A DNA stretch of 64,000 nt. It comes from an uncultured Verrucomicrobia subdivision 3 bacterium (GTDB lineage: Bacteria; Verrucomicrobiota; Verrucomicrobiia; Limisphaerales; UBA11358). Position numbers and translations under genes: made by a program. Of the stretch, positions 1 to 64,000 are shown piece by piece. Below the pieces are notes generated by a model that saw nothing but the letters and a program-made list of their open reading frames with translations, had not been told where the DNA came from and searched no databases. The stretch covers positions 1-64,000 of the forward strand of contig CAINLR010000136.1 of the NCBI GenBank assembly GCA_903850425.1, given 5' to 3'. Position 1 is the stretch's first letter. Every line of letters begins with the position of its first letter.

Positions 1-2
1 CC

Positions 3-152
3 CTCGCCGCCGCGCAAGGCCAGGCCGATTCGGCAAAATTATTGCCCGCGGTGAAGCGCGAATTATCCGGCGATGAACTTACTCAGGCCAGACAACTCGT
101 GAAAGAGTTCCATTTGCGCCCGCCCAAGAATTCTGGTCCGCACGCCAATTAG
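3..152 (+). CDS. C-terminal tail of a Sel1/TPR-like repeat protein (partial)
   Basis: The reading frame is open from the window edge to a TAG and gives 49 residues. It starts LAAAQGQADSAKLL and ends in a charged helix and a short polar tail. The pattern of a LAAAQG helix followed by a spaced Leu/Pro helix and a Q/A-rich final helix is what usually closes Sel1-like repeat proteins, which act as protein-protein interaction scaffolds. The N-terminal part lies outside the window, so the length and any signal peptide cannot be judged. This is a family guess from the repeat periodicity only. Confidence 0.45.
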   Translation, partial: LAAAQGQADSAKLLPAVKRELSGDELTQARQLVKEFHLRPPKNSGPHAN

Positions 153-284
153 CCCGGCCTTTTCACACTGACGTGCGGAATGATTTGGTGGGGAAATTTG
201 CGTGAGATTTGGGCAGGTAAGTGATAGAAGGGGCGGATTTTTCGACGCAGTGAGCAGACTGCCCCCAACCCCCGTTGTTTTTCA

Positions 285-812
285 ATGTTCCGGGGCAGCA
301 CCGGTGGCTGGACCCTAAATGCGGACCACATGCGCGTCGGGATAACGCGCACCTTGTTCCCATTTTTTGCCGGCTTGCTGTTATCACGGATCTCGCGGCC
401 GGCCTCCACCAAAAATGCTTTCTTATGGTGCAGTCTGCTGGTGGTGGTTGTTTTGTTGATGCCCCGAATCGGCGGTGCCGAGCATCTTTGGATGAATGGC
501 TCATTCGAAGTGTTTTGCATGATCATTGTTTTTCCCCTGATTGTATATCTCTGTGCCAGCGGGGTGGTGCGGGGTCAAACGGAAGATAGGATTTGCAAGT
601 TTCTCGGCGATCTTTCTTATCCCTTATACATGACACATTATGTGCTCGTTTATTTTTCCATGGCCTGGGTCAGCAATCACAGTGGCATTACCCTGCAGCA
701 GGCCTGGCCAAAGGCATTGCTCACGTTTTCAGGAGCAATCGTGTTGGCTTATGCCAGTTCCAAGTTGTTCGATGAGCCGGTAAGAGCCTGGTTGCGAAAA
801 AAACTGAAGTAG
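285..812 (+). pseudogene. Acyltransferase 3 (OafA/YrhL-like) C-terminal fragment, 5' truncated
   Basis: The 175-residue frame has about five hydrophobic helices and the block GDLSYPLYMTHY, which marks the last third of acyltransferase-3 membrane enzymes. These enzymes transfer acyl groups to surface sugars. Family members are about 350-400 residues with a catalytic His near the N-terminus, so half of the protein including that His is missing. Upstream the frame stays open only to a stop at 225-227, and those codons do not look like the family. The 5' half has therefore been lost by deletion or rearrangement. The first ATG at 285 is unlikely to be a real start, and no function is expected. Confidence 0.65.
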
Positions 813-972
813 CGAGAAGGATTGAGTCAATCGCGGTTGCCTCCGGCAACTTGCCCCCCAACCATGGCGGATTACACACTGTGGTTTACAAACAAGCGCG
901 TCGCTTACTGGGCCAGCCTCGGAGACCAGCACACGGGATGGTTCCCCGATTCGTGCCTGACTGCCCACCGGT

Positions 973-2742
973 TCACCGGTCCATCAGCAGCCATTCCTGT
1001 GGCCGGCTACTGGCCACCAGCTCCAGCCCGACGGTGGCCAAGAACTGGTTGTTGAAGTCCAAATCGGTGGAACGTGCGGTGACCCAGCGCGAAGGGACAT
1101 CCCCGATCGTTTTGTCGTAGCGGTTGGTCGCCCCGGTTTCGTCAATCACGGGCCGGCCGAAATAATTTTCCAGTTCGCTGGTGAATTCGGGTATCGACTT
1201 GCTGCGGCCAAAATCCCGGGTGGCCTTGGATTGCAACAACTGTGGGTCTTTTGCGCGGAGCACCAGCACATCGGTGTTTCGGGTCTCCAGATGCCACGAC
1301 AGTTCATACTGCTGCCGGAGAAATTGTTTCGCCGCCGATTGCAGAGCTGCCTGAGGCTGGTTGGTGACGGTTACAATGACGTCATAGCAATTGGTCCAGT
1401 GACCGTGGGTCCACGCCTCAGGAAATTCCGTATGCGTATAATCCTGGCCGTAGGCGTCCGCTACCAGTTCGGAGAACGTGATGTGCAGGTTCGCCATCCG
1501 GCCGTCAATCCAGCCGTAATGCGTGCCCATGCCGTTTGCGGGATTGAAGGCATAATGACTTTCACGCACCACGAGCACTGGCGGCGCGGCCTTGAGCTGC
1601 TTGCGATATTTGTCGGAATGGCGGCGGTCGAGTTTGAGCCAGAACGCGTCGTCAATCGGTGTGGAAACAAAGGGCGCTTCCGCTGAAAGTTTCATTGAAG
1701 GATTTTTCTTATTAAACGAAAAAAAGATTGTCACCAGTGCCAGCAATAAGACCAACCCCACCATCAGCATCGACTTCAATTGTTTTTTGGTCATCGGCTG
1801 TCCCGAAATGCGAATCGGGCTTGTCCTTGCCGCCGGCCCTGTGAGCAGCCAATGAATCAATCCCGCCACCATCGCCAAATCGATCAGGAGGGTGAAGATG
1901 GCAAATGGTGTCCGCACATTCACCAGCTGGGAGATGGAGAACGGCGTGCTGAAAGTCCCGTTGCGCTCGCCCGCGCCAAAGGATACCCAGTGGAAAATGG
2001 CTAGGAAGGGAATTAAAAATACGAAGCTGGCCAACTTGCCATACACTTTGTTTTCCAGCCGATACAGCAGCAGCATGACGCCGCCGCAGAAAAACACGGC
2101 GCCCGCCGCATACATCAGCCAGTTCGGCCGGCCGCTGTCCGGCGGCACAAAGCCAACGCCAATGCCCGCCAGCAGAAATATCACACCCATCAAGACCGGC
2201 GGCTTGTCCATCATCACGCTACCATCCGGTTGCACTCGGATGGAGGATGGCGGCGCGCCGGGGATTTGCGCCCGCGCGGCGGCCCTTTGAATTTGCAGGA
2301 ACATGATACCAAACAGCGTGAACGCCGTTCCCACGCCCAGGCAAATCCAGGTGCCGCCGTGGATCCCCGTTTCCAACACCGCGTCCGCTGGGTCGCCCGG
2401 CGAGTAATGCACGGAAACTTTTTTGCCAACGGGATAGCGGTTGAGGATTCCCTGTGCATATCCCGATTCCGCGGACATCTGCCCGATGGTGACTTTGTCG
2501 CCCGTGTAAAGCGTGCCCGCCACCTGATAGCCGTATGTGACCTTCGCCGAGTAGGTCGTGCCGCCATCATTGGCGTCGTGAGACATCATCTCCGCAATCT
2601 GAACGATGCCGTCGGTCACCGGCCAATGTTCCGCCCGCAGGCTGTTGGCGAAAATCCAAATCCCAGTGCCAGCGGTGACGAGACCAATGACGATGAACAA
2701 CGAACAAAAAAGCTGTGCGCCACGACTGGACATCTGGGCCAT
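973..2742 (-). CDS. Membrane protein: DUF3592 domain fused to a DUF3738-like domain
   Basis: The protein has 589 residues. Residues about 15-150 resemble DUF3592: one N-terminal helix, an extracytoplasmic beta domain with YPVGKKVSVHY and a second helix. More transmembrane segments follow at about 180-225, 235-255, 280-300 and 325-347. The remaining 240 residues look extracytoplasmic. They contain FGRPVIDETG followed by a YD pair and end in LGLELVASSRPQEWLLMD, which matches the layout of the DUF3738/TIGR03435 family of soil bacteria. That combination is unusual in my experience. The function is unknown. It is a single gene with no operon partner. Confidence 0.65.
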   Translation of the reverse strand: MAQMSSRGAQLFCSLFIVIGLVTAGTGIWIFANSLRAEHWPVTDGIVQIAEMMSHDANDGGTTYSAKVTYGYQVAGTLYTGDKVTIGQMSAESGYAQGILNRYPVGKKVSVHYSPGDPADAVLETGIHGGTWICLGVGTAFTLFGIMFLQIQRAAARAQIPGAPPSSIRVQPDGSVMMDKPPVLMGVIFLLAGIGVGFVPPDSGRPNWLMYAAGAVFFCGGVMLLLYRLENKVYGKLASFVFLIPFLAIFHWVSFGAGERNGTFSTPFSISQLVNVRTPFAIFTLLIDLAMVAGLIHWLLTGPAARTSPIRISGQPMTKKQLKSMLMVGLVLLLALVTIFFSFNKKNPSMKLSAEAPFVSTPIDDAFWLKLDRRHSDKYRKQLKAAPPVLVVRESHYAFNPANGMGTHYGWIDGRMANLHITFSELVADAYGQDYTHTEFPEAWTHGHWTNCYDVIVTVTNQPQAALQSAAKQFLRQQYELSWHLETRNTDVLVLRAKDPQLLQSKATRDFGRSKSIPEFTSELENYFGRPVIDETGATNRYDKTIGDVPSRWVTARSTDLDFNNQFLATVGLELVASSRPQEWLLMDR

Positions 2743-2922
2743 GAACCGAGTCTTATCACGAGCGTCACACTCCCGCCATTACATTTCATGTCGATTTTCG
2801 GAAGGCGAATGAAGGATATTATGTTCACGAGTTCACCCGGTGTGGAATGCTCCCCTAAAATTGAGCCATGAGTTATGAGAGTTGCTGGCGGTGCGAAGCG
2901 CCGTCAGGAACACTGATAACCG

Positions 2923-3090
2923 ATGAAACGAACGAGACACAGTCCGGAACAAATCGTGACGAAGCTGCATCAAGCGGCCACGGAGTTGGCGATGGAGTTA
3001 CGTCGCTCATTCCGCAGCATCTTGCCAGAGATGACGCCAGAAGGGAAACCGCGAAATATGCGAAAGGTGCTTCCGCACTGGCACCATTAA
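2923..3090 (+). mobile_element. IS3-family transposase OrfA remnant
   Basis: The 55-codon frame begins MKRTRHSPEQIVTKLHQA, which fits the first helix of IS3-family OrfA proteins (consensus KRxRxSPEQIVxKLRxA). After residue 18 the similarity is lost: the helix-turn-helix core and the leucine zipper are absent, and no orfB with a DDE domain follows. This is a dead fragment that records a past insertion. Confidence 0.6.
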
Positions 3091-3663
3091 TTACAGAGCG
3101 ACAGTCAGGATTTTTTGCCGGCGTGGGCGGTTGCCAGGGTTTCAAAGACGACACAAACGCTGCCCCCCCAAGGGCGGTGGTGAGCCAACCATCTAAAGCC
3201 GTGTCCTCGACGATAGGCAACGCCTCGCGTCCTAATGCTGGATCAGGCCGGACGTAGTCTCGCGGCCTTCGGTCACGCTGCCGGCAATGTGACCGACATT
3301 ACCCAGCCGAGGAACGAAGTGACGAGGTTTCGACGCCGGACAGCGCGCTGAATCATCCGCCCACCTGAACCGTTCAACAGACCTGCAACCATTCGAAAAC
3401 CTGCGCCGTCCTAATCGCGCGCGCTGTCAGCGAAAGGCACGCCGAGAGTGACTTTCGTAAACCTGTGAAGGCGTGCCGGTGCTGGCGTAGCGGTGGCGTT
3501 AGCCGCCGCCGCCAGCATGAGCGCCGGCGTCCGCGCGCGGGAATTGGCATTCGTGAATGGAGACCGTGAAATTGCCGCGCGATTCGTCATTGTTGAGCGC
3601 AGCGAACAAACTGCCTATTGAGCAGAGCGAACTGATTTTATGTTCACTGGAACGCAATGCTGC

Positions 3664-3692
3664 TTGTCATGTAGCTACAACAGGGCTACATT
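3664..3692 (+). promoter_or_regulatory. Promoter with embedded palindromic operator for the RelB/YafQ pair
   Basis: TTGTCA (3664-3669) and TACATT (3687-3692) are separated by 17 bases, a good sigma-70-type spacing. The spacer begins with the perfect palindrome TGTAGCTACA (3670-3679), and a further half-site GCTACA follows at 3685-3690. This is the usual arrangement for autorepression by a ribbon-helix-helix antitoxin. Transcription would start at about 3699, on or next to the ATG, so the mRNA may be leaderless. Confidence 0.55.
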
Positions 3693-3698
3693 CACGGC

Positions 3699-3959
3699 AT
3701 GAGTAAAACCGCAACCATCCGCACCCGTATTGAACCGGGCTTGAAGAACGAGGTGGAGAGCATCCTTTCGCAACTGGGGCTGACGGCTTCCGAAACGGTG
3801 CACCTGCTTTACCGGCAGATCAAAATGCAACGTGGATTGCCCTTTGATGTGCGAATTCCGAACGTGCTCACCGCGCGCACGCTCACCGCCAGCAAGGCGG
3901 GCCGGAATGTGAAACGGTTCGGCAGCAAAAAAGAACTCTTTGCCGACCTGGGATTGTGA
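3699..3959 (+). CDS. RelB/DinJ-family antitoxin
   Basis: The protein has 86 residues. The N-terminal strand MSKTATIRTRIEPGLK, then helices with LGLTASETVHLLYRQI and GLPFDVRIPN, follow the RelB/DinJ ribbon-helix-helix layout. The C-terminal tail (RFGSKKELFADLGL) would wrap the toxin. It should neutralise the YafQ-type toxin encoded next and repress the shared promoter as a complex. The stop codon overlaps the toxin start by four bases, so the two are translationally coupled. No Shine-Dalgarno site precedes the ATG. Length and motif order are normal for the family, so the antitoxin looks intact. Confidence 0.85.
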   Translation: MSKTATIRTRIEPGLKNEVESILSQLGLTASETVHLLYRQIKMQRGLPFDVRIPNVLTARTLTASKAGRNVKRFGSKKELFADLGL

Positions 3960-4231
3960 GAACTTTCAGTCGCACCAGCCAATTCAAGAAGGATGTCAAA
4001 CTGGCCGGCAAACGCGGCAAAGACATGGCGAAACTCAAGGCCGTGTTGGAGCTTCTGATTGGCGGGGAGCCGTTGCCAGCCACCTGCAAAGATCATCCAC
4101 TGCGCGGGAATTTTGCCGGCAGCCGCGACTGTCATCTTGAACCGGACTGGCTGCTCATTTACACACTTGCTGAAAACGACACCCACGTCTGCTTTGAACG
4201 CACCGGCTCGCACAGCGATTTGTTCCGCTGA
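3956..4231 (+). CDS. YafQ/RelE-type mRNA interferase toxin
   Basis: The protein has 91 residues and starts at a GTG that overlaps the antitoxin stop. The pattern SxQFKKDVK, HPLRGNFAGSRDCHLEPDWLLIY and the terminal RTGSHSDLF is that of YafQ toxins, which cleave mRNA on the ribosome. The acidic residue and His in DCHLEPDW and the His in GSHSDLF match the positions of the known catalytic residues. The pair lies in a region full of mobile-element debris, a common setting for addiction modules. It appears intact. Confidence 0.85.
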   Translation: MRTFSRTSQFKKDVKLAGKRGKDMAKLKAVLELLIGGEPLPATCKDHPLRGNFAGSRDCHLEPDWLLIYTLAENDTHVCFERTGSHSDLFR

Positions 4232-4259
4232 CAGTCCCCGTCTTATGCCGACGGCAACA

Positions 4260-4280
4260 GAAGCATCGGAATGATGCTTC
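4260..4280 (+). terminator. Hairpin after the toxin gene
   Basis: GAAGCATC and GATGCTTC form a perfect 8-bp stem with loop GGAAT, 29 bases after the toxin stop. No U-tract follows, so termination would be weak or factor-assisted. Confidence 0.3.
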
Positions 4281-4435
4281 ATTGCTGGCACATTCGTATT
4301 CAAAAATACCGTCAAGCGAGAATCGTAAAAATATTCGTCGGCGTGTGCCGGTGTGTGACATCGTGCGTCAGCATCCGTCATTCGTGCATTTTGGGGTGAT
4401 CTAAATTGTCGAAAAACCGGTGCTAAAGTGCGCTC

Positions 4436-4723
4436 GTGCCCGTCAACTCGACCCATCCTGAATAGGACGCCAACGTCCTCGCCTGGCAACGCGCGCGGGA
4501 CGTCTTCTCAGGAGAAGATGCGGTCAAAGCGGCTGCCGAAAAATATCTGCCTCGTCTGGATTGTCAGGATGACACCGAGTATCGCGCCTACAAAAATCGT
4601 GCCTCTTTCTTCAATGCTTCCGCCCGCACTGCGGATGGCTTCGTCGGTCTTATCTTTCGCCGTGATCCGACTTTCAAACTTCCCGATGCCAAGAATGGTA
4701 TCTCGGCTGTTGCACGAGGATGA
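4436..4723 (+). pseudogene. Phage portal (DUF4055) N-terminal remnant with an internal stop
   Basis: Read from a GTG at 4436, the frame gives VPVNSTHPE, a TAG at 4463-4465, then DANVLAWQRARDVFSG, AEKYLPRLDCQDDTEYRAYK and ADGFVGLIFRRDPTF. This is the start of the DUF4055 portal family of tailed phages, where a Tyr or similar residue normally sits at the position of the TAG. Only about 95 of roughly 450 codons remain before the sequence changes to a different gene fragment. It is dead and records a prophage. Confidence 0.65.
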
Positions 4724-5206
4724 ATTGAATCTGCCGGTCGAAGCGCCGTTGCATTGGCGGGTCAAACTCCGTGATGGCACCAAGCTCGGCGTCATTCCCG
4801 ACCGCGTGTTCGCTTTGGAATACGCCGATCAAAATGGCCGGGTGCAGCGGGTCTATTATTTCCTGGAAGCGGATCGGGGCACCATGCCGGTCGTCCGCCA
4901 GAATTTATCACAGACCTCGTTCTACCGGAAGCTGCTCGCCTACGAAGCGACCTGGACCAACAAGGTTCACCAGGGCATCTGGGTATCCCCCGTTTCCGCG
5001 TGCTGACCGTCACCACCAGCCCGGCGCGCGTGAAATCGCTGCTGGACGCCTGCTCGCGGTTGCAGCGCGGGCATGGTTTATTTCTTTTCGCTGACCAGTC
5101 GGTGTTGCAGAAGGATCTACTTGCCGCCGTCAGGCAATGCGGCAAGGCCGCCGCCCTGTCCGCCCTCGTGGACTTGCCGGATCTGGCAAAGCCACACGTC
5201 TCCTGA
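4707..5206 (+). pseudogene. Replication-relaxation family protein, C-terminal remnant with a frameshift
   Basis: From about 4707 one frame reads LLHEDELNLPVEAP, VIPDRVFALEYAD, YYFLEADRGTMPV and SFYRKLLAYEA. The reading then continues one frame over from about 4978 as GIPRFRVLTVTTSPARVK and GHGLFLFADQSVL. Together these match the C-terminal half of replication-relaxation (MobC-like) proteins of plasmids and integrative elements. The N-terminal winged helix is missing and a single indel near 4974-4980 splits the rest. It is joined directly to the portal remnant, so two elements recombined here. Confidence 0.6.
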
Positions 5207-5291
5207 TTTTTCCTTCCGGGCGTTAGCGTGGCCAGTGGAGGCAGACCCATTTCCGGGCTGTCACGTTCATCACGACCACAGGAGTAATATT
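5176..5291 (+). repeat. Repeated leader, copy 1 (upstream of the primase gene)
   Basis: The copy begins with the imperfect palindrome GCCGG-AT-CTGGC at 5176, then CACACGTCTCC at 5193-5203, and ends GTTCATCAC, GGAG and TAATATTATG. The core lies 99 bases before the ATG. Copies 2 and 3 are at 8162 and 9726. Confidence 0.7.
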
Positions 5292-6341
5292 ATGGCAAAG
5301 ACAGCGTTCGTTGACTTCAAGGCCGTCAAAGCGGCCATCACCATGGAGCAGGTGTTGCAACACTACGGCCTGCTCGAAAAATTCAAACGCGGCACGGACA
5401 GTCTCAATGGTCCATGCCCCATCCACAATGGTAGCAATCCGACGCAGTTCCGGGTGAGCATCAGCAAGAATATCTGGAACTGTTTCAGTGAGTGCAAACA
5501 TGGCGGCAATGTCCTCGACTTCATCGCGGAGATGGAGAAGGTGAGCATCCATGCGGCGGCGTTGAAAGCCATCGGATGGTTCAAGCTCGATCCCCAAGCC
5601 ATGGCTGCCACAAGCGACAATGGTGAGCCTGGCGAAACCGACCGGCCGACACCGGCACCAACAGCGGCACCCAAACCGGCTTCACCGCCGAGGCCTGCGC
5701 CAGCATCGACACCCGAAAGCAGCGCGCCGAATACGCCGCTAAAGTTCCGGTTGGACAAGTTGGAGCGCAGCCATCCGTATCTTTTGGAGGAGCGCGGCCT
5801 GACGCCGGAAACCATTGTGGATTTTGGCATCGGCTTTTGTTCCAAGGGCATGATGGCCGACCGCATCGCCATTCCGATTCACAATGTCAAAGGCGAAGTC
5901 GTCGCGTATGCGGGACGGTTTAATGGTGTCCCACCGGAAGGTGCGCCCAAATACAAGCTGCCCGCCGGATTCCGGAAAGCACAAGAGTTGTTCAACCTTG
6001 ATCGAGCCATCAAAGAGTCGGCTGATGTTCCTTTGGTCATCGTCGAAGGTTTCTTCGATGCCATGAAGTTGCACCAGCACGGCTGTTGCAAGGTCGTTGC
6101 CCTCATGGGCAGCACGATGTCAGCCGCGCAGGAGCAGTTGATTCGACAGCACACCAACAGCCGCAGTCACGTCATCGTCATGCTCGACGAGAATGAGGCG
6201 GGCAAAGCGGGGCGCGAAGACATCGCGTGCCGCCTGTCCAAGTTCTGTTTCGTCCGGGTGCTTCAGTTCGATCAACCCGACATGGAGCCGGAACATCTGT
6301 CGGGCGAGGAGGTGCAGCAATTCATGGAGGGCACTCTGTGA
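5292..6341 (+). CDS. CHC2 zinc-finger and TOPRIM primase-like protein
   Basis: I start the gene at the ATG at 5292, which follows GGAG by six bases. The frame is open further upstream, but that part is the end of the replication-relaxation remnant. The protein has 349 residues. Residues 42-68 hold the zinc ligands C42, H45, C64 and C68, as in DnaG CHC2 domains. A Pro/Ala-rich linker spans about 108-150, and a TOPRIM core follows with VIVEGFFDAMKL and VIVMLDENEAG. The second acidic residue of the TOPRIM DxD is Asn here. It likely primes replication of a plasmid or integrative element. It is coupled to the DUF6166 gene by a four-base overlap. Confidence 0.8.
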   Translation: MAKTAFVDFKAVKAAITMEQVLQHYGLLEKFKRGTDSLNGPCPIHNGSNPTQFRVSISKNIWNCFSECKHGGNVLDFIAEMEKVSIHAAALKAIGWFKLDPQAMAATSDNGEPGETDRPTPAPTAAPKPASPPRPAPASTPESSAPNTPLKFRLDKLERSHPYLLEERGLTPETIVDFGIGFCSKGMMADRIAIPIHNVKGEVVAYAGRFNGVPPEGAPKYKLPAGFRKAQELFNLDRAIKESADVPLVIVEGFFDAMKLHQHGCCKVVALMGSTMSAAQEQLIRQHTNSRSHVIVMLDENEAGKAGREDIACRLSKFCFVRVLQFDQPDMEPEHLSGEEVQQFMEGTL

Positions 6342-6667
6342 AGCACTATTCCGGCCGGCGTGAAGGTCATGCCGTCATCGTCACCGTGGACGGACGCCGA
6401 CTCAATCCCCGGTTGGACTTGTGGAATCACAGTCCGACCGGGTTTGAATGGGGTTACGGCGGCAGTGGTCCGGCGCAACTGGCGCTGGCCATTCTGGCCG
6501 ACCATTGCGCGAATGCCGGACGGGCGTTGAATTGGTATCAACGCTTCAAATGGGTGGTGATTGCCGAACTGCCGCATCGCGAGTGGATTCTGACCAGCGA
6601 GGACATTGAACGCGGGTTGCAATCCCTGTGGGACGGCGAACCGGTGCTGGAAAATGTCGCATCCTAA
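6338..6667 (+). CDS. DUF6166 domain protein
   Basis: The start is the GTG at 6338, which overlaps the primase stop (GTGA). An in-frame ATG further upstream would overlap the primase gene by more than 100 bases. The 109-residue product has LDLWNHSPTGFEWGYGGSGPAQLALAIL in its first half, the hallmark of DUF6166, a small domain of unknown function found on phage and plasmid-like elements. The C-terminal half (RFKWVVIAELPH and a short acidic helix) is also typical. The tight coupling to the primase suggests a role in the same element. Confidence 0.7.
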   Translation: MKHYSGRREGHAVIVTVDGRRLNPRLDLWNHSPTGFEWGYGGSGPAQLALAILADHCANAGRALNWYQRFKWVVIAELPHREWILTSEDIERGLQSLWDGEPVLENVAS

Positions 6668-6674
6668 AAAACCA

Positions 6675-6701
6675 CCTCGACCATTTTGGCCGGGGCTTTT
6701 T
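6675..6701 (+). terminator. Rho-independent terminator after the DUF6166 gene
   Basis: CCTCGACC (6675-6682) pairs with GGCCGGGG (6688-6695) with one mismatch and one wobble. TTTTT follows at 6697-6701, and the hairpin begins eight bases after the stop codon. Confidence 0.6.
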
Positions 6702-6832
6702 GTCAGTTGCAATCTAATGTCGGGGTCATGCCAAACTGGTGAATCGGCGATTTCACTGCCAGGCCATGCCCCTTCACAGTTTTTCTGATAATCCTTGAAT
6801 ATGTGGATTGTGTATCCCATATTACTAGCATA

Positions 6833-7990
6833 ATGAATGCGCTCGTTCAAAGGCCACGCGTATTGGAGGCCGTGAGGCAGGCCCTCAAGCGGTCCCCGGT
6901 GGTTGCCCTTTTGGGGCCGCGGCAATGCGGCAAGACAACCTTGGCTCACCAGTTAACCGGTGCTGACAGCCACTTTTTTGACTTGGAAAGCACGCTGGAT
7001 CGTCAGGCTCTTTCGCTGGCAGCGGAGCGCACCCTCGCACCACTCCGGGGGATGGTGGTCTTGGATGAAGTTCAAACCATGCCGCAGCTCCTGCCCGTGT
7101 TGCGGGTGCTCGCTGATCGGCGCGAAACCCCCGCCCGCTTCCTACTGCTGGGTAGCGCCTCCCCCGATTTGATCCGGGGTGCGGCCGAGTCTCTGGCTGG
7201 CCGGGTGGCCTTCGTGCAATTGGGTGGCTTTGATGTGACCGAAACCGGGGCGGATAGCGCGGATCAGCTCTGGGAACGAGGCGGCTTTCCGCGCTCATTT
7301 CTGGCTCCGAATGACGCCGGGAGTTATGCGTGGCGTCAGGATTTTATCGAGACTTTCCTCAGCCGGGATACGGCGCGGTTCGGCATTGCCCTGCCACCCG
7401 AGGGGTTGCGGCGATTCTGGACGATGCTCGCCCATCTGCATGGCGGTTCGCTGAATGCGGCGGAATTGGGTCGCGCGTTGGATCTCGACCAGAAGACCGC
7501 GAGTCGCTATGTGGACATCCTGTGTGGCGCGTTTCTGGTGCGACGCCTGCCGCCGTGGTTTGAAAACACCGGCAAGCGGCTGGTCAAAGCGCACAAGATA
7601 TACCTACGTGACACAGGTTTGCTGCATGCGCTGTTGGGATTGCGGACGCCGATGGAGGTGCGGTCGCATCCGCGCCTCGGCGCGTCGTGGGAGGGTTTTG
7701 CCCTGGAACACGCCATCAACCTATGCAATGCGGAACGGGACGCTTATTTTTGGGGAACCCATGGCGGGGCCGAGTTGGATCTGCTCATCAACCGGGGCGG
7801 AGCCAAGATCGGTTTTGAATTCAAATTCTCCGAGTTGCCCACCACCACCAAATCCATGCGCGTGGCGATGACGGATTTGAAGTTGAAACGTTTGTTCGTA
7901 GTTTATCCGGGCACGCGCCGATTTGAATTGGACGACGACATTATTGCTTTGCCGTTGACGGGGCTGCTCGCCGAATCCGCGAGCTTGTAA
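6833..7990 (+). CDS. AAA_14/DUF4143 family ATPase
   Basis: I prefer the ATG at 6833 (385 residues). A GTG start at 6803 would add ten unlikely residues. The N-terminal half is a P-loop domain with Walker A GPRQCGKTT at residues 28-36, an FDLES strand and Walker B VVLDEVQ. The C-terminal half is the DUF4143 domain: WERGGFPRSFLA, YLRDTGLLHALLG and a PD-(D/E)XK-like end with GAELDLLI and GFEFKFSE. These proteins are common near mobile DNA and their role is uncertain. A restriction or defence link has been suggested because of the nuclease-like fold. The gene stands alone. Confidence 0.8.
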   Translation: MNALVQRPRVLEAVRQALKRSPVVALLGPRQCGKTTLAHQLTGADSHFFDLESTLDRQALSLAAERTLAPLRGMVVLDEVQTMPQLLPVLRVLADRRETPARFLLLGSASPDLIRGAAESLAGRVAFVQLGGFDVTETGADSADQLWERGGFPRSFLAPNDAGSYAWRQDFIETFLSRDTARFGIALPPEGLRRFWTMLAHLHGGSLNAAELGRALDLDQKTASRYVDILCGAFLVRRLPPWFENTGKRLVKAHKIYLRDTGLLHALLGLRTPMEVRSHPRLGASWEGFALEHAINLCNAERDAYFWGTHGGAELDLLINRGGAKIGFEFKFSELPTTTKSMRVAMTDLKLKRLFVVYPGTRRFELDDDIIALPLTGLLAESASL

Positions 7991-8161
7991 AGCAAGTTTA
8001 CAGTCGAAGCTTCCAACGTATCTTCCGCAGCTTTTTCAAGGATGAAAAACGGCGGCACCGAGGCCGATTTTCATGCTTGCGGTTACGCCGACGGTAATTA
8101 GCCACAGACTTCCGGTCTGAGCCCGACTGGTTTTCTGATCGCGACCGGGCCATTCGCTTTT

Positions 8162-8264
8162 GCCGGTTCCGGCAAGTCCACACGTCTCCTCAGATTCACG
8201 GTGATGTCCTACGCTTCACAGTGGATTCACAAATCAAAACCACACACCAGAAAGGAGATTCATC
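8162..8264 (+). repeat. Repeated leader, copy 2 (upstream of the zinc-ribbon gene)
   Basis: The copy begins with the perfect palindrome GCCGG-TT-CCGGC, then CACACGTCTCC at 8179-8189, 86 bases before the ATG, and ends in the ribosome binding site AAAGGAG. A hairpin CAGAC-TTCCG-GTCTG at 8105-8119 just upstream has a degenerate counterpart near copy 3. Confidence 0.7.
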
Positions 8265-8593
8265 ATGGATGTTCATTGCACCACCTGTGGCGAACCGTGG
8301 GATGTTTATCACCTGCGGCACGACGCCATTTACGAAACCGACCTGTCCCACGCCGAAGCCAAGGCGTGGACGGGATTGTCCCCGCAATTGAAATTGCTCG
8401 ATCGCTACCGCGAGAAATTCAAGGAGGTGGGTATGAGTTCGGCGGCTCCATCCTCAACGTGATGCGCTGTCCGGCGTGTCCCAAGGGGGCAAAGCCCGAC
8501 CCCGACAAGGCCGCCATGAAAGCCGGCATCGTCGAGTTGCTGGGTGATGACGAGGACGGCATCGCCGCCACCATGGAGGACTTCGGCTTATGA
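8265..8593 (+). pseudogene. Zinc-ribbon protein of a mobile element, frameshifted
   Basis: From the ATG at 8265, preceded by AAAGGAG, the frame reads MDVHCTTCGEPWDVYHLRHD and so on to FKEVG. It then runs into MSSAAPSST and a stop at 8462. In the -1 frame the logical continuation is YEFGGSILNVMRCPACPKG, followed by LGDDEDGIAATMEDFGL to a stop at 8593. The two halves each carry one CxxC knuckle, so a single four-Cys zinc site is split. One base seems to be missing near 8431-8433. The sequence AAGGAGG at 8421-8427 lies just before the break, so recoding cannot be excluded. The final stop is coupled to the next gene by a four-base overlap. Confidence 0.6.
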
Positions 8594-8904
8594 GTGTGCG
8601 CAACAAGCCCCCTCCAGGAAAACAGCGCACCGGTCACGACCCGAACCAAACTGAGTTTTGGATCATCTGGCAGCTCGGGGAATATCCGTTCCGCTTGCGG
8701 GCCGGGGATGTCATCAAGCTTGATGACCGCCTCTGCCGTGTTCTGCGGGTAAATGAATGTGCGGCCGTCGTCCTCATGAATCGGCCGGTGCGGGAGTTCA
8801 AAACCCGTTTCGACAAGCCGGTGCGGTTCCAGCCGGCACCGAAAATATTCCGCATCTCGCCGCAGTCGGAAGTCCCCGTTCTCAATCGTAAGCCCAAGCG
8901 ATAG
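8590..8904 (+). CDS. Hypothetical protein of the mobile element
   Basis: The protein has 104 residues, and its ATG overlaps the stop of the zinc-ribbon reading (ATGA). It is basic at both ends, with a central beta-rich stretch EFWIIWQLGEYPFRLRAGDVIKLDDRLCRVLRVNECAAVV. The phrase RAGDVIKLDDRLCRVLRV looks like a small barrel of the SH3 or KOW kind, but I do not recognise a named family. A strong terminator follows, so it is the last gene of the unit that begins with leader copy 2. Confidence 0.6.
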   Translation: MSVRNKPPPGKQRTGHDPNQTEFWIIWQLGEYPFRLRAGDVIKLDDRLCRVLRVNECAAVVLMNRPVREFKTRFDKPVRFQPAPKIFRISPQSEVPVLNRKPKR

Positions 8905-8908
8905 CACC

Positions 8909-8936
8909 AAGGCGATTCAATAGAATCGCCTTTTTT
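8909..8936 (+). terminator. Strong rho-independent terminator
   Basis: AAGGCGATTC (8909-8918) and GAATCGCCTT (8923-8932) form a perfect 10-bp stem with the tetraloop AATA. TTTTTT spans 8931-8936. It ends the 8265-8904 unit and separates it from the convergent Fic gene. Confidence 0.85.
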
Positions 8937-9549
8937 AGTGGCTGGCAGAAGGCGGCGGCGGGGTGGACAGCCGCTGCATCCAAAGCTGGGCTAACGGTTG
9001 AAAATCTTTTTGGTCACCGGCACGCAGGGCCGACAGATAAATCTCCGTTTCCATTTTGTCCCTCGGCACCAGTTGCACCGGTGGCAGTTGTAGTCGCCGC
9101 AGGATTTCCCAAAGCCAGAGCCGCACCAACCGCCCGTTAAAATCGGCAAACGGATGGATTGTCAACAGCCGGGACTCGGCAAAGGCCAGTGTGTCGGGTA
9201 ATAATTCAAATTGAATCGGCCCGGCCAGCCTTGCCTGCAAATCCAGACCGTATTCTCGCATCTGGAGCGGCACCAGATGTGGCGGCGGTGGTTCATGCTC
9301 GCCGACGCGAACGGCGATGGTGCGCCAGTGGCCAGCCCATTCCGGCACCAAGTCGCCACAAAAATCCTGATGCAGGGTGCGGATTAGATTTTCATCCAGC
9401 GGCGCAGCCGCATAATTCCCAGCCTCAATGCGCTCCTGGATCCGCAGCACGCGTTCCGCGAGCAAGGGGGCTAGTTCCGAGTAACGGAGGATTCCCCGGC
9501 TGGTTTCAAGCCAGCGGGTGGAGTGGGCGGATGGAGCTTCGTCAGCCAT
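8935..9549 (-). CDS. Fic domain protein (AMPylase/toxin type)
   Basis: The protein has 204 residues with the Fic active-site loop HPFADFNGRLVR at 132-143. The catalytic His and the nucleotide-binding NGR and final Arg are present. The first Gly of the canonical HPFxxGNGR is Phe, a variant I associate with other Fic proteins. Fic enzymes transfer AMP or similar groups to target proteins. The frame begins at an ATG inside an upstream overlapping frame that carries the inhibitor motif, and no ribosome binding site is visible. Either it is coupled to that frame or the two are one gene broken by an indel. Confidence 0.75.
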   Translation of the reverse strand: MADEAPSAHSTRWLETSRGILRYSELAPLLAERVLRIQERIEAGNYAAAPLDENLIRTLHQDFCGDLVPEWAGHWRTIAVRVGEHEPPPPHLVPLQMREYGLDLQARLAGPIQFELLPDTLAFAESRLLTIHPFADFNGRLVRLWLWEILRRLQLPPVQLVPRDKMETEIYLSALRAGDQKDFQPLAQLWMQRLSTPPPPSASH

Positions 9550-9680
9550 GCAAGATCAACGGGTTCGCCTTCAAACGCCATGCTGTCCGCCACCTGTTGG
9601 GGAATGGCCTGCCAGCGCAATTGTTGTTGCGTGCGGGCTGACAACAATTGCCAGCGTTGAATGGCTTCGACGTAACCCAT
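9471..9680 (-). CDS. Fic inhibitor-like frame (antitoxin or detached N-terminus)
   Basis: The frame has 69 residues and overlaps the Fic frame by 79 bases in another register. It contains S33-M-A-F-E37-G38, an exact match to the inhibitory helix motif (S/T)xxxE(G/N). That motif blocks ATP binding in Fic proteins, either as a separate antitoxin (class I, VbhA type) or as an N-terminal helix (class II). The region QLLSARTQQQLRWQAIPQQV just before it is helical. After GEPVDLAWL the residues look unnatural, which favours an original fusion with Fic that a frameshift has broken. A genuine overlapping antitoxin remains possible. Confidence 0.5.
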   Translation of the reverse strand: MGYVEAIQRWQLLSARTQQQLRWQAIPQQVADSMAFEGEPVDLAWLTKLHPPTPPAGLKPAGESSVTRN

Positions 9681-9725
9681 GCCGGCAAAGTAACCGCCCC
9701 GGCCGGTTTATCAAACACAATTCAT

Positions 9726-9834
9726 GCTGGTCCCGGCAAGTTCACACGTCTCCCGCAACACGGCACCCAGCCATAGACTTCAGGTTGGGCTCACAGGGTT
9801 CATCACAAAACAATAACCAACCGAAAGGAATATT
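9726..9834 (+). repeat. Repeated leader, copy 3 (upstream of the WGR gene)
   Basis: The copy begins with the imperfect palindrome GCTGG-TC-CCGGC, then CACACGTCTCC at 9743-9753, 92 bases before the ATG. It ends GTTCATCAC, AAAGGAA and TATTATG, which closely resembles the end of copy 1. Confidence 0.7.
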
Positions 9835-10347
9835 ATGAATGCAGTCAGTGACACAGCAGAACGCGTGGCGTTGTATTATCGCGAAGGTTTATCTGACAAA
9901 GTCTATCAGGCCGCCATCGAACCGGTGGGCGACCAGTTTGTCGTCAACTTCGCCTACGGGCGGCGGGGGACCACCCTGACCACCGGGACGAAAACCGCTT
10001 CGCCGGTGGACTATGCCGCCGCGAAGAAAATCTACGTCAAACTCGTTGGCGAGAAAAAAGCCAAGGGTTACACCGAGGGCGCCGACGGCACGCCGTATCA
10101 GCACGCCAACAAACGGGTGTCGGGCATTCTGCCTCAATTGCTGAATCCCGTGGAGGAAGCCGAGGTCGAATTATTGCTGCGCGATGACAACTATTGCGCG
10201 CAGGAAAAGTTCGACGGCAGACATCTGCTGGTTCGCAAACAGGACGATGACCTCGAAGGCATCAACAAAAAGGGATTCATTGTGGTTCCCCGCTGTTTTC
10301 GATGGAATAGGAATATGGGTTGGCTAGGCTGCGGGGATGACGCCTGA
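9835..10347 (+). pseudogene. WGR-domain DNA ligase-like protein, truncated by an ISL3 remnant
   Basis: The frame has 170 codons. Residues about 10-85 form a WGR domain (VYQAAIEPVGDQFVVNFAYGRRGTTL), a nucleic-acid or PARP-linked module. From about 120 the protein resembles the start of an ATP-dependent ligase or nucleotidyltransferase domain: CAQEKFDGRHLLVRK, where the Lys of KFDGR would be the adenylated residue. After IVVP, at about 10284, the sequence becomes ISL3-type insertion DNA, and a meaningless tail leads to a stop. The rest of the catalytic domain is missing. It has a good ribosome binding site (AAAGGA) and leader copy 3. Confidence 0.65.
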
Positions 10348-10475
10348 AAAACTATTTCACGAACTGCTCGGGTTGGGCTTGAACTGGGAAGTGATTGAAA
10401 GCCGCTTTGAACGGGCAAGCGGCACGGTGTTTCTGGAGATCCGCGAGACCGCCAAGCTGTGGGCGTTGTGCTGCT
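10284..10475 (+). mobile_element. ISL3-family insertion sequence remnant (left end and transposase N-terminus)
   Basis: An ATG at 10337 opens MTPEKLFHELLGLGLNWEVI, followed by SRFERASGTVFLEIRETAKLW. This is the N-terminus of ISL3-type transposases. The similarity ends at about 10465, before the zinc-binding Cys cluster. The left edge is about 10284, where the ligase frame stops making sense. The right edge is about 10470-10480, where the endonuclease frame begins to make sense. I cannot define the terminal inverted repeat with certainty. Confidence 0.55.
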
Positions 10476-11432
10476 ACTGTGGCTGGGTTTCTGGCCCGGC
10501 TCTGGTGGGTGTTTGAGTTGGCGTCGCATTTCCGTTTGCATCTCGCCATCGGCTTGGGCGGACTGGCGCTGCCGTGGTCACTGAAACGCCGCTGGCGCAT
10601 GGCGGCTCTTTGCGGCGTCGGTGCCGTGGCGAATGCCATTTTGGTGCTGCTGGTTTTTCTCCCGACTGAAACGACCGAATCCACTGCGGGCACCCGGCTG
10701 CGGTTGGTCAGCCTGAACGTCCACACCGAAAATGCGCGCAGTGATCTGGTGTTGAAATTTCTTCAGGATACGGATGCCGACGTCATTCTCTTGCTGGAGG
10801 TGAATGAACGCTGGATGGATGCCATGCAGCCGCTGCGCACCAACTACTCGCAAGTGCTGACCGAACCGCGGGAGGATAATTTTGGCATCGCGCTTTTCAG
10901 CCGGCTGCCATTGACGAATAGTGAAGTGCTTGAACTCGGCCACGCCGAAGTGCCTTCGATTGCGACGACCATTTCGGTTGGCGGGCAGCAGATGTTTTTG
11001 CTGGGCACGCATCCGCTGCCGCCCGGTTCCGCCGCCTACGCCCGGCGACGCAATGAGCAGCTTCAAGAGATTGCCGCGCTGGTTCGGCACCGTGGCTTAC
11101 CAACGATTGTTCTGGGCGACCTGAACTGCACGCCTTGGAGTCCGAATTTCAGCGATCTGCTGCGCGACGGCGGATTGAAAAACGCGTCGCCCCAGCGCGG
11201 GCTGTTTGGTTCCTGGCCCGCGTGGCTGCCGTTCGGGCGCATCCCGCTGGACCACGGACTGGTTTCGCCAAACCTCCGCGTCCTTGAAAAACGACTGGGC
11301 CCGCAAGTCGGCAGCGACCATTTGCCTTTGATCCTCGAACTTCAAATCCCGACCGAACTCCGGGTTGAACCGGACGCAACGGCGCAAGCCTATGAGCGAG
11401 GTGTCGAAATGGAGCAACGACATTATCCGTGA
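10395..11432 (+). CDS. Endonuclease/exonuclease/phosphatase family protein with a hybrid N-terminus
   Basis: The frame has 345 residues. Residues about 30-95 form two or three membrane helices. From about 100 the catalytic fold follows: LRLVSLNVHTENA, VILLLEVNERW, GIALFSRLPL, TIVLGDLNCTPWSP and GSDHLPLILEL. The Asn, Glu, GDLN and SDH residues for metal-dependent phosphodiester hydrolysis are all present. In this family a membrane-anchored form such as this is usual. The first 25 or so residues are read out of frame from the ISL3 remnant, so the native start has been replaced. An internal ATG near 10598 is an alternative start. It may be a live gene or a slightly shortened one. Confidence 0.75.
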   Translation: MKAALNGQAARCFWRSARPPSCGRCAATVAGFLARLWWVFELASHFRLHLAIGLGGLALPWSLKRRWRMAALCGVGAVANAILVLLVFLPTETTESTAGTRLRLVSLNVHTENARSDLVLKFLQDTDADVILLLEVNERWMDAMQPLRTNYSQVLTEPREDNFGIALFSRLPLTNSEVLELGHAEVPSIATTISVGGQQMFLLGTHPLPPGSAAYARRRNEQLQEIAALVRHRGLPTIVLGDLNCTPWSPNFSDLLRDGGLKNASPQRGLFGSWPAWLPFGRIPLDHGLVSPNLRVLEKRLGPQVGSDHLPLILELQIPTELRVEPDATAQAYERGVEMEQRHYP

Positions 11433-11495
11433 TAAACTCGGTTCTTTTTTCAGAATCGCAAATCAAGACGGCGGGCGAGATATTCAGCTGCGCGC

Positions 11496-12005
11496 TTGAC
11501 CAGACCGAAGCGAAGTGTGAGAGTGCCGCAGCTTCCTATGTTTACCGCCAGCGATCCCAATTTAATAATCGCCCAAGTTGCCATCAGTGGTTTGCTTCTG
11601 GTGGGTCTGCGGCAGTTCGTCGTTTGGGTGCGTAACGCGCCAGTCCGGCCGGACCCGTGGGACGCCATAATAGAACACCAGTTGTCGGGGCCAGATGCCG
11701 TCGAAGTCTGCCACCATTGTTTTCGTCCGCAACCGCACGCGGCTTGGTTCTGCGAACATTGCGGCTGCGCCGTTGGACCTTACAACAATTTAATGCCCTA
11801 CGTTTGCATCTTATCCCAAGGTGAAGTGCTCAGAAACGGCGTGACCGATAAACTGCGCGCAAACCCTCTCACGATTGTCGGCTATCTTTTTTACTCGTTG
11901 GGAAATTATTTCATTTTTGCGCCGATCTACTGGTTTTTCTTCTTCAAAAACCTGAGGCGGATCAAGGCCGAACGCCTGGCGGAATTGCCGGAGACCGTTC
12001 CCTAG
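11496..12005 (+). CDS. Membrane protein with a double zinc knuckle, unknown function
   Basis: The frame has 169 residues. The ATG at 11538 (MFTASDPNL) is an equally good start and gives 155. There is a hydrophobic helix near the N-terminus (IIAQVAISGLLLVGL), then VCHHCFRPQPHAAWFCEHCG with four Cys in CxxC pairs. Two further hydrophobic stretches follow: the block VGYLFYSLGNYFIF, and APIYWFFFF. It resembles a conserved verrucomicrobial membrane protein with a rubredoxin-like knuckle, but I cannot name it. It begins 63 bases after the endonuclease gene on the same strand, so the two may be cotranscribed. Confidence 0.6.
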   Translation: MTRPKRSVRVPQLPMFTASDPNLIIAQVAISGLLLVGLRQFVVWVRNAPVRPDPWDAIIEHQLSGPDAVEVCHHCFRPQPHAAWFCEHCGCAVGPYNNLMPYVCILSQGEVLRNGVTDKLRANPLTIVGYLFYSLGNYFIFAPIYWFFFFKNLRRIKAERLAELPETVP

Positions 12006-12047
12006 CCGCTTGGGTGGTTTACCGAGGAGCGATTACCCGAACGAGTT

Positions 12048-12728
12048 TCAAAGCGCGTTTTCGTTGAGTCTCAACCGCACCCCGGCCATGACGGTGTCAT
12101 GCCAGAGGTGAATCAGTTCACCCAATTTTTGGAGCCACGGCAGCACGCGGGTTTCCAAGGCGTCGGAGAGCTGGAGGGTGTCGCCGGTCTGGCAGATTTG
12201 ATCCACGTCGCGGAGCATGCCGGCCACCTGTTCCAGTTGCCACTGGCGAAGCTGCTTGAGCGAGGCGCTGCCGCTGGCCGAACCGCAAAGATGATCCGGC
12301 AGCAGGCTCAACGTGAGGACGGGTTCCTTGAGTTGGCAGGCCAGATTCCACCAGAGTTCGCGGGCGATGTGGCGCGGGTTGATGAGGACGAGCGGGATGG
12401 CCGTCTCGACACATTCGCGCACGTGCTGGACTTGTTGCCGGGCGGTTTGAATCACCAGTAAATGACTTTCCGCGAGCGCCACGGATTCGGCTTCCACGCG
12501 CAAAGCAAGGCCGTGATGCGGCAGCGGCAGCGCGAGGTTGGCGTGGCGGCCATCCACCTTCAAAGCGCACAACACGCGCTGCTGTTCCAGCGCGAGCGTT
12601 TCGAGATAGCAGCGGATGGCATTGAGGGAAGCAGATTGCGCGGGCATCGTCACCGGACTTCCATCCAGTAAAACAGTGGTCTTAACGCGAGCATTCAGCC
12701 ACTCAAATGGCCCAGATTCTTTAGGCAT
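12048..12728 (-). CDS. Hypothetical protein, 226 residues
   Basis: I do not recognise the family. The protein has no signal peptide or membrane helix and is rich in Leu, Gln and His. The first half has short beta segments (VLCALKVDGRHANLALPLPHHG) and the second half is helical (RQWQLEQVAGMLRDVDQICQ). It could be a cytoplasmic regulatory or flagellar-type accessory protein, but nothing in the neighbourhood supports a role. It is convergent with the zinc-knuckle gene and has no operon partner. Confidence 0.6.
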   Translation of the reverse strand: MPKESGPFEWLNARVKTTVLLDGSPVTMPAQSASLNAIRCYLETLALEQQRVLCALKVDGRHANLALPLPHHGLALRVEAESVALAESHLLVIQTARQQVQHVRECVETAIPLVLINPRHIARELWWNLACQLKEPVLTLSLLPDHLCGSASGSASLKQLRQWQLEQVAGMLRDVDQICQTGDTLQLSDALETRVLPWLQKLGELIHLWHDTVMAGVRLRLNENAL

Positions 12729-12804
12729 ACGATACCGACACTATCGGCTGCCGGGAGCAAAACCTGATTGAAATTTATCAAACTTGAGGTTGGCCGTTGG
12801 CGGC

Positions 12805-12918
12805 GAGGGTAGTGCCGGCTTGCCAGCCGTCCGGTTTACCGGACTTTCCAGCGCCGTTTTGCGCGCGACTGCGCGATTGGGAAGTCGCTCGCGCCGTCCG
12901 GCTGGCAAGACTGCCCTC
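12805..12918. repeat. Imperfect inverted repeat in an intergenic region
   Basis: The left arm starting GAGGGTAGTGCCGGCTTGCC at 12805 and the right arm, read on the other strand from 12918 as GAGGGCAGTCTTGCCAGCCG, are near-complementary and enclose about 60 GC-rich bases. The motif CTTGCCAGC recurs at about 18430. It looks like a dispersed palindromic element. Confidence 0.45.
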
Positions 12919-12962
12919 CAACCCGTGCGCCGGTTGGCCCGAGCTTCACTCGACCCGGATCA

Positions 12963-13850
12963 TCACTTGGCCGGATTGGCTCCTTTGACGCGCAGTTGGA
13001 TGGAGTAAAGCGATTCGCTGGCCGTGATGAAAAGCGTTTGGCGGTCCTTGCCACCGAAGCAGACATTGGCCGACCATTTTTCCGGCACGTCAATGTGCTC
13101 AACCTGTTTTCCCGTCTTGTCGAAAACGGTGACGCCGCGGCCGGTGAGATAGACATTGCCTTCCGTGTCAATCGTCATGCCGTCGGAGCCGAGCGCGCAG
13201 AAAAAAGTCTTGTTCGTGAGCGCGCCGTCGGGCTGGATGTCGTAGCTCCACGTCTGCGCGGCGCGGATGTCCGAGACAAATAGCTTCTTCCCGTCCGGCG
13301 TGCCGCTGATGCCGTTGGGCTTCTTCAAATCGTCCGTCACGCGCACCAGATTTTTGCGATCGGGCGAGAGATAATAAACCTCCTCATTCGTCAGGGCCAT
13401 CGTGGTGTGATTCCACCAGTCGCGCTTGTAAAACGGGTCGGTGAAATAGATCGCCCCGTTCGGCGTGACCCAGACATCGTTTGGCCCATTGAGGTATTTG
13501 CCCTGAAAATTTTTGACCAGCACGATCACTTTTTTGTCCGGCGCGATGGACCACAGTTCATTGTGTTCATCGGCGCAGGCGATCAAGTTATCCGCCGCAT
13601 CAAAGCACATGCCGTTCGCGTAACTGGAGGGCTGCATGAAGGTGGACAGTTTTCCCTCCACGCTCCACTCCATGATGCGGTCGTTCGGCTGGTCCACGAA
13701 AAACAAATTGCCGGCGTGGTCACACGTCGGACCCTCGGTGAATTTGAACTCGCCCGCCAGTTTTTCCAATTTGGCACCGGGCGCGACCAGACTGTCCGCG
13801 AACGACAAGGCCGTCCAGGCGGACAGGCAGAGACAGAGAAGTGTTTTCAT
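12963..13850 (-). CDS. Exported SMP-30/gluconolactonase family hydrolase
   Basis: The protein has 295 residues with a signal peptide (MKTLLCLCLSAWTALSFAD). The beta-propeller shows EGPTCDHAGNLFFVDQPNDRI near the front, then LNGPNDVWVTPNGAIYFTDP and KPNGISGTPDGKKLFVSDI. The Glu of the first motif and the Asn and Asp of the later ones are the metal ligands of the family. It should hydrolyse a sugar lactone or similar ester outside the cytoplasm. Length is normal and the gene is intact. It is transcribed divergently from the YvlD-like gene with about 100 bases between them. Confidence 0.85.
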   Translation of the reverse strand: MKTLLCLCLSAWTALSFADSLVAPGAKLEKLAGEFKFTEGPTCDHAGNLFFVDQPNDRIMEWSVEGKLSTFMQPSSYANGMCFDAADNLIACADEHNELWSIAPDKKVIVLVKNFQGKYLNGPNDVWVTPNGAIYFTDPFYKRDWWNHTTMALTNEEVYYLSPDRKNLVRVTDDLKKPNGISGTPDGKKLFVSDIRAAQTWSYDIQPDGALTNKTFFCALGSDGMTIDTEGNVYLTGRGVTVFDKTGKQVEHIDVPEKWSANVCFGGKDRQTLFITASESLYSIQLRVKGANPAK

Positions 13851-13951
13851 GGCTGGGGAGAAATTTGGCGGGAACCGCGGCCGGAAGCCATCAAAATCAC
13901 GCCTTGTTTTTAACCCGACCGTGACGCATCTTCAGGCGACGGTTTCGCACC

Positions 13952-14404
13952 ATGAATCCCCATACGCGACAATCCCTGCGGTTTTTGCAGAGCTGGATCA
14001 TCAACACCCTGGCGGTCTTGGTGGCGAGCATCATTCTGCACGGGCATATTCATTACGAAAAATGGGTGGACTTGATTATCGCAGCCCTGCTGCTCGGGAT
14101 TCTGAATGCGTTTGTCCGGCCGATTCTGCTGCTCATCGCCCTGCCGCTGCTGATTTTCACGCTTGGGCTGTTCACGTTTGTGATCAATGCGCTGCTACTC
14201 TGCCTGGTGAGTTATCTGCTCAAACCCAATTTCGAGGTGGACAGTTTCGGTTACGCCTTTGCCGGGGCCGCCATCATCAGCATCGTTTCGATCGCACTGA
14301 ACGTCCTGACTGGCAACGGTCGGGTTTCGGTGCAGCGCCGCGGGCCGCCCGGGCCGCCGAAAAATTCCGGCGGCGGCGGCAGCGGCCCCGTGATTGATGT
14401 GTGA
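13952..14404 (+). CDS. YvlD/DUF360 (phage holin 4_2) family membrane protein
   Basis: The protein has 150 residues with four hydrophobic helices: IINTLAVLVASIILHG; LIIAALLLGILNAFVRPILLLI; the LPLLIFTLGLFTFVINALLL block; and GYAFAGAAIISIVSIAL. The NAFVRPILLLIALPL loop and the helix count define this small family, called phage holin 4_2 in domain lists although it is chromosomal and of unknown role. The C-terminal tail is rich in Gly and Pro (GPPGPPKNSGGGG), longer than in most relatives. Confidence 0.8.
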   Translation: MNPHTRQSLRFLQSWIINTLAVLVASIILHGHIHYEKWVDLIIAALLLGILNAFVRPILLLIALPLLIFTLGLFTFVINALLLCLVSYLLKPNFEVDSFGYAFAGAAIISIVSIALNVLTGNGRVSVQRRGPPGPPKNSGGGGSGPVIDV

Positions 14405-14482
14405 TAAGTTCGTGGCCGCCGACTTCCGGACGCTCAAATCTACGTTCCCGTCCGAACTGATTGATTCTCCAGACGTCGGCTG

Positions 14483-15100
14483 CTACGCGATAATTTGATA
14501 CGCCGCGCGCAGCGTTGGGATGCCTTGGGCATTGAAATCGCGCTCAAAATCCGTGAGCACTTCCGCCAGCGCCGCCGGGGTTTCCACTTTCTCAAAATCG
14601 TTGCTCGCCGCAAAAACTTCGTTCATCTGCTGAAAATACTCCGCGTGATCTGTTCGCAAAAACACTGTGCCGCCGGACTGGAGTGCATGCCTGGCCAGCG
14701 CGGGGAAAGGCTCGTTGATGATCCGGTGGCGGTGGTGTTTTTTCTTCGGCCACGGATCAGGAAAATAAATGTGGAGCGCCGAGGCCGAATGTGGCGGCAG
14801 GAGATATTGCAGAAAATACGCCGACTCGATGCGCACGCCGCGCAAGTTTGTCAGGCCGTTGCGCCGACCTTTGCGGTCCAGTTTTTGGAGCCGCCCGAGC
14901 AGCCGTTCCACGCCGATGAAATTGGTTTGCGGATGCCGCCGGGCATATTCCACCAGGAACGAGGCGTCGCCGCAGCCGAGTTCCACTTCCAGCGGTTGGC
15001 CGGTGGCAAAGAGTTCGGTCAGCGCCAGCGGTTCCAGGATGGAACGCAGTTCAACGACTAAATTGTGCGTGGCCGCCGCCGGCGTTCTCAAATTGGGCAT
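14483..15100 (-). CDS. trmB: tRNA (guanine-N7-)-methyltransferase
   Basis: I start at MPNLRTP (15100), giving 205 residues, the usual length. A longer frame adds 37 residues without family character. The SAM-binding strand LEVELGCGDASF, the acidic FIGVE and the signature IYFPDPWPKKKHHRHR are all present, as are VFLRTDHAEYF and a conserved TDFE near the end. The enzyme methylates G46 of tRNA using S-adenosylmethionine. It is a lone gene facing the YvlD-like gene. Confidence 0.92.
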   Translation of the reverse strand: MPNLRTPAAATHNLVVELRSILEPLALTELFATGQPLEVELGCGDASFLVEYARRHPQTNFIGVERLLGRLQKLDRKGRRNGLTNLRGVRIESAYFLQYLLPPHSASALHIYFPDPWPKKKHHRHRIINEPFPALARHALQSGGTVFLRTDHAEYFQQMNEVFAASNDFEKVETPAALAEVLTDFERDFNAQGIPTLRAAYQIIA

Positions 15101-15287
15101 GGTGGTAAAAGTGCGGGCGCAGTATGGCGGGCTTGGCAGCGGCGTGAAAGTCGTTTCGTAAAACCGGAAATGCGGAAATCTAAAACGCCCCCGTAGCTGT
15201 GGGCATTGCACATACGACGCGAACCAACGCTGGCGGCAGGGAACCGTTGCTTTGCGGCTGCCGCTGGCGGGCCGCGTGCTTGGCAGT

Positions 15288-16193
15288 CTAAGCCATCAGC
15301 CTTGGCACTTTGCCGACGCGGGCGGCGAAGTCGTCAATCTCCGTGGTCTTTTCGAAGCCCACGTTCAGCACATCCACACAGCCGAGGCCGAGGACGAATT
15401 TCACCGCTTCGTTGCGCAGTTCATCACTGTTGCGGTAACGGCCTTCACCGATGAGTTTCATGCCCACCACGCCTTTGCCGCCGGCATGGATTTTTTTCAG
15501 CACGGGCACCACTTTTTCCGGGGTGCCGTCCATGGAGGCGCCGGTGTGGTTGATGCGGGCATAAACGACATCCACCCACGGCTCTTTGGCCGCGGCTTCC
15601 AGCGCCGCGACGGAGTGGCAGGAAACGCCGAGCGCGCGGACCAGGCCTTTTTCCTTGAGCTTGGCGAGCGTGTCCATGTAGTGCCGCAAATCCGTCGGCC
15701 AGTTTGGCGAGGACACGCAATGCAGCAGGAGAATGTCGAGGTAATCAGACTGTATCTCCTTGAGAAAACGCGCCAGCACCACGTCGGCCTCGGGGCGCTC
15801 GGGTTCGGGAAGACCGCCGCCGATCCACCAGAGTTTGCTGGTGATCACGAAATTTTTCCGGTCCACCCCCTTGAGCGCCGGGATGAGATAGGAATGGCTG
15901 CCGTAAAGGTCCGCGAGGTCGAACATCCGCACGCCACGCTCGTAGGCGGATGCGAGCAGCGCCTGAAATTTCTCGCGGCCCTGCCGCGTCTGATTCGAGG
16001 AACGCTGGCCACCGCTCATGCCGGTGCCCATGCAGAGCCGGCTGGGTTTCAAGCCGGTCTGGCCGAGCGGAACGAGTTCGTAGGGATCAAACTTTTTGGC
16101 CTCGTCGGCGTGGGCCAGTCCGGCGGTGCCGAGCACGAGGCTGCCGACCCCAAGAGCGGAACTTTCAAGAAATTTGCGGCGGGTGATTTTCAT
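15288..16193 (-). CDS. Tat-exported aldo/keto reductase
   Basis: Starting at 16193 gives 301 residues with a twin-arginine signal (MKITRRKFLESSALGVGSLV). The longer upstream frame is not needed. The reductase barrel shows the tetrad: Asp and Tyr in LADLYGSH, Lys in VITSKLWW and His in LLLHC. MGTGMSGG near the N-terminus and an FVLGLGCVDVLNVGF strand near the C-terminus complete the fold. A Tat signal implies a folded, cofactor-loaded enzyme in the periplasm, as in other planctomycete and verrucomicrobial members. The substrate is unknown. It is divergent from the next gene. Confidence 0.85.
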   Translation of the reverse strand: MKITRRKFLESSALGVGSLVLGTAGLAHADEAKKFDPYELVPLGQTGLKPSRLCMGTGMSGGQRSSNQTRQGREKFQALLASAYERGVRMFDLADLYGSHSYLIPALKGVDRKNFVITSKLWWIGGGLPEPERPEADVVLARFLKEIQSDYLDILLLHCVSSPNWPTDLRHYMDTLAKLKEKGLVRALGVSCHSVAALEAAAKEPWVDVVYARINHTGASMDGTPEKVVPVLKKIHAGGKGVVGMKLIGEGRYRNSDELRNEAVKFVLGLGCVDVLNVGFEKTTEIDDFAARVGKVPRLMA

Positions 16194-16448
16194 GGCTGCG
16201 CGCAACGTCAGGCAAAACCATTTTTCCCGCAAGGAGAAATTTTTGAGGTGCGGCGCAATCAACCGCCGACGCTCGGCGGTTTCGAGCCGACCCGTTCCCG
16301 CGTCAACACCAATGGCCGCGTCAGTGCTGGGGCGACGCGTTCGGGGTCGCCGATGAACATGGCTGATCCGGCGAACGCAACGGATGGGAGCTTTTTTAGT
16401 CGGGCCGCGATTTTTTGAGTTCGACAAACGCGGTGGACTTGGTGATAG

Positions 16449-16844
16449 ATGGAGGCGTCGTCACACCCAATGCAAAAGCCCGCAACGCCAGCGCCAGTCA
16501 AAATCCAAGTCGTCGCCGCAGTCGAAAATACCTTCAAAGAGCTTTGCTGCCGCCGACTGGGAATTCCCAACGACGCCTTTGAGAAAAAGGTGCTCCTGGC
16601 CTGTCTCCCCAGTCAATATTGGTTGTTGGGGGTGTTGCGGTGGCATTTGAACCGGGCTTATTTCAAGCGCGATTTGGAAATCGTCCGCGCCGTGGCGGAC
16701 TGCACCTCCTTGCGCGACATCCGTTCTGAAATAACGTTTTTCCATCATCAAAAGACCGCGGGTTTTCAACGGAATTTTTTGGGCTTCCGGCTCTCCGGCA
16801 AACGCCTGCTGAGTTTCGCCAACAAGTTCCTGCCCCAAAATTAG
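16449..16844 (+). CDS. Hypothetical protein, 131 residues
   Basis: Starts at 16449 or at the ATG at 16470 (MQKPATP) are both possible. The protein is helical and basic, with FKELCCRRLGIPNDAFEKKVLLACLP, then a DIRSEITFFHHQKTAGFQRNFL stretch and GKRLLSFANKFL. There is no signal peptide or clear membrane helix. It resembles small conserved verrucomicrobial proteins of unknown function, and no motif allows a role to be proposed. It is convergent with dtd. Confidence 0.55.
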   Translation: MEASSHPMQKPATPAPVKIQVVAAVENTFKELCCRRLGIPNDAFEKKVLLACLPSQYWLLGVLRWHLNRAYFKRDLEIVRAVADCTSLRDIRSEITFFHHQKTAGFQRNFLGFRLSGKRLLSFANKFLPQN

Positions 16845-16904
16845 TCCGGCTCGACGCGGGGCTGTCAGGGGCGCGAGCGCAGGGCGGGATGGGCGTCTCC
16901 TGGC

Positions 16905-17357
16905 TTACTCCCGCAGCTTGGAGTCCACCATGAGGGTCACCGGACCATCGTTGATCAAGCTCACCTGCATATCCGCCCCAAACTCGCCGGTCTGAACTGG
17001 CCTTCCCAGATCTTCACCTAATTTGCGGACAAAGGCGTGGTAGAGGGGAACGGCAATTTCCGGGCCGGCGGAGCGGCTGTAGGATGGCCGGTTGCCTTTG
17101 CGGGTGCTGGCGTAAAGGGTGAATTGGCTGACCAACAAAATCCCGCCCTCAATTTCCTGGACCGAACGGTTCATCACGCCAGCGTCATCGGGAAATATTC
17201 GCAGGCGGACGATCTTGCCGCTGAGCCAGGCAATGTCGTCATTGGTGTCGGCCGCTTCAATGGCCAGCAACACCAACATGCCTTGTGCAATCACGCCTTT
17301 GACCGCGTGTTCAATCGTCACGCTGGCCTCCTGGACTCGTTGGATCACGGCGCGCAT
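16905..17357 (-). CDS. dtd: D-aminoacyl-tRNA deacylase
   Basis: The start at MRAVIQRV (17357) gives 150 residues, the family's normal length. The signature SQFTLYA, the loop KGNRPSYSRSAGPE, and the C-terminal NDGPVTLMVDS are present. Together they form the cross-subunit active site that removes D-amino acids from tRNA while sparing L-amino acids. The upstream lipoprotein gene ends 16 bases before this start on the same strand, so cotranscription is likely but probably incidental. Confidence 0.92.
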   Translation of the reverse strand: MRAVIQRVQEASVTIEHAVKGVIAQGMLVLLAIEAADTNDDIAWLSGKIVRLRIFPDDAGVMNRSVQEIEGGILLVSQFTLYASTRKGNRPSYSRSAGPEIAVPLYHAFVRKLGEDLGRPVQTGEFGADMQVSLINDGPVTLMVDSKLRE

Positions 17358-17373
17358 GGTGGATTTATATTTG

Positions 17374-18147
17374 TCATGGCGTTGGGTCGGCCGGGCCCGC
17401 AATCGCCCGGATCTGGAGGTCCCGAAATGCCGCAGTGGTCAACCAGGACGCCAGGCCGAACGGTTTGGAAAGCTCAATGTCGCCAGCCCGCAAGGACAAC
17501 TTGCGGCCGGTCGTCACGAGGTTCACGATTTTTTTCTGGTCAATCCACGCTTCAATTTTTTGTTCCGAGACGCGCAGCCGGATGCGATACCAGCGGCCCG
17601 TGGCAAAGGTCATGGTTTGCGTGGTTTCATTCTCCGAGGCATCCGCGCCGTCAATGGACGAAATACCCACCGCCGATCCGCCCCATCCCCCCACGATCAG
17701 GCTCGCAAACGCGTCGCCCACCGGAAAGGTCAGCCCGCAAAAGAAATCTTCGCCTGCCACGCGCATGGCTTCCAAGGTGACTTCGTAATTCCGCTGCGGA
17801 AAGGCATTGGTGTAATTGACCCCAGTAAATGGACCTCCCATCCAAAACACCATCAAACCTGCCTGAAGTTCGACGCGCCCAACGACGCCGAAATTCGTCA
17901 CGCGCCAGCCGTTGAGTGAAGAACCATCGAACAACGGGTGCCAGCCCGCGCCCGCCACCGGGGTGAGCGGTTGTGCCGCCGCCGCCCGGATGATTTCACG
18001 CGGCGTGGGCGTAGGCTCCGACGACTCGGTGAGGGCCGCGCTCTGAGGAACGACGGCTGAAGGCATGATGCGGGACGACTTGCAGCCAGTGCTCGCCAGC
18101 ACACCCAGCACAACTCCCAGAGTGAACAGCAGAATTTTTTTATTCAT
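17374..18147 (-). CDS. Lipoprotein with a DUF1080 (3-keto-disaccharide hydrolase) fold
   Basis: Starting at 18147 (MNKKILLF) gives 257 residues. A lipoprotein signal with Cys in ASTGCKSS is followed by a Pro/Thr linker. The domain begins WHPLFDGSSLNGWRV, the DUF1080 opening, and has jelly-roll strands with GEDFFCGLTFPVGD, WYRIRLRVSEQKIEAWIDQ and a closing FRDLQIRAI. DUF1080 proteins bind or cleave oxidised sugars and are abundant in this phylum. It should sit on the periplasmic or outer membrane side. Confidence 0.8.
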   Translation of the reverse strand: MNKKILLFTLGVVLGVLASTGCKSSRIMPSAVVPQSAALTESSEPTPTPREIIRAAAAQPLTPVAGAGWHPLFDGSSLNGWRVTNFGVVGRVELQAGLMVFWMGGPFTGVNYTNAFPQRNYEVTLEAMRVAGEDFFCGLTFPVGDAFASLIVGGWGGSAVGISSIDGADASENETTQTMTFATGRWYRIRLRVSEQKIEAWIDQKKIVNLVTTGRKLSLRAGDIELSKPFGLASWLTTAAFRDLQIRAIAGPADPTP

Positions 18148-18671
18148 CGCACTTGAATGGGCCGCATTAGTCACGCGCCGCCGAATCCAGGTTGGTAGTT
18201 TGTTTCATCGTTTTTGAATCACGACCATGCGGTCGTGAAGCGGGGAAAAACGGTTAAAATTTTTGTGCATGGGTGGAGGGTTTATGTCGGCAATGAGTGG
18301 CCGCCCGGAATTCGCATTGGTGTTTGTATGGGCTTGGCCATGGTGATTTTTGAAACGATGGTAATTCCGGGATGGAGGGTCAAACCAAAATGCGGCGGCG
18401 GACGGAATTTCTTTCGCATTCGTTCGTGGCAAGCTTGCCAGCGGTCGTGAGCCCGAGCGTAAAGCGTAAATCAAGGTTGGCCGCCATTCCCTCAACAAAA
18501 TGGCGCAGGCTTCACACCTGCGCCTTTTTCATTGCCACGGTGCTTTTTGAATCGGTCGCCAGTCGGGAAACTAGCTGATACCGGAAACGCCGTCGCTGAG
18601 ACGAACCTACCACACTCAACGCTATCCGCCAACACTGGCACCAACATTTTTCGCGGCGGACGCCAGGTCGT
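18148..18671. other. Intergenic stretch without a convincing gene
   Basis: About 520 bases lie between the lipoprotein gene and the GIY-YIG-like gene. They contain a perfect hairpin CACGACC-ATGC-GGTCGTG (18220-18237), a CTTGCCAGC repeat motif near 18430 and the terminator at 18502. The weak plus-strand frame near 18214-18450 shows no family character. Confidence 0.5.
18502..18529 (+). terminator. Rho-independent terminator with no assigned gene
   Basis: GGCGCAGG (18502-18509) and CCTGCGCC (18517-18524) form a perfect 8-bp stem with a 7-base loop and a TTTTT tail on the plus strand. No plus-strand gene precedes it, so it may end a small RNA or be a leftover. Confidence 0.6.
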
Positions 18672-19052
18672 TCAGCTCTCGAATGCGTCATTGCACACCG
18701 GCTGCCAGTGGTGGATGAGATCTTGTTCCTCCGTGCAGCGTGCCGCTTGTCCCGCCTCACAATAATGGGCATGAAGATGCGTGGCCCCGTTCGCCACAGC
18801 ATCCTCCAGGCGCACGTGGCCTTCAAGCCGTTGATGCAGATCCCGGGTTTGCGCAATATACAAGGGAAGCCAGGCCCCGTCCGCCGCCTGCTTGGCATAG
18901 ATGTAAAGACCGGGCAAGGGTCTGAACGCTGCGTCCAGGGGGAAGATTTCGTATTGATATTGCTTGCCGCACTGTCCGGCCCAAGTCCAGGAGTTGGACG
19001 CGGGCTGAACTCCATGTGAGTGACGACTGAATAACTGGGTTATCAAGTTCAT
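18672..19052 (-). CDS. GIY-YIG-like nuclease domain protein
   Basis: From the ATG at 19052 the product is about 126 residues. The core is PGLYIYAKQAADGAWLPLYI, then AQTRDLHQRLEGH, which follows the GIY-10/11-YIG order with GLY and YIA in place of GIY and YIG. The basic Arg in the following helix and a downstream Glu (EEQDLI, then a Pro and an Asn) match the catalytic Arg, Glu and Asn positions. It may be a DNA-cutting or repair-like domain, or a degenerate member, since the Gly of YIG is Ala. A longer frame to 19154 exists, but its extra residues look non-coding. Confidence 0.6.
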   Translation of the reverse strand: MNLITQLFSRHSHGVQPASNSWTWAGQCGKQYQYEIFPLDAAFRPLPGLYIYAKQAADGAWLPLYIAQTRDLHQRLEGHVRLEDAVANGATHLHAHYCEAGQAARCTEEQDLIHHWQPVCNDAFES

Positions 19053-19108
19053 CTTGTCCAAACTAGAGCACTGAATTAGCGGGCTGTCAACCGACCAGCG
19101 TGGCGTGG

Positions 19109-19894
19109 TTAATAAACAAAGGCGTTGCCGGTGCGATCCTGGTCGCCAAGGCACCAGAGGTTGAACGGGCTGAAGGCCGTGGGAAACTTGAGGTAGCGAG
19201 CGCTGCCATCGCCCAAGGCGTAGTTGGAGCCGCCCGTCATGGAGCCATCACCCCGGCTGCTATGCCGACTCTGCTCCGCGATGCCGGTGGTGTCGTTGCC
19301 GCCATTTTCGTAAATGTCCATGAAGTAGCTGCCGTCATCGGATTTCTTTTCGCCGAACACCACCGTGTCGGATGGATGCACGAAGTTCTGTTCTTTGAGG
19401 CTGGTGGTGCCGGCGAGCATGGCCTGCTCCAATTTGCTCCAGTCAGCGGGAGCGATGCCCAAAGTGTTGGCGAAATAATCATTGAATCCGTTGATGATGT
19501 AGCTGCGCGGGGCGGCGTCGCCAGGAAAATTAACGGCGTCCGTCTCCACGGTGGCGGGTTTGCTGCCCCGCTCGGTGGGACAGAAAAGCACTTTGATATT
19601 CTTCCCGTAGTTGTTGAACAACTGATGCGGCCAGCGGCCGGTGTAGGAACGCGAGGGAAATCGGGCGCCGTTGTCGTCCGAATAGAGTTGGCGCGCGAGA
19701 TTGAGTTGCTTGAGATTGTTCAGGCAGGAAATCCGTTTGCCCGCTTCCTTGGCCCGGCTCAAGGCCGGCAACAGCATGGCTGCAAGAATCGCGATGATGG
19801 CGATGACCACCAGCAATTCAATGAGGGTAAACGCGCGCCGACCCGACCGGGGCTGGCACTTGAAGTTCTTTCGGAGGCAAAAAAATTCGCTCAT
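19109..19894 (-). CDS. Type IV pilin-like pseudopilin (prepilin N-methylation motif)
   Basis: The protein has 261 residues. [20 protein letters not shown] at about 20-40 is the class III prepilin signal with the conserved Glu at +5. Cleavage would be before the Phe, with Ala at -1 rather than the more common Gly. It is followed by [20 protein letters not shown] and later LGDGSARYL, the pattern of the G-type pseudopilins with H-X9-DG ends that are hugely expanded in Verrucomicrobiota and Lentisphaerae. No secretion machinery genes are adjacent, so it would use a system encoded elsewhere. Confidence 0.88.
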
Positions 19895-20264
19895 TTCAAC
19901 TGTGGTTGCAGTGACCTGGGATGTTGTCTTTGTTTGACGCGCCTGGCGCGCGCGGCGTTACATATAAAACCATGTGTCGGATGAATCGCGCGGCCTCGAA
20001 CCGGCGCGGATTGACCGGGACTTTTTAAACGACCGTGGTGAGGCGGGGTAATGAAGCCAAGTTGAAACACAAAGAACCACGGCTGGACAGCTTGGGGTGG
20101 AACCAGAAAAAGAAAAGAGCCCGGACACTACTCCGGGCTCTTTGCACACTCTGAAATTTTTTGCGGAATTTCACCGCCAACAACAAGCACAGATTACCAC
20201 GCCCGGCTTTTTCGTCATGTCACCAGTGCTGGTGACAGGCTGGGGATTCTCCCGGCTCGTTGAC
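19895..20264. other. Intergenic stretch with a terminator
   Basis: About 370 bases lie between the pseudopilin gene and the exported OB-like gene, both on the minus strand. The stretch contains the terminator at 20106-20143. The rest (about 19895-20100) would hold the pseudopilin promoter. No gene is seen. Confidence 0.5.
20106..20143 (-). terminator. Terminator of the exported OB-like gene
   Basis: CCGGGCTCTTT and AAAGAGCCCGG (20133-20143 and 20114-20124) form a perfect 11-bp stem. Read on the minus strand, the stem runs into TTTTCTTTTTC, a good U-tract. It ends the gene at 20265-21059. Confidence 0.8.
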
Positions 20265-21059
20265 TTACTCTACCACCACTTTCGCGTCGTCCAGGATCAC
20301 GGTGTATTTGTAGCCAGCCCCGAAGTCTTTATTCGTGGTGACGTTGCCGGTCACCAGCACCGTGTCGCCCACTTTGGACGGCGTGCTGGTGGTGACGGTC
20401 AGGTCGTTGTTGTCTTTCTCAACGCTGCCGGAGCCGTCCTGAATGTGGAGCCAGTTCTTGCCCATGATTTCTGCGTTATACTTGACCACTTTGCCGCGCA
20501 CCGCGACGGGTTTGCCCGCGAGTTTGCTTTGGGCGGCGAAAATTTCCTGAATAGTCTTGCCCCCGGCGGCTTTCTCGATGCCCGTCAAATCCACTTTGGT
20601 GGCGGCCGCCGCCGTCGCGGCTCCACCCGTGAGCGCCGGATGGCCGGGCGGCAAGGTGGGAATCTTCGCACTCGGCAAAGGCGGATGTCCCGGCGGCAAG
20701 GCCGGCGCGGCACCGGTGGCGGCGGAGGCACCGCCACCCTGCACGTTGATCCCGCCGGTGAAATAGACCAGATCAAAATCGCGGTTAAGCGACTTGCTAT
20801 GGTAATTGGGCATGGCATCGCCAGCGGCGAAAGAAACCGAATCGCCCACCTTGACCACGAATTGCACGGCTGCCGCCCAGACTTTCTTGCTGCCCGTATC
20901 CACCAGCACATAGGTGTAACCAGCGGTGCTCATGGTTTCGACCACTTTGCCAGACACGTTGCTTTCAGCGGCAGTCGGCGCGGTCGGCGCGTTTTGCGCG
21001 CTGGCAAAGTGGACGGGCCAGGCGAGACAAGCGATCAGCAGGAGATATTTCATAATCAA
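20265..21059 (-). CDS. Exported protein with two OB-fold-like domains joined by a Pro-rich repeat linker
   Basis: The start is at 21059 (MIMKYLL) or two codons later (MKYLL). It has a signal peptide ending at about FASAQ. Residues about 35-100 (SGKVVETMSTAGYTYVLVD, then KVWAAAVQF and NYHSKSLNRDFDLVYF) resemble NrfJ-type nitrite reductase accessory proteins. A linker with two PPGHP repeats follows. Residues about 165-262 form a second OB-like domain (GKPVAVRGKVVKYNAEIMGKNWLHIQDG, DTVLVTGNV). OB folds of this type bind small ligands or help load cofactors. It is divergent from the vWA locus. Confidence 0.65.
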   Translation of the reverse strand: MIMKYLLLIACLAWPVHFASAQNAPTAPTAAESNVSGKVVETMSTAGYTYVLVDTGSKKVWAAAVQFVVKVGDSVSFAAGDAMPNYHSKSLNRDFDLVYFTGGINVQGGGASAATGAAPALPPGHPPLPSAKIPTLPPGHPALTGGAATAAAATKVDLTGIEKAAGGKTIQEIFAAQSKLAGKPVAVRGKVVKYNAEIMGKNWLHIQDGSGSVEKDNNDLTVTTSTPSKVGDTVLVTGNVTTNKDFGAGYKYTVILDDAKVVVE

Positions 21060-21360
21060 ATTTTATTAGGCGATTTCAAAAGGAAAAGATACGCAGGTTT
21101 GGCGGCCAAGACAAGCTTGGGTTCGGTCCGACCAAACAGCCGTTCCCAAATGGACCCGTTGAAACTTGAGACCCAGCCATCCCACTGGATTTTTGAAAAA
21201 GTGCGCGCGGCTTGAGGCCCCTGAGCAGAATTATAAACTACTCCGCAAATTATAACTGCGCAGCGAGTTGCATTCTGGCATTGATTGACAGCGTATGAAT
21301 GAATTGTTAAAAGAGAAGCGTTCCTGGTCGTTCGGAGTTCTGGAAACACTGAGCCTGAAC
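21060..21360. other. Divergent promoter region of the vWA-PspA-ABC locus
   Basis: About 300 bases separate the exported OB-like gene (minus) from the vWA gene (plus). The stretch is AT-rich near 21225-21310, and I see no gene in it. It should hold the promoters in both directions. Confidence 0.5.
21285..21313 (+). promoter_or_regulatory. Candidate promoter of the vWA-PspA-ABC locus
   Basis: TTGACA at 21285-21290 and TAAAAG at 21308-21313 are 17 bases apart. Transcription would begin near 21320, which excludes the first ATG at 21295 as the start and leaves a 40-base leader before the ATG at 21361. Confidence 0.4.
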
Positions 21361-22077
21361 ATGAAACTAATTCGTCTGATCACCGGTTTGAGCCTGGGGG
21401 CAATCCTCTGGTCGAGCGCAACCGTGACTCGCGCCGCCGACGTGGAAGGCGTGGCCATCGCTATCGTTTATGATACCTCGGGCAGCATGAAAGACCCGGT
21501 CAATGACGACACCGGGAAAGCCTCGCCAAAATATCGCATCGCCAACCGGGCGTTGATCGCCATCGCCAATCGCATCCAGACTTTCGCCACCAATGCGCCT
21601 GGCGGCAGCCCGCGCAAAATTGAGGCGGCGCTATTTGTTTTCCAAAAGGACGCGCCGCATGCCGCGCTGCCGCTGAAGCCCTTCAATGCGGCTGATTTCA
21701 TTTCCTGGGCGCGTGGATTTTCCGAACCGACGGGCGGCACGCCGTTGGGAACCACACTCACTGCGGCGGCCCATGCCGTGCTGGACTCGGGCCTGACGCA
21801 CAAGCATGTGTTGGTCATCACGGATGGCATGAATACGGTCGGCCCTGATCCAGCGCGCATGCTCGCCAGCCTTCAACGTGAGACCGCTCAAAAGCAGACG
21901 AGCGTATCGGTTCATTTCGTGGCGTTTGACGTGGATGCCAAGGTGTTTGACGGCGTGAAGAAACTGGGGGCCACGGTGGCGAGTGCGGCGAACGAAAAGC
22001 AGCTCAACACGCAACTGGAGTTCATTCTGGAAAAGAAGATTTTGTTGGAAGAGGAAGAGCCGGCAAAAAAACCATAA
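21361..22077 (+). CDS. Exported von Willebrand factor A domain protein
   Basis: From the ATG at 21361 the product has 238 residues with a signal peptide (MKLIRLITGLSLGAILW). The vWA domain has the MIDAS metal site intact: YDTSGSMKD (DxSxS), the Thr in GTPLGTTL and the Asp in VITDGMNT. Such domains bind protein partners through a metal ion. It is the first gene of a co-directional run and only 12 bases before the PspA-like gene. The signal peptide places it in the periplasm, where it might bind the substrate-binding/OmpA protein encoded third. An N-terminal extension starting at 21295 is unlikely. Confidence 0.8.
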   Translation: MKLIRLITGLSLGAILWSSATVTRAADVEGVAIAIVYDTSGSMKDPVNDDTGKASPKYRIANRALIAIANRIQTFATNAPGGSPRKIEAALFVFQKDAPHAALPLKPFNAADFISWARGFSEPTGGTPLGTTLTAAAHAVLDSGLTHKHVLVITDGMNTVGPDPARMLASLQRETAQKQTSVSVHFVAFDVDAKVFDGVKKLGATVASAANEKQLNTQLEFILEKKILLEEEEPAKKP

Positions 22078-22089
22078 CCGAAAACCACT

Positions 22090-22845
22090 ATGTTCAGAGC
22101 CATCAAACGCATATTCATCTGGCTTGGCCTCGCGGCTGAGAAAGTCACCGAAACCGACGCCATCAATCAGGCGGTGGTCGAACGCGGCATCCGCGATTCC
22201 AAGACCAAGGCCGACAAGGCGCACTATGCCAACGGCCAGTTGGCTGGACAAATCGCTTTGTTGAAAGACCAGATTAAACGCCAGGAGCGTCAGCGCGAGG
22301 ATCTGCAAGGGATGTTGCAGGCGGCGGCGGCGGCGAATGACGAGGCCAACGGCGCGCATTATGCCGAAGAATTGGCCACCCTCGAATCGGATTTGAAGGA
22401 CAACCAAACTCAGGCCGACAGTCTGGAGCAACTTTACCAGCAGAACACGGAGATCATCGCCCAGAGCTTGCGCGAGATTCAGAAGTTTCAGCGCGAATTC
22501 GAGTCGGTCAAAGCCAAGGTCGCCATCGGGCGTTCGCTGGAAAGTCTGGCCGGCATGATGAAGAGTTCGATCAATGAATTGCAGGGCATGATGGGCGGCG
22601 AGATGGGCCAGTCCATGCAGCAATTGCGCCAGTCCGCCGCGGGCGGGGAGGGCCAGATGCGTGCCACTCTGGACCTCGCGAAGGAAATGGGTTCCGGTAT
22701 TTCCCGGCAGCAGGAAATGCGCAAGGCGCGCGGCTCGATGCTGTTTCAGGAATACAAAAAGAAAATGGGCATGGTGCAGCCGGAAGTGGCGGCGGCCGCG
22801 CCAACCGCCGCCAAAGCGCCGGAGAAACAGAAGATCGCGGAGTAG
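22090..22845 (+). CDS. PspA/IM30-like coiled-coil protein
   Basis: The protein has 251 residues. An amphipathic N-terminal helix (MFRAIKRIFIWLGLAAEKV) precedes a long coiled coil from about 35 to 150, with ALLKDQIKRQERQREDLQ and EELATLESDLKDNQTQ. A Met/Gln-rich stretch follows, and the tail is Ala/Pro-rich. PspA and IM30 proteins polymerise on the inner membrane and protect or remodel it under stress. The layout fits, though the sequence is a divergent member. It follows the vWA gene after 12 bases, so they are surely cotranscribed. Confidence 0.65.
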   Translation: MFRAIKRIFIWLGLAAEKVTETDAINQAVVERGIRDSKTKADKAHYANGQLAGQIALLKDQIKRQERQREDLQGMLQAAAAANDEANGAHYAEELATLESDLKDNQTQADSLEQLYQQNTEIIAQSLREIQKFQREFESVKAKVAIGRSLESLAGMMKSSINELQGMMGGEMGQSMQQLRQSAAGGEGQMRATLDLAKEMGSGISRQQEMRKARGSMLFQEYKKKMGMVQPEVAAAAPTAAKAPEKQKIAE

Positions 22846-22951
22846 AGTTAATTTGTGGTGTTGTCGGCCCGCGAGTGGAACTGTTGGTTTCCACTCGCTT
22901 TAGTGATGAATCCGTTTTGAAATCGAACCTAAACCCTGAACTAAGATACTT

Positions 22952-24694
22952 ATGACTGCCCGAGGAAAAATCGTATTAACCCTGATCATTCTCGCCCTGG
23001 TGGGCGGCGGCGTTTATCGCTGGTGGGACAAGATCGCCCCCAAGGGCGCATCCTCCCAGGTTTCCATCAATCCGCAGGACGTCAAAAACGCGCTCGCCGC
23101 GCAGGCGGCACAGCCCAAAGCCGCCGATGTCGCCAACAAGTTGCTCGCGGGTGACAAAGCCGTGTCGCTTGTGGACGGCTCCGCGATTCCGCCGGTCAGC
23201 GGCGTCAGCGATTACGACAAGCCAATGAAAGACGGCAAGCTGATCGTGCAATTTCCAATCAATGTCTGGCCCGGTTGGGCGCCGATCATTGTCGCCAACA
23301 ATGGCCTGGAGCCGAACGAAGGCAGCGTGTTCTTCAAGAAATATGGATTCTTCCTCAAGCTCTCCATCGTGGACGATCCGGTGAAGGCGCGCGACTTGTT
23401 CGCCAGTGGTCACAGTCACGTCCTCTGGGGCACGCTCGACATGATGGCTTTGTTCGCGCCGGAACTCGTCAAGGATTCGCGCACCGTGCCGGTGATCGCG
23501 CAGCAGGTGGATTGGTCGGGCGGCGGCGACGGCATCGTGGCGCGCGGCGACATTCGCAATATTAATGATTTTCGGCCAAAGGATGGCAAGCGCCGCAAGG
23601 TCGTGCTGGCGCAGAATTCTCCGAGCCATTACCTCATTATGTCGCTGTTGATTGACGCGGGCATTGATCCCGCGCAAGTGGATTTCAAATGGGCGGGTGA
23701 CGCGCCGTCAGCGGCAAAGATTTTTGTGCAAGACGCTTCGTTCGACGCGTTCGTGGGCTGGTCGCCGGATATTTACACCGTCACCGACAAAGTTCCCGGC
23801 ACTCGGCTCGTCGTCACGACCGGCAGCGCCAACCATCTCATCGCCGACGTGTGGGCGGTGCGGAATGATTTCTATCGCGATCATCCGGACATCGTCGCGA
23901 ATCTCGTGCGCGGTATTTTTGACGGCGTGGACATGGTGCGGAAGAACATTCCTGGCGCGGCTCAGGCGCTCTCCAAAGCCTTCGGTATTCCGGTCGAAGA
24001 TTGCACAAGCATGATCGGCAAAGACGGTGGCGTGGCCGAGGGCGACGCGCATCTGACGAACTATCGCGAGAATTCCAACTTCTTCCTCGACCCGATGAAT
24101 CCGTCAAACTTCGAAGTGGTTTGGAATCGCGCTTCGACGATTTACAAATCGCTCGGCGCGATTGACGCGCCCGTGTCCGCCGCCAAAGTGAAAGCGGCTG
24201 GCATCCTGGCCAAGCTGTCCGAGGAATACAAAGAAGTGCGCGACATGTCGCAGGCCACGTTCAAGCCCGGCGCGATGTTCAAGACCGCCGAGGCGGACTC
24301 GTCCGAGATTCTGACCAAGTCCGTCATCATCTCGTTTGAGCCGAACAAGAACGTGCTCAACGCCGAATACGATCCGACCATCCCGACCGTGATGGACGAA
24401 ATCGGCAAGCTGGCCGGCACGTTCGGCAACGCCTACATCGTCATCGAAGGCAACACCGACGCCAGCCGCAAAGGCGTGGTGCCCGCGGATCTCGTGCGCC
24501 AGTTGTCCTACGACCGTGCGGATTCGGTGCGCAAAGCGATCTTGAACAAATACAAATTCGATCCGAACAAGTTCAAAGTCATCGGCAACGGCTGGGATAA
24601 TCCGGTGCCGACGATGACTGACGCCAGCAATCCGGAACACAACAAGAAGAACCGTCGCGTGGAAGTGAAAGTCTTCCCGTTGGAGAAGGAATAG
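22952..24694 (+). CDS. ABC-type periplasmic binding protein fused to a C-terminal OmpA domain
   Basis: The protein has 580 residues. An uncleaved-looking N-terminal helix (KIVLTLIILALVGGGVY) anchors it in the membrane. Residues about 90-410 form a NMT1/TauA-like substrate-binding fold: VWPGWAPIIVANNGL, FASGHSHVLWGTLDMM, KVVLAQNSPSHYLIMSLL, FDAFVGWSPD and LVRGIFDGVDMV. Residues about 445-578 form an OmpA-like peptidoglycan-binding domain with FEPNKNVL, YIVIEGNTDA and NKKNRRVEVKV. A binding protein tied to both the inner membrane and the wall is very unlike a free ABC receptor and suggests a sensor. The ABC permease and ATPase follow downstream. Confidence 0.85.
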   Translation: MTARGKIVLTLIILALVGGGVYRWWDKIAPKGASSQVSINPQDVKNALAAQAAQPKAADVANKLLAGDKAVSLVDGSAIPPVSGVSDYDKPMKDGKLIVQFPINVWPGWAPIIVANNGLEPNEGSVFFKKYGFFLKLSIVDDPVKARDLFASGHSHVLWGTLDMMALFAPELVKDSRTVPVIAQQVDWSGGGDGIVARGDIRNINDFRPKDGKRRKVVLAQNSPSHYLIMSLLIDAGIDPAQVDFKWAGDAPSAAKIFVQDASFDAFVGWSPDIYTVTDKVPGTRLVVTTGSANHLIADVWAVRNDFYRDHPDIVANLVRGIFDGVDMVRKNIPGAAQALSKAFGIPVEDCTSMIGKDGGVAEGDAHLTNYRENSNFFLDPMNPSNFEVVWNRASTIYKSLGAIDAPVSAAKVKAAGILAKLSEEYKEVRDMSQATFKPGAMFKTAEADSSEILTKSVIISFEPNKNVLNAEYDPTIPTVMDEIGKLAGTFGNAYIVIEGNTDASRKGVVPADLVRQLSYDRADSVRKAILNKYKFDPNKFKVIGNGWDNPVPTMTDASNPEHNKKNRRVEVKVFPLEKE

Positions 24695-24728
24695 GCCGGA
24701 GCATTGGCAGACGCTTCACCGTTAGCTT

Positions 24729-25040
24729 ATGACCGCGTTCTACATTCTCTGCGGTGTGGCGGCACTGGTCTGGCTGGTCGGCCTTGCGGCTGGCGTGCTG
24801 GCGCTCGGTTGGGGTGTTGCGGTTCGGCAGCGTCTGCGGCCCGCCCTCATCCTGTCCCTTGTGGCCATCGTCATCGGCTGGCTGGGAATGATGCTGTTTC
24901 ATGTCCGCTATTCCAAGACCGTCAACGGCTCGGGTTGGGCGATTGATTCGAAATGGTTCTTTCTGGTGCCGCTGCTGCTGGGTGCGGTGTCACTGGCGGT
25001 CGCACTTTGGAAATGGATGAAGTCGCGCCATGCTCATTAG
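24729..25040 (+). CDS. Small membrane protein of the PspA-ABC locus
   Basis: The protein has 103 residues with three hydrophobic helices: FYILCGVAALVWLVGLAAGV; ALILSLVAIVIGWLGMMLF; and WFFLVPLLLGAVSLAVALW. Basic residues flank them. I know no family for it. It lies between the substrate-binding/OmpA gene (34 bases) and the permease gene (61 bases), so it is probably a subunit or stabiliser of the transporter. Confidence 0.7.
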   Translation: MTAFYILCGVAALVWLVGLAAGVLALGWGVAVRQRLRPALILSLVAIVIGWLGMMLFHVRYSKTVNGSGWAIDSKWFFLVPLLLGAVSLAVALWKWMKSRHAH

Positions 25041-25101
25041 AACCCAGTTGGAAAATGCCTGTTTCTGCAAGAGCTTTCAGGTAATTGCGAATCGTTAACT
25101 T

Positions 25102-25965
25102 ATGCTCGGCTTCTTCATATTTGCGTTCGCCTTCGTGGCGCTGCTCACGCTGGTCGTGCGGTTCGGCCAACTGCGGGTCCGCGCCGAACTCTCCGAGACT
25201 AACTCGCTGGCGCTGACCCTCGGCTTCGTGGGGCTGATGCTGGCCGGTTGGTGGTTCCTCACTTACGGAGCCACCGTGGAAGCGCGCATTTTGCCGCCCC
25301 TCATCCTGCCCAGCCCGCTGGAAGTATTGCAGGCATTTCCCAAACTGCACTTCGAGCAGCAACTGGTGCGCAGCGCGCTCACCTCCTTTGTGCGGGTGAC
25401 CCTCGGCTTTAGTCTGGCGGCCATCGTCGCGGTGCCGCTGGGAGTCTATATGGCCACGTTTCCGACCGTATCCGCATTCTTCCGGCCACTGGCATTGGTG
25501 GGAGCCTATGTGCCGATTGTGGTTTTCGTGCCGCTCACCCTGGCGTGGTTCGGCCTGAGCGAGACGCAGAAGGTCGGTTTTCTTTTCATCGGCTGTTTTG
25601 TCGCGCTGTTGCCGCTCGTGATCAAAGACATTGCCAACGTGCCGGCCGCGTATCTCGACGTGGCGGTGACCAAAGGCGCGAGCCAATGGCAACTGGTCCG
25701 CTACGTTTTGTTTCCGGTGGCGCAGGCGGACATTTGGGATCATTTGCGTGGCGTCTATGGCGTCGGCTGGGGCTGGATTATTCTCGCCGAGGTTATCGGG
25801 GCGGAGCGTGGGTTGGGCTACCTGATCGATGTTTCGAACAAACGCGGCCATACCAACGCCATCTTTGCCATCATCATTGTCATCGTGGTGATCGCCATCG
25901 CCTGCGACCAATTGTGGAAATTGGGCGGACGTCTGCTGTTTCCCTACGCGAACCGGAGAGAATAA
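25102..25965 (+). CDS. ABC transporter permease (TauC/SsuC/NrtB type)
   Basis: The protein has 287 residues. Six or seven hydrophobic segments and the loop AVTKGASQWQLVRYVLFPVA match the EAA motif that docks on the ATPase. LPSPLEVLQAFP before the first core helix, then SFVRVTLGFSLAAIVAVPLG, is typical of the BPD_transp_1 permeases for taurine, sulfonate and nitrate. An extra N-terminal helix (GFFIFAFAFVALLTLVV) is unusual. The stop overlaps the ATPase start by one base (TAATG). Confidence 0.9.
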   Translation: MLGFFIFAFAFVALLTLVVRFGQLRVRAELSETNSLALTLGFVGLMLAGWWFLTYGATVEARILPPLILPSPLEVLQAFPKLHFEQQLVRSALTSFVRVTLGFSLAAIVAVPLGVYMATFPTVSAFFRPLALVGAYVPIVVFVPLTLAWFGLSETQKVGFLFIGCFVALLPLVIKDIANVPAAYLDVAVTKGASQWQLVRYVLFPVAQADIWDHLRGVYGVGWGWIILAEVIGAERGLGYLIDVSNKRGHTNAIFAIIIVIVVIAIACDQLWKLGGRLLFPYANRRE

Positions 25966-26837
25966 TGGACGAACAAACTCCAGCAAATCCGGCCACACCG
26001 AAGGCATTGCCCGAAGTGGTTCGGTTCAACAAAGTCACCAAATCATTCGGCGAAGGCCCGAATGCCAAGGTGGCCATTCAGGACGTCTCGTTTGTCGTTC
26101 ACGATCTGCCGAACCAAGGCGAACTCATCGCCATCGTCGGTCCATCCGGCTGTGGCAAATCCACGTTGCTGCGCATCCTCGCTGGGCTGCGGCCGCATTT
26201 TCCGGCCACGTCCGGCGACGCGCATGTTTTTGGGAAACCCATCGAGAAGCCGGATGCCGGACGCGGGATGGTGGACCAAAAGTATTCGCTCATGCCGCAT
26301 CTCACGGTCGCGGACAACATCGCTTTCGGTCTGAAACTGCGTGGCGTCGGCCGTAAGGAACGGCGCGATCGCGCGCAGGAGTGGGCCAAAAAAGTCGGTC
26401 TTGACGGCAACGAGGACAAGTATCCGTCCGAATTGTCCGGCGGGATGCAGCAGCGCGTGTCCATCGCGGCCACGCTCATTTTGGAGCCAAAAATTTTATT
26501 GATGGACGAGCCGTTCGGTGCCTTGGACCCAAAGATTCGGATGCAGATGCAGGAGTTGCTCGTGCGCCTCTGGAACGAACAGCAGAGCACGGTGTTTCTC
26601 GTCACTCACTCGATGGAAGAGGCGGTTTACCTGGGCGACCGCGTGATGCGCATGGCTGCCAAGCCGGGCCGCTTGGTGGAGGAATTGCAGGTGCCGCGTC
26701 CCGACGAACCGCCCGAGGTGATGCGTGCCCGGCCGTGGTTCAGCGAACTCACCGAGGATCTGCTGCGCCGGCTGGAAACCGACGCGCCGCCCGGCGGCGA
26801 TTTAGCCGGCACCGACAAGTGGCGCCGCCGCGCCTGA
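25965..26837 (+). CDS. ABC transporter ATP-binding protein (TauB/SsuB/NrtD type)
   Basis: The gene starts at 25965 by a one-base overlap with the permease stop. A longer frame upstream runs through the permease gene and is spurious. The protein has 290 residues and all ATPase motifs: Walker A GPSGCGKST, a Q-loop in VDQKYSLMP, signature LSGGMQQR, Walker B ILLMDEPFGALDP and switch His in VTHSMEEA. The C-terminal 60 residues (ELQVPRPDEPPE) resemble those of the nitrate and taurine importers. Together with the permease and the binding protein it makes a complete importer. Confidence 0.92.
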   Translation: MDEQTPANPATPKALPEVVRFNKVTKSFGEGPNAKVAIQDVSFVVHDLPNQGELIAIVGPSGCGKSTLLRILAGLRPHFPATSGDAHVFGKPIEKPDAGRGMVDQKYSLMPHLTVADNIAFGLKLRGVGRKERRDRAQEWAKKVGLDGNEDKYPSELSGGMQQRVSIAATLILEPKILLMDEPFGALDPKIRMQMQELLVRLWNEQQSTVFLVTHSMEEAVYLGDRVMRMAAKPGRLVEELQVPRPDEPPEVMRARPWFSELTEDLLRRLETDAPPGGDLAGTDKWRRRA

Positions 26838-26838
26838 C

Positions 26839-27390
26839 ATGACCACGCGTGAACTCATCCACGGAGCCGGACAACACCCGGTGGCGCTGTTGCTGGCCTT
26901 CGTTGCGCCGCCGGTGATCGCGTGGCTCGCGGGACAATCGCATGGCCAAGAGCAGGGCAAGTTGTCCCCGTGGAAATATCTCTACTCCGTGCTCGTCTAT
27001 CTGGTCTGCGTGCCCGGAATGTTTGCCGGCGTGATCACGGCCTACACGCTTTTCTTCAGCCATGAAAATTTGCTCGATGCGAATCTGCTGGTTTATTTTC
27101 TGCCCATCGCCTCGATGGTCGCTACGCTCGTGCTCATCCGGAAAAATGTTTCGTTTGACGACGTGCCCGGCTTTGACCGGCTTTCCGGCTTGATGGTGAT
27201 GGTAGCCTGCAGCTTCGGCATCGCGCTGGCGATTGAGCGGACCAGGATCTTCCTGTTTTTCGGCGGTTCCATCGCCGCGTTGTTGGCGCTGGCGGCGGGA
27301 GTTTTTGCGCTGTTGAAGTGGGGCACCTACATGCTCTTTCGCCGCCGCGATGAGCCGAAGCAGGCACCGCCGAAATTTCCCGGCGCATGA
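26839..27390 (+). CDS. Polytopic membrane protein of the PspA-ABC locus
   Basis: The protein has 183 residues and begins one base after the ATPase stop. About five hydrophobic helices are visible, including ALLLAFVAPPVIAWL, LYSVLVYLVCVPGMFAGVI, the block LLVYFLPIASMVATLVLI, LMVMVACSFGIALAI and IFLFFGGSIAALLALAAGVF. The tail is basic and Pro-rich. It resembles unnamed membrane proteins often found in PspA-linked loci, but I cannot assign it. The near-zero gap makes it part of the same transcript and likely of the same complex. Confidence 0.7.
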   Translation: MTTRELIHGAGQHPVALLLAFVAPPVIAWLAGQSHGQEQGKLSPWKYLYSVLVYLVCVPGMFAGVITAYTLFFSHENLLDANLLVYFLPIASMVATLVLIRKNVSFDDVPGFDRLSGLMVMVACSFGIALAIERTRIFLFFGGSIAALLALAAGVFALLKWGTYMLFRRRDEPKQAPPKFPGA

Positions 27391-27440
27391 CAAATTTTTG
27401 CATGTCCTCCGGCATGGCCAAACCTTAAACTCTACCGGCA

Positions 27441-28388
27441 ATGGAAGAGCAAGCACCCAACTACCACAGCGAGTTCCTGCGTAGTCCGCACCACGCGGCG
27501 CTGGGCATCCTCACGCTGGGCGTGGGCTTCCTGAGCGCAAACCTGCTCGGGTTGATCGTTGGCGGCACGCTCTACGCGCTCGGCTGGATTTATCTGCCGG
27601 ACCTGCCGTTCTTCCGCGGTTGGGTGGATCGTCGTGGCGAAGCCGTCAAGCGCGCCGCCGAGCTGCAACGCGTTGCGGATTTCGTTCGTCGCCGCGATGC
27701 TTTGCTGGACTCACTCACCTCGTCCCGCCGCGAACGCTACGCCCGATTGGCTGCCGTCTGCCGCGACATCGAGACCGCCAGCGCGGATAATCTGCTGGCC
27801 TCGCCGGACCCCACCACCGACCCGCGCCTGCGCAAGCTGGACGAGCTCATGTGGACTTTTCTCCGCCTGCTCGGCATAGAAGAATCGCTCGAAAAATTCC
27901 TCGAATCCGAACGCCAGGAAGATTTGCCCAGCGTGGTAAAGGAGGCCGAAGCTGAGGCTAAACGCTTGTCGGCCGAACTTGATTCGCTCAAAAGTTCCGG
28001 CAACGGGGCCGCGCTGGAAACCAAGCAACGCTATCTCGGCTCGCGGCTCGAACGGCTCGAAGTGTTGCGCAAGCGGCAACAGCGTCTGGATCAAGCCCAG
28101 GAAAATCTCGCGCTCGTGGTTTCGGAACAGGAACGCCTGGATCAGCAGATCAAACTCATCCGCGCCGACGCTGTCGCCACGAAAAATGCCGAGGCGCTCA
28201 CCGCCCGCATTGACGCCACGGTCGAGCATCTGGACCAGACGAACAAGTGGCTGTCCGAATTGGATGAATTCAAAGACCTCGTCGCCGACATGCCCGCCAC
28301 CGAAATGCGCGTGGGCTATGCCGCCAGCGCACCGCCGGTGCTGCCTGAACCAGCGCGTGCGGCGAGGCCGACGGTTAGGCAAAGGTGA
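27441..28388 (+). CDS. Membrane-anchored coiled-coil protein of the PspA-ABC locus
   Basis: The protein has 315 residues. One or two N-terminal helices (ALGILTLGVGFLSANLLGLIVGG) are followed by a long helical region. Heptad-like runs include DLPSVVKEAEAEAKRLSAELD and RLDQAQENLALVVSEQERLDQQ. The end is Pro/Ala-rich. I recognise no named domain. Its architecture, a membrane anchor plus cytoplasmic coiled coils, suits a scaffold that could meet the PspA-like coiled coil. It sits 50 bases after the membrane protein gene. Confidence 0.65.
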   Translation: MEEQAPNYHSEFLRSPHHAALGILTLGVGFLSANLLGLIVGGTLYALGWIYLPDLPFFRGWVDRRGEAVKRAAELQRVADFVRRRDALLDSLTSSRRERYARLAAVCRDIETASADNLLASPDPTTDPRLRKLDELMWTFLRLLGIEESLEKFLESERQEDLPSVVKEAEAEAKRLSAELDSLKSSGNGAALETKQRYLGSRLERLEVLRKRQQRLDQAQENLALVVSEQERLDQQIKLIRADAVATKNAEALTARIDATVEHLDQTNKWLSELDEFKDLVADMPATEMRVGYAASAPPVLPEPARAARPTVRQR

Positions 28389-28398
28389 GGCTTTGGAT

Positions 28399-28821
28399 AT
28401 GAGCAGCATCCCACCTGACATTTACGAACGGGTGCATGAATTGTCAGTTGCAATAGTTAATGCATCACAAGCTGATGATGTGGCGCTCGACGCATCGCTC
28501 CGCCAGCAGATGCAATCTTTTTTTCAGGAGCAAATCGATTTAGGACGATCACATCCCTTTCTTACCGAGGCGATGGCAGATTATACGGAAAATTCGGCGG
28601 AAGCGACACGCCTCTATTTGTTGGCGTTAACACAGGCACGGTCATTTCCGGATGAACTGACGCACACTAAGATGATTTCTTTAGCGGAAAGACTTGTTGA
28701 GCAGAACCGCAGAGAAGAAGCCGAAGGATTTTTGCGAGATGGACGTGCAGAAGCTGTTCGCCGAAACGACGTTTTTTGGATTCAAGAAGCGGATCGGCTG
28801 CTCGCTCAATTGAGCGCCTGA
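28399..28821 (+). CDS. Small soluble TPR-like protein, possibly inserted
   Basis: The protein has 140 residues from the ATG at 28399, ten bases after the previous stop. It is helical throughout: DIYERVHELSVAIVNAS; a FFQEQIDLGRSHPFLTEAMAD helix; LYLLALTQARSF; and EEAEGFLRDGRAEAVRRNDV, followed by WIQEADRLLAQL. The helix pairs suggest a small TPR-type domain. Its base composition is visibly more AT-rich than the genes on both sides, so it may have been acquired or evolved separately. No named family is recognised. Confidence 0.6.
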   Translation: MSSIPPDIYERVHELSVAIVNASQADDVALDASLRQQMQSFFQEQIDLGRSHPFLTEAMADYTENSAEATRLYLLALTQARSFPDELTHTKMISLAERLVEQNRREEAEGFLRDGRAEAVRRNDVFWIQEADRLLAQLSA

Positions 28822-28881
28822 CTTTGGTCGGACAAATTGCATAAATTCACCTCTCGTTCTAACAATTAAACGATTCATGAT

Positions 28882-30690
28882 ATGACCAGGCTAGCCTCAG
28901 CGCCTTCAATTGACTCCACGACTCCCGTTTCCCGTCTCCCCCTGCGCGGTTGGGCGCTCGAACTTGCGCGACGCTGGAACGGCGGCAGTTATTCGCTGTT
29001 CGTTTTGCACGGGAATATTTTCGACCTCTTCCCGCTGCCTGAAGGCGACCGGCTCAGTTACGTGCCGCTGAAGACTTTTCTGTCGCGCCGCCTGTTTCCA
29101 GAGCGCTCCTGCCTGATGTTCTACGATATTTCCGGCGGCCTGACGTTTGGCGCGGCGGAAATGCAGAAACGATTTTTTGAATGGTTGGAAATCTTTGATA
29201 GTGTCGAGAACACGAACTTTCACCAGCAGGGCCCGCCAAAAAGTTTCCTCGCCCTCGCGCCGCTGCTCACACGGTTTTTTCTGAAAGTGGCCGAGGACGA
29301 TCGCCAATGGAACGGCGTCACGCTGGTCATTGATTTCCCCGAGAAGCTGATTCCCGCCACCGAGCAGGCCGGCGCGAGCGTGGAGGAACGCATCAATCTG
29401 GTCACGTTTCTCAAATGGGCGTCGGCCCCGGAACTGTCGCGCATTGATGTCGGCGTCCTGCTGGTCACGGAGTCCGCGACCGAGTTGCACGCCGATCTGT
29501 TGCGCAATCCGCATGTCGCACAGGTCCGCATCGAGTTGCCGGACAGCGACGAGCGGCTGCGCTTTCTGCAATCCGGCTGGGCCGAGAAACTGGCGGATGG
29601 AAAAGCTTTTGCCGAATGGTGCGATTTTACGCCCGCCGAACTGGCACCACGCACGGCGGGCTTGAATGTTTTACGCCTGCAACACTTCGTCGCCGAAGCC
29701 ATCCGCAATGGCATCCGCATCACGAGCGATCATCTGGCGACGAGCAAGAAGCGGCTCATCGAGGAATTTTGCCAGGGTCTGGTGCGCTTTAAGGATCCGA
29801 AGCCGGGCGTCACGCTGGATCGCGTCGCCACGCACACGGCGGCGAAAGCCAAGCTGCGCGAACTGGCGTGGCTCATCAAAAACAACAAGACCGATGTGCT
29901 CGAACGCGGCGTGCTGTTGCCGGGGCGCGTCGGCGTCGGCAAATCTTTTCTGGTGGACTGCTTCGCCAGCGAGTGCGGCTTGCCGGTGATGGAGCTCGGT
30001 GAGTTCCGCTCGAAGTGGGTGGGCGACACCGAGCGGCAACAGGCGCGCATTTTGATGACCGTCCGCGCGCTCGGTCCGGTGATCGTAGTCGTGGACGAGG
30101 CCGACGCCGTGTTCGGTTCGCGCGACCAGGATTCCGGCGACAGCGGCGTTTCGGGTCGCGTCTTCGCCGCCTTCGCCGCGCACATTGGCGATTCCACGTT
30201 GCGGGGCCGCGAGCTTTGGGTGGCGATGACTTCGCGCCCGGATTTGCTGGCGATTGACATGAAGCGCCAAGGCCGCTTCGGTCTGTGTGTGCCGTTATTT
30301 CCGGCGCAAGGCGCGGACGATGTGGTGGAACTTTTCAGCGTGGTCGCCAACGTCAAAAAGATTTTGCTGGCTGATGCGATCAAGGCTTTCATCCGCGAAC
30401 ACCTCGGCACGCGCCCGCTCACCGGCAGCGACGTGGAGGCCATTCTCACGCGCTCGAAAGAACGCGCCGTGCTCGCCAAGCGCGACGATGACGTGCAACT
30501 AACCGATCTTGAAGAAGCGGTGAATTCTTTCATTGATCCGCTTGATCCGGAATTGCTCTCGCTCCAAGAACTCGCCGCCGTGCTGGCGTGTTCTGATCGC
30601 CGCTACCTGCCCGCGAGCTATGTGGATGCGGATCGCGCCGTGCTGATGGAGTCTTTCGCCCGGTTCAAATTGCGCGCCGGTCGGCGATGA
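28882..30690 (+). CDS. AAA+ ATPase with a degenerate first and a canonical second ATPase domain
   Basis: The protein has 602 residues. The first about 300 residues look like an ATPase-type fold without Walker A: LFVLHGNIFDLFPLP, then VTLVIDFPEKL as a Walker-B-like strand. The second domain has Walker A PGRVGVGKSFL, VMELGEFRSKWVGDTERQ, Walker B VIVVVDEADAV, sensor 1 VAMTSRPDL and Arg-finger-like RQGRFGLCVPL. It resembles the FtsH/CDC48-type AAA+ class, without a protease domain. It probably remodels protein or membrane assemblies of this locus. It is 60 bases downstream of the TPR-like gene. Confidence 0.8.
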   Translation: MTRLASAPSIDSTTPVSRLPLRGWALELARRWNGGSYSLFVLHGNIFDLFPLPEGDRLSYVPLKTFLSRRLFPERSCLMFYDISGGLTFGAAEMQKRFFEWLEIFDSVENTNFHQQGPPKSFLALAPLLTRFFLKVAEDDRQWNGVTLVIDFPEKLIPATEQAGASVEERINLVTFLKWASAPELSRIDVGVLLVTESATELHADLLRNPHVAQVRIELPDSDERLRFLQSGWAEKLADGKAFAEWCDFTPAELAPRTAGLNVLRLQHFVAEAIRNGIRITSDHLATSKKRLIEEFCQGLVRFKDPKPGVTLDRVATHTAAKAKLRELAWLIKNNKTDVLERGVLLPGRVGVGKSFLVDCFASECGLPVMELGEFRSKWVGDTERQQARILMTVRALGPVIVVVDEADAVFGSRDQDSGDSGVSGRVFAAFAAHIGDSTLRGRELWVAMTSRPDLLAIDMKRQGRFGLCVPLFPAQGADDVVELFSVVANVKKILLADAIKAFIREHLGTRPLTGSDVEAILTRSKERAVLAKRDDDVQLTDLEEAVNSFIDPLDPELLSLQELAAVLACSDRRYLPASYVDADRAVLMESFARFKLRAGRR

Positions 30691-30786
30691 TCAGAGGCGT
30701 TTTGCCGCGTGATAAATTGCGCGTGAACTTGTAATTGCTGTGGCCGAGCAGGGCGCTATGATCGGGACAACTCTAACGAGTGAATT

Positions 30787-31116
30787 ATGAAAACCATCAA
30801 GAAAGACGAACTCTTCAGCAACCTCGGCGATTTTCTCAAGTCGAAGGGGATTGAACTGAATGACGGCACCTACACCACGCGCATCCAGCAAGGTTGCAAC
30901 CTGCTGGCGGACGCGATCAATGCCACGCAGAAGACTGTGAGCCAGACCAAGGTCAAGGTGGATACCGCGTTGGACAAGCTGCGCCAGACCATTCACGAAA
31001 GCACGGCGCCCACGCCGCCGCCGCCACCCAAAAGCAAAGCCAAGGCAAAACCGGGCGTGAAAAAGCCGGCCCCACAGGCGAAGTCGGCTGGGGCCAAAGT
31101 CAAATCGAAGCCGTGA
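30787..31116 (+). CDS. Lysine-rich-tailed small protein
   Basis: The protein has 109 residues. Residues 1-75 form a compact helical domain (ELFSNLGDFLKSKGIELNDG, QKTVSQTKVKVDTALDKL). The last about 35 residues are a Lys/Ala/Pro tail with a PPPPP run (PKSKAKAKPGVKK), resembling histone H1-type tails. It may bind nucleic acid or acidic surfaces. It is the last gene on the plus strand before the flagellar block, 96 bases after the AAA+ gene, and may belong to either transcript or stand alone. Confidence 0.65.
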   Translation: MKTIKKDELFSNLGDFLKSKGIELNDGTYTTRIQQGCNLLADAINATQKTVSQTKVKVDTALDKLRQTIHESTAPTPPPPPKSKAKAKPGVKKPAPQAKSAGAKVKSKP

Positions 31117-31143
31117 GCGCCGGAGAAATGGCGGGACAAATTC

Positions 31144-31428
31144 TTACGCCTTGGCCGGCTCGGGGTCATACACGCAGGCGAGATCGAGCACCTGGCCGCA
31201 GGAACATTGCACGCGGAGATGGGTGACGCGGTCGCCATCGCGTTGGACGGTGACGCGTGGTTCGCAGTTTTTTTTACCAGGATTGTTCGGAGCCGGCGTG
31301 TCGAGAGTTTGAAAGCTATCGGGTTTCTTGCCGGAGGCGTTGGTAACCGTGACGCGAAACTCGCGCTTTTCCGCGGAAGCCGGCGCGGCGGTAAGCGGGA
31401 CAAAGGAATCAGTGCGCGGCGAAGTCAT
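31144..31428 (-). CDS. Small Cys-containing protein next to motB, unknown
   Basis: The protein has 94 residues. The first 55 are low-complexity Thr/Pro/Ala and the end is ordered: VTVQRDGDRVTHLRVQCSCGQVLDLACVYD, with a CxC pair and a third Cys that could bind metal. The start overlaps the motB stop by four bases, so it is expressed with the motor genes. No family is recognised. Confidence 0.6.
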   Translation of the reverse strand: MTSPRTDSFVPLTAAPASAEKREFRVTVTNASGKKPDSFQTLDTPAPNNPGKKNCEPRVTVQRDGDRVTHLRVQCSCGQVLDLACVYDPEPAKA

Positions 31429-32192
31429 GGCTGTAAATTGGCCGTCTCGCGCGAGGCGGCGTCCACCGATTGTTTGACTCGGATGAGGACGGTGACGCGC
31501 CGGTTGACTTCATCCTCCGCCGGTGTGTCCGGCATGGGCACAGTGTCGGCAAATCCGGAGACCTTGCTGATTTGCTCCGGCAAGACTCCGCCAAACACAA
31601 TTTTGCGGCGGGCGGCGTTGGCGCGTTCGGTGGAAAGTTCCCACTTGTTGCCCGATTCCCGCCCGCTGTCTTTTTGAGTCTCCGTGTGTCCTTCCATTTC
31701 AATGTGGAAAGTGGTGTAGCGCGCAATTTCCCAAGCCAGCGTGTCGAATACGAAACTGCCATAATCGGTAAACACGTCGGTGTTGGGATTAAAGATGGGC
31801 TTATGGGCGCGGTCAAAAACGTTGATTCTCATGCCTTCGGCGGTCACATCAATTTTAATGGCGGTCTGGCCCGCCTCCTGATCTTTGAACAGTTTGGCGA
31901 GATCTTCTTTGAGATGGTGCATGGCTTCAACTTCCAGGGCGGAGAGGGAGGCGGAAAATTTCCCCTCCGTGCGCGCCGTGCTCGACGCTTCCTTGTTCGG
32001 GATGATGCCAGCGGATTGCTGGGTGAGCGAGGAGAACGGATTCTTGAAGGCGCGTTCGACGGCGTCCTTGATTTTCTGATCCTGCGAGGTGAGCCACAAA
32101 CAAAGGAAGAGTGCCATCATGGCGGTGACGAAATCGGCATAGGCCACCTTCCAAGATCCGCCGTGATGTCCGCCATGTCCTTTTTTTGCCAT
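31425..32192 (-). CDS. motB: Flagellar motor protein MotB
   Basis: The protein has 255 residues. A His/Gly-rich N-terminus (KKGHGGHHGGSWKVAYADFV) leads into the single membrane helix TAMMALFLCLWL. The Asp in YADF is the proton-binding residue. The C-terminal half is the OmpA-like peptidoglycan anchor with FHIEMEGHTET, WELSTERANAARR and VNRRVTVLI. With MotA it forms the stator. The gene order motA then motB with a 9-base gap is normal. Confidence 0.92.
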   Translation of the reverse strand: MAKKGHGGHHGGSWKVAYADFVTAMMALFLCLWLTSQDQKIKDAVERAFKNPFSSLTQQSAGIIPNKEASSTARTEGKFSASLSALEVEAMHHLKEDLAKLFKDQEAGQTAIKIDVTAEGMRINVFDRAHKPIFNPNTDVFTDYGSFVFDTLAWEIARYTTFHIEMEGHTETQKDSGRESGNKWELSTERANAARRKIVFGGVLPEQISKVSGFADTVPMPDTPAEDEVNRRVTVLIRVKQSVDAASRETANLQP

Positions 32193-32201
32193 CGCCAGAA
32201 T

Positions 32202-33071
32202 TTATTTGCCGGATTTGAGCGCTTTGAACATTTGTTCCAATTCATCCGCCGAGGGCCGAAACTCGCTGCTCAACCCGCGCCGTCCCAGCTCCACGGCGGT
32301 GATCGGTGCCATGCCGTTGGCAAAGCCCGTCACGCAGGACGCAATGCAACGGGTGAAATCCAGTTCCGCTTCGCCGACAAATTCCAGATTTGTGGCGAGT
32401 GGGCCCATGAAACCATAGGCCAGCAAGATCCCGAGAAAGGTGCCGACGAGCGCCGCCGCGACGTGCGTGCCGATTTCTTCCACCGCCCCGCCGATGGAAC
32501 TCATGGTGATGACAATGCCCAGCACCGCCGCCACAATGCCGAAGCCCGGCATGGCGTCGCCGGTTTTTTGCAGCACGGAAACGGGCGCATGATGCTCCGA
32601 CTCCAGCCGGTCAATCTGCGCGTCCAGCAGCAGCCGCAACTGATCGGGCTTGATTTTACCGTCAATGATCGGCCGCAGCGCGCCGCACAAAAATTCCACC
32701 GCGTGATGGTCGCCGGAAAACTTGGGGTATTTTTTGAAGACGGAACTTTTCGCCGGATCCAACACATGTTCTTCCAAGGCGATCATGCCGTTGCGGCGAC
32801 CGAGCAGAAATAATTCATACAGCACCTTGAGCAGGTCGTCATAGGCGGCCCGGCTGTAGGGCGCGCCCTTCAAAGCCAGGCCCACACCCTTGGCGATATC
32901 GAGCAGGACTTTTTTGGGTGACATGATGATCAGCGACCCGGCGGCCCCGCCGGCGATGATCAGGATTTCATTCATGGTCGCATGCAGAATCACGCGCATG
33001 TCGCCGCCCTCCAGCAGGAAGCCGCCGAAGACGCAGACGAGCACCGTGATGGCCCCGATGATGATGATCAT
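32202..33071 (-). CDS. motA: Flagellar motor protein MotA
   Basis: The protein has 289 residues. It has the MotA start IIIIGAITVLVCVFGGFLLEGG, four membrane helices and the cytoplasmic loop with IALEEHVLDPAKS, the family's charged torque-generating region. The C-terminal helices include MPGFGIVAAVLGIVITMSSIGG and the AALVGTFLGILLAYGFMGPL block. It forms the proton channel with MotB. Its start overlaps the fliA stop by four bases. Confidence 0.92.
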   Translation of the reverse strand: MIIIIGAITVLVCVFGGFLLEGGDMRVILHATMNEILIIAGGAAGSLIIMSPKKVLLDIAKGVGLALKGAPYSRAAYDDLLKVLYELFLLGRRNGMIALEEHVLDPAKSSVFKKYPKFSGDHHAVEFLCGALRPIIDGKIKPDQLRLLLDAQIDRLESEHHAPVSVLQKTGDAMPGFGIVAAVLGIVITMSSIGGAVEEIGTHVAAALVGTFLGILLAYGFMGPLATNLEFVGEAELDFTRCIASCVTGFANGMAPITAVELGRRGLSSEFRPSADELEQMFKALKSGK

Positions 33072-33961
33072 TTGCGGCGGGCAGTTGCGGGCCGTTGGGC
33101 CAGCCCGGATTCAAAGCGTTGCAGATACGCGCGCATGGACAGGATCGCTTGTGAATGAATCTGGCAGATGCGGGATTCGGTCAGGCCGAACACTTCGGCG
33201 ATTTCGCGCAGGTGCAAATCCTCGACGTAATAAAGCGCCAGCACTTTCCGCTGCATTTCCGGCAGATCCTGGAGCCGGGCCAGAATCACCGCTTTCAATT
33301 CGTTGCTGGAAACTTGATCCACCGGGCTTTCATTGGCCGAGTCGGCAATCACTTCGTAGAGCGCGCCGCCGTCGCCTTCCTCGCTGGAACTGGCGGAGTC
33401 CAGGCAGACAAAGGCGGCGGGCCGAACCTCGTCCAGTAATTCGGCATATTCCGCCGGCGTCAGCTTCATCTCTTTGGCCATCTGCGCCTCGGTCGGCGTC
33501 CGGCCGAGAGCTTGTTCGAGCGCCGCCATCACCGTCTTGATTTTGCGGGCCTTCTCATGAATCGTGCGCGGCACCCAATCCATCCGGCGCAACTCATCCA
33601 GCATCGCCCCGCGCACCCGCACGCGCGCGTAGGTTTCAAAGGCGGTGCCGCAGGTGGGATCATAATTGCGCAGCGCCTGCAACAAGCCGACCAGGCCGGC
33701 GCTGTAAAGATCATCGTGGCTCACATGATCCGGCAACGTCATCGCCAGCCGGCCTACGACGGCCGAGACCAGCGGCAAATATTTTTGAACGAGTTCGTTT
33801 TCGGTGTCGGTGTCCGACTGGCGGTGGTAGCGCTTCCACAATTCCTGCGCGTTCGGCACCGGCACGGCGAGCCGGCTGTTGTGATTTTCCGCCGACCAGG
33901 CCCAAGGCTGCTCCGGGGCGGGTGCTGCAGTTTCGACGGTGGTAGCGGTGCAAATACTCAT
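33068..33961 (-). CDS. fliA: RNA polymerase sigma factor for flagellar genes (FliA/WhiG)
   Basis: The protein has 297 residues with regions in order: sigma-2 (DDLYSAGLVGLLQALRNYDP, FETYARVRVRGAMLDELRRMDWVPR), sigma-3 and sigma-4 (LPEMQRKVLALYYVEDLHLR, LTESRICQIHSQAILSMR). The DELRRMDWVPR block is the sigma-28 signature. It directs late flagellar and motility genes. About 60 residues of Ala/Pro-rich N-terminal extension are longer than in E. coli FliA. It overlaps both neighbours by four bases, which shows tight coupling. Confidence 0.92.
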   Translation of the reverse strand: MSICTATTVETAAPAPEQPWAWSAENHNSRLAVPVPNAQELWKRYHRQSDTDTENELVQKYLPLVSAVVGRLAMTLPDHVSHDDLYSAGLVGLLQALRNYDPTCGTAFETYARVRVRGAMLDELRRMDWVPRTIHEKARKIKTVMAALEQALGRTPTEAQMAKEMKLTPAEYAELLDEVRPAAFVCLDSASSSEEGDGGALYEVIADSANESPVDQVSSNELKAVILARLQDLPEMQRKVLALYYVEDLHLREIAEVFGLTESRICQIHSQAILSMRAYLQRFESGLAQRPATARRK

Positions 33962-34200
33962 ACTTTAGCGGGGGTTTTGGTTTCCGAAGCAGCAGCCAAG
34001 CGGGCACGACGTTGTTGTTCGAGCGCATCCGTCAATCCGTCAAACCAGATGCGGCTCCACCAACGACCCAACAGACCACCGAGCAACGCCGCCACACAGG
34101 CGTGCCAGAGCGCGGTGGACCACAGACAATTCCCCAGCAGACTACTGCCGGTGCCGAGGACAAATCCTACAATTGAACCTAAAATCATCATGGCTTTCAT
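33958..34200 (-). CDS. Small membrane protein in the flagellar operon
   Basis: The protein has 80 residues with two hydrophobic helices (MMILGSIVGFVLGTGSSLL and LWHACVAALLGGLLGRWW) and a charged tail (QQRRARLAAASETKT). It ends in a four-base overlap with fliA. The position matches small unnamed proteins between flhF and fliA in other phyla, but there is no sequence motif to name it. Confidence 0.6.
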   Translation of the reverse strand: MKAMMILGSIVGFVLGTGSSLLGNCLWSTALWHACVAALLGGLLGRWWSRIWFDGLTDALEQQRRARLAAASETKTPAKV

Positions 34201-34274
34201 GTTCCGATGCCTTGTTTAGCAAGCCCTTTGCCACCTGTTGAAAACCGATGGGGAAATGCAGAAATCGCCAATGT

Positions 34275-35285
34275 TCACCGTGGATTGGTGTGCGGAAATA
34301 AAAGTGAAGACTCGGCGCGGTTAAATTCACCCGGAATTTTTTGCCCACCGCTCAACCAGCTCAACGAGCAATTTGTGCCCAACACGAAATTCCACAGTTT
34401 TACGCGGCGCGGCTCCTCGTCGAGGTGCGTAAAAATCACATCCTCCGGCCCGAACGGCGCGAACGCGTTGAACTGCTCAAACAGCAGCGTCGTGTCATAC
34501 GCGGCGTTCAAAACCAGGTGCAGATGCGGCTGCGGCAACGAAAATAAAAGTTCGCGCAATACTTTCAGGCTCGCCTGATGGTGATAATCCACGCCCGGCA
34601 GATCCACGAACAACAGTTCCTCCGCGCCCGCCGGTTCGCCCCAGAAGCGATCCACCGGCACGCCGATCATCTCGGCGTGAATGGAGAGAAATTCCGACGT
34701 GTTCGCGGTTTCGCCATCCAGCCGCCAGACGCGGGCGCGATTTTCGCCGCGCAGCACCGAGGCTGTCAGCCATTTGCACAACGCGGTGGTCTTGCCCGAA
34801 CCGGGCGGCCCGATGAACACATGCGGCCGACCGGTGCCCGCCTGAATCGTCCGCGCGGGACGCCAAAATGTTGCCAGCGTGTCGCGCACAGCATTCCATT
34901 CCGCAATCGGCATGGGCGGCGGCACTGCGCCGTGAATGGAGCGCACCTTGTTTTCCAGCCGATCCGCAAATTCCGCGAGCAGGCCGAGCGATTCCAGCCA
35001 CGCAATACTGCGCCAGCGATGCGGCCGCTGCGGCATTTCCGAGGGCTGGTCCTCCAGCCTTTCGTCGAACGGAATGTAGGCATCCACGCCGGGCGGCACG
35101 CGATGGCGCGGCGTTTCCGGCACGGACGCCGTCACTTCGATTTGTCCGTTGCCCGGCAATAGTCGAGAGAATCCCGTGGCCGGAATTTTGCGCACGCTGA
35201 CGATGATGGCGTCCGGCCCCAAATTTTCATGCACGAGGCGGATGGCCGCCGACGCATTTTCCGCGGTGAAAGTGGCTAGTTTCAT
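34275..35285 (-). CDS. flhF: Flagellar SRP-type GTPase FlhF
   Basis: The protein has 336 residues. The N-terminus MKLATFTAENASAAIRLVHE, then LGPDAIIVSVRKI, is the FlhF start that senses polar placement. The NG GTPase domain has VFIGPPGSGKTTALCKWL (P-loop), LLFVDLPGVDYH in place of DTAGR, and FTHLDEE in place of the TKLDE motif. FlhF sets the number and position of flagella. The gene lies about 200 bases downstream of flhA on the same strand. It is rather short compared with about 370-450 residues elsewhere. Confidence 0.85.
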   Translation of the reverse strand: MKLATFTAENASAAIRLVHENLGPDAIIVSVRKIPATGFSRLLPGNGQIEVTASVPETPRHRVPPGVDAYIPFDERLEDQPSEMPQRPHRWRSIAWLESLGLLAEFADRLENKVRSIHGAVPPPMPIAEWNAVRDTLATFWRPARTIQAGTGRPHVFIGPPGSGKTTALCKWLTASVLRGENRARVWRLDGETANTSEFLSIHAEMIGVPVDRFWGEPAGAEELLFVDLPGVDYHHQASLKVLRELLFSLPQPHLHLVLNAAYDTTLLFEQFNAFAPFGPEDVIFTHLDEEPRRVKLWNFVLGTNCSLSWLSGGQKIPGEFNRAESSLLFPHTNPR

Positions 35286-35484
35286 TCAAAACGTGGCTTG
35301 GATCCGGGTGCCAAGATGGGAATGGGCGCGTGCGCCCGTCCGGGCCGCGACGGCCCGCACCGCTGCAGTTCCCGGAATCGGGTAAGCAGCCGCACTGTGT
35401 TAAGATGTGTCACGCATGGTTTCGGCTTGGCGGCGACCTCACCTAATCCAATTTTGAATTTCACGGTTGGCTTCATCGGCAAAT

Positions 35485-37617
35485 TCAAATTGGCTCCAAA
35501 CACGGAATGACGGCGGCGTTTTGCACCTGCACGCGCGGCGGAATTTCTGCATACGACAACACCGCGAGGTCGTTGAAGGTGTTTTCGAAGAAGCGACGGA
35601 ACGCCAGGCGCAGTGTCGGCGAGCACAAAACCATGGGCTGCTGGCCGGCCGCGAGCATTTGCTGGATCAATTTCGAGAGCGATTCGATGACGTGCCGCGC
35701 CAGCCGGGGTTCGATGACCAGCGCGATTTCGCTGGCGGATTGGCGGATCCCCTGTGCGAGCTGCGCTTCCAATTTTGGATCAATCGTGATCGCGCGCACG
35801 GTGCCGGCTTCCGTCGTAAACGGCTTCGACAATTGGGCCATCAGCGCGCGCCGCGCATGTTCGGAAAGCTCGTCCGGGTTCTTGGTCATCGTGGCGTAAT
35901 CGCCCACTTTTTCCAATATGCCCGCGAGGTTGCGGATGGAAATGCCCTCGGCCAATAAGTTCTGCAAAATGCGCTGCACCGCGCTCATGGAAAGTTGCGC
36001 GGGAATCAGCTCATTCACCACCGCCGGATGCGTCAGCTTCAGATTATCCAGCAGGGATTGCACATCCTGGCGCGTCAAAATCTCGTGGCAATGCCGCCGC
36101 ACGGTTTCGGACAAATGCGTGATGAGCACCGAAGGCGAATCCACCACGGTGAAGCCCGCCACTTCGGCGTTCTTGCGTTCGACTTCGGTGACCCAAGTTG
36201 CCGGCAACTGGAACACCGGTTCCACGGTCGGAATGCCTTTGAGCACGGCTTTGCTGTTGGTGGCGTTCATCGCGAGCCAATGCTGCGGCATCAACTGGCC
36301 TTGGGCGATCGGGTTGCCCTTGAGCACGAACCGATATTCGTTGTTGCCCAGTTGGAGATTATCGCGCAGCCGGATCGGTGGGATGAGCAGGCCCATGTCT
36401 GACGCGAACTGTCGCCGCACGCCGGTGACGCGTTCCAAAAGATCGCCGCCTTTTTTGCCGTCGGCCATCGGCACGAGACCGTAGCCCAATTCGATCTGCA
36501 TCGTGTCGAGCGTGAGCAGCGTTTCAATTTTCTCCGCCGATTTGGCTTCCGCTGCCGTGGCCGCGCCCGCCGTGACCATTTTGTTATCACCGGGCTTTCC
36601 GGCGGAGGTGGTCCCGTTCATCGCCGTGCCGGTTTGCGCCGCTTGATCCGGCATGCCGTGGCGGTGGATCGAATAGGAAACCAAGCCCACAATCACCGCG
36701 AGCACGAGAAACGGCATAGTCGGCAGGCCGGGCACGATCGCCATGATGCCGAGCATTGCCGCCAAAATCGTCAAGGCTTTTGGATAAAACATCAATTGCC
36801 GGCCCAATTCCACGCCCAAATCATTTTTCGAGGAGGCGCGCGTCACCAAAATACCGGCGGCGACCGACGTGATCAGCGCAGGCACCTGCGACACCAGACC
36901 GTCGCCGATGGACAACATCGTGAACCGCGAGAGCGCCTCGCTCATCGTCATGCCTTTTTGCATGATGCCCACCGCGAAACCGCCAACAATGTTGATGATC
37001 GTGATGAGAATGGCCGCAATGGCATCGCCGCGCACGAACTTGCTCGCACCGTCCATCGCCCCGTAAAAATCCGCTTCCTCTTCGACCGCTCGGCGACGAT
37101 TGCGCGCCTCGGTTTCATTGATCAAACCTGCGTTGAGTTCCGCATCAATCGCCATTTGTTTGCCGGGCATGGCGTCCAACGTGAACCGCGCGGCAACTTC
37201 CGCGATGCGCCCTGCGCCCTTGGTGATAACGATGAAATTGATTAAGACGAGAATGCAGAAGACGACCATGCCGACGACGTAGTTGCCGCGCACGACGAAA
37301 TTCCCGAACGCCTCGATGATGTGGCCCGCGTAGCCATCCAGCAAAATCAGCCGCGTGGAGGCGACGTTCAGCGCCAGGCGATACAACGTGATAAACAGCA
37401 GCAAGGTGGGGAAGCCGGTAAATTCTGCCGGAGTGCGCAGGTAAAGAATGACCAGCAACGTCAGCAGCGAAAGCGAAATGCTCAGCGTCAGCAACAGATC
37501 CAGCAGGAACGGCGGCACCGGCAGGATCAGCAGGAGGATCGTGCCGAACAAGGCAAAAACCAGCCACAAATCGCCGTATTTCAGCAATTTTCGCAGTCTG
37601 TCGCTCAAGGTGCCCAT
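35485..37617 (-). CDS. flhA: Flagellar export apparatus protein FlhA
   Basis: The protein has 710 residues, the usual size. Eight N-terminal membrane helices include LILPVPPFLLDLLLTLSISL and the conserved FHIPEP-region counterpart FTLDAMPGKQMAIDAELN, then ETEARNRRRAVEEEADFYGAMDGASKFVRGD. The cytoplasmic half has LGYGLVPMAD, IRLRDNLQL and DVQSLLDNL. FlhA is the central gate of flagellar type III export. It is the first gene of this minus-strand flagellar block. flhB and the other export genes are not in the window. Confidence 0.95.
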   Translation of the reverse strand: MGTLSDRLRKLLKYGDLWLVFALFGTILLLILPVPPFLLDLLLTLSISLSLLTLLVILYLRTPAEFTGFPTLLLFITLYRLALNVASTRLILLDGYAGHIIEAFGNFVVRGNYVVGMVVFCILVLINFIVITKGAGRIAEVAARFTLDAMPGKQMAIDAELNAGLINETEARNRRRAVEEEADFYGAMDGASKFVRGDAIAAILITIINIVGGFAVGIMQKGMTMSEALSRFTMLSIGDGLVSQVPALITSVAAGILVTRASSKNDLGVELGRQLMFYPKALTILAAMLGIMAIVPGLPTMPFLVLAVIVGLVSYSIHRHGMPDQAAQTGTAMNGTTSAGKPGDNKMVTAGAATAAEAKSAEKIETLLTLDTMQIELGYGLVPMADGKKGGDLLERVTGVRRQFASDMGLLIPPIRLRDNLQLGNNEYRFVLKGNPIAQGQLMPQHWLAMNATNSKAVLKGIPTVEPVFQLPATWVTEVERKNAEVAGFTVVDSPSVLITHLSETVRRHCHEILTRQDVQSLLDNLKLTHPAVVNELIPAQLSMSAVQRILQNLLAEGISIRNLAGILEKVGDYATMTKNPDELSEHARRALMAQLSKPFTTEAGTVRAITIDPKLEAQLAQGIRQSASEIALVIEPRLARHVIESLSKLIQQMLAAGQQPMVLCSPTLRLAFRRFFENTFNDLAVLSYAEIPPRVQVQNAAVIPCLEPI

Positions 37618-37816
37618 GATAAATTATGACGCAAATTCACTTCTGCAGGCTGGCGGATGACACCGCCGCAACGCAGTCGTTGACCGGTGATTAGCAGGAA
37701 GCTCGCCATCCGGCGAAGTTGTTGGCGAGCGCGCCGGTCAGGTCGGCGCGTTAGGTTGCCGGAGTGACTGAGATGGCACGGATGGGACCGGATTCCGGCG
37801 CGTTGGAGTTACTGGT

Positions 37817-39982
37817 TTAGAATGGATTTCCCGTTCGCCGGCCAGCCTTGCGTGCGCCGCCGGAACTCTGTTTGCGCTTCGATCCTTTGGTGTAGCTCAC
37901 GGACTTCGGTTTGTCTTCCGGGTTGCCACCATCAACGATCCGTTTAAGTTCCTTGATCTGGTCGCGGAGCAGCGCGGCTTTTTCAAACTGTAAATTCTCC
38001 GCCGCCACGAGCATTTCGCCTTCGAGTTCGCGGATCGTCTCGGTCACGTCCGCGTCCAGTTTGGCATCGTGCAACACGGCCTCGGCTTCCTCGCGCGTGG
38101 TCCGGTAAACCGCCAGGCTTTCCTCGACCGCGCGGAGGACGCTGCGGGGCGTAATGTGGTGTTCCTCATTGTAAGCGATTTGGCGGTTGCGACGATACTC
38201 GGTGACGGCGAGAAATTTCTTGATGCTGTCCGTCATGACGTCAGCGTAAAGAATCACTTCGCCATTCAAGTGACGAGCGGCGCGCCCGGCGGTCTGGATC
38301 AAACTGGTTTCGCTGCGGAGAAAACCTTCCTTATCGGCATCCAAAATGGCGACGAGCGAGACTTCCGGTAAATCCAAACCTTCGCGCAAAAGATTGATGC
38401 CAACGAGCACATCAAACTCGCCTTTGCGCAGCGAGCGCAGAATTTCCACACGCTCGATGGCGTCAATTTCGCTGTGCAGATATTGGACGCGGATGCCGAT
38501 GTCGCGCAGGTAATCCGTGAGTTCTTCTGCCGTGCGTTTCGTCAACGTGGTGACGAGAGTGCGCTCTTTCTTGTCGCCGCGCTTGCGGACTTCTTCCATC
38601 AAATCATCAATCTGACCTTTCAACGGTTTGAGGGTGACCTTGGGATCAATGAGCCCGGTCGGGCGCACGACGAGTTCCACCACGCCGGGAATATCACCAA
38701 CCGATCCCTCACCCGGTCTTCCGCCACCCGCTCCCCCAGCGGGGGCGAGGGACCGGGCGACGGGGACGCCGGCACTTTGCCGCGACCATTCGATTTCGCG
38801 CGGCGACGGCGTGGCGCTGACGTAAATCGTCTGGTTCTGCATAGATTGAAATTCCAGAAAATTCATCGGGCGATTGTCCAGCGCGCTCGGCAGGCGGAAG
38901 CCATGATCCACCAGCACGGTTTTGCGGGCGCGGTCGCCTTCATACATGCCGCCGATCTGGGAAACCGTGACGTGCGATTCGTCCACGACCAGCAGATAAT
39001 CTTTTGGGAAAAAATCGAACAGCGTGTTCGGCTGTGAACCCGGCGGGCGGGCGGCGATGTGCCGCGAATAATTCTCGATGCCGGAACAAAAGCCCATTTC
39101 TTCCATCATTTCCAAATCGTATTCGGTCCGCATCTTAATGCGCTGGGCTTCGAGCAACTTGCCGTGCTTTTCAAAAAACACGATGCGTTCACGAAGCTCC
39201 TCCCGAATGCCGAGCACGGCGTTCTTCAATTTGTCGCCAGTGGTCACGAACTGTTTGGCGGGGAAAATGGTTTCGGCGTGGAGCGATTCAATCTTCTTCC
39301 CGGTCAGCGGCACGAAACGCGTGATGCGTTCGATGTCCTCGCCAAAAAATTCAACGCGCAGCGCGTCTTCGCGGCCGGCGGGACAGATTTCCACCGTGTC
39401 GCCACGCACGCGGAACTGGCCGCGCTCAAAGGCGACGTCGTTGCGCGTGTATTGCAAATCCACCAGACGAGAGAGCAGTTGCTCGCGCGAGGTGCCGCTG
39501 CCGGCGCAGATGGGCAGAACCATCACGGCGTAATCCTCCTTGCTGCCGATGCCGTAAATGCACGAAACGCTAGCCACCACAATCACGTCGCGGCGCGAGA
39601 ACAGCGAGCTCATCGTCGAGAGCCGCAGCCGCTCGATCTCCTCGTTGATGCTGGAGTCCTTCTCGATGAAGGTGTCGGTGCGCGGGATATAGGCTTCCGG
39701 CTGATAATAATCGAAGTAGCTGACGAAGTATTCGACCGCGTTGTGCGGAAAAAAACTTTTGAACTCGGCGTAAAGCTGCGCGGCGAGTGTTTTGTTGTGG
39801 GAAATGACGAGCGTGGGCTTGCCAGTATTCTTGATGACGTTGGCGACCGTAAAAGTTTTGCCCGAACCCGTGACGCCGCGCAGCGTCTGGTTTTTCGCGC
39901 CGGACAAAATGCCGGCGGTCAATTTCTCGATCGCCTGCGGCTGGTCACCGGCGGGCGCGTATTCGGAGACGAGTTCAAACAT
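37817..39982 (-). CDS. uvrB: Excinuclease ABC subunit B, with an in-frame insert
   Basis: I start at MFELVSEY (39982), giving 721 residues. UvrB binds and unwinds damaged DNA with UvrA and recruits UvrC. Walker [10 protein letters not shown], the beta-hairpin region with the [16 protein letters not shown] block, helicase motifs [21 protein letters not shown] and [22 protein letters not shown], and the C-terminal UVR motif ([22 protein letters not shown]) are present. About 29 extra residues, rich in Gly, Pro and Ala, sit between EIEWS and [13 protein letters not shown] palindromic DNA repeat encodes them, which makes this UvrB longer than the usual about 670. Confidence 0.95.
38695..38780. 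repeat. Palindromic repeat inserted in frame in uvrB
   Basis: The plus-strand sequence from 38704 reads CCCTCACCCGGTCTTCC, then CTCCCCCAGCGGGGGCGAGG and GACCGGGC. ACCCGGTC pairs with GACCGGGC and CCCCC with GGGGG, forming a large hairpin. It codes for the extra Gly/Pro-rich segment of UvrB without shifting the frame. Confidence 0.75.
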
Positions 39983-40074
39983 CGCGATGAAATTAGAGGC
40001 GGATGGCACGGGCGTCAAACGCAGCTTCGAGATTGTAACTGTAACCGGAGGCCCTAAACTGCGTCTCAAACCAC

Positions 40075-41064
40075 ATGAAAACCATTTCATCCGTCGTGAG
40101 CCTCTGCGCGGTCGCAGCGGTTTTGCTTGGTCGGCCAGCGACGGCGGCGGAGACGTTCAAGCCGGGCGAAGTCTGGCCGGACGATCGCGGCCAGCACATT
40201 CAGGCGCACGGTGGCGGCATCCTCAAACTCGGCGACACTTATTACTGGTTTGGTGAAGACCGGGCGCAGAACAATCAGCGCGGCTTGCGTTATGTGAGCT
40301 GTTACTCCTCGACGAATCTGGCGCATTGGACTTTTCGGAATCAAGTGGTCAAACTCGCCGACCCGGAAAATCTCGGGCGCGGCTGGATTCTGGAGCGCCC
40401 GAAAGTTTTTTACAACGCCGCGACAAAGAAGTTCGTCATGTATGCCCACATTGACAACGGGACTTACAAAGTCGCGAGTGTCGCCGTGTTGACGAGCGAT
40501 ACGGTGGATGGCGATTACCAATACCTGAAAACGTTTCGCCCGCTGGGCCACGAGAGCCGCGACATCGGGCAGTTTGTGGATGATGACGGCGCGGCGTATT
40601 TGATCTTCGAGGACCGGCCTTTTGGGTTTCGCATTGCGACGCTGTCCAAAGATTACCTGACGGTGGAAACAGAAGTCTGCCTCATCCCGGAGCACATGGA
40701 AGGCGGCGCGGTAGTTCATTACAACGGACTTTATTATGCGCTGGGTTCGGCGCTGACGGGCTGGAATCCCAACCCGAATAAATTTGCCACCGCCAAATCA
40801 CTGGCCGGACCGTGGTCAGAATTCAAGGACATCGCGCTGCCGGAAAAGAACACCTACGGCTCGCAGTCCTCCATGATGGTGAAAATTGTCGGCACGAAGG
40901 CCACCACGGTGATCTTCCTCGGCGACATCTGGAAACCCCGGACGCAGTGGGATTCGCGCTACCTCTGGATGCCGCTGGAAATCGGTGACGGCAAACTGGC
41001 GTTGCCCGAACCGCACGCATGGACTTTGGACATCAAAACCGGTGAAGCTTCGGTCAAAAAATAA
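40075..41064 (+). CDS. Secreted glycoside hydrolase family 43-type protein
   Basis: The protein has 329 residues with a signal peptide ([19 protein letters not shown]). The five-bladed propeller shows [20 protein letters not shown], the block [20 protein letters not shown] and [17 protein letters not shown]. These match the Asp base, pK-modulating Asp and acid Glu of GH43. It resembles the exo-beta-1,3-galactanase-like branch of the family. It probably cleaves plant galactan or arabinan side chains in the periplasm. The esterase gene starts 16 bases later. Confidence 0.8.
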
Positions 41065-41080
41065 TCCTCCTTGAACCCGC

Positions 41081-41956
41081 ATGAAAACAATCCTGGCAAC
41101 GGCCGTTCTCTGCTCGACAATTCTCTTGTCTCGCGCTGAAATGCAAGCCCCTATTCCTCTCTGGCCCGAAGGCGCTCCCGGCGCGCTGGGCACCAACACC
41201 AACGATATTCCCACGCTGACGGCCTATTTGCCGGAGGCCACGAACGCCACCGGGGCCGCCATGGTGATTTGCCCCGGCGGCGGTTATGGCGGACTTGCGC
41301 CACATGAGGGCAACGATTATGCCCTCTGGCTAAACCAGCACGGGGTCACTTGTTTTGTTCTGAAATATCGTCTTGGTTCGCATGGCTACCGGCATCCCGC
41401 GATGCTCAACGACGCGGCGCGGGCCGTGCGGTTGGTGCGGGCGCGGGCGTCCGATTGGAAAGTTGATCCGCATCGCGTCGGCATCATGGGCTCGTCAGCC
41501 GGCGGCCATCTGGCGACAACGTTGCTGACGCATTTCGACGCGGGCGACGCGAATGCCAGCGACATCATCGAGCGGCAAAGTTCGCGGCCTGATCTCGGGA
41601 TTCTATGTTACGCCGTGATCACCCTGGGTGAATTCACGCATCAAGGCTCAAAGCATAATTTGCTCGGCAAAGATCCTTCGCCCGAACTGGTCCAATTGCT
41701 CTCCAATGAGTTGCAGGTGACAACCAATACGCCGCCGTGTTTTTTATGGACGACGTTTGAAGACAAGGCCGTGCCGATGGAAAACACAATGCTGTTCGCC
41801 GAGGCCTTGCGGAAAAATCATGTGCCCTTCGCGCTGCACGTTTACGAAAAGGGCGGTCACGGGATGGGACTGAAAGACAAAGCGCCATTCGCCAATCCCC
41901 ATCCGTGGGCCAATGACTGCGTGTTCTGGCTGAAGGAAGCCGGCTTTGCGAAATAA
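41081..41956 (+). CDS. Secreted alpha/beta-hydrolase (carbohydrate esterase-like)
   Basis: The protein has 291 residues with a signal peptide (MKTILATAVLCSTILLSRA). The alpha/beta-hydrolase fold has the oxyanion GGGYGGLAPHEG, nucleophile GIMGSSAGGHLAT and a C-terminal His in GGHGMGL. It resembles bacterial xylan and pectin acetyl esterases of the BD-FAE type. With the GH43 gene just before it, it likely removes acetyl groups from a plant polysaccharide so the glycosidase can act. Confidence 0.85.
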   Translation: MKTILATAVLCSTILLSRAEMQAPIPLWPEGAPGALGTNTNDIPTLTAYLPEATNATGAAMVICPGGGYGGLAPHEGNDYALWLNQHGVTCFVLKYRLGSHGYRHPAMLNDAARAVRLVRARASDWKVDPHRVGIMGSSAGGHLATTLLTHFDAGDANASDIIERQSSRPDLGILCYAVITLGEFTHQGSKHNLLGKDPSPELVQLLSNELQVTTNTPPCFLWTTFEDKAVPMENTMLFAEALRKNHVPFALHVYEKGGHGMGLKDKAPFANPHPWANDCVFWLKEAGFAK

Positions 41957-41983
41957 AAAAAAGAAGCCGGGGAGGCCCGGCTT
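41957..41983 (-). terminator. Terminator of the PEP-CTERM gene
   Basis: CCCGGCTT (41976-41983) and AAGCCGGG (41964-41971) form an 8-bp stem. On the minus strand it runs into TTTTTTTT. It ends the gene at 42010-42684 and lies against the end of the esterase gene. Confidence 0.75.
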
Positions 41984-42009
41984 TGGAAGCGGAAAGACCA
42001 CTAAAAAAA

Positions 42010-42684
42010 TCAGCGAGCGCGGCGGCGATTCAAGGTCAACAGCAAACCCAAACCGCCGATCGCCATCGCCCACGTCTGGGGCTCCGGCACGGTGACGACC
42101 GTCAAGCCCCAACTCACCAAGGTGGACTGGCCGCCGCCGGACAAATCGGCGATGAATAAGGTCCATTGTCCGTTGGCAACCAGATTGTTGAAAAGGCTCA
42201 GGTTGGCCCCGGTGGAGGCCGCATCAAAAACCGACGGAGTGGATTGCGGGTCGATCGCGCGTCCGTCCGCCAACCAGGATCCCGTCACTTGGCCCAATAA
42301 ATTCGTGCTGTAGCTGCTGCCGTAGCCGTGGACGTTGCTCGCCGACGTGCCGTCCAGGGTAATTTGAAAACCGGTGTCGCCGTAGCCGAAAGCGTTAACC
42401 CCGCCGACGCCGGTGCGATTCAGCAAGACGGCTAGATTCCCGCTTGGATCCACCAGATAGGCATACAAATCACCATTGAAACCGCCGGTGATATCCAGCG
42501 TGACCGAGACGCTGCTGACGTAGCCAATCACGCCCGACAGATTGGTCGAGGACGCCAAACCGGTGGGGTTCGCATCGGGAATGGTAGCGTTGACGCTAGT
42601 AAAAGTGCTGACGTTGGTTTGCCCCTGCGCCAGCATGCTTGTCAGTAAAGACACGGCGAGAACTGTCAGCTTGATTGTTTTCAT
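42010..42684 (-). CDS. PEP-CTERM-sorted protein with a proprotein-convertase P-like domain
   Basis: The protein has 224 residues with a signal peptide (LTVLAVSLLTSMLAQG). The middle is a beta-sandwich with SVSVTLDITGGFNGDLYAYL and WTLFIADLSGGGQSTLVSWG, which is the P-domain (proprotein convertase) pattern. It ends VPEPQTWAMAIGGLGLLL and RRRAR, a PEP-CTERM sorting signal cut by exosortase. It should be a surface or matrix protein. No exosortase gene is seen in the window. Confidence 0.85.
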   Translation of the reverse strand: MKTIKLTVLAVSLLTSMLAQGQTNVSTFTSVNATIPDANPTGLASSTNLSGVIGYVSSVSVTLDITGGFNGDLYAYLVDPSGNLAVLLNRTGVGGVNAFGYGDTGFQITLDGTSASNVHGYGSSYSTNLLGQVTGSWLADGRAIDPQSTPSVFDAASTGANLSLFNNLVANGQWTLFIADLSGGGQSTLVSWGLTVVTVPEPQTWAMAIGGLGLLLTLNRRRAR

Positions 42685-42933
42685 GTAGCAACGTTATTGG
42701 GAGCGTTAAAATAAAATCCACACAATCTACTTTGTTGCAGGCTGTGAAAATTCTGCACAAATTTTGCGCATCCGCCCGTTCGTTTCAAGCTTAAAATTTA
42801 CATATTTATTTTACGGATGAAACTCCACCAGCACCCAGGGATTTTACTGAATTATTGACGCCGGAATAACTTCGCCGGCCGAACGATTTGATCGCACCGG
42901 CAGGCCACCACCGGTGCCAAGCTGTCCAGCGGC

Positions 42934-43752
42934 CTAAAAACCCCGCAAGTCCGTGCTGGAGCGCTTTGGCAAACCCGGTGCCGGCGTGCGTTTGAGAACC
43001 AGATATTCGATGCCCAATTTCTCGCAATACTCCCGCTTGCCTCCCTTGTCGCCATCCTCATTTACCGCGTAAATGTCAGGCTTGATTCGCTTGATTTCCG
43101 GGTCGGCATCAAGCCAGCCTTCGCCGCTGGAGATCAAGGCTTGTTTCACATATTTGATCGAGCCAACGACATAGCGCCGCTCTGCCTGAGACAACAGCGG
43201 ATGGCCTTCGCCTTTGAGCAGGCGGATGTTCGCATCGTGGCCGACGATGACGTAAAGATCACCGTGGGCGGAAACCTCCTCGCAAAAGCGGACGTGGCCG
43301 GAGTGGAACCAGTCGTAGCAGCCGGTGGCGATGATTTTTTTTCTGCCCGGGGTGGAAGGCATCGTCGGTGGTTCGGGAAAACCTTGCAGCTCGTCGGCGG
43401 TGAAAATACGGTAAGCGATCTTGTTGTCAGCGGCAAATTTTTCGCGCGCTGGACCAGTCGTAAGTTCGTCGTCCGCCCAGAGGCCGGCGCGCAGGTTTTT
43501 TGGTAACGTATCGAAACTGTTCGCCCCTTCGGCTTCGACGACGCGGCTGACATAACGCACGGCATTTAAAAAATACCGCCGCTCCGCCAGCGGAAATTTG
43601 GGCGCTTTGCCGGTGAGCTTTTGCAAAGTCGCGTCCGGCCAGAGCAGCACCGTCAATTCGCCCCGTTTCGACGCTTCTTCCAGCAGGCGCAGATCGCGCG
43701 ACTTGAGGTCATCGAAACCGCCGCTGACCACAACTTGAGTTGGTGATGCCAT
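42934..43752 (-). CDS. Tandem cytidylyltransferase-like protein (degenerate plus active domain)
   Basis: The start at MASPTQVVV (43752) gives 272 residues. The C-terminal domain has IIATGCYDWFHSGHVRFCEE with the HxGH nucleotide-binding motif, then VGHDANIRLLKGEGHPLLSQ and a closing VLKRTPAPGLPKRSST. It resembles the nucleotidyltransferase part of HldE or TagD. The N-terminal domain has the parallel SGGFDDLKSRDLRLLEEA, where HxGH has become KSRD, so it is probably inactive. It follows the alpha-L-fucosidase gene after 4 bases. It may activate a sugar phosphate with CTP or ATP. Confidence 0.75.
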   Translation of the reverse strand: MASPTQVVVSGGFDDLKSRDLRLLEEASKRGELTVLLWPDATLQKLTGKAPKFPLAERRYFLNAVRYVSRVVEAEGANSFDTLPKNLRAGLWADDELTTGPAREKFAADNKIAYRIFTADELQGFPEPPTMPSTPGRKKIIATGCYDWFHSGHVRFCEEVSAHGDLYVIVGHDANIRLLKGEGHPLLSQAERRYVVGSIKYVKQALISSGEGWLDADPEIKRIKPDIYAVNEDGDKGGKREYCEKLGIEYLVLKRTPAPGLPKRSSTDLRGF

Positions 43753-43756
43753 TTGC

Positions 43757-45385
43757 TTAAGCCTGAATTTTGAGCGCCAAGGCGATCGTGCGGTTTTGCT
43801 CTGCGGGCAACGTGATGTGCAGACCATTTTCGTCGCGGGTGAATTTCAATTTGGCGGCAGCGCCCAGCAGGCGGACGCTGCCGATTTTACCCGGCCAATG
43901 CGGCGAGGTGGTCGCGAGGGATTTGATGGTGGCTTTGCCGTCGGCCGGCAAGGCGAGGACGATGGCGTAGAGTTTCTTGCCATCTTTGGATTGCGTGAAC
44001 CGGATGTCCTCGGCCGTAAAGGGTTTCTTGGACACATCGCGTTGGCCGTCAAACTGGCCCTTCTCGACCGCCACGGTGGATGGTCCTTCGCCATAAATTT
44101 TCCACGGGCGCGTGGCGTAAATCGCGTCGCCATTCACTTTCATCCAAGCGCCGATTTCGCTGACGATTTTAAGTTCATCCGCATCCGGCTGACCGTCGCG
44201 TTGCAGCGGCACGCTCAACATGAGGTTGCCGTTTTTACTGACGATGTCCGCGAGCATCCGCACGACCGAGGCGGCGGATTTGTATTGGTGCTTCGCGAAA
44301 ATGTTCTGGTCATAATGCCACGAACCGATGCAGGTATCCGTCTGCCACGGCAACGGCAGAATGTCGCCCGCCTTGCCACGTTCGATGTCATAGACCATCG
44401 CCTGACGCTGCACTTCATTGAGCATCTTGTTGTTCATCACCGCCTCGTTGTGGCCGTGCAATTGGACGCTCGAGTTGTAAAAATGCGCGGCGAGCTTGAG
44501 ACCGACTTCATCGGTGACACCCGAAAACGGCAGCACGCTGTCGTCGAAATAAATCATGTCGGGCTGGTAATCATCCCAAAGCTGTTTCGTGCGCAGAAAA
44601 AACTTGGTCATGTAAGCCGCGTCCGGGACGCTGCTGCCCTTGGCCGGATCCCAGCGCCACTCCAGCTTGGTGCCCGGCTGGTGATTTTGCGCGTAAAGCG
44701 CCTGCGGATCCAGACCATCCCACCAAAGTCCTTTGCCGTCGGCCTTGGTCAGCTTGCCGTCGTAAGGCACGCCGGTGAAAGGTCCGTCCTTGTCCGCGCC
44801 CTGCGATGGCTCATACCAAGACCACGCGTGCGAGGCGTGGACACTTACGGCAAATCGCAGCCCATTTTTCCGCGCCGCCTTCGACCAGCCGCCGATCAAA
44901 TCTTTGTGCGGCCCGACGGCCACGGAGTTCCACGGCTGATACTTGGAATTGTAAAGGTCAAGATTGTCGTGATGGTTGGCCAGTGCCATGAAATACTTCG
45001 CGCCATTCGCCTTGTAAAATGCCAGCAGCTTCTGGGGGTCAAAGTTCGCCGCCTGCCACTGGTGGATGACATCTTTGAATCCGTTTGTGGACGGATGGCC
45101 GTATTCCACCAGATGCGATTTGTAATCACTGCTGCCTGGCTCATACATGCTACGCGCATACCAGTCGCCGTGTTCGGGCTCGCACTGCGGCCCCCAGTGC
45201 GCCCAGATGCCGAACTTGGCGTCGCGAAACCATTCCGGCGTCTGATAATTCGTCAGCGAATTCCATTCCGGCTTGAACGGCCCGGCGGCGATTGGCGGCA
45301 GGTGCAAAGAACTTGTTTGCGCCACTGCTGTCACGAGAGATAGCCCCAGCAGCGACGCGGTGAATTTGAGTTGGTTCAGTTTCAT
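43757..45385 (-). CDS. Secreted alpha-L-fucosidase (GH29)
   Basis: The protein has 542 residues with a signal peptide (LLGLSLVTAVAQ). GH29 landmarks are EWFRDAKFGIWAHWG, FMALANHHDNLDLY, RFAVSVHASHAW and the nucleophile Asp in DMIYFDDS. A C-terminal beta domain starts near ATRPWKIYGEGPST. It should release alpha-L-fucose from polysaccharides or glycoconjugates. It lies between a GHMP kinase gene (upstream) and the tandem nucleotidyltransferase (downstream), which suggests sugar salvage. Confidence 0.92.
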   Translation of the reverse strand: MKLNQLKFTASLLGLSLVTAVAQTSSLHLPPIAAGPFKPEWNSLTNYQTPEWFRDAKFGIWAHWGPQCEPEHGDWYARSMYEPGSSDYKSHLVEYGHPSTNGFKDVIHQWQAANFDPQKLLAFYKANGAKYFMALANHHDNLDLYNSKYQPWNSVAVGPHKDLIGGWSKAARKNGLRFAVSVHASHAWSWYEPSQGADKDGPFTGVPYDGKLTKADGKGLWWDGLDPQALYAQNHQPGTKLEWRWDPAKGSSVPDAAYMTKFFLRTKQLWDDYQPDMIYFDDSVLPFSGVTDEVGLKLAAHFYNSSVQLHGHNEAVMNNKMLNEVQRQAMVYDIERGKAGDILPLPWQTDTCIGSWHYDQNIFAKHQYKSAASVVRMLADIVSKNGNLMLSVPLQRDGQPDADELKIVSEIGAWMKVNGDAIYATRPWKIYGEGPSTVAVEKGQFDGQRDVSKKPFTAEDIRFTQSKDGKKLYAIVLALPADGKATIKSLATTSPHWPGKIGSVRLLGAAAKLKFTRDENGLHITLPAEQNRTIALALKIQA

Positions 45386-45394
45386 AAATTTTTA

Positions 45395-45495
45395 AGCCAC
45401 AAATGGACGCCAATGTTGGACTGCCACACGCCAAAACCTTGCGGAGTTTGGGCGGCACAAAATCAATCCGTGTTTATCTGTGCCCATCCGCAGTC
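45395..45495. repeat. Dispersed intergenic repeat
   Basis: CCACAAATGGACGCCAATG at about 45398 and ATCCGTGTTTATCTGTG at about 45466 look like degenerate copies of a ccac-aatgg-ac-cgaatg type repeat that I know from verrucomicrobial genomes. The second copy runs a little into the end of the kinase gene. Confidence 0.4.
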
Positions 45496-46328
45496 AATCG
45501 CTTCTTTGTCCGAACATTCACTTGAAACGCGCCCGGCACTGGCTTGTCAGCGACGACAATCAGATACCCGCCGCCGCAGCCGGAATACATCGCGCCGAAA
45601 TATTGCTGCTGATACGCCTTGAGCAGCGGCATCAAGTCGAGCCGCAGCAACGGGTGCCGGACAACGTGCGGCAGCAGCGTCTCCCAGCATCTCATGTTTA
45701 GATTCAGCGAGGCACCGAGGGCTTTCGCATCCATCTTCACAATGGCGTCGAAACAGTTCTGGCCCGACTGCCCCAGCTTCGCCACCCATTTCGGCGAAAG
45801 ATTTTTTTCGCCGAGCGGACCGTAACCATCCGGTCGCGACTCGACCGGAATCAGATGCAAGACCCCGCTCAACCAGCGCGCGACCTTGCCGCTGTTGCAC
45901 GATTCGATATGCGACGGAAAAACGCCGGCATGAATTTTGAAATCATAATCCAGCCGGTTCACTCCCGGATAAACCAAACCAATCATATCCTGCGAACCAC
46001 TCGGCTCGGCCTTGCCTTGGTTTTCCGCCTCGTAAAGTTCGCGCGCCAATTCCTCGGACGGGCGATTCGGCAATTTGCCGTTCCAAATTTTCATCGCCAC
46101 GGCCCGCGTGCCGCTGGCGATGCCGGAACGGTCCATCGGCCGGAAATTGGGCTCGATCTGCACCACCACCATCGAGCCAGGCGGCTTCGGGTTGTGCTGC
46201 GAAACGAACGGCTGGTCAATCCAACCGCCCGCGAGTTGCAGGCGATTAGGAATGGCGCCGAGCAGATTGGCGACCGGGTTCTTGCTGGTCGTTTTCAAGT
46301 TTCGCTTTCCGCTCGCAGTTCGTTCCAT
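45474..46328 (-). CDS. GHMP-superfamily sugar kinase
   Basis: The start at MERTASGK (46328) gives 284 residues. RLQLAGGWIDQP resembles the first GHMP motif (LGEHxDY position), PSGSQDMIGLVYPGVNRLDYD the second and GAMYSGCGGGYLIVV the third (GAGGGG). GHMP kinases phosphorylate sugars or similar small alcohols with ATP. The protein is shorter than galactokinase (about 380), as are heptose and fucose kinases of this class. It is upstream of the fucosidase by 88 bases and its start overlaps the small membrane protein gene by 34 bases. Confidence 0.6.
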   Translation of the reverse strand: MERTASGKRNLKTTSKNPVANLLGAIPNRLQLAGGWIDQPFVSQHNPKPPGSMVVVQIEPNFRPMDRSGIASGTRAVAMKIWNGKLPNRPSEELARELYEAENQGKAEPSGSQDMIGLVYPGVNRLDYDFKIHAGVFPSHIESCNSGKVARWLSGVLHLIPVESRPDGYGPLGEKNLSPKWVAKLGQSGQNCFDAIVKMDAKALGASLNLNMRCWETLLPHVVRHPLLRLDLMPLLKAYQQQYFGAMYSGCGGGYLIVVADKPVPGAFQVNVRTKKRLTADGHR

Positions 46329-46813
46329 GATTTTTGCTTTAGAAATTGCACCGGGACATTGATGTGCTTTTGAATGGCTCCCAAAAGTGGCAGTAATTCC
46401 TTTTTCGCATTGGCGGTTGCCAGCAAAAACCGCTCGCCCGCTTTCGTGTAAAGCTGGAGTTGTGCGATCCAATCGCTGCCGCCGTCATACGCGTTAACCA
46501 CGGCGAACGAATCAATTTGAGCGACCAGGATTTTTCGGCGCTGTCTCGGAAGGCTGACCAGATCGTCACCGAGTTGGTAAATCAATACCGGGCCAAGCTT
46601 CCGTTCGCTGTCAAAACGAAGATTGATCAACCAAGGTGTGCCCACAATCGTCAGCCCACCGATGCCAACCACGCTCCACACCCCTTCGGCTCCCTTGCCG
46701 ATCACCAGCCACAAAAATCCTAGAAAGAACAGGGCGATGATACCGGTGGTGACCGCGATGGCCTTCTTCGGGTTCGGAACCACGCCAATGACCAATTCCT
46801 TTTCCGAACCCAT
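46295..46813 (-). CDS. Small membrane protein with a PH-like cytoplasmic domain
   Basis: The start at MGSEKELV (46813) gives 172 residues. Two hydrophobic helices (AIAVTTGIIALFFLGFLWLVIG, VVGIGGLTIVGTPWLI) are followed by a beta-rich region (LVSLPRQRRKILVAQIDSFAVV, WIAQLQLYTKAGERFLLATA) that looks like a bacterial PH domain. The product probably sits at the cytoplasmic face of the membrane. The role is unknown. It starts the transcript with the kinase and fucosidase genes. Confidence 0.55.
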   Translation of the reverse strand: MGSEKELVIGVVPNPKKAIAVTTGIIALFFLGFLWLVIGKGAEGVWSVVGIGGLTIVGTPWLINLRFDSERKLGPVLIYQLGDDLVSLPRQRRKILVAQIDSFAVVNAYDGGSDWIAQLQLYTKAGERFLLATANAKKELLPLLGAIQKHINVPVQFLKQKSWNELRAESET

Positions 46814-46917
46814 TGCAGCAAATGGAAACCAGTTGCTGCAATGGTAAGGAGAGATCAAAAAGGGCGGTTTGATTTGGCCTGCATTCACACGCAACAGTAG
46901 CCAACCCAGCGGCAGGC

Positions 46918-47967
46918 TTAGCCAATTCCAACGCGTTTACCGGCCTTGCGCGCCTGGTATTGCTGGCCGATCCACTTGTAAGTCACGGCCAAGCCCTTAT
47001 CCAACGTCGTGTCCGGTTCCCACTTGAGCATTTGCTTGATGAAGGTGTTGTCGGAATTGCGTCCGGCCACGCCCAGCGGCGCATTCAGATTGTAGGAACG
47101 TTTCAATTTTACGCCGGCGATCTTCTCCACCTTGCTGACCAGCGTGTTGATGGAAACGAGTTCGCTCGAACCGAGATTGATCGGCGTGGCGATCAGGTCG
47201 TCGCAATGCGTGATCATGTCAATGCCCTTCACGCAGTCGTCAATATACATGAAGCTGCGGGTCTGCTCGCCCGTGCCCCAGATGTTGATGCTGAGATCTT
47301 TCTTATCAATCGCCTCGATCACCTTGCGGCACATCGCGGCGGGCGCCTTTTCCCGGCCGCCGTCCCAAGTGCCGTTGGGGCCATAAACATTGTGGAAGCG
47401 CGCAATGAACGTCTTCATCCCGCGTTCATGCCAGTATTCTTCGCAGAACATCTCGGAAACCAATTTCTCCCAGCCGTAGCCGCGTTCGGCCATTGCGGGA
47501 TAGGCATCGGATTCCTTGAGCGCACGGACATTCGGATCTTTTTGCAGCAGCGTGTTGTAGGCGCAGGCCGAGGAAGAATAAAAATAACGGCGCGTGCCGG
47601 CCTTGTAAGCCGCTTCAACCATGTGCGTGTTGATCAGGATCGAACGCAGGCATTCCACGCGGAAACGTTCAATGAAGCCCATGCCGCCCATGTCGGCGGC
47701 GAGATTGTAAACTTCGACCGCGCCTTCGCAAACGCGATGGCAGTTGGCCTCATTGCTCACGTCCAGGCAGATGTTTTCCACGCCGGGAACATGGAGATAC
47801 CATTCGTAGAGCGGCTTCTTGTCCACCGCGCGGATGTTGGTAAAACCCTTCTTAGTGAAATGCAGGGCGAGGTTGCCGCCAATGAAGCCCCCCGCGCCGG
47901 TAATGACGATCAGGTCATCTTTCTTCGTGGCTGGGCCTTTTTCTACGAGTCGTTTTGTTTGTTCCAT
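46918..47967 (-). CDS. NAD-dependent sugar epimerase (GDP-mannose 3,5-epimerase-like)
   Basis: The start at MEQTKRLV (47967) gives 349 residues, a normal SDR epimerase length. The Rossmann loop VITGAGGFIGGNLALHFTKKG, YNLAADMGGMGFIERFR, SSSACAYNT, the catalytic YGWEK (Tyr-x3-Lys shift) and RSFMYIDDCVKGI are present. The MGGMGFI loop is the mark of GDP-mannose 3,5-epimerase, which makes GDP-L-galactose. The substrate here is inferred from that. The gene is transcribed divergently from the AraC regulator. Confidence 0.85.
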   Translation of the reverse strand: MEQTKRLVEKGPATKKDDLIVITGAGGFIGGNLALHFTKKGFTNIRAVDKKPLYEWYLHVPGVENICLDVSNEANCHRVCEGAVEVYNLAADMGGMGFIERFRVECLRSILINTHMVEAAYKAGTRRYFYSSSACAYNTLLQKDPNVRALKESDAYPAMAERGYGWEKLVSEMFCEEYWHERGMKTFIARFHNVYGPNGTWDGGREKAPAAMCRKVIEAIDKKDLSINIWGTGEQTRSFMYIDDCVKGIDMITHCDDLIATPINLGSSELVSINTLVSKVEKIAGVKLKRSYNLNAPLGVAGRNSDNTFIKQMLKWEPDTTLDKGLAVTYKWIGQQYQARKAGKRVGIG

Positions 47968-48053
47968 AGTGTTCAGTTTAATAATAACGGCAACGTGGTC
48001 GCAACCGTTCCAATGTTCGTGAACAATTCTAGCTTGCCTTTTGGATTTGGGAA

Positions 48054-48080
48054 TGTCCACTTTTGTCCATTGCATGTCCA
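48054..48080. promoter_or_regulatory. Three phased TGTCCA repeats, likely AraC operator
   Basis: TGTCCA occurs at 48054-48059, 48064-48069 and 48075-48080, spaced 10 and 11 bases apart, one helical turn. They lie in the 126-base divergent region between the epimerase gene and the AraC-type regulator gene, directly before the regulator's ATG. Confidence 0.6.
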
Positions 48081-48093
48081 TTATTGACCTTTT

Positions 48094-48963
48094 ATGAAAC
48101 GCCCGGACACCGCCGCTCCCGATTTTTTCTCGCCGCAGGTTTCCTCGGCGCGACGATTTTACCTGGATCTCAACCCGCCGCGCCGCATCCGGCTGGCGGT
48201 GGTTTGCGGCGGCGTGGAGCACTGCGCCCCGGACTACCAGATCCAGCGCGCGACGTTTCCATTCCACTCCCTCGAATACGTCGCCCACGGTCAGGGAAAA
48301 TTAAAACTCGGGCGGCGCAGTTTTGAACTGCGGCCCGGTAGCGTCTTCGCCTACGCGCCGGGCATCGCACAACACATCACATCCGACCCGCAAAAACCGC
48401 TGGTAAAATACTTCGTGGACTTCGCGGGAACCCAGTCAGAGCAATGGCTTCGCGACTGCAAGCTGGCGGCGGGCAGCGTCTCGCAAGTTTTTCCGCCGAC
48501 GGAAATTCAGCCGCTCTTCGACGAACTCATCCGCAGCGGCCAGCGCGGCACCAAGCACTCGGCGGAACTATGCCGGCACCTGTTCGAATGCCTGGGGGTG
48601 AAATTGCTGGAAGCCCGCGCGCCGCGGCAAGGGGCCGACTCGCTGGCGTTCCTCACCTTCCAAAACTGCCGCGAACACATCCGCGCGCATTTCCGGCGGC
48701 TGCGGACCCTGGAGCAGATCGCGCGCGATTGCCATGTGGACACCGCCTACGTCTGCCGATTGTTCCGGCGTTACGACCACCAGTCGCCATATCAATTCTT
48801 GATGCGGCTCAAGATGAACGCCGCCGCCGAGCTCCTGGCGCAGCCCGGCGCGCTGGTAAAAAACGTCGCCGCCGACCTCGGTTTCACCAACCCGTTTCAT
48901 TTTTCCCGCGCGTTCAAAGCCATGTTCGCCGTCGCGCCGGCGACGTTCCGCAAGCTCCGCTGA
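48094..48963 (+). CDS. AraC-family transcription regulator
   Basis: The protein has 289 residues. The N-terminal cupin-like sensor (FPFHSLEYVAHGQGKLKLGRRSF, GSVFAYAPGIAQHI) binds a small sugar-type ligand. The C-terminal domain has two helix-turn-helix motifs: TLEQIARDCHVDTAYVCRLF and LVKNVAADLGFTNPFHFSRA, ending in FKAMFAVAPATFRKL. It is transcribed divergently from the epimerase gene and probably controls the sugar cluster, or its own gene, through the TGTCCA repeats. Confidence 0.9.
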   Translation: MKRPDTAAPDFFSPQVSSARRFYLDLNPPRRIRLAVVCGGVEHCAPDYQIQRATFPFHSLEYVAHGQGKLKLGRRSFELRPGSVFAYAPGIAQHITSDPQKPLVKYFVDFAGTQSEQWLRDCKLAAGSVSQVFPPTEIQPLFDELIRSGQRGTKHSAELCRHLFECLGVKLLEARAPRQGADSLAFLTFQNCREHIRAHFRRLRTLEQIARDCHVDTAYVCRLFRRYDHQSPYQFLMRLKMNAAAELLAQPGALVKNVAADLGFTNPFHFSRAFKAMFAVAPATFRKLR

Positions 48964-49034
48964 AAGTTTGCTGTGGCCGAAAAAGGCCACACGCGCAGGC
49001 TCGACAACCGCACCGGAAAAATTAAAATTTCGCC

Positions 49035-49934
49035 ATGATAAAACCAACTTTACTCGTTCTCGCCGCGGGCATGGGCAGCCGTTATGGCGGCCTCAAACAG
49101 ATTGATCCCGTTGGCCCGGCGGGCGAGACCATCATTGATTATTCCATCTACGATGCGATGCGCGCCGGTTTCGGCAAGCTCGTGTTCGTCATTCGCAAGG
49201 ACATCGAAGCGCAGTTCCGCGAAATTATCGGCACGCGTTTTGAAAAGCGCATCGCCGTGGAATACGCCTTCCAGGAACTTGATAAACTGCCCGCCGGCTA
49301 TTCGCTGCCCGCTGGCCGCACCAAGCCGTGGGGCACCACGCACGCGATTTTGATGGCGGAAGGCGTGGTCAAGGAACCGTTCGCGGCGATCAATGCCGAT
49401 GATTTTTACGGGCAGCAGGCTTACAAAACCCTCGCCCAGCATCTCACCTCCGGCACGCCGGACTACGCGATGGTCGGCTTCATTTTGAAAAACACGCTGT
49501 CCGACCACGGCACCGTGGCGCGCGGCGTTTCCCGCGTGGACGCGAATAATTATCTCACCCACATCGTCGAGATGATGAAGATCGAGCGCGATGGCACCGG
49601 GGCCAAGGACACCGGCCCCGACGGCAAGATCACCCAACTCTCCGGCGCCGAGGCGGTTTCGATGAACTTCTGGGGCTTCACTCCTGCCTTGTTCCCGCAG
49701 CTCCGGGTGGAGTTTGAAAAGTTTTTGAAGCAGGCCGGCACCGAACAGAAATCCGAATGCTACATTCCCGCCACCGTGGGCGAACTGGTGACCAGCGGCC
49801 GGGCGAAGTGCAAGGTGCTGCGCTCATCCGATTCGTGGTTCGGCGTGACCTATCGCGAGGACCGGCCACAAGTGGTGGAGAGCATCCGCCAGCTTATCGC
49901 ACAGGGCAAGTATCCGGAAAAACTCTGGGCGTGA
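49035..49934 (+). CDS. Sugar-phosphate nucleotidyltransferase
   Basis: The protein has 299 residues. LLVLAAGMGSRYGGLKQIDP is the nucleotide-binding signature of the NTP-transferase family, and GETIIDYSIYDAMRAGFGKL and PFAAINADDFYG follow in order, the last giving the metal-binding Asp. It joins a sugar-1-phosphate to an NTP. The exact base and sugar cannot be read. It follows the AraC gene on the same strand after about 70 bases, and with the epimerase and kinase it completes an NDP-sugar route. Confidence 0.85.
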   Translation: MIKPTLLVLAAGMGSRYGGLKQIDPVGPAGETIIDYSIYDAMRAGFGKLVFVIRKDIEAQFREIIGTRFEKRIAVEYAFQELDKLPAGYSLPAGRTKPWGTTHAILMAEGVVKEPFAAINADDFYGQQAYKTLAQHLTSGTPDYAMVGFILKNTLSDHGTVARGVSRVDANNYLTHIVEMMKIERDGTGAKDTGPDGKITQLSGAEAVSMNFWGFTPALFPQLRVEFEKFLKQAGTEQKSECYIPATVGELVTSGRAKCKVLRSSDSWFGVTYREDRPQVVESIRQLIAQGKYPEKLWA

Positions 49935-50146
49935 TTTAGGCTTCGGTTGGTGGAGATTGTCGCACTGGACCATCTCTGCCCGCGCAGCGGGCACCTGAGG
50001 ATGGCAAACTTCGGCCCACGTTCCGTCGCCTGACGCTGCGCTCGGCGACGGCTCGGTCGCCGCGCAACCAAGGCTACCACCCGGTTCCGTCGCCAGTTCC
50101 AGGGCTGGCGGGCGACTTGCGGTTGCTGTAACTTGCCGCCCATTCC

Positions 50147-51340
50147 ATGAATCTGCGCCGGTGTTTATTTTGCTTCGTCGCCACGGTTGCCGTCTTTGCT
50201 GCGGTTGCGCCAAACGCCTTGGCCCACGCGCCGTTTGACTGTTCAGTGCGTGTCAACGTCCATGCGGATTCGATGGAAGTTCTGGTCTCGCTGGGTTCCA
50301 CGCTCGGTGAGAATTATCTGCGCCTCGCGCAGCTTGCGCCCGCGCAGTTGCCGAACGGCCATCCGTTCGCACTGAGTCCGGCGATGAGCACGAATTTTTT
50401 CACGGTCGCCGCTGATAAGAAAATTATTCCCCCGCGCGCGGCCGACGTCATCACCGACGGGCTGGAATTTCAATTTCATTTCGACTACGCCCTCGCGCCG
50501 GCGAAATCACTGCGGCTGCAATCACATTTTCTCCCAGTCTTGCCTGCGCCGCAGGCTGCGCCGCTTGTGCTGACCGATGAAAACGGCAACCTTTTCGCCA
50601 GCGCCATCCTTTCGTTGGACAAAGACACCGCTGATTTTGCGCTGCCGGAAAAATTGTTCCCGCAATTTGCCATGGCCGCCGGCGCCCCGCTTTCTGCATC
50701 GAATCGGGAGGTGGGCAAACCGGCTCCGCCAATTGCAAAAATAAAGGCGCAGCCCGGCTTCGGCGAGTTTTTGCGGCTCGGCATCGGCCACATTTTGAAT
50801 GTGGAGGCGTTTGATCATCTGCTGTTTCTCACGGCGCTGCTGCTGGGCTGCCGCAAATTGAAACCGATGCTGCTGGTCATCACCGGGTTTACACTGGCGC
50901 ATTCGCTCACGCTGGCGCTGGCAGCGCTGAACGTGGTCACGATTTCCTCGCAACTCGTGGAGCCGGCGATTGCGGCCTCCATTATTTTTGTGGCGGCGGA
51001 AAATTTCCGGCGCAAAGAAAAATCGTGGCCTCGCTATGCGCTGACGTGCGGCTTCGGCTTGATTCACGGATTTGGTTTTGCGAGTGCGCTGCGCGAAAGT
51101 GGTCTCGGCGGCAAGGGAATTGAAATCGCCAAGCCATTGCTCGCTTTCAATCTTGGTGTGGAAATCGGCCAGCTCACCGTGGCGGCGTTCGTGCTGCCGC
51201 TGCTGCTGTGGCTGGGACGCTGGCCGTGGTTTGCGCGGCACGGGGCGCGGGTGATTTCCGCGTTGGTGATGGTCGTGGCGGCCTTCTGGCTGTGGCAGCG
51301 GGTTTGGTCGCGGTCGGTTTGGGGAAACATTCAACATTAA
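50147..51340 (+). CDS. HupE/UreJ-2 family membrane protein
   Basis: The protein has 397 residues: a signal peptide (FCFVATVAVFAAVAPNALA), an about 200-residue extracytoplasmic domain, and from about 215 six or seven membrane helices. GIGHILNVEAFDHLLFLTALL has the His and Asp-His residues seen in metal-permease relatives, and GFGLIHGFGFASALRE repeats the pattern. HupE and UreJ proteins are thought to carry nickel or related metals for hydrogenase or urease. No such enzyme is encoded nearby. It is a single gene. Confidence 0.8.
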   Translation: MNLRRCLFCFVATVAVFAAVAPNALAHAPFDCSVRVNVHADSMEVLVSLGSTLGENYLRLAQLAPAQLPNGHPFALSPAMSTNFFTVAADKKIIPPRAADVITDGLEFQFHFDYALAPAKSLRLQSHFLPVLPAPQAAPLVLTDENGNLFASAILSLDKDTADFALPEKLFPQFAMAAGAPLSASNREVGKPAPPIAKIKAQPGFGEFLRLGIGHILNVEAFDHLLFLTALLLGCRKLKPMLLVITGFTLAHSLTLALAALNVVTISSQLVEPAIAASIIFVAAENFRRKEKSWPRYALTCGFGLIHGFGFASALRESGLGGKGIEIAKPLLAFNLGVEIGQLTVAAFVLPLLLWLGRWPWFARHGARVISALVMVVAAFWLWQRVWSRSVWGNIQH

Positions 51341-51496
51341 ACTCCCCACCTCCAAGCACGCTTTCGCGCGACACGGCACTGCATGTTCAGCCTTGAATGT
51401 TGAAGGTTCGATGTTTGCCCGGGGCCGTCAGCATCGCCAATTCTGGCGAATAGTTTCCTGGCGGTTTTGGTGTAGCTTGCGCGAATCACGCCATTC

Positions 51497-54400
51497 ATGA
51501 ATTTTTCTCAGCCGGTCATTGCTATTGGTCGTTTGTCCGCAATCGTTTTGGTTGCCTCATTGACGCTCACGGCCCACGCCCAACGCCAGATGGAGCGGCT
51601 GGGGCGCGGGGTCGTCGCGCTCCATTCAGCCACGGCGCAGGCTTATGTCGGCTGGCGCTTGCTGGCGACGGATCCGACCGACGTGGGTTTTAACCTTTAC
51701 CGTTCGGCCAACGGCGGTGCGGGTGTGAAATTAAATTCTCTGCCGCTCACCAACACGACGGACTACCTCGACACCACCGCGAATTTTACCGTGCCGAACG
51801 CGTGGTATGTGGTGCCGGTGACCAACGGCGTGGAAAGTGCGCCGAGCGCGGCGGGCAGCCTCGCGGCGAATCCGCCGGTGCGCCAATATGTGTCGTGGCC
51901 GCTCCAGCCCGTGACCGGCGGCGGAGCGCCGCCCTACGACGTGAAGTTTTGCTGGGTCGGTGACCTGGATGGTGATGGCGAATATGATTACGTCGTGGAC
52001 CGGCTTTCCACGACGATGGCCACCAACCAGTTTCTCCAGGCCTACAAGCGCGACGGCACTTTGCTTTGGCAGATGGACATGGGTTACAACAGTGTGAACC
52101 AATACAACATCGAGCCGGGCGCGTCGGCCATCAGCGTCGGGGACAAGGATAACGTGACGGTTTACGATTTGGACGGCGACGGTCGCGCGGAGGTCTGCGT
52201 GCGCACGGCGCGCGGCGTGATTCTGCCCGACGGCACGACTATTGGCGGGCCGGACGACACGACGCAATATATTTCCATCCTCGACGGATTGACGGGACAC
52301 GAACTCGCCCGCGCCACGATTACAAACATGTGGCCGGCGGACGGCCCGATGAACAACCGTTTTGGCATCATGTATTGCGACGGCGTGCATCCGAGCCTGT
52401 TGATCGAAGGCGAGAATCGCAACGCCAACAACATTTTTCAGCGCGAGGCGATGACTTATGATTATCGCAACGGCCAGTTGACGCGGCGCTGGTTTCACAC
52501 GCCCGCGGCCGGCGTGAACGAATCCTGGGGCCATCAAATCCGCATCATGGACGTGAACCACGACGGCATTGACGATTTAATTGAAGTCGGCTCCGCGAAA
52601 GACGGCGCGACCGGCCAGCCGCTCTTCGACACGGAGTTGCAGCACGGCGACCGTTTTCACGTCACGGACATTGACCCCGACCGGCCCGGACTGGAAATGT
52701 TTTCGATTCAGCAGAATAATCCCACGCTGCTGGCCACCGCGTTCATTGACATGTCCAGCGGGCAGTTGATCAAAAAATGGTATTCGTCCGGCGTCGTGGA
52801 TGTGGGGCGCGGCGTGGTGCTGGACATGGTTCCGGCCCAGCGCGGCTGCGAATTTTATTCCACGCAGCCCGGCATTTTCGACTGCCAGGGCAACCAGATT
52901 TATGCGAACAGCATCTGGCCGCCCGAAGCCATCTGGTGGGATGCGGACTTGAGCCGCGAATTGGAAGACGGCGCGGGCAGCGGCGCGTTGAGCCCCGTTA
53001 TCAACAAGTTCGATCCCGTCTCCGGCACGGCGGGCCGCCTGTATTCGATCTACAGCGAAGGCGTGCATCAGGCTTACGGCGGCCGCGCGGCGTTCTGGGG
53101 CGACATCCTCGGCGACTGGCGCGAGGAAGTGGTTCTGGTGGCGAACGATTATTCCGAGCTGCGCGTTTATACGACGAAGATCACCGCGACGAACCGGCTG
53201 TATTGCCTGATGCAAAATCCCGCCTATCGCGACCAGGCCACCTGCAAAGGTTATTATCAGGCCAGCTATGTGGATTATTTTCTCGGCAACGGAATGCCGC
53301 CACCGCCACCACCGCCGATCTCCAACGCCAAACTCATCTGGCACGGCGACGGCACGAACGTGTGGGATGCGGCCACGACTGCGAACTGGTTCACGAACTG
53401 GTTTTACGTCGGCAACGCCAACACCAATCCCGCGCCGTTCAATCCCGGCGACACGGTGCTTTTCGATTTGACCGGCTCGAACAACACCGCCATTGCGCTG
53501 ACCGGTTCGCTCACGCCGGGCGACGTGCGGGTTCACGCGCCGAAAAATTTCACGTTCAGCGGTGGCGGCTCCCTCGACGGCGCGATGGGATTGACGAAAG
53601 CGGGCGCGGGCAAATTAATTTTCAACGGCACAAATAATTTCACCGGCAAGACGCTCATTGGCGAAGGCCCGTTCGTCGTCAATGGCGCGTTGCCGAACAG
53701 TCCCGTGACCGTGCGCGGCGGCGTGTGGCTCGATGGCCGGCTCGGCGGCAACGGCTTCGTTGGCGCGGCGGTTGCGATTTACGAAGGCGGGGGCGTTTCG
53801 CCCGGGCAGGGGACCAACGCGCCGGGCACGCTGACGCTGGGCAACCAGCTCACGCTCGCCGGCCGCACGCTGAATGATTTTGATTTGTCCGATGACCCGA
53901 CCGGCACAACGAAAACCAACGACCTCCTCGTCATCAACGGCAATTTGATTTTGCAGGGCACGAACACGTTCGTCATCCGCAAGCTCGACGCCACGTTGCC
54001 GCCCGGCTCGGTTTATCCGCTGATCAATTATTCCGGCACGTTGAGCGGCAGCTTGAACAATTTCATCGTCACCGGCCTGACGGGAATTCCTTATGCGCTG
54101 ACGAATCCGTCCGGCCAGATCGCGCTGGTCGTGAAAAGTTATCGTGCGCCCGCGGCCATCACTTGGATCGGCGGTCTGGGTGGCAACGCCTGGGATTTGC
54201 TCAGCACCAGCAACTGGCTCAACGGCGCGGCGAAGGATCAGTTTGCGCCCAATGACCGCGTGCGGTTCGACAACCTCGGCGCGTCCAATCTCACGGTGAA
54301 TCTGTCCGGCGATCTGAATTGCGCCAGCGTCGTCGTGGACAGCACGACGAATTTCACCTTGACCGGCAGCGGGCGCATCATCGGTGCTGCCAGCCTCACC

Positions 54401-57400
54401 AAAACCAATTCGGGCACGCTCACTGTCAGCGCCATGAACAACACGTTCACCGGCAAAACCACCGTTGCGGGGGGCACGCTGGTCGTTTCCGAACTGGACG
54501 CGATTGGCTTTCCGAGTCCGCTGGGCAATCCCCCGGGCGGCTCGACGAATTTGATTTTGGCCGGCAGCAGCACCTTGCGAATCACGGGCGAATCTTACAC
54601 GGATCGTGGCCTGACATTGAACCCGGGCACCAACACGATTGAAGTTCTTAACGCGGCGGATCAAGTGACGATTGCCAATCAAATCATCGGCAGCGGCGCG
54701 TTGGTGAAGGCGGGCGCGGGCATGCTGGCCTTGACTGTGGCCAACACTTACAGCGGCGGCACTACCATCAACGGCGGCAGCATCGCGCTGGGCAGCGTGG
54801 CGGGAAATCAAACCGGCATCGGCACCGGGTCGGTCACGTTCAATAACGGCACGTTGAGCATGATCAATCTTCAGGCCAGCGAGACCGCTGCGTGGAGCCT
54901 CATTGTGCCGACGAACGGGGTTGGCCGGCTGGACGCGGATGGCCGTTGTTCGCTCACCGGTTCGCTCACCGGCGGCGGCACGTTCACGGTGATGACGCCC
55001 TATTCGCGCACGGATTTCGGCGGCAACTGGTCGGCGTTCACCGGCCAGCTAAATATCATCAATGACGGCGACGGCGGCAATTTCCGCTGCAATAATTCCG
55101 CCGGTTATCCGAACGCAAAAATAAATCTTTCGGCGCTCACGAGCTTGCAGAACCGGCTGGGCGGCACGCCGACGATTTCCATCGGCGAACTTTCCGGCGC
55201 AACTGGCTGCAATGCTTCGGCCAGTGGTGGCAATGAAGGCGTCGCGGTGAACTGGAGCATCGGCGGCTTGAACACCTCCGCCACGTTTGCGGGCAATACC
55301 TACAACGGCATCGGCCTCCTCAAGGTCGGCACGGGCACTTGGACATTGAGCGGCACCAACCTGGCGCATACCGGCCAGACCACGGTGAACGGAGGCACGC
55401 TCTTCTACAACGGCAACGGTTCGAATTCTACCAGCGCGGTCACGGTCGGGACGGCGGGCACGCTCGGCGGCAACGGAATTATCGGCGGCGCGACGACCGT
55501 GAACGGAAAACTTTCGCCGGGCAGCAACAACATCGGCACGTTGACTTTGATTGGTAATGTCACGCTCGGCAGCGGCAGCACGACGTTCATCGAAGTCAAC
55601 AAATCCGCCGGCACCCGCGACCTGGTGGACGGCAGCGCCACGCTGACTTACGGCGGCACGTTGCAGGTGACCAATCTCGCCGGCACGCTGGCGGTGAACG
55701 ACAGCTTTAAAATTTTTGATGCGGCCGCTTACGCCGGTTCATTCTCCAGCTACACGCTGCCGGTGCTCGGCGTTGGGTTGGCGTGGAATACCACGGCGCT
55801 GAATACCAGCGGAACTTTGAGCATCATCGTCCAGACCAACGTCGTCCCGCCCGTCGCTCCGAGCGGACTGACTGCCACCGCCGTGAGTGCTTCGCAAATC
55901 AATCTGACGTGGACGGACAACTCGACCAACGAAAATAATTTTCTAATCGAACGTTCGCTGGACAACACCAACTTCACGCAGGTCCTCGCGGTCGGTGCCG
56001 GTGTGACCAATGCCGCTGACACCGGACTCGTCGCGAGCACGCTGTATTATTATCGCGTTCGTGCCAGCAATGCCGGCGGCAATTCTACCGTTTCCAGCAC
56101 TGCGAACGCGACGACACTGGCCGCTCCGTCCGGCCTGATCTGGCGCGGTGACGGCAACGCCAATGCCTGGGACGTGGGCGTGAGCAGCAATTGGTTCACC
56201 GCCGGAAATAGAACCCAGTTCGCCAATGGCGCGGGCGTGATCTTCGACGACACCGGCTCAAACACTGTGCCGGTCAATCTGATTGGCTCCGTCGCCCCTG
56301 ATTCCATTGTCGTCAGCGCGACCAAGAGTTACACCTTCGGCAGCACGGGCCTGATTGCCGGCAATGGTTCGTTGATCAAGTCTGGCATGGGCACGCTCAC
56401 CTTCACGAACACCAGCAACAACACGTTCAGCGGCGGCGTGACTATCAACGGCGGCATCGTGGCCCTCGGCACCGACAGCGGCAAGAACCAGAAAGATTTT
56501 TCGCTGGGCACCGGCCCAGTGACCATTAACAGCGGTGGACAGTTGCGGTTGGGCGGCAACTCCGGTGCCACGCAAGTGCAGCATTACACCACCAACACCA
56601 TCACGCTCGACGGCGGAACGATCTTCGCGGTGGACGGCGACCAGCATCTTAACTATTCCACGGTGACGGTGGCGGCGGGCGGCGGAACCCTGCTGACCCG
56701 CTGGAAGAACAAGGACATCCTGATCGAATCCCGGCTGACCGGCAGCGGTGATCTCACCGTGAACTACGGCACCTATGTTGACGGCGTGGCCGGCGACGGC
56801 GGCGCTTGGGTGTATTTGAGCAATCCGCTGAATAATTACAGCGGCACCATCACCGTGCTGACCAATGCCATCGCGCTCACCAGCTCTTACGCTTTGTCCA
56901 ACGGAATCCTCAACGCGGCCGGCACGGGCACCAGCGCGAACCTCGCCTGGAGCGGCATCACCAGCATCGTGCTCGGCGGGTTGAGCGGCCCCGGCAACAT
57001 CGCCCTCGGTGCCAACCAGCTTCAGGTTGGCAACAATGATTCGAGCACAGAATATTCCGGCGCACTTTCGGGAACCGGTTCGCTGGTGAAAAATGGCGGC
57101 GGCACCTTCACCCTTTCTGGAGCGAACACTTACAGCGGTGTGACGACCATCAGCAACGGCACATTGCAAATTGGCAACAATAGCACAACCGGAGCGCTCG
57201 GCACCAACAACGTCGTCAACAACGCTATGCTGGCGTTCAATCGCGCCGATGTGATCAGCGACAACGGCGTCATCAGCGGCGCGGGCAGCCTCGCGCAGAT
57301 TGGCGACGGCACACTCACCTTGAGCCAGGTCCACACCTACACGGGCACGACGACGATTGCATCAGGAACGCTCGCACTGGCGGGCAGCGGCTCCTTGGCC

Positions 57401-58102
57401 AGTTCTACGAACATTAACATTTCTGCGGGCGCACTGCTGGATGTGAGCGGGCGCACCGATGGTAGCATGACGCTCGGCAGCGGCCAGACTGTGAGCGGTA
57501 ACGGCGCGGTCAAAGGCAATCTCACGTTCGCGAGCGGCGCGAACCTCTCGCCGGGAAATTCCATCGGCGTGCTAACGTTGAGCAACTCGCTCACGCTCGC
57601 CGCCGGCAGCACCACGAAAATGGAAATCAGCAAAGCGCCGATTGCGAACGATGTGGTGAACGTGCTGGGCAATCTCAATTACGGCGGCGCGCTGGTGGTG
57701 ACAAACATCAGCGGCTTGACGTTGGCGGCAGGAGACAGCTTCCCGCTGTTTAGCGCGGCGACGCATGCGGGTGCCTTCAGCAGCCTGACACTGCCGCCGC
57801 TTGGAACGAAGCTCGTTTGGAATACCAACAGTTTTCTTATCAGCGGCACGCTCACCGTCATCAGCACCATACCGCCTGCGTTTAACGCTGTGACACCTCT
57901 CGGCGATGGCAACTTCCGTTTGACCTTCACCGGGCCGGCTGGGCGCGATTATGAATTGCGTGCCAGCACCAATCTAATGTTAACGCCGCTCACGCTCTGG
58001 GATTTGCTGGACAGCGCCACCTTCGGCAATGATCCGCTGGACTATGATGATTTGTCGGCCACGAATTATGCGCAGCGGTTTTACCGTATCTCAGTTCCCT
58101 GA
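51497..58102 (+). CDS. Rhamnogalacturonan-lyase (PL11-like) fused to autotransporter-type repeats
   Basis: The protein has 2201 residues with a signal peptide (AIVLVASLTLTAHA). Residues about 30-600 form the lyase-type propeller: MERLGRGVVALHS, FCWVGDLDGDGEYDYVVDR, VYDLDGDGRAEVCVRTARG, HGDRFHVTDIDPDRPG and YGGRAAFWGDILGDWREEV. A polyproline joint near 600 leads to at least seven autotransporter-associated beta-strand repeats (GxGxLxKxGxGxLTL) at about 694, 964, 1065, 1272, 1622, 1858 and 1928. A fibronectin-III domain spans about 1452-1538. The last 75 residues are the common verrucomicrobial C-terminal domain. There is no outer-membrane barrel, so export uses another route. Confidence 0.88.
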   Translation: MNFSQPVIAIGRLSAIVLVASLTLTAHAQRQMERLGRGVVALHSATAQAYVGWRLLATDPTDVGFNLYRSANGGAGVKLNSLPLTNTTDYLDTTANFTVPNAWYVVPVTNGVESAPSAAGSLAANPPVRQYVSWPLQPVTGGGAPPYDVKFCWVGDLDGDGEYDYVVDRLSTTMATNQFLQAYKRDGTLLWQMDMGYNSVNQYNIEPGASAISVGDKDNVTVYDLDGDGRAEVCVRTARGVILPDGTTIGGPDDTTQYISILDGLTGHELARATITNMWPADGPMNNRFGIMYCDGVHPSLLIEGENRNANNIFQREAMTYDYRNGQLTRRWFHTPAAGVNESWGHQIRIMDVNHDGIDDLIEVGSAKDGATGQPLFDTELQHGDRFHVTDIDPDRPGLEMFSIQQNNPTLLATAFIDMSSGQLIKKWYSSGVVDVGRGVVLDMVPAQRGCEFYSTQPGIFDCQGNQIYANSIWPPEAIWWDADLSRELEDGAGSGALSPVINKFDPVSGTAGRLYSIYSEGVHQAYGGRAAFWGDILGDWREEVVLVANDYSELRVYTTKITATNRLYCLMQNPAYRDQATCKGYYQASYVDYFLGNGMPPPPPPPISNAKLIWHGDGTNVWDAATTANWFTNWFYVGNANTNPAPFNPGDTVLFDLTGSNNTAIALTGSLTPGDVRVHAPKNFTFSGGGSLDGAMGLTKAGAGKLIFNGTNNFTGKTLIGEGPFVVNGALPNSPVTVRGGVWLDGRLGGNGFVGAAVAIYEGGGVSPGQGTNAPGTLTLGNQLTLAGRTLNDFDLSDDPTGTTKTNDLLVINGNLILQGTNTFVIRKLDATLPPGSVYPLINYSGTLSGSLNNFIVTGLTGIPYALTNPSGQIALVVKSYRAPAAITWIGGLGGNAWDLLSTSNWLNGAAKDQFAPNDRVRFDNLGASNLTVNLSGDLNCASVVVDSTTNFTLTGSGRIIGAASLTKTNSGTLTVSAMNNTFTGKTTVAGGTLVVSELDAIGFPSPLGNPPGGSTNLILAGSSTLRITGESYTDRGLTLNPGTNTIEVLNAADQVTIANQIIGSGALVKAGAGMLALTVANTYSGGTTINGGSIALGSVAGNQTGIGTGSVTFNNGTLSMINLQASETAAWSLIVPTNGVGRLDADGRCSLTGSLTGGGTFTVMTPYSRTDFGGNWSAFTGQLNIINDGDGGNFRCNNSAGYPNAKINLSALTSLQNRLGGTPTISIGELSGATGCNASASGGNEGVAVNWSIGGLNTSATFAGNTYNGIGLLKVGTGTWTLSGTNLAHTGQTTVNGGTLFYNGNGSNSTSAVTVGTAGTLGGNGIIGGATTVNGKLSPGSNNIGTLTLIGNVTLGSGSTTFIEVNKSAGTRDLVDGSATLTYGGTLQVTNLAGTLAVNDSFKIFDAAAYAGSFSSYTLPVLGVGLAWNTTALNTSGTLSIIVQTNVVPPVAPSGLTATAVSASQINLTWTDNSTNENNFLIERSLDNTNFTQVLAVGAGVTNAADTGLVASTLYYYRVRASNAGGNSTVSSTANATTLAAPSGLIWRGDGNANAWDVGVSSNWFTAGNRTQFANGAGVIFDDTGSNTVPVNLIGSVAPDSIVVSATKSYTFGSTGLIAGNGSLIKSGMGTLTFTNTSNNTFSGGVTINGGIVALGTDSGKNQKDFSLGTGPVTINSGGQLRLGGNSGATQVQHYTTNTITLDGGTIFAVDGDQHLNYSTVTVAAGGGTLLTRWKNKDILIESRLTGSGDLTVNYGTYVDGVAGDGGAWVYLSNPLNNYSGTITVLTNAIALTSSYALSNGILNAAGTGTSANLAWSGITSIVLGGLSGPGNIALGANQLQVGNNDSSTEYSGALSGTGSLVKNGGGTFTLSGANTYSGVTTISNGTLQIGNNSTTGALGTNNVVNNAMLAFNRADVISDNGVISGAGSLAQIGDGTLTLSQVHTYTGTTTIASGTLALAGSGSLASSTNINISAGALLDVSGRTDGSMTLGSGQTVSGNGAVKGNLTFASGANLSPGNSIGVLTLSNSLTLAAGSTTKMEISKAPIANDVVNVLGNLNYGGALVVTNISGLTLAAGDSFPLFSAATHAGAFSSLTLPPLGTKLVWNTNSFLISGTLTVISTIPPAFNAVTPLGDGNFRLTFTGPAGRDYELRASTNLMLTPLTLWDLLDSATFGNDPLDYDDLSATNYAQRFYRISVP

Positions 58103-58144
58103 GCCGCGGCATGGCGTCCGGCGGCTGGAAGTAAAGAGGTTTGC

Positions 58145-58160
58145 GCCGCCTCCCGGCGGC
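58145..58160. terminator. Hairpin between convergent genes
   Basis: GCCGCC-TCCC-GGCGGC forms a 6-bp stem between the giant repeat gene and the DUF4404 gene. There is no U-tract on either strand, so it would be a weak terminator. Confidence 0.25.
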
Positions 58161-58170
58161 TGCGACGACA

Positions 58171-58503
58171 TCAAATCCCCAAATCCGACAGCGTTTTGCT
58201 GATGCTGTTGACGATCTGCACGAGCTTGGGATGCGATTGCTCGATGCCGTCCACCGACGAGAGCAACCCTTGGTTGGAAAGTTCGCGCAGTTGGGAATTG
58301 GGTTCACTCCGCGTGGCTTCCAGCGTGGAAAGCTTGGCGAAATTGGCGATGCTGTCGGCCTGTTCGCTGTGGGTCTGGGCAAGCGTGGCAACCTCGGTCT
58401 TCAAGGTGCCGAGCAACTGGAGCAGTTCGCGCTTGTGGTCGGCGCTGACGGATTCCGTGCTGCGGATTTTTGCTTCAATTTCGCTGATGGTGTTTTCAAT
58501 CAT
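58171..58503 (-). CDS. DUF4404 family protein
   Basis: The start at MIENTISEIE (58503) gives 110 residues. A helical pair (EIEAKIRSTESVSADHKREL, LLGTLKTEVATLAQTHSEQA) is followed by HPKLVQIVNSISKTLSDLGI, which is the DUF4404 layout. Its function is unknown. It is the last minus-strand gene below tmk. Confidence 0.75.
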   Translation of the reverse strand: MIENTISEIEAKIRSTESVSADHKRELLQLLGTLKTEVATLAQTHSEQADSIANFAKLSTLEATRSEPNSQLRELSNQGLLSSVDGIEQSHPKLVQIVNSISKTLSDLGI

Positions 58504-58548
58504 GGCCGGGAGACAACTTACCCGCTGCCGTGAATCCGGCAAACAAAT

Positions 58549-59205
58549 TTACCAGCGGCCCAGGCGGGGCAACAGCGGGTGAACCAGATCCCAGATTTTA
58601 GCGCAGACCATTTCCACGGGCTTCACGCCGTTGATGGATTTCACGCGCTGCGGTTCCGTGGCGGCAATGACGCCGAAGCCGTGCGCCACGCGCTCGAAAA
58701 ATTTCCGGTCGGCCTCCTCGATGCGGTCACGCACGAACGGCAGATTTGCCTGCCGCGAACGCAGCCGCGCGGCGCTGACTTCCGGCGGAACGTGCAGGAA
58801 CAAGGTGAGCTTCGGTCGTGTTTCGCCGACCGCGAAGTCAATGACGGCTTTGACTTTTTCCAGATCCAGTTCGCGGCCGTAGCCTTGATACGCCGTGGTG
58901 GAATCGTAGAAGCGGTCGCACACGACGATCTCGCCGGCGGCGAGCGCGGGGCGGATGACCTCGCGGACGAGTTGCGCGCGGCTGGCGTTCATCAAGAGCA
59001 ATTCCGCCTCGGCGGTCATGGCGTGATTATGCTGGCTATGCTTGAGCGTGTGGCGGATTTCCTCGCCGATGGGCGTGCCGCCCGGCTCGCGCAACGTGCG
59101 CACGCGATAGCCCAGCGCGGTGAGCTGGTTGGCCAGCAGTTTCACCTGCGTGGACTTGCCGCAACCCTCCGTGCCTTCAAAGCTGATGAACAGGCCTTTG
59201 CTCAC
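58549..59205 (-). CDS. tmk: Thymidylate kinase
   Basis: The protein has 218 residues, a normal length. P-loop FEGTEGCGKSTQ, LREPGGTPIGEEIRHTLK, VVCDRFYDSTTAYQGYGR and the lid region RLRSRQANLPFVRDRIEE are present. It phosphorylates dTMP to dTDP for DNA synthesis. Its start overlaps the cysS stop by four bases. Confidence 0.92.
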   Translation of the reverse strand: MSKGLFISFEGTEGCGKSTQVKLLANQLTALGYRVRTLREPGGTPIGEEIRHTLKHSQHNHAMTAEAELLLMNASRAQLVREVIRPALAAGEIVVCDRFYDSTTAYQGYGRELDLEKVKAVIDFAVGETRPKLTLFLHVPPEVSAARLRSRQANLPFVRDRIEEADRKFFERVAHGFGVIAATEPQRVKSINGVKPVEMVCAKIWDLVHPLLPRLGRW

Positions 59206-60629
59206 AGTTTTTTCAGCTTGATGCCCTTGGGAGAATCTTCCACGACCCAGCCTTTGGCTTTCAGTTCATCGCGGATGGCATCGGCCCGCTTGAAATCTTT
59301 CGCCTTCTTGGCTTCGGTGCGGGCGTCGGCGAGCGCAATGATTTCAGTTGGAGCTTCGGCTGCGGCATTTGCGCCTATGCCAAGAACTGAATCTGTTGTT
59401 TCCCAGTCTTTCAACGCATAAAGAGCATGCTCAGGCTTAATTTTATTTTCGACAATGAGACGATTTACGGATCGCACCCATTCAAAAACATTAGCCCAAG
59501 CTGCGGAAATATTGAGATCATCTTGTAATGAGATAGCAACGCTCTCTTTAAGAAAGGGCACTTCGCCAGGAGTGATTTGGGATTGCGACTCCGGCCTTCC
59601 ATGCGCTGCAATGTCACGCAGCTTTCCCAAACATTCATCAATCCGCGCCAGCGCCGACTTCGCGCCGGTCAAACCATCGAGCGTGAAATTGAACGTCTCT
59701 CGATAATGCGCGGTAAGCAGCAGATACCGCACTTCGCGGGCGGTGAAGCCTTTGGCCACCAGGTCGCGCAAGGTGAAATAGTTGCCGAGGGACTTGCTCA
59801 TCTTTTTGCCTTCGACGAGGAGATGTGCGCCGTGCAGCCAGTATTTCACGAACGGCTTGCCGGTCGCGCCTTCGCTTTGCGCGATCTCATCCTCGTGATG
59901 CGGGAATTTCAAATCCTCGCCGCCGAGGTGCAGATCAAAACTTTCGCCCAGCACTTTCATGCTCATGGCGCTGCACTCGATGTGCCAGCCGGGCCGGCCT
60001 TCGCCAAATGGACTGGGCCAGAAAATATCGCCGTCGTCCGGCACGCGCGCCTTCCAGAGCGCGAAGTCGGCGACGGATTCTTTCTCGTATTCATCGCTGG
60101 AAACGCGTTCGCCGGCGCGCATTTCGTCGAAATTCAATTTGAGCAACTGGCCGTAGTGGCAGCCGCAGCCCTGATATTTGGCGATGGAAAAATAAACCGA
60201 GCCGTCCGGGGCTTTGTAAGCGACGCCGCGCGCGACGAGTTTTTCGATTAAAGAAATAATTTCAGCAATGTATTCCGTGGCGTGCGGTTTGACGTGCGGT
60301 TCTTTGCAGTTCAACGCCTTCAAGTCGTCGAGAAATGCGGTTTCGAATTTTCCCGTGAACTCACGCAGCGTGGTTTTATTTTCGCGGACGCGCTGGATGA
60401 TTTTGTCCTCGATGTCGGTGATGTTCATCACATGCTTCACGTCGTAGCCGGAAAATTCGAGCGTGCGGCGGACGAGATCGGCGAAGACGAACGTGCGCCA
60501 GTTGCCGATGTGCGCGAAGTCATAGACGGTCGGACCGCAGCAATACAGGCCGACTTTCTTGCCGGCGGGATCGAGCGGGGCAAACTCCTGGACGGAGCGC
60601 GCGAGGGTGTTGAATAGTTTTAAGGCCAT
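59202..60629 (-). CDS. cysS: Cysteinyl-tRNA synthetase
   Basis: The protein has 475 residues. The N-terminal fold has YCCGPTVYDFAHIGNWRTFV (zinc Cys and HIGH-type motif), WHIECSAMS, HHEDEIAQSE and KKMSKSLGNYF (KMSKS). The C-terminal DALR region and the closing KGWVVEDSPKGIKLKKL are typical. It charges tRNA-Cys. The stretch from about 59330 to 59600, in the DALR region, uses visibly more AT-rich codons than the rest of the gene, which suggests local gene conversion or recombination. Confidence 0.93.
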   Translation of the reverse strand: MALKLFNTLARSVQEFAPLDPAGKKVGLYCCGPTVYDFAHIGNWRTFVFADLVRRTLEFSGYDVKHVMNITDIEDKIIQRVRENKTTLREFTGKFETAFLDDLKALNCKEPHVKPHATEYIAEIISLIEKLVARGVAYKAPDGSVYFSIAKYQGCGCHYGQLLKLNFDEMRAGERVSSDEYEKESVADFALWKARVPDDGDIFWPSPFGEGRPGWHIECSAMSMKVLGESFDLHLGGEDLKFPHHEDEIAQSEGATGKPFVKYWLHGAHLLVEGKKMSKSLGNYFTLRDLVAKGFTAREVRYLLLTAHYRETFNFTLDGLTGAKSALARIDECLGKLRDIAAHGRPESQSQITPGEVPFLKESVAISLQDDLNISAAWANVFEWVRSVNRLIVENKIKPEHALYALKDWETTDSVLGIGANAAAEAPTEIIALADARTEAKKAKDFKRADAIRDELKAKGWVVEDSPKGIKLKKL

Positions 60630-60702
60630 TGGCAGCGCGCAAGTTAAAGCGCCGCGAGCGAAAGCTAAAGCGGAAATTTATGGGTTCCCCGCAGGGCGCG
60701 CC

Positions 60703-62094
60703 TCAGGAGGCCAAGTGCAGGAGGCCCAGCTTGACGCAGCACCAAACCAGACCGAAGGCCACCCCGGCGGTGACCGGGATGGTGAGAATCCAGGCCCAGA
60801 CAATGCGCTCCACCACGCCCAGTTTCAAAGCGCTGAACCGTTTGGCGCAGCCCACGCCCATGATGCTGGTGCTGATCGCGTGTGTGGTGGAAACTGGCAT
60901 GCCCAGCGAGCCCGTAATGGCGAGCACGGTGGCCGCCGTCGTTTCCGCCGCAAAGCCGTGGACCGGCTGGAGCTTCACCATTTTGTGCCCCATGGTTTTG
61001 ATGATGCGCCAGCCACCGGCCGCCGTGCCGGCCGCCATGGTCAGGGCGCAGAGAATTACCACCCAATTCGGTATGGCTTGGCTTTTCACATCCGCCGGCG
61101 CAGGCATGTAGCCAAATTGCAGGAAGCCAGGCAAGGCGCACATGATATGATCGCCCAAAGTCAGGCTGAAGGGATTGGAACCTTCCTTCGTGACGAGAAA
61201 ACTCGCCCAGGACGGCAGGTCGGCAAAAATCCCGGACGTGGTGGCCGCCACGAGGGCGAGCGTGATAATGCCCATGCACTTGGTGGCGTCGTTCATGCCA
61301 TGCCCAAATCCCATGTAAGCCGAGCTGAACAACTGCAACTTTCCAAAGACGCGGCTGACGGTGGCGGGCCGCCATTTATGCAACAGGACATACAAAAAGA
61401 TCATGAAGAGGTAGCCGACGAAAAATCCCAGGAGTGGCGAAGTGAACATCGGCACGATCACCTTGTAGAACAGCCCGCTCTTGTCGCCCTGTGGTTTGAC
61501 TTCGGTTTCCACCACCGCCGCCCGGCCGCAAAAGGCCACCACCTGCACCGCGTTCGTGCCCATGAAAATGCTGTGTGTGCCATTGGTTCTTAAACGATCA
61601 CCCAGCACCGTGAGGACTTCCGGCGAGGCGGGAATCAGTTTCTTTTCCTTTTTATCTTTCACCTCGGTCCATTTGACGGCGCTCCAGACCGACACCGGCT
61701 TGCCATCTTTGGCCACCAGCGGCTTGACGTTATCCAGGCAAACCGCATAGGCCACCGCTGATCCGACTAGGCATCCGACCAGCGCATGACTGGAACTGGA
61801 CGGCAGGCCGAAATACCAAGTGAGCAGATTCCAGCCGATGGCCGCCAGCAGCCCGCAAACCAAGACGCCTTGTGTTACATAATGGGCATCCACCAGGCCG
61901 CTGGAGATGGTCTTGGCCACGGCCAGTCCGAAAAAAGCGCCGAACATGTTCGTCACCGCTGCCAGCATGACGGCCTGGCGCGGTGTCAGCACCTTGGTGC
62001 CGACCACGGTGGCGATGGCATTGGCCGTATCATGGAAGCCGTTTGTGTAAGTGAACACCAGCGCCACTAAGACCACGGTTAAGACCAGAAGCAT
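60703..62094 (-). CDS. PiT-type inorganic phosphate transporter
   Basis: The protein has 463 residues with about ten to twelve membrane helices. The duplicated PiT signature is clear: TNGFHDTANAIATVVGTKVL near the start and FGHGMNDATKCMGIITLAL in the second half. A cytoplasmic insertion with SAVKWTEVKDKKEKKLIPAS lies in the middle. It carries phosphate with a coupling ion. The DUF47 gene ends 5 bases before its ATG, on the same strand, a pairing that is common for PiT and its regulator. Confidence 0.92.
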   Translation of the reverse strand: MLLVLTVVLVALVFTYTNGFHDTANAIATVVGTKVLTPRQAVMLAAVTNMFGAFFGLAVAKTISSGLVDAHYVTQGVLVCGLLAAIGWNLLTWYFGLPSSSSHALVGCLVGSAVAYAVCLDNVKPLVAKDGKPVSVWSAVKWTEVKDKKEKKLIPASPEVLTVLGDRLRTNGTHSIFMGTNAVQVVAFCGRAAVVETEVKPQGDKSGLFYKVIVPMFTSPLLGFFVGYLFMIFLYVLLHKWRPATVSRVFGKLQLFSSAYMGFGHGMNDATKCMGIITLALVAATTSGIFADLPSWASFLVTKEGSNPFSLTLGDHIMCALPGFLQFGYMPAPADVKSQAIPNWVVILCALTMAAGTAAGGWRIIKTMGHKMVKLQPVHGFAAETTAATVLAITGSLGMPVSTTHAISTSIMGVGCAKRFSALKLGVVERIVWAWILTIPVTAGVAFGLVWCCVKLGLLHLAS

Positions 62095-62099
62095 GGCGG

Positions 62100-62729
62100 T
62101 CAGGAGTTCTTCAGCACGATTTGCATGACGACATTGCCGGTGTCGTGGCAGCGGTCCACGACTTTTTCCATCAGCTCATAGACATCGCGGATGATCATGG
62201 CGCGCAGCGGGTCGAACTTGCCGGCATAGAGATCGCGCAGCAGCTCGTTCATGTATTTGTCGGCCTCACTCTCCACATATTGGAGTCGGTCATTGAGCTG
62301 TTTGATTTTTTCCAGGTCTTTCATGTTTCGCAGTTGCTTGACCATTTCATGCACAGCATCGGTGGCCTTGGCCATCATGTCGGCCTGCTTGGAAAAATCC
62401 ACCCCTTCCATGTGCGGGCTAGCGATGACCAACCGCTCGGCGAGCTTCTCAGCCGCCTTGGGAATGCGGTAAAGGCCACGGGCGAGCGCTTCAATGTCCT
62501 CGCGCTCCAGGCCCGTCACAAAGGTCTGCACCAATTCCACGCTGATCTGCTCGGAAATTTTCTTTTCCTTGCGGCGCACGAGAATGAGATCGTCGAAATT
62601 CTGCGTGTTGCGGGGTGATTGGATCAACTCGATGACGAGCCGGACACTCTCGTGGCATTCCTGCGCGGCGGCTTCAAGCAGTTCCTGAAACCGGTCGCCT
62701 TTGCTGAAAAGTTGCTGGATGGAAAACAT
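62100..62729 (-). CDS. DUF47 (PhoU-like) protein, partner of the phosphate transporter
   Basis: The protein has 209 residues, all helical, in the PhoU-like order: FQELLEAAAQECHESVRLVI, RRKEKKISEQISVELVQTF, DIEALARGLYRIPKAAEKLA and IIRDVYELMEKVVDRCHDTG. DUF47 proteins sit beside PiT transporters and are thought to regulate them. It is the first gene of the pair and lies just upstream of the transporter. Confidence 0.9.
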   Translation of the reverse strand: MFSIQQLFSKGDRFQELLEAAAQECHESVRLVIELIQSPRNTQNFDDLILVRRKEKKISEQISVELVQTFVTGLEREDIEALARGLYRIPKAAEKLAERLVIASPHMEGVDFSKQADMMAKATDAVHEMVKQLRNMKDLEKIKQLNDRLQYVESEADKYMNELLRDLYAGKFDPLRAMIIRDVYELMEKVVDRCHDTGNVVMQIVLKNS

Positions 62730-63041
62730 GCGCGCAAAGTGTTACCAAGAATACTTATGCGTGCACGCAAAATCAGGTGGCCTTTAGCGCCGGCGACGGT
62801 CCTGGACCTTCAAAATACAGCGTTCCGGTAGAAATTCATGGGAAGGAAGAACCGCGGATAGTTTCCTCAATTGCGCGTCGTGCCGGTGGCGCGTCCCCGT
62901 CGGCCGCGCGCGGGTTCGCCTTGGCAACCAGCGCAGAATCTGTATCCACTGATCCGTTTCAAGGCACTGGGAATGGAATATCTTGCCGCAAGATCGGAAA
63001 GCATGGCCACGCGTCGGACGGACGTTCGCGTGGATGCGCAG
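62730..63041. other. Intergenic stretch, no gene seen
   Basis: About 310 bases lie between the DUF47 gene and the small membrane protein gene. The weak plus-strand frame at 62777-63058 shows no known pattern and is GC-rich background. The promoter of the phosphate pair should be near 62730-62800. Confidence 0.45.
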
Positions 63042-63236
63042 CTAAGCCAGGCAAATGAAAAGTGCGCCCACGAAAGCGAACACGCCCAGCCAGTTCACCG
63101 ATTTCGGACTTAAACTGCTGACGGCATTCTGGTTCGGAGCGGGAACTTGAACGCCCCATTTACGCAGCAGGATAGTGGACAGGAGCAGCGTCGAGGTCAC
63201 CGCCATTATGGTGAATACAAAGGTGCTAGTATGCAT
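63042..63236 (-). CDS. Small membrane protein, 64 residues
   Basis: The product has two hydrophobic helices (TFVFTIMAVTSTLLLSTILL and WLGVFAFVGALFICLA) separated by a polar stretch (PAPNQNAVSSLSPK). The frame is good, but nothing identifies a family. It lies between the phosphate pair and the chemotaxis receptor and is probably expressed alone. Confidence 0.5.
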   Translation of the reverse strand: MHTSTFVFTIMAVTSTLLLSTILLRKWGVQVPAPNQNAVSSLSPKSVNWLGVFAFVGALFICLA

Positions 63237-63300
63237 GATGATAACTTAGCATACCATATGCCGCGGATTTGGCGAGGGCGGCGCTTGCTACGCCATCGCG

Positions 63301-64000
63301 TCAATGGCCGAGGCTGACGAGATTCTCCGCGCGTGTGTTGCGACCGGCTGGCCGGCGGGCAGTTGCGTTAAGCGCCAACGCCGGCGGCGTCTGCTGCGTC
63401 GCTGCGGGCGGGGCCGGCGTGGCGGTGCCGTCAATTAATTTCCCCAACTCCGCCACCGCATACTTCAGGGCATCCGCGTGGTGATTCAGATCTTCCGCCG
63501 ACAGTGCGCTGGCTTCTGCAGCGGCCGCGTTGGACTGCGTCAAAGAGTCCATTTGCGACATTGTGGCGTCCAATTGGGTGATACCCTGACTCTGTTCAGC
63601 CGAGGCGCTGGACACTTCGGCCACCAATTGGTCGAGCTGGGACACTCGCGTGTCAATTTCTTCGAGCTTGGCCGCGACGCGCTGGCTGATTTGGACGCCT
63701 TGCGTGGTCCGGTTGATGGCAATTTCAATTTTGCTGGCGGTTTCCTTTGCTGCCTGCGCGCTGCGTTGGGCCAGGTTGCGGACCTCCTCTGCCACCACGG
63801 CAAAGCCGAGGCCGGCCCCGCCGGCCCGCGCGGCTTCCACCGCGGCATTCAATGCGAGAATATTGGTCTGGAACGCAATCTCATCAATGGTTTTGATGAT
63901 CTTGGCGATTTCGGAACTGCTGCTCGTGATCTCCTGCATGGCGGCAGACATGTTCCGGATCTCGGTCGTGCCAGTCTCGGCAGCGGCCCGCGCCAACCCG
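63301..64000 (-). CDS. Methyl-accepting chemotaxis protein, C-terminal part (runs off the window)
   Basis: The visible part is about 232 residues, cut by the window end at 64000. It contains the signalling hairpin tip: [21 protein letters not shown] followed by [19 protein letters not shown], the CheA/CheW contact region. Flanking coiled coils have methylation-type residues. The C-terminal tail is short and Ala/Pro-rich, without an NWETF-type pentapeptide. The sensor part is outside the window. Confidence 0.92.

Follow-up and report, generated by a model that had tools for sequence, protein, structure and literature searches.

The locus examined here raises the question of what a solute receptor serves when it appears to be fastened to both the inner membrane and the peptidoglycan. 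The window (the whole stretch of DNA that was analysed, 64,000 nucleotides from an uncultured Verrucomicrobia subdivision 3 bacterium) contains an open reading frame which begins with ATG, occupies exactly positions 22952..24694 of the forward strand and encodes 580 residues. A sequence-only reading had described the product as a fusion of an uncleaved-looking helix, an NMT1/TauA-like fold and an OmpA-like end, and the open reading frame and domain matches agree with that description: as judged from its sequence, the receptor is composed of an inner-membrane anchor, a variable linker, a TauA/SsuA-type domain and an OmpA-type domain, delimited as follows.

22952..24694, forward strand: the receptor, 580 residues, with a transmembrane anchor, a TauA-type binding domain and an OmpA domain (open reading frame, Pfam, NCBIfam, family profile)
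22958..23035, forward strand: residues 3-28, N-terminal membrane anchor, probably uncleaved (model helix, conservation, rule-based cleavage scan)
23036..23224, forward strand: residues 29-91, linker, differing in length by about 27 residues across relatives (comparison of relatives)
23225..24166, forward strand: residues 92-405, TauA/SsuA-type solute-binding domain, with D193, W270 and D299 aligned to TauA cleft residues (profiles, alignment)
24305..24679, forward strand: residues 452-576, OmpA-type peptidoglycan-binding domain, with D503 and R522 (Pfam, profile, alignment)

The ATG start is supported by an N-terminal motif, MTxxGKxxxTxxxL, which is common to relatives, and the fusion is neither a misassembly nor a chance frame, because the full-length architecture recurs on more than a dozen other contigs at 63-91% identity. 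This recurrence bears out the earlier belief that related fusions exist, as does the published description of an operon type that contains one: the main text of Ravi et al. 2024 (PMC11237479) presents PspA/Snf7-AAA+-ABC operons with a “PBPB and OmpA” protein (example OGG56892.1). Since both the operon type and the receptor fusion are already known from that source, the fusion is not new, and no paper on the fusion protein itself was found in the literature beyond it. Predicted structures of the receptor, both full-length and single-domain, were of poor quality, so that statements about its pocket are drawn entirely from sequence alignment.

The N-terminal helix (residues 3-28) is among the better-predicted parts of the otherwise poor model. 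Its hydrophobic core ends at about residue 21 and is followed by YRWWDK, which also follows the helix in most relatives, and the longer pattern MTxxGKxxxTxxxLxxxGxxxYRWWDK is kept, with minor variation, in 16 of 16 sequences with an intact N-terminus. Six close relatives were scanned together with the window protein for signal-peptidase sites, by a simple rule rather than a trained predictor: the window protein and five of these relatives have no small-x-small site at a distance of up to seven residues from the hydrophobic core, and a candidate site in L020 lies inside the helix. With no site near the core and the anchor motif conserved, the helix is most likely uncleaved and stays as a membrane anchor, much as it had looked at first. 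Distant relatives, from Vibrio plasmids and from L043-L045, carry classic cleavable signal peptides instead, and anchoring in the membrane is thus confined to certain subfamilies.

At the other end, PF00691 matches residues 462-567 (E=2.9e-9; 37.6 bits against a cut-off of 27.2), and the motif NKKNRRVEVKV, previously noticed as part of an OmpA-like end, stands at residues 564-574 with its NRR conserved. Among solved structures the closest is the A. baumannii OmpA domain 3td3 (E=2.6e-9; 6e-16 with the family profile), and D503 and R522 align with its Asp/Arg pair, the diaminopimelate contacts. R522 is present in all aligned OmpA-bearing members, and D503 in all of these except a second Vibrio-type paralogue clade (Vib2 and the V2 proteins of L070-L074), which has Ser, Arg or Gln. 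The wall-binding residues of the receptor look functional, and the protein would be held to peptidoglycan through this domain. The C-terminus being OmpA-like and the anchor being conserved and presumably uncleaved, the proposed double tether to membrane and peptidoglycan is probably real.

OmpA-type domains are also found in MotB/PomB and in anchored proteins of the TssL/TagL type, and MotB and PomB have, like the receptor, an inner-membrane helix and a linker; unlike the receptor, these proteins have no intervening solute-binding domain, and unlike MotB/PomB, the receptor has no MotA-like partner in its operon. The arrangement of membrane helix, linker and OmpA domain, which recalls MotB, would suit a purely structural tether whose binding domain is a ligand-free spacer or docking module, and such a tether could also explain why the receptor is retained in operons without ABC genes (see below), but its cleft residues are kept across very divergent members, ABC-less ones included, and would be needless in a spacer, which makes this explanation very improbable. 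The top Foldseek match, 6aeo (“TssL periplasmic domain”), extends over the full length of the receptor and was given no weight as a possible fusion-construct artefact; its length suggests what is presumably a maltose-binding-protein crystallisation fusion.

The evidence for the binding domain is of several kinds. Pfam NMT1 matches weakly (E=0.02; 15.3 bits against a cut-off of 20.5), and no TauA/SsuA-type profile in Pfam or NCBIfam exceeds its curated cut-off for the receptor, yet the NCBIfam matches to SsuA_fam (1.6e-10) and ABC_peri_uca (1e-9) are significant, and TauA (6ssy) matches the receptor family profile with E=6.6e-15, all of which upholds the fold that had been proposed. Glu106, Thr132 and Asp205 of TauA hold the taurine amine, and Trp176 is a further pocket residue (PMC6906117). 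An alignment whose numbering (chain offset 21) reproduces these four residues places D193, W270 and D299 of the receptor at Glu106, Trp176 and Asp205, respectively, with Asp replacing Glu in the first case, so that the pocket comparison suggested earlier, run here on TauA, gives matching cleft positions. Of 32 aligned members, ABC-less ones included, all have D299 and 31 have D193, and W270 is absent only from the Vibrio-type-1 clade; SsuA has Gly at the position of TauA Asp205. The receptor thus has the fold family and the positions of TauA Glu106, Trp176 and Asp205 in common with TauA/SsuA (of TauABC and SsuABC), whereas TauA is soluble, without the anchor and OmpA domain that the receptor has, and the first loop of the receptor (NVWPGWAP) differs from TauA/SsuA. 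The cleft resembles a taurine-type pocket for small amines, which points to a small solute as ligand, presumably one that carries an amine group.

These observations bear on the role originally proposed for the protein, that of a wall-fragment or wall-distance sensor, responding to muropeptides or to how far membrane and wall are apart. Such a sensor would be expected to have tethers at both sides and conserved OmpA ligand residues, as the receptor does, but the binding domain is of the TauA/SsuA/NrtA kind and its cleft of the small-solute kind found in TauA, with D193, W270 and D299 at TauA positions and the amine-binding positions conserved, and the linker, differing in length by about 27 residues between close relatives, fits a slack tether better than a ruler. 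Wall sensing is on this evidence very unlikely.

The receptor gene lies within a run of genes in one direction, with short gaps, from 21295 to 30690 on the forward strand, in the order VWA, PspA-like, receptor, small membrane protein, permease, ATPase, membrane protein, CC315, small protein and AAA+. Its companions are the following.

21295..22077, forward strand: VWA-domain protein with an N-terminal hydrophobic segment and the metal-site motif DTSGS (Pfam VWA, E=5.3e-6)
22090..22845, forward strand: PspA-like protein (PF04012 below cut-off; profile match to canonical PspA)
24729..25040, forward strand: small membrane protein, 103 residues, not found in related loci (open reading frame, locus comparison)
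25102..25965, forward strand: ABC permease, TauC-like (profiles, operon comparison)
25965..26837, forward strand: ABC ATPase, TauB-like, starting at MDEQT (profiles, operon comparison)
26839..27390, forward strand: membrane protein, 183 residues, found in close relatives only (open reading frame, locus comparison)
27441..28388, forward strand: CC315, a hydrophobic N-terminal region and a coiled coil (sequence features)
28399..28821, forward strand: small protein, 140 residues, without a family (locus comparison)
28882..30690, forward strand: AAA+ ATPase with a CDC48/VCP-like C-terminal half (Pfam, NCBIfam, structure-relative search)

The operon described in the main text of PMC11237479 comprises a PspA homologue, an AAA+ ATPase, an ABC ATPase, a permease, a solute-/peptidoglycan-binding protein and a TM-bearing Snf7-like protein; the window operon, in which the PspA homologue, AAA+ ATPase, ABC ATPase, permease and SBP-OmpA protein occur together, is of that type, and CC315, which matched neither PspA nor any solved structure in profile searches, is probably its “Snf7 with TM segment”. 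The VWA gene, the conserved, probably uncleaved anchor and the ABC-less operons belong to the present analysis and do not appear in that main text. The window PspA-like protein scores 17.2 bits against the PF04012 cut-off of 33.9, and E<=0.01 is reached in 5 of 13 PspA-like members (best 2.8e-6), while profile-profile comparison aligns 148 columns with canonical PspA at 95% probability, a coiled-coil control reaching 0.5%. In the AAA+ protein, Walker A and B motifs lie in the C-terminal half, no Walker A being seen in the N-terminal one. MAGs labelled Verrucomicrobia, Lentisphaerae and Fermentibacteria have the operon genes in this order too, in most cases with neither of the two small membrane proteins; the operon is thus kept across several phyla, and its conserved core is without any metabolic gene.

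Three further observations concern this gene set. Canonical PspA (PF04012) was found in none of six genomes with the PspA-like gene in the operon (G000, G093, G136, G166, G211, G214) and in five of seven without it (G063, G226, G227, G258, G283, G300, G355), a small and phylogenetically non-independent sample in which the operon type of G355 does not come from the genome-wide search. A riboswitch that might hint at the ligand was sought, with no Rfam match within the window and tRNAs only in six related loci. A role in anti-phage defence was set aside, PADLOC giving only weak and partial matches apart from a generic ABC ATPase.

Downstream of the receptor, the TauC-like permease and TauB-like ATPase carry typical motifs, and the locus could encode an ordinary NitT/TauT-type ABC importer, its binding protein tethered for efficiency (it may be likened to other membrane-anchored or permease-fused binding proteins) and the PspA-like and AAA proteins serving only to maintain or assemble the membrane complex. 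Locus L042, where the genes for receptor, permease and ATPase have no PspA-like, CC315 or AAA gene in their vicinity, agrees with this. Plain tethered import is the main rival to a receptor that serves a machine, and its probability, though short of an even chance, is considerable; what tells against it is the conserved core without a metabolic gene and the occurrence of the tethered receptor in operons without permease and ATPase.

These operons, Verrucomicrobiota operons without the ABC pair that retain the doubly tethered receptor, are what this analysis adds. L038 (genome G093) has the order VWA, PspA-like, receptor, CC315, AAA, with a receptor-CC315 gap of 3 bases; L039 (G136) has the same order, with VWA not detected; and L040, L041 and L075 retain receptor and CC315. 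Relative to the window, the PspA-like and AAA proteins of G093 and G136 are 80-83% and 63-66% identical, about as close as those of more distant ABC-plus operons, whereas the receptors, which are paralogues, are only about 29-30% identical. The ABC-less receptors group together as a single clade (100/100), which has a conserved motif of its own, SEYAGYAG; the anchor is present in 5 of 5 CC315-linked members, and three unlinked members have cleavable signals. The outlying L024 operon has the transporter. On the simplest reading, receptor, permease and ATPase would have been swapped for an ABC-less receptor, in a direction which the trees leave unproven, the nesting of ABC-less inside ABC-plus operons being not decisive.

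A genome-wide search of G093, G136, G300 and G227 found no permease closer than 28-32% identity, these matches coming from generic ABC systems, and the three such loci inspected (G136, G093 and G300) belong to an ABC system that has a soluble binding protein of its own. ABC-less receptors could borrow such an unlinked system, so that loss of transport in these genomes is not proven. Because the ABC-less operons keep the PspA-like and AAA genes and a doubly tethered receptor whose acidic cleft residues are intact, the receptor seems to go with the PspA/AAA machine also where it has no transporter of its own, and its retention in relatives that lack the transporter suggests a role beyond that of supplying a nutrient pump. 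The earlier suspicion that so tethered a protein differs from a normal ABC receptor is supported by the ABC-less relatives; tethering alone does not stop transport, and uptake is possible in the window.

The reading preferred here, to which about an even chance is given, is that of a doubly tethered receptor which serves a PspA-like/AAA+ envelope-maintenance machine, with a small amine-bearing solute as ligand and the ABC pair as importer or transducer. The N-terminal helix would remain in the inner membrane, a flexible linker would carry the TauA-type domain, whose ligand would be a small solute, probably one with an amine group, and the OmpA domain would fix the receptor to peptidoglycan. 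In the window the receptor would serve the adjoining TauC/TauB-like transporter, itself an importer of the ligand or a ligand-driven transducer, and would be coupled to the cytoplasmic PspA-like/AAA+ membrane-remodelling machine and the VWA protein; ligand occupancy of the wall-held receptor may report to that machine or position it, and the ABC pair would be optional. We infer the lack of cleavage, the binding to the wall, the ligand type and this signalling. The sequences themselves display the architecture, the kept wall-binding residues (D503, R522, NRR) and cleft residues (D299 and D193), the conserved anchor without a nearby cleavage site, retained in the CC315-linked ABC-less receptors, and the operon linkage across phyla around a core without metabolic genes, along with the receptor in ABC-less operons: L038 and L039 keep the PspA-like gene, AAA and tethered receptor, with no permease orthologue found elsewhere in their genomes. 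The preferred reading is weakened by the typical motifs of the window permease and ATPase, which suit plain import, by the possible borrowing of an unlinked ABC system, by G300 and G227, where the PspA-like gene is absent and AAA distant, by the weak Pfam support for PspA membership and by the poor structure models.

That a receptor pinned to membrane and wall actually controls a bacterial ESCRT-III/Vps4-like (PspA-like/AAA+) remodelling machine, with the ABC transporter as an optional transducer missing in some lineages, is offered tentatively and is less likely than not. For the question of how bacterial PspA/ESCRT-III-like machines sense events outside the inner membrane, a machine-linked, doubly held receptor, even without a transporter, would provide a testable route from periplasm to membrane remodelling; if plain import is instead correct, the locus would still be instructive as an ABC importer tethered to the wall.

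A comparable set of genes is found on Vibrio plasmids, where SBP-OmpA proteins, VWA, ABC ATPase and permease are clustered as in the window operon, TelA is present, and no AAA or PspA-like match was found. The receptors, annotated “nitrate ABC transporter substrate-binding” and “phosphate ABC transporter substrate-binding/OmpA family”, are about 24% identical to the window receptor; one receptor has a signal peptide and another has lost the wall-binding Asp. Two SBP-OmpA proteins are likewise a feature of a related system of Verrucomicrobiota and Vibrio plasmids (L070-L074, L025 and L026), one with a signal peptide and the other membrane-anchored with a decayed wall-binding Asp, together with VWA and, in some, a soluble binding protein, the ABC pair, AAA or TelA.

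The operon of the window looks to have been acquired horizontally, because its receptor is 91% identical to those of G166 and G214, from other families of the phylum, as against 60-63% for UvrB (77-85% within the genus), and because no other searched genome of the genus has the operon: among 49 family genomes, all of one genus, the full-length receptor gene occurs only in the window's own, and 12 of 289 genomes across the phylum give a strong match. A 186-kb contig filed as viral (L076, IMGVR_UViG_3300029286_002355) carries VWA, PspA-like, receptor (63% identical), permease, ATPase and CC315, and may be misfiled bacterial DNA. Convergent to the operon in the window, at 31425-37617 on the reverse strand, are MotB-like, MotA-like and apparently flagellar genes (FlhF- and FlhA-like by eye); a flagellar link was dismissed as coincidence, the operon recurring without neighbouring MotA/MotB-like genes. 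Elsewhere in the window, at 51497-58102, is an open reading frame of 2201 residues.
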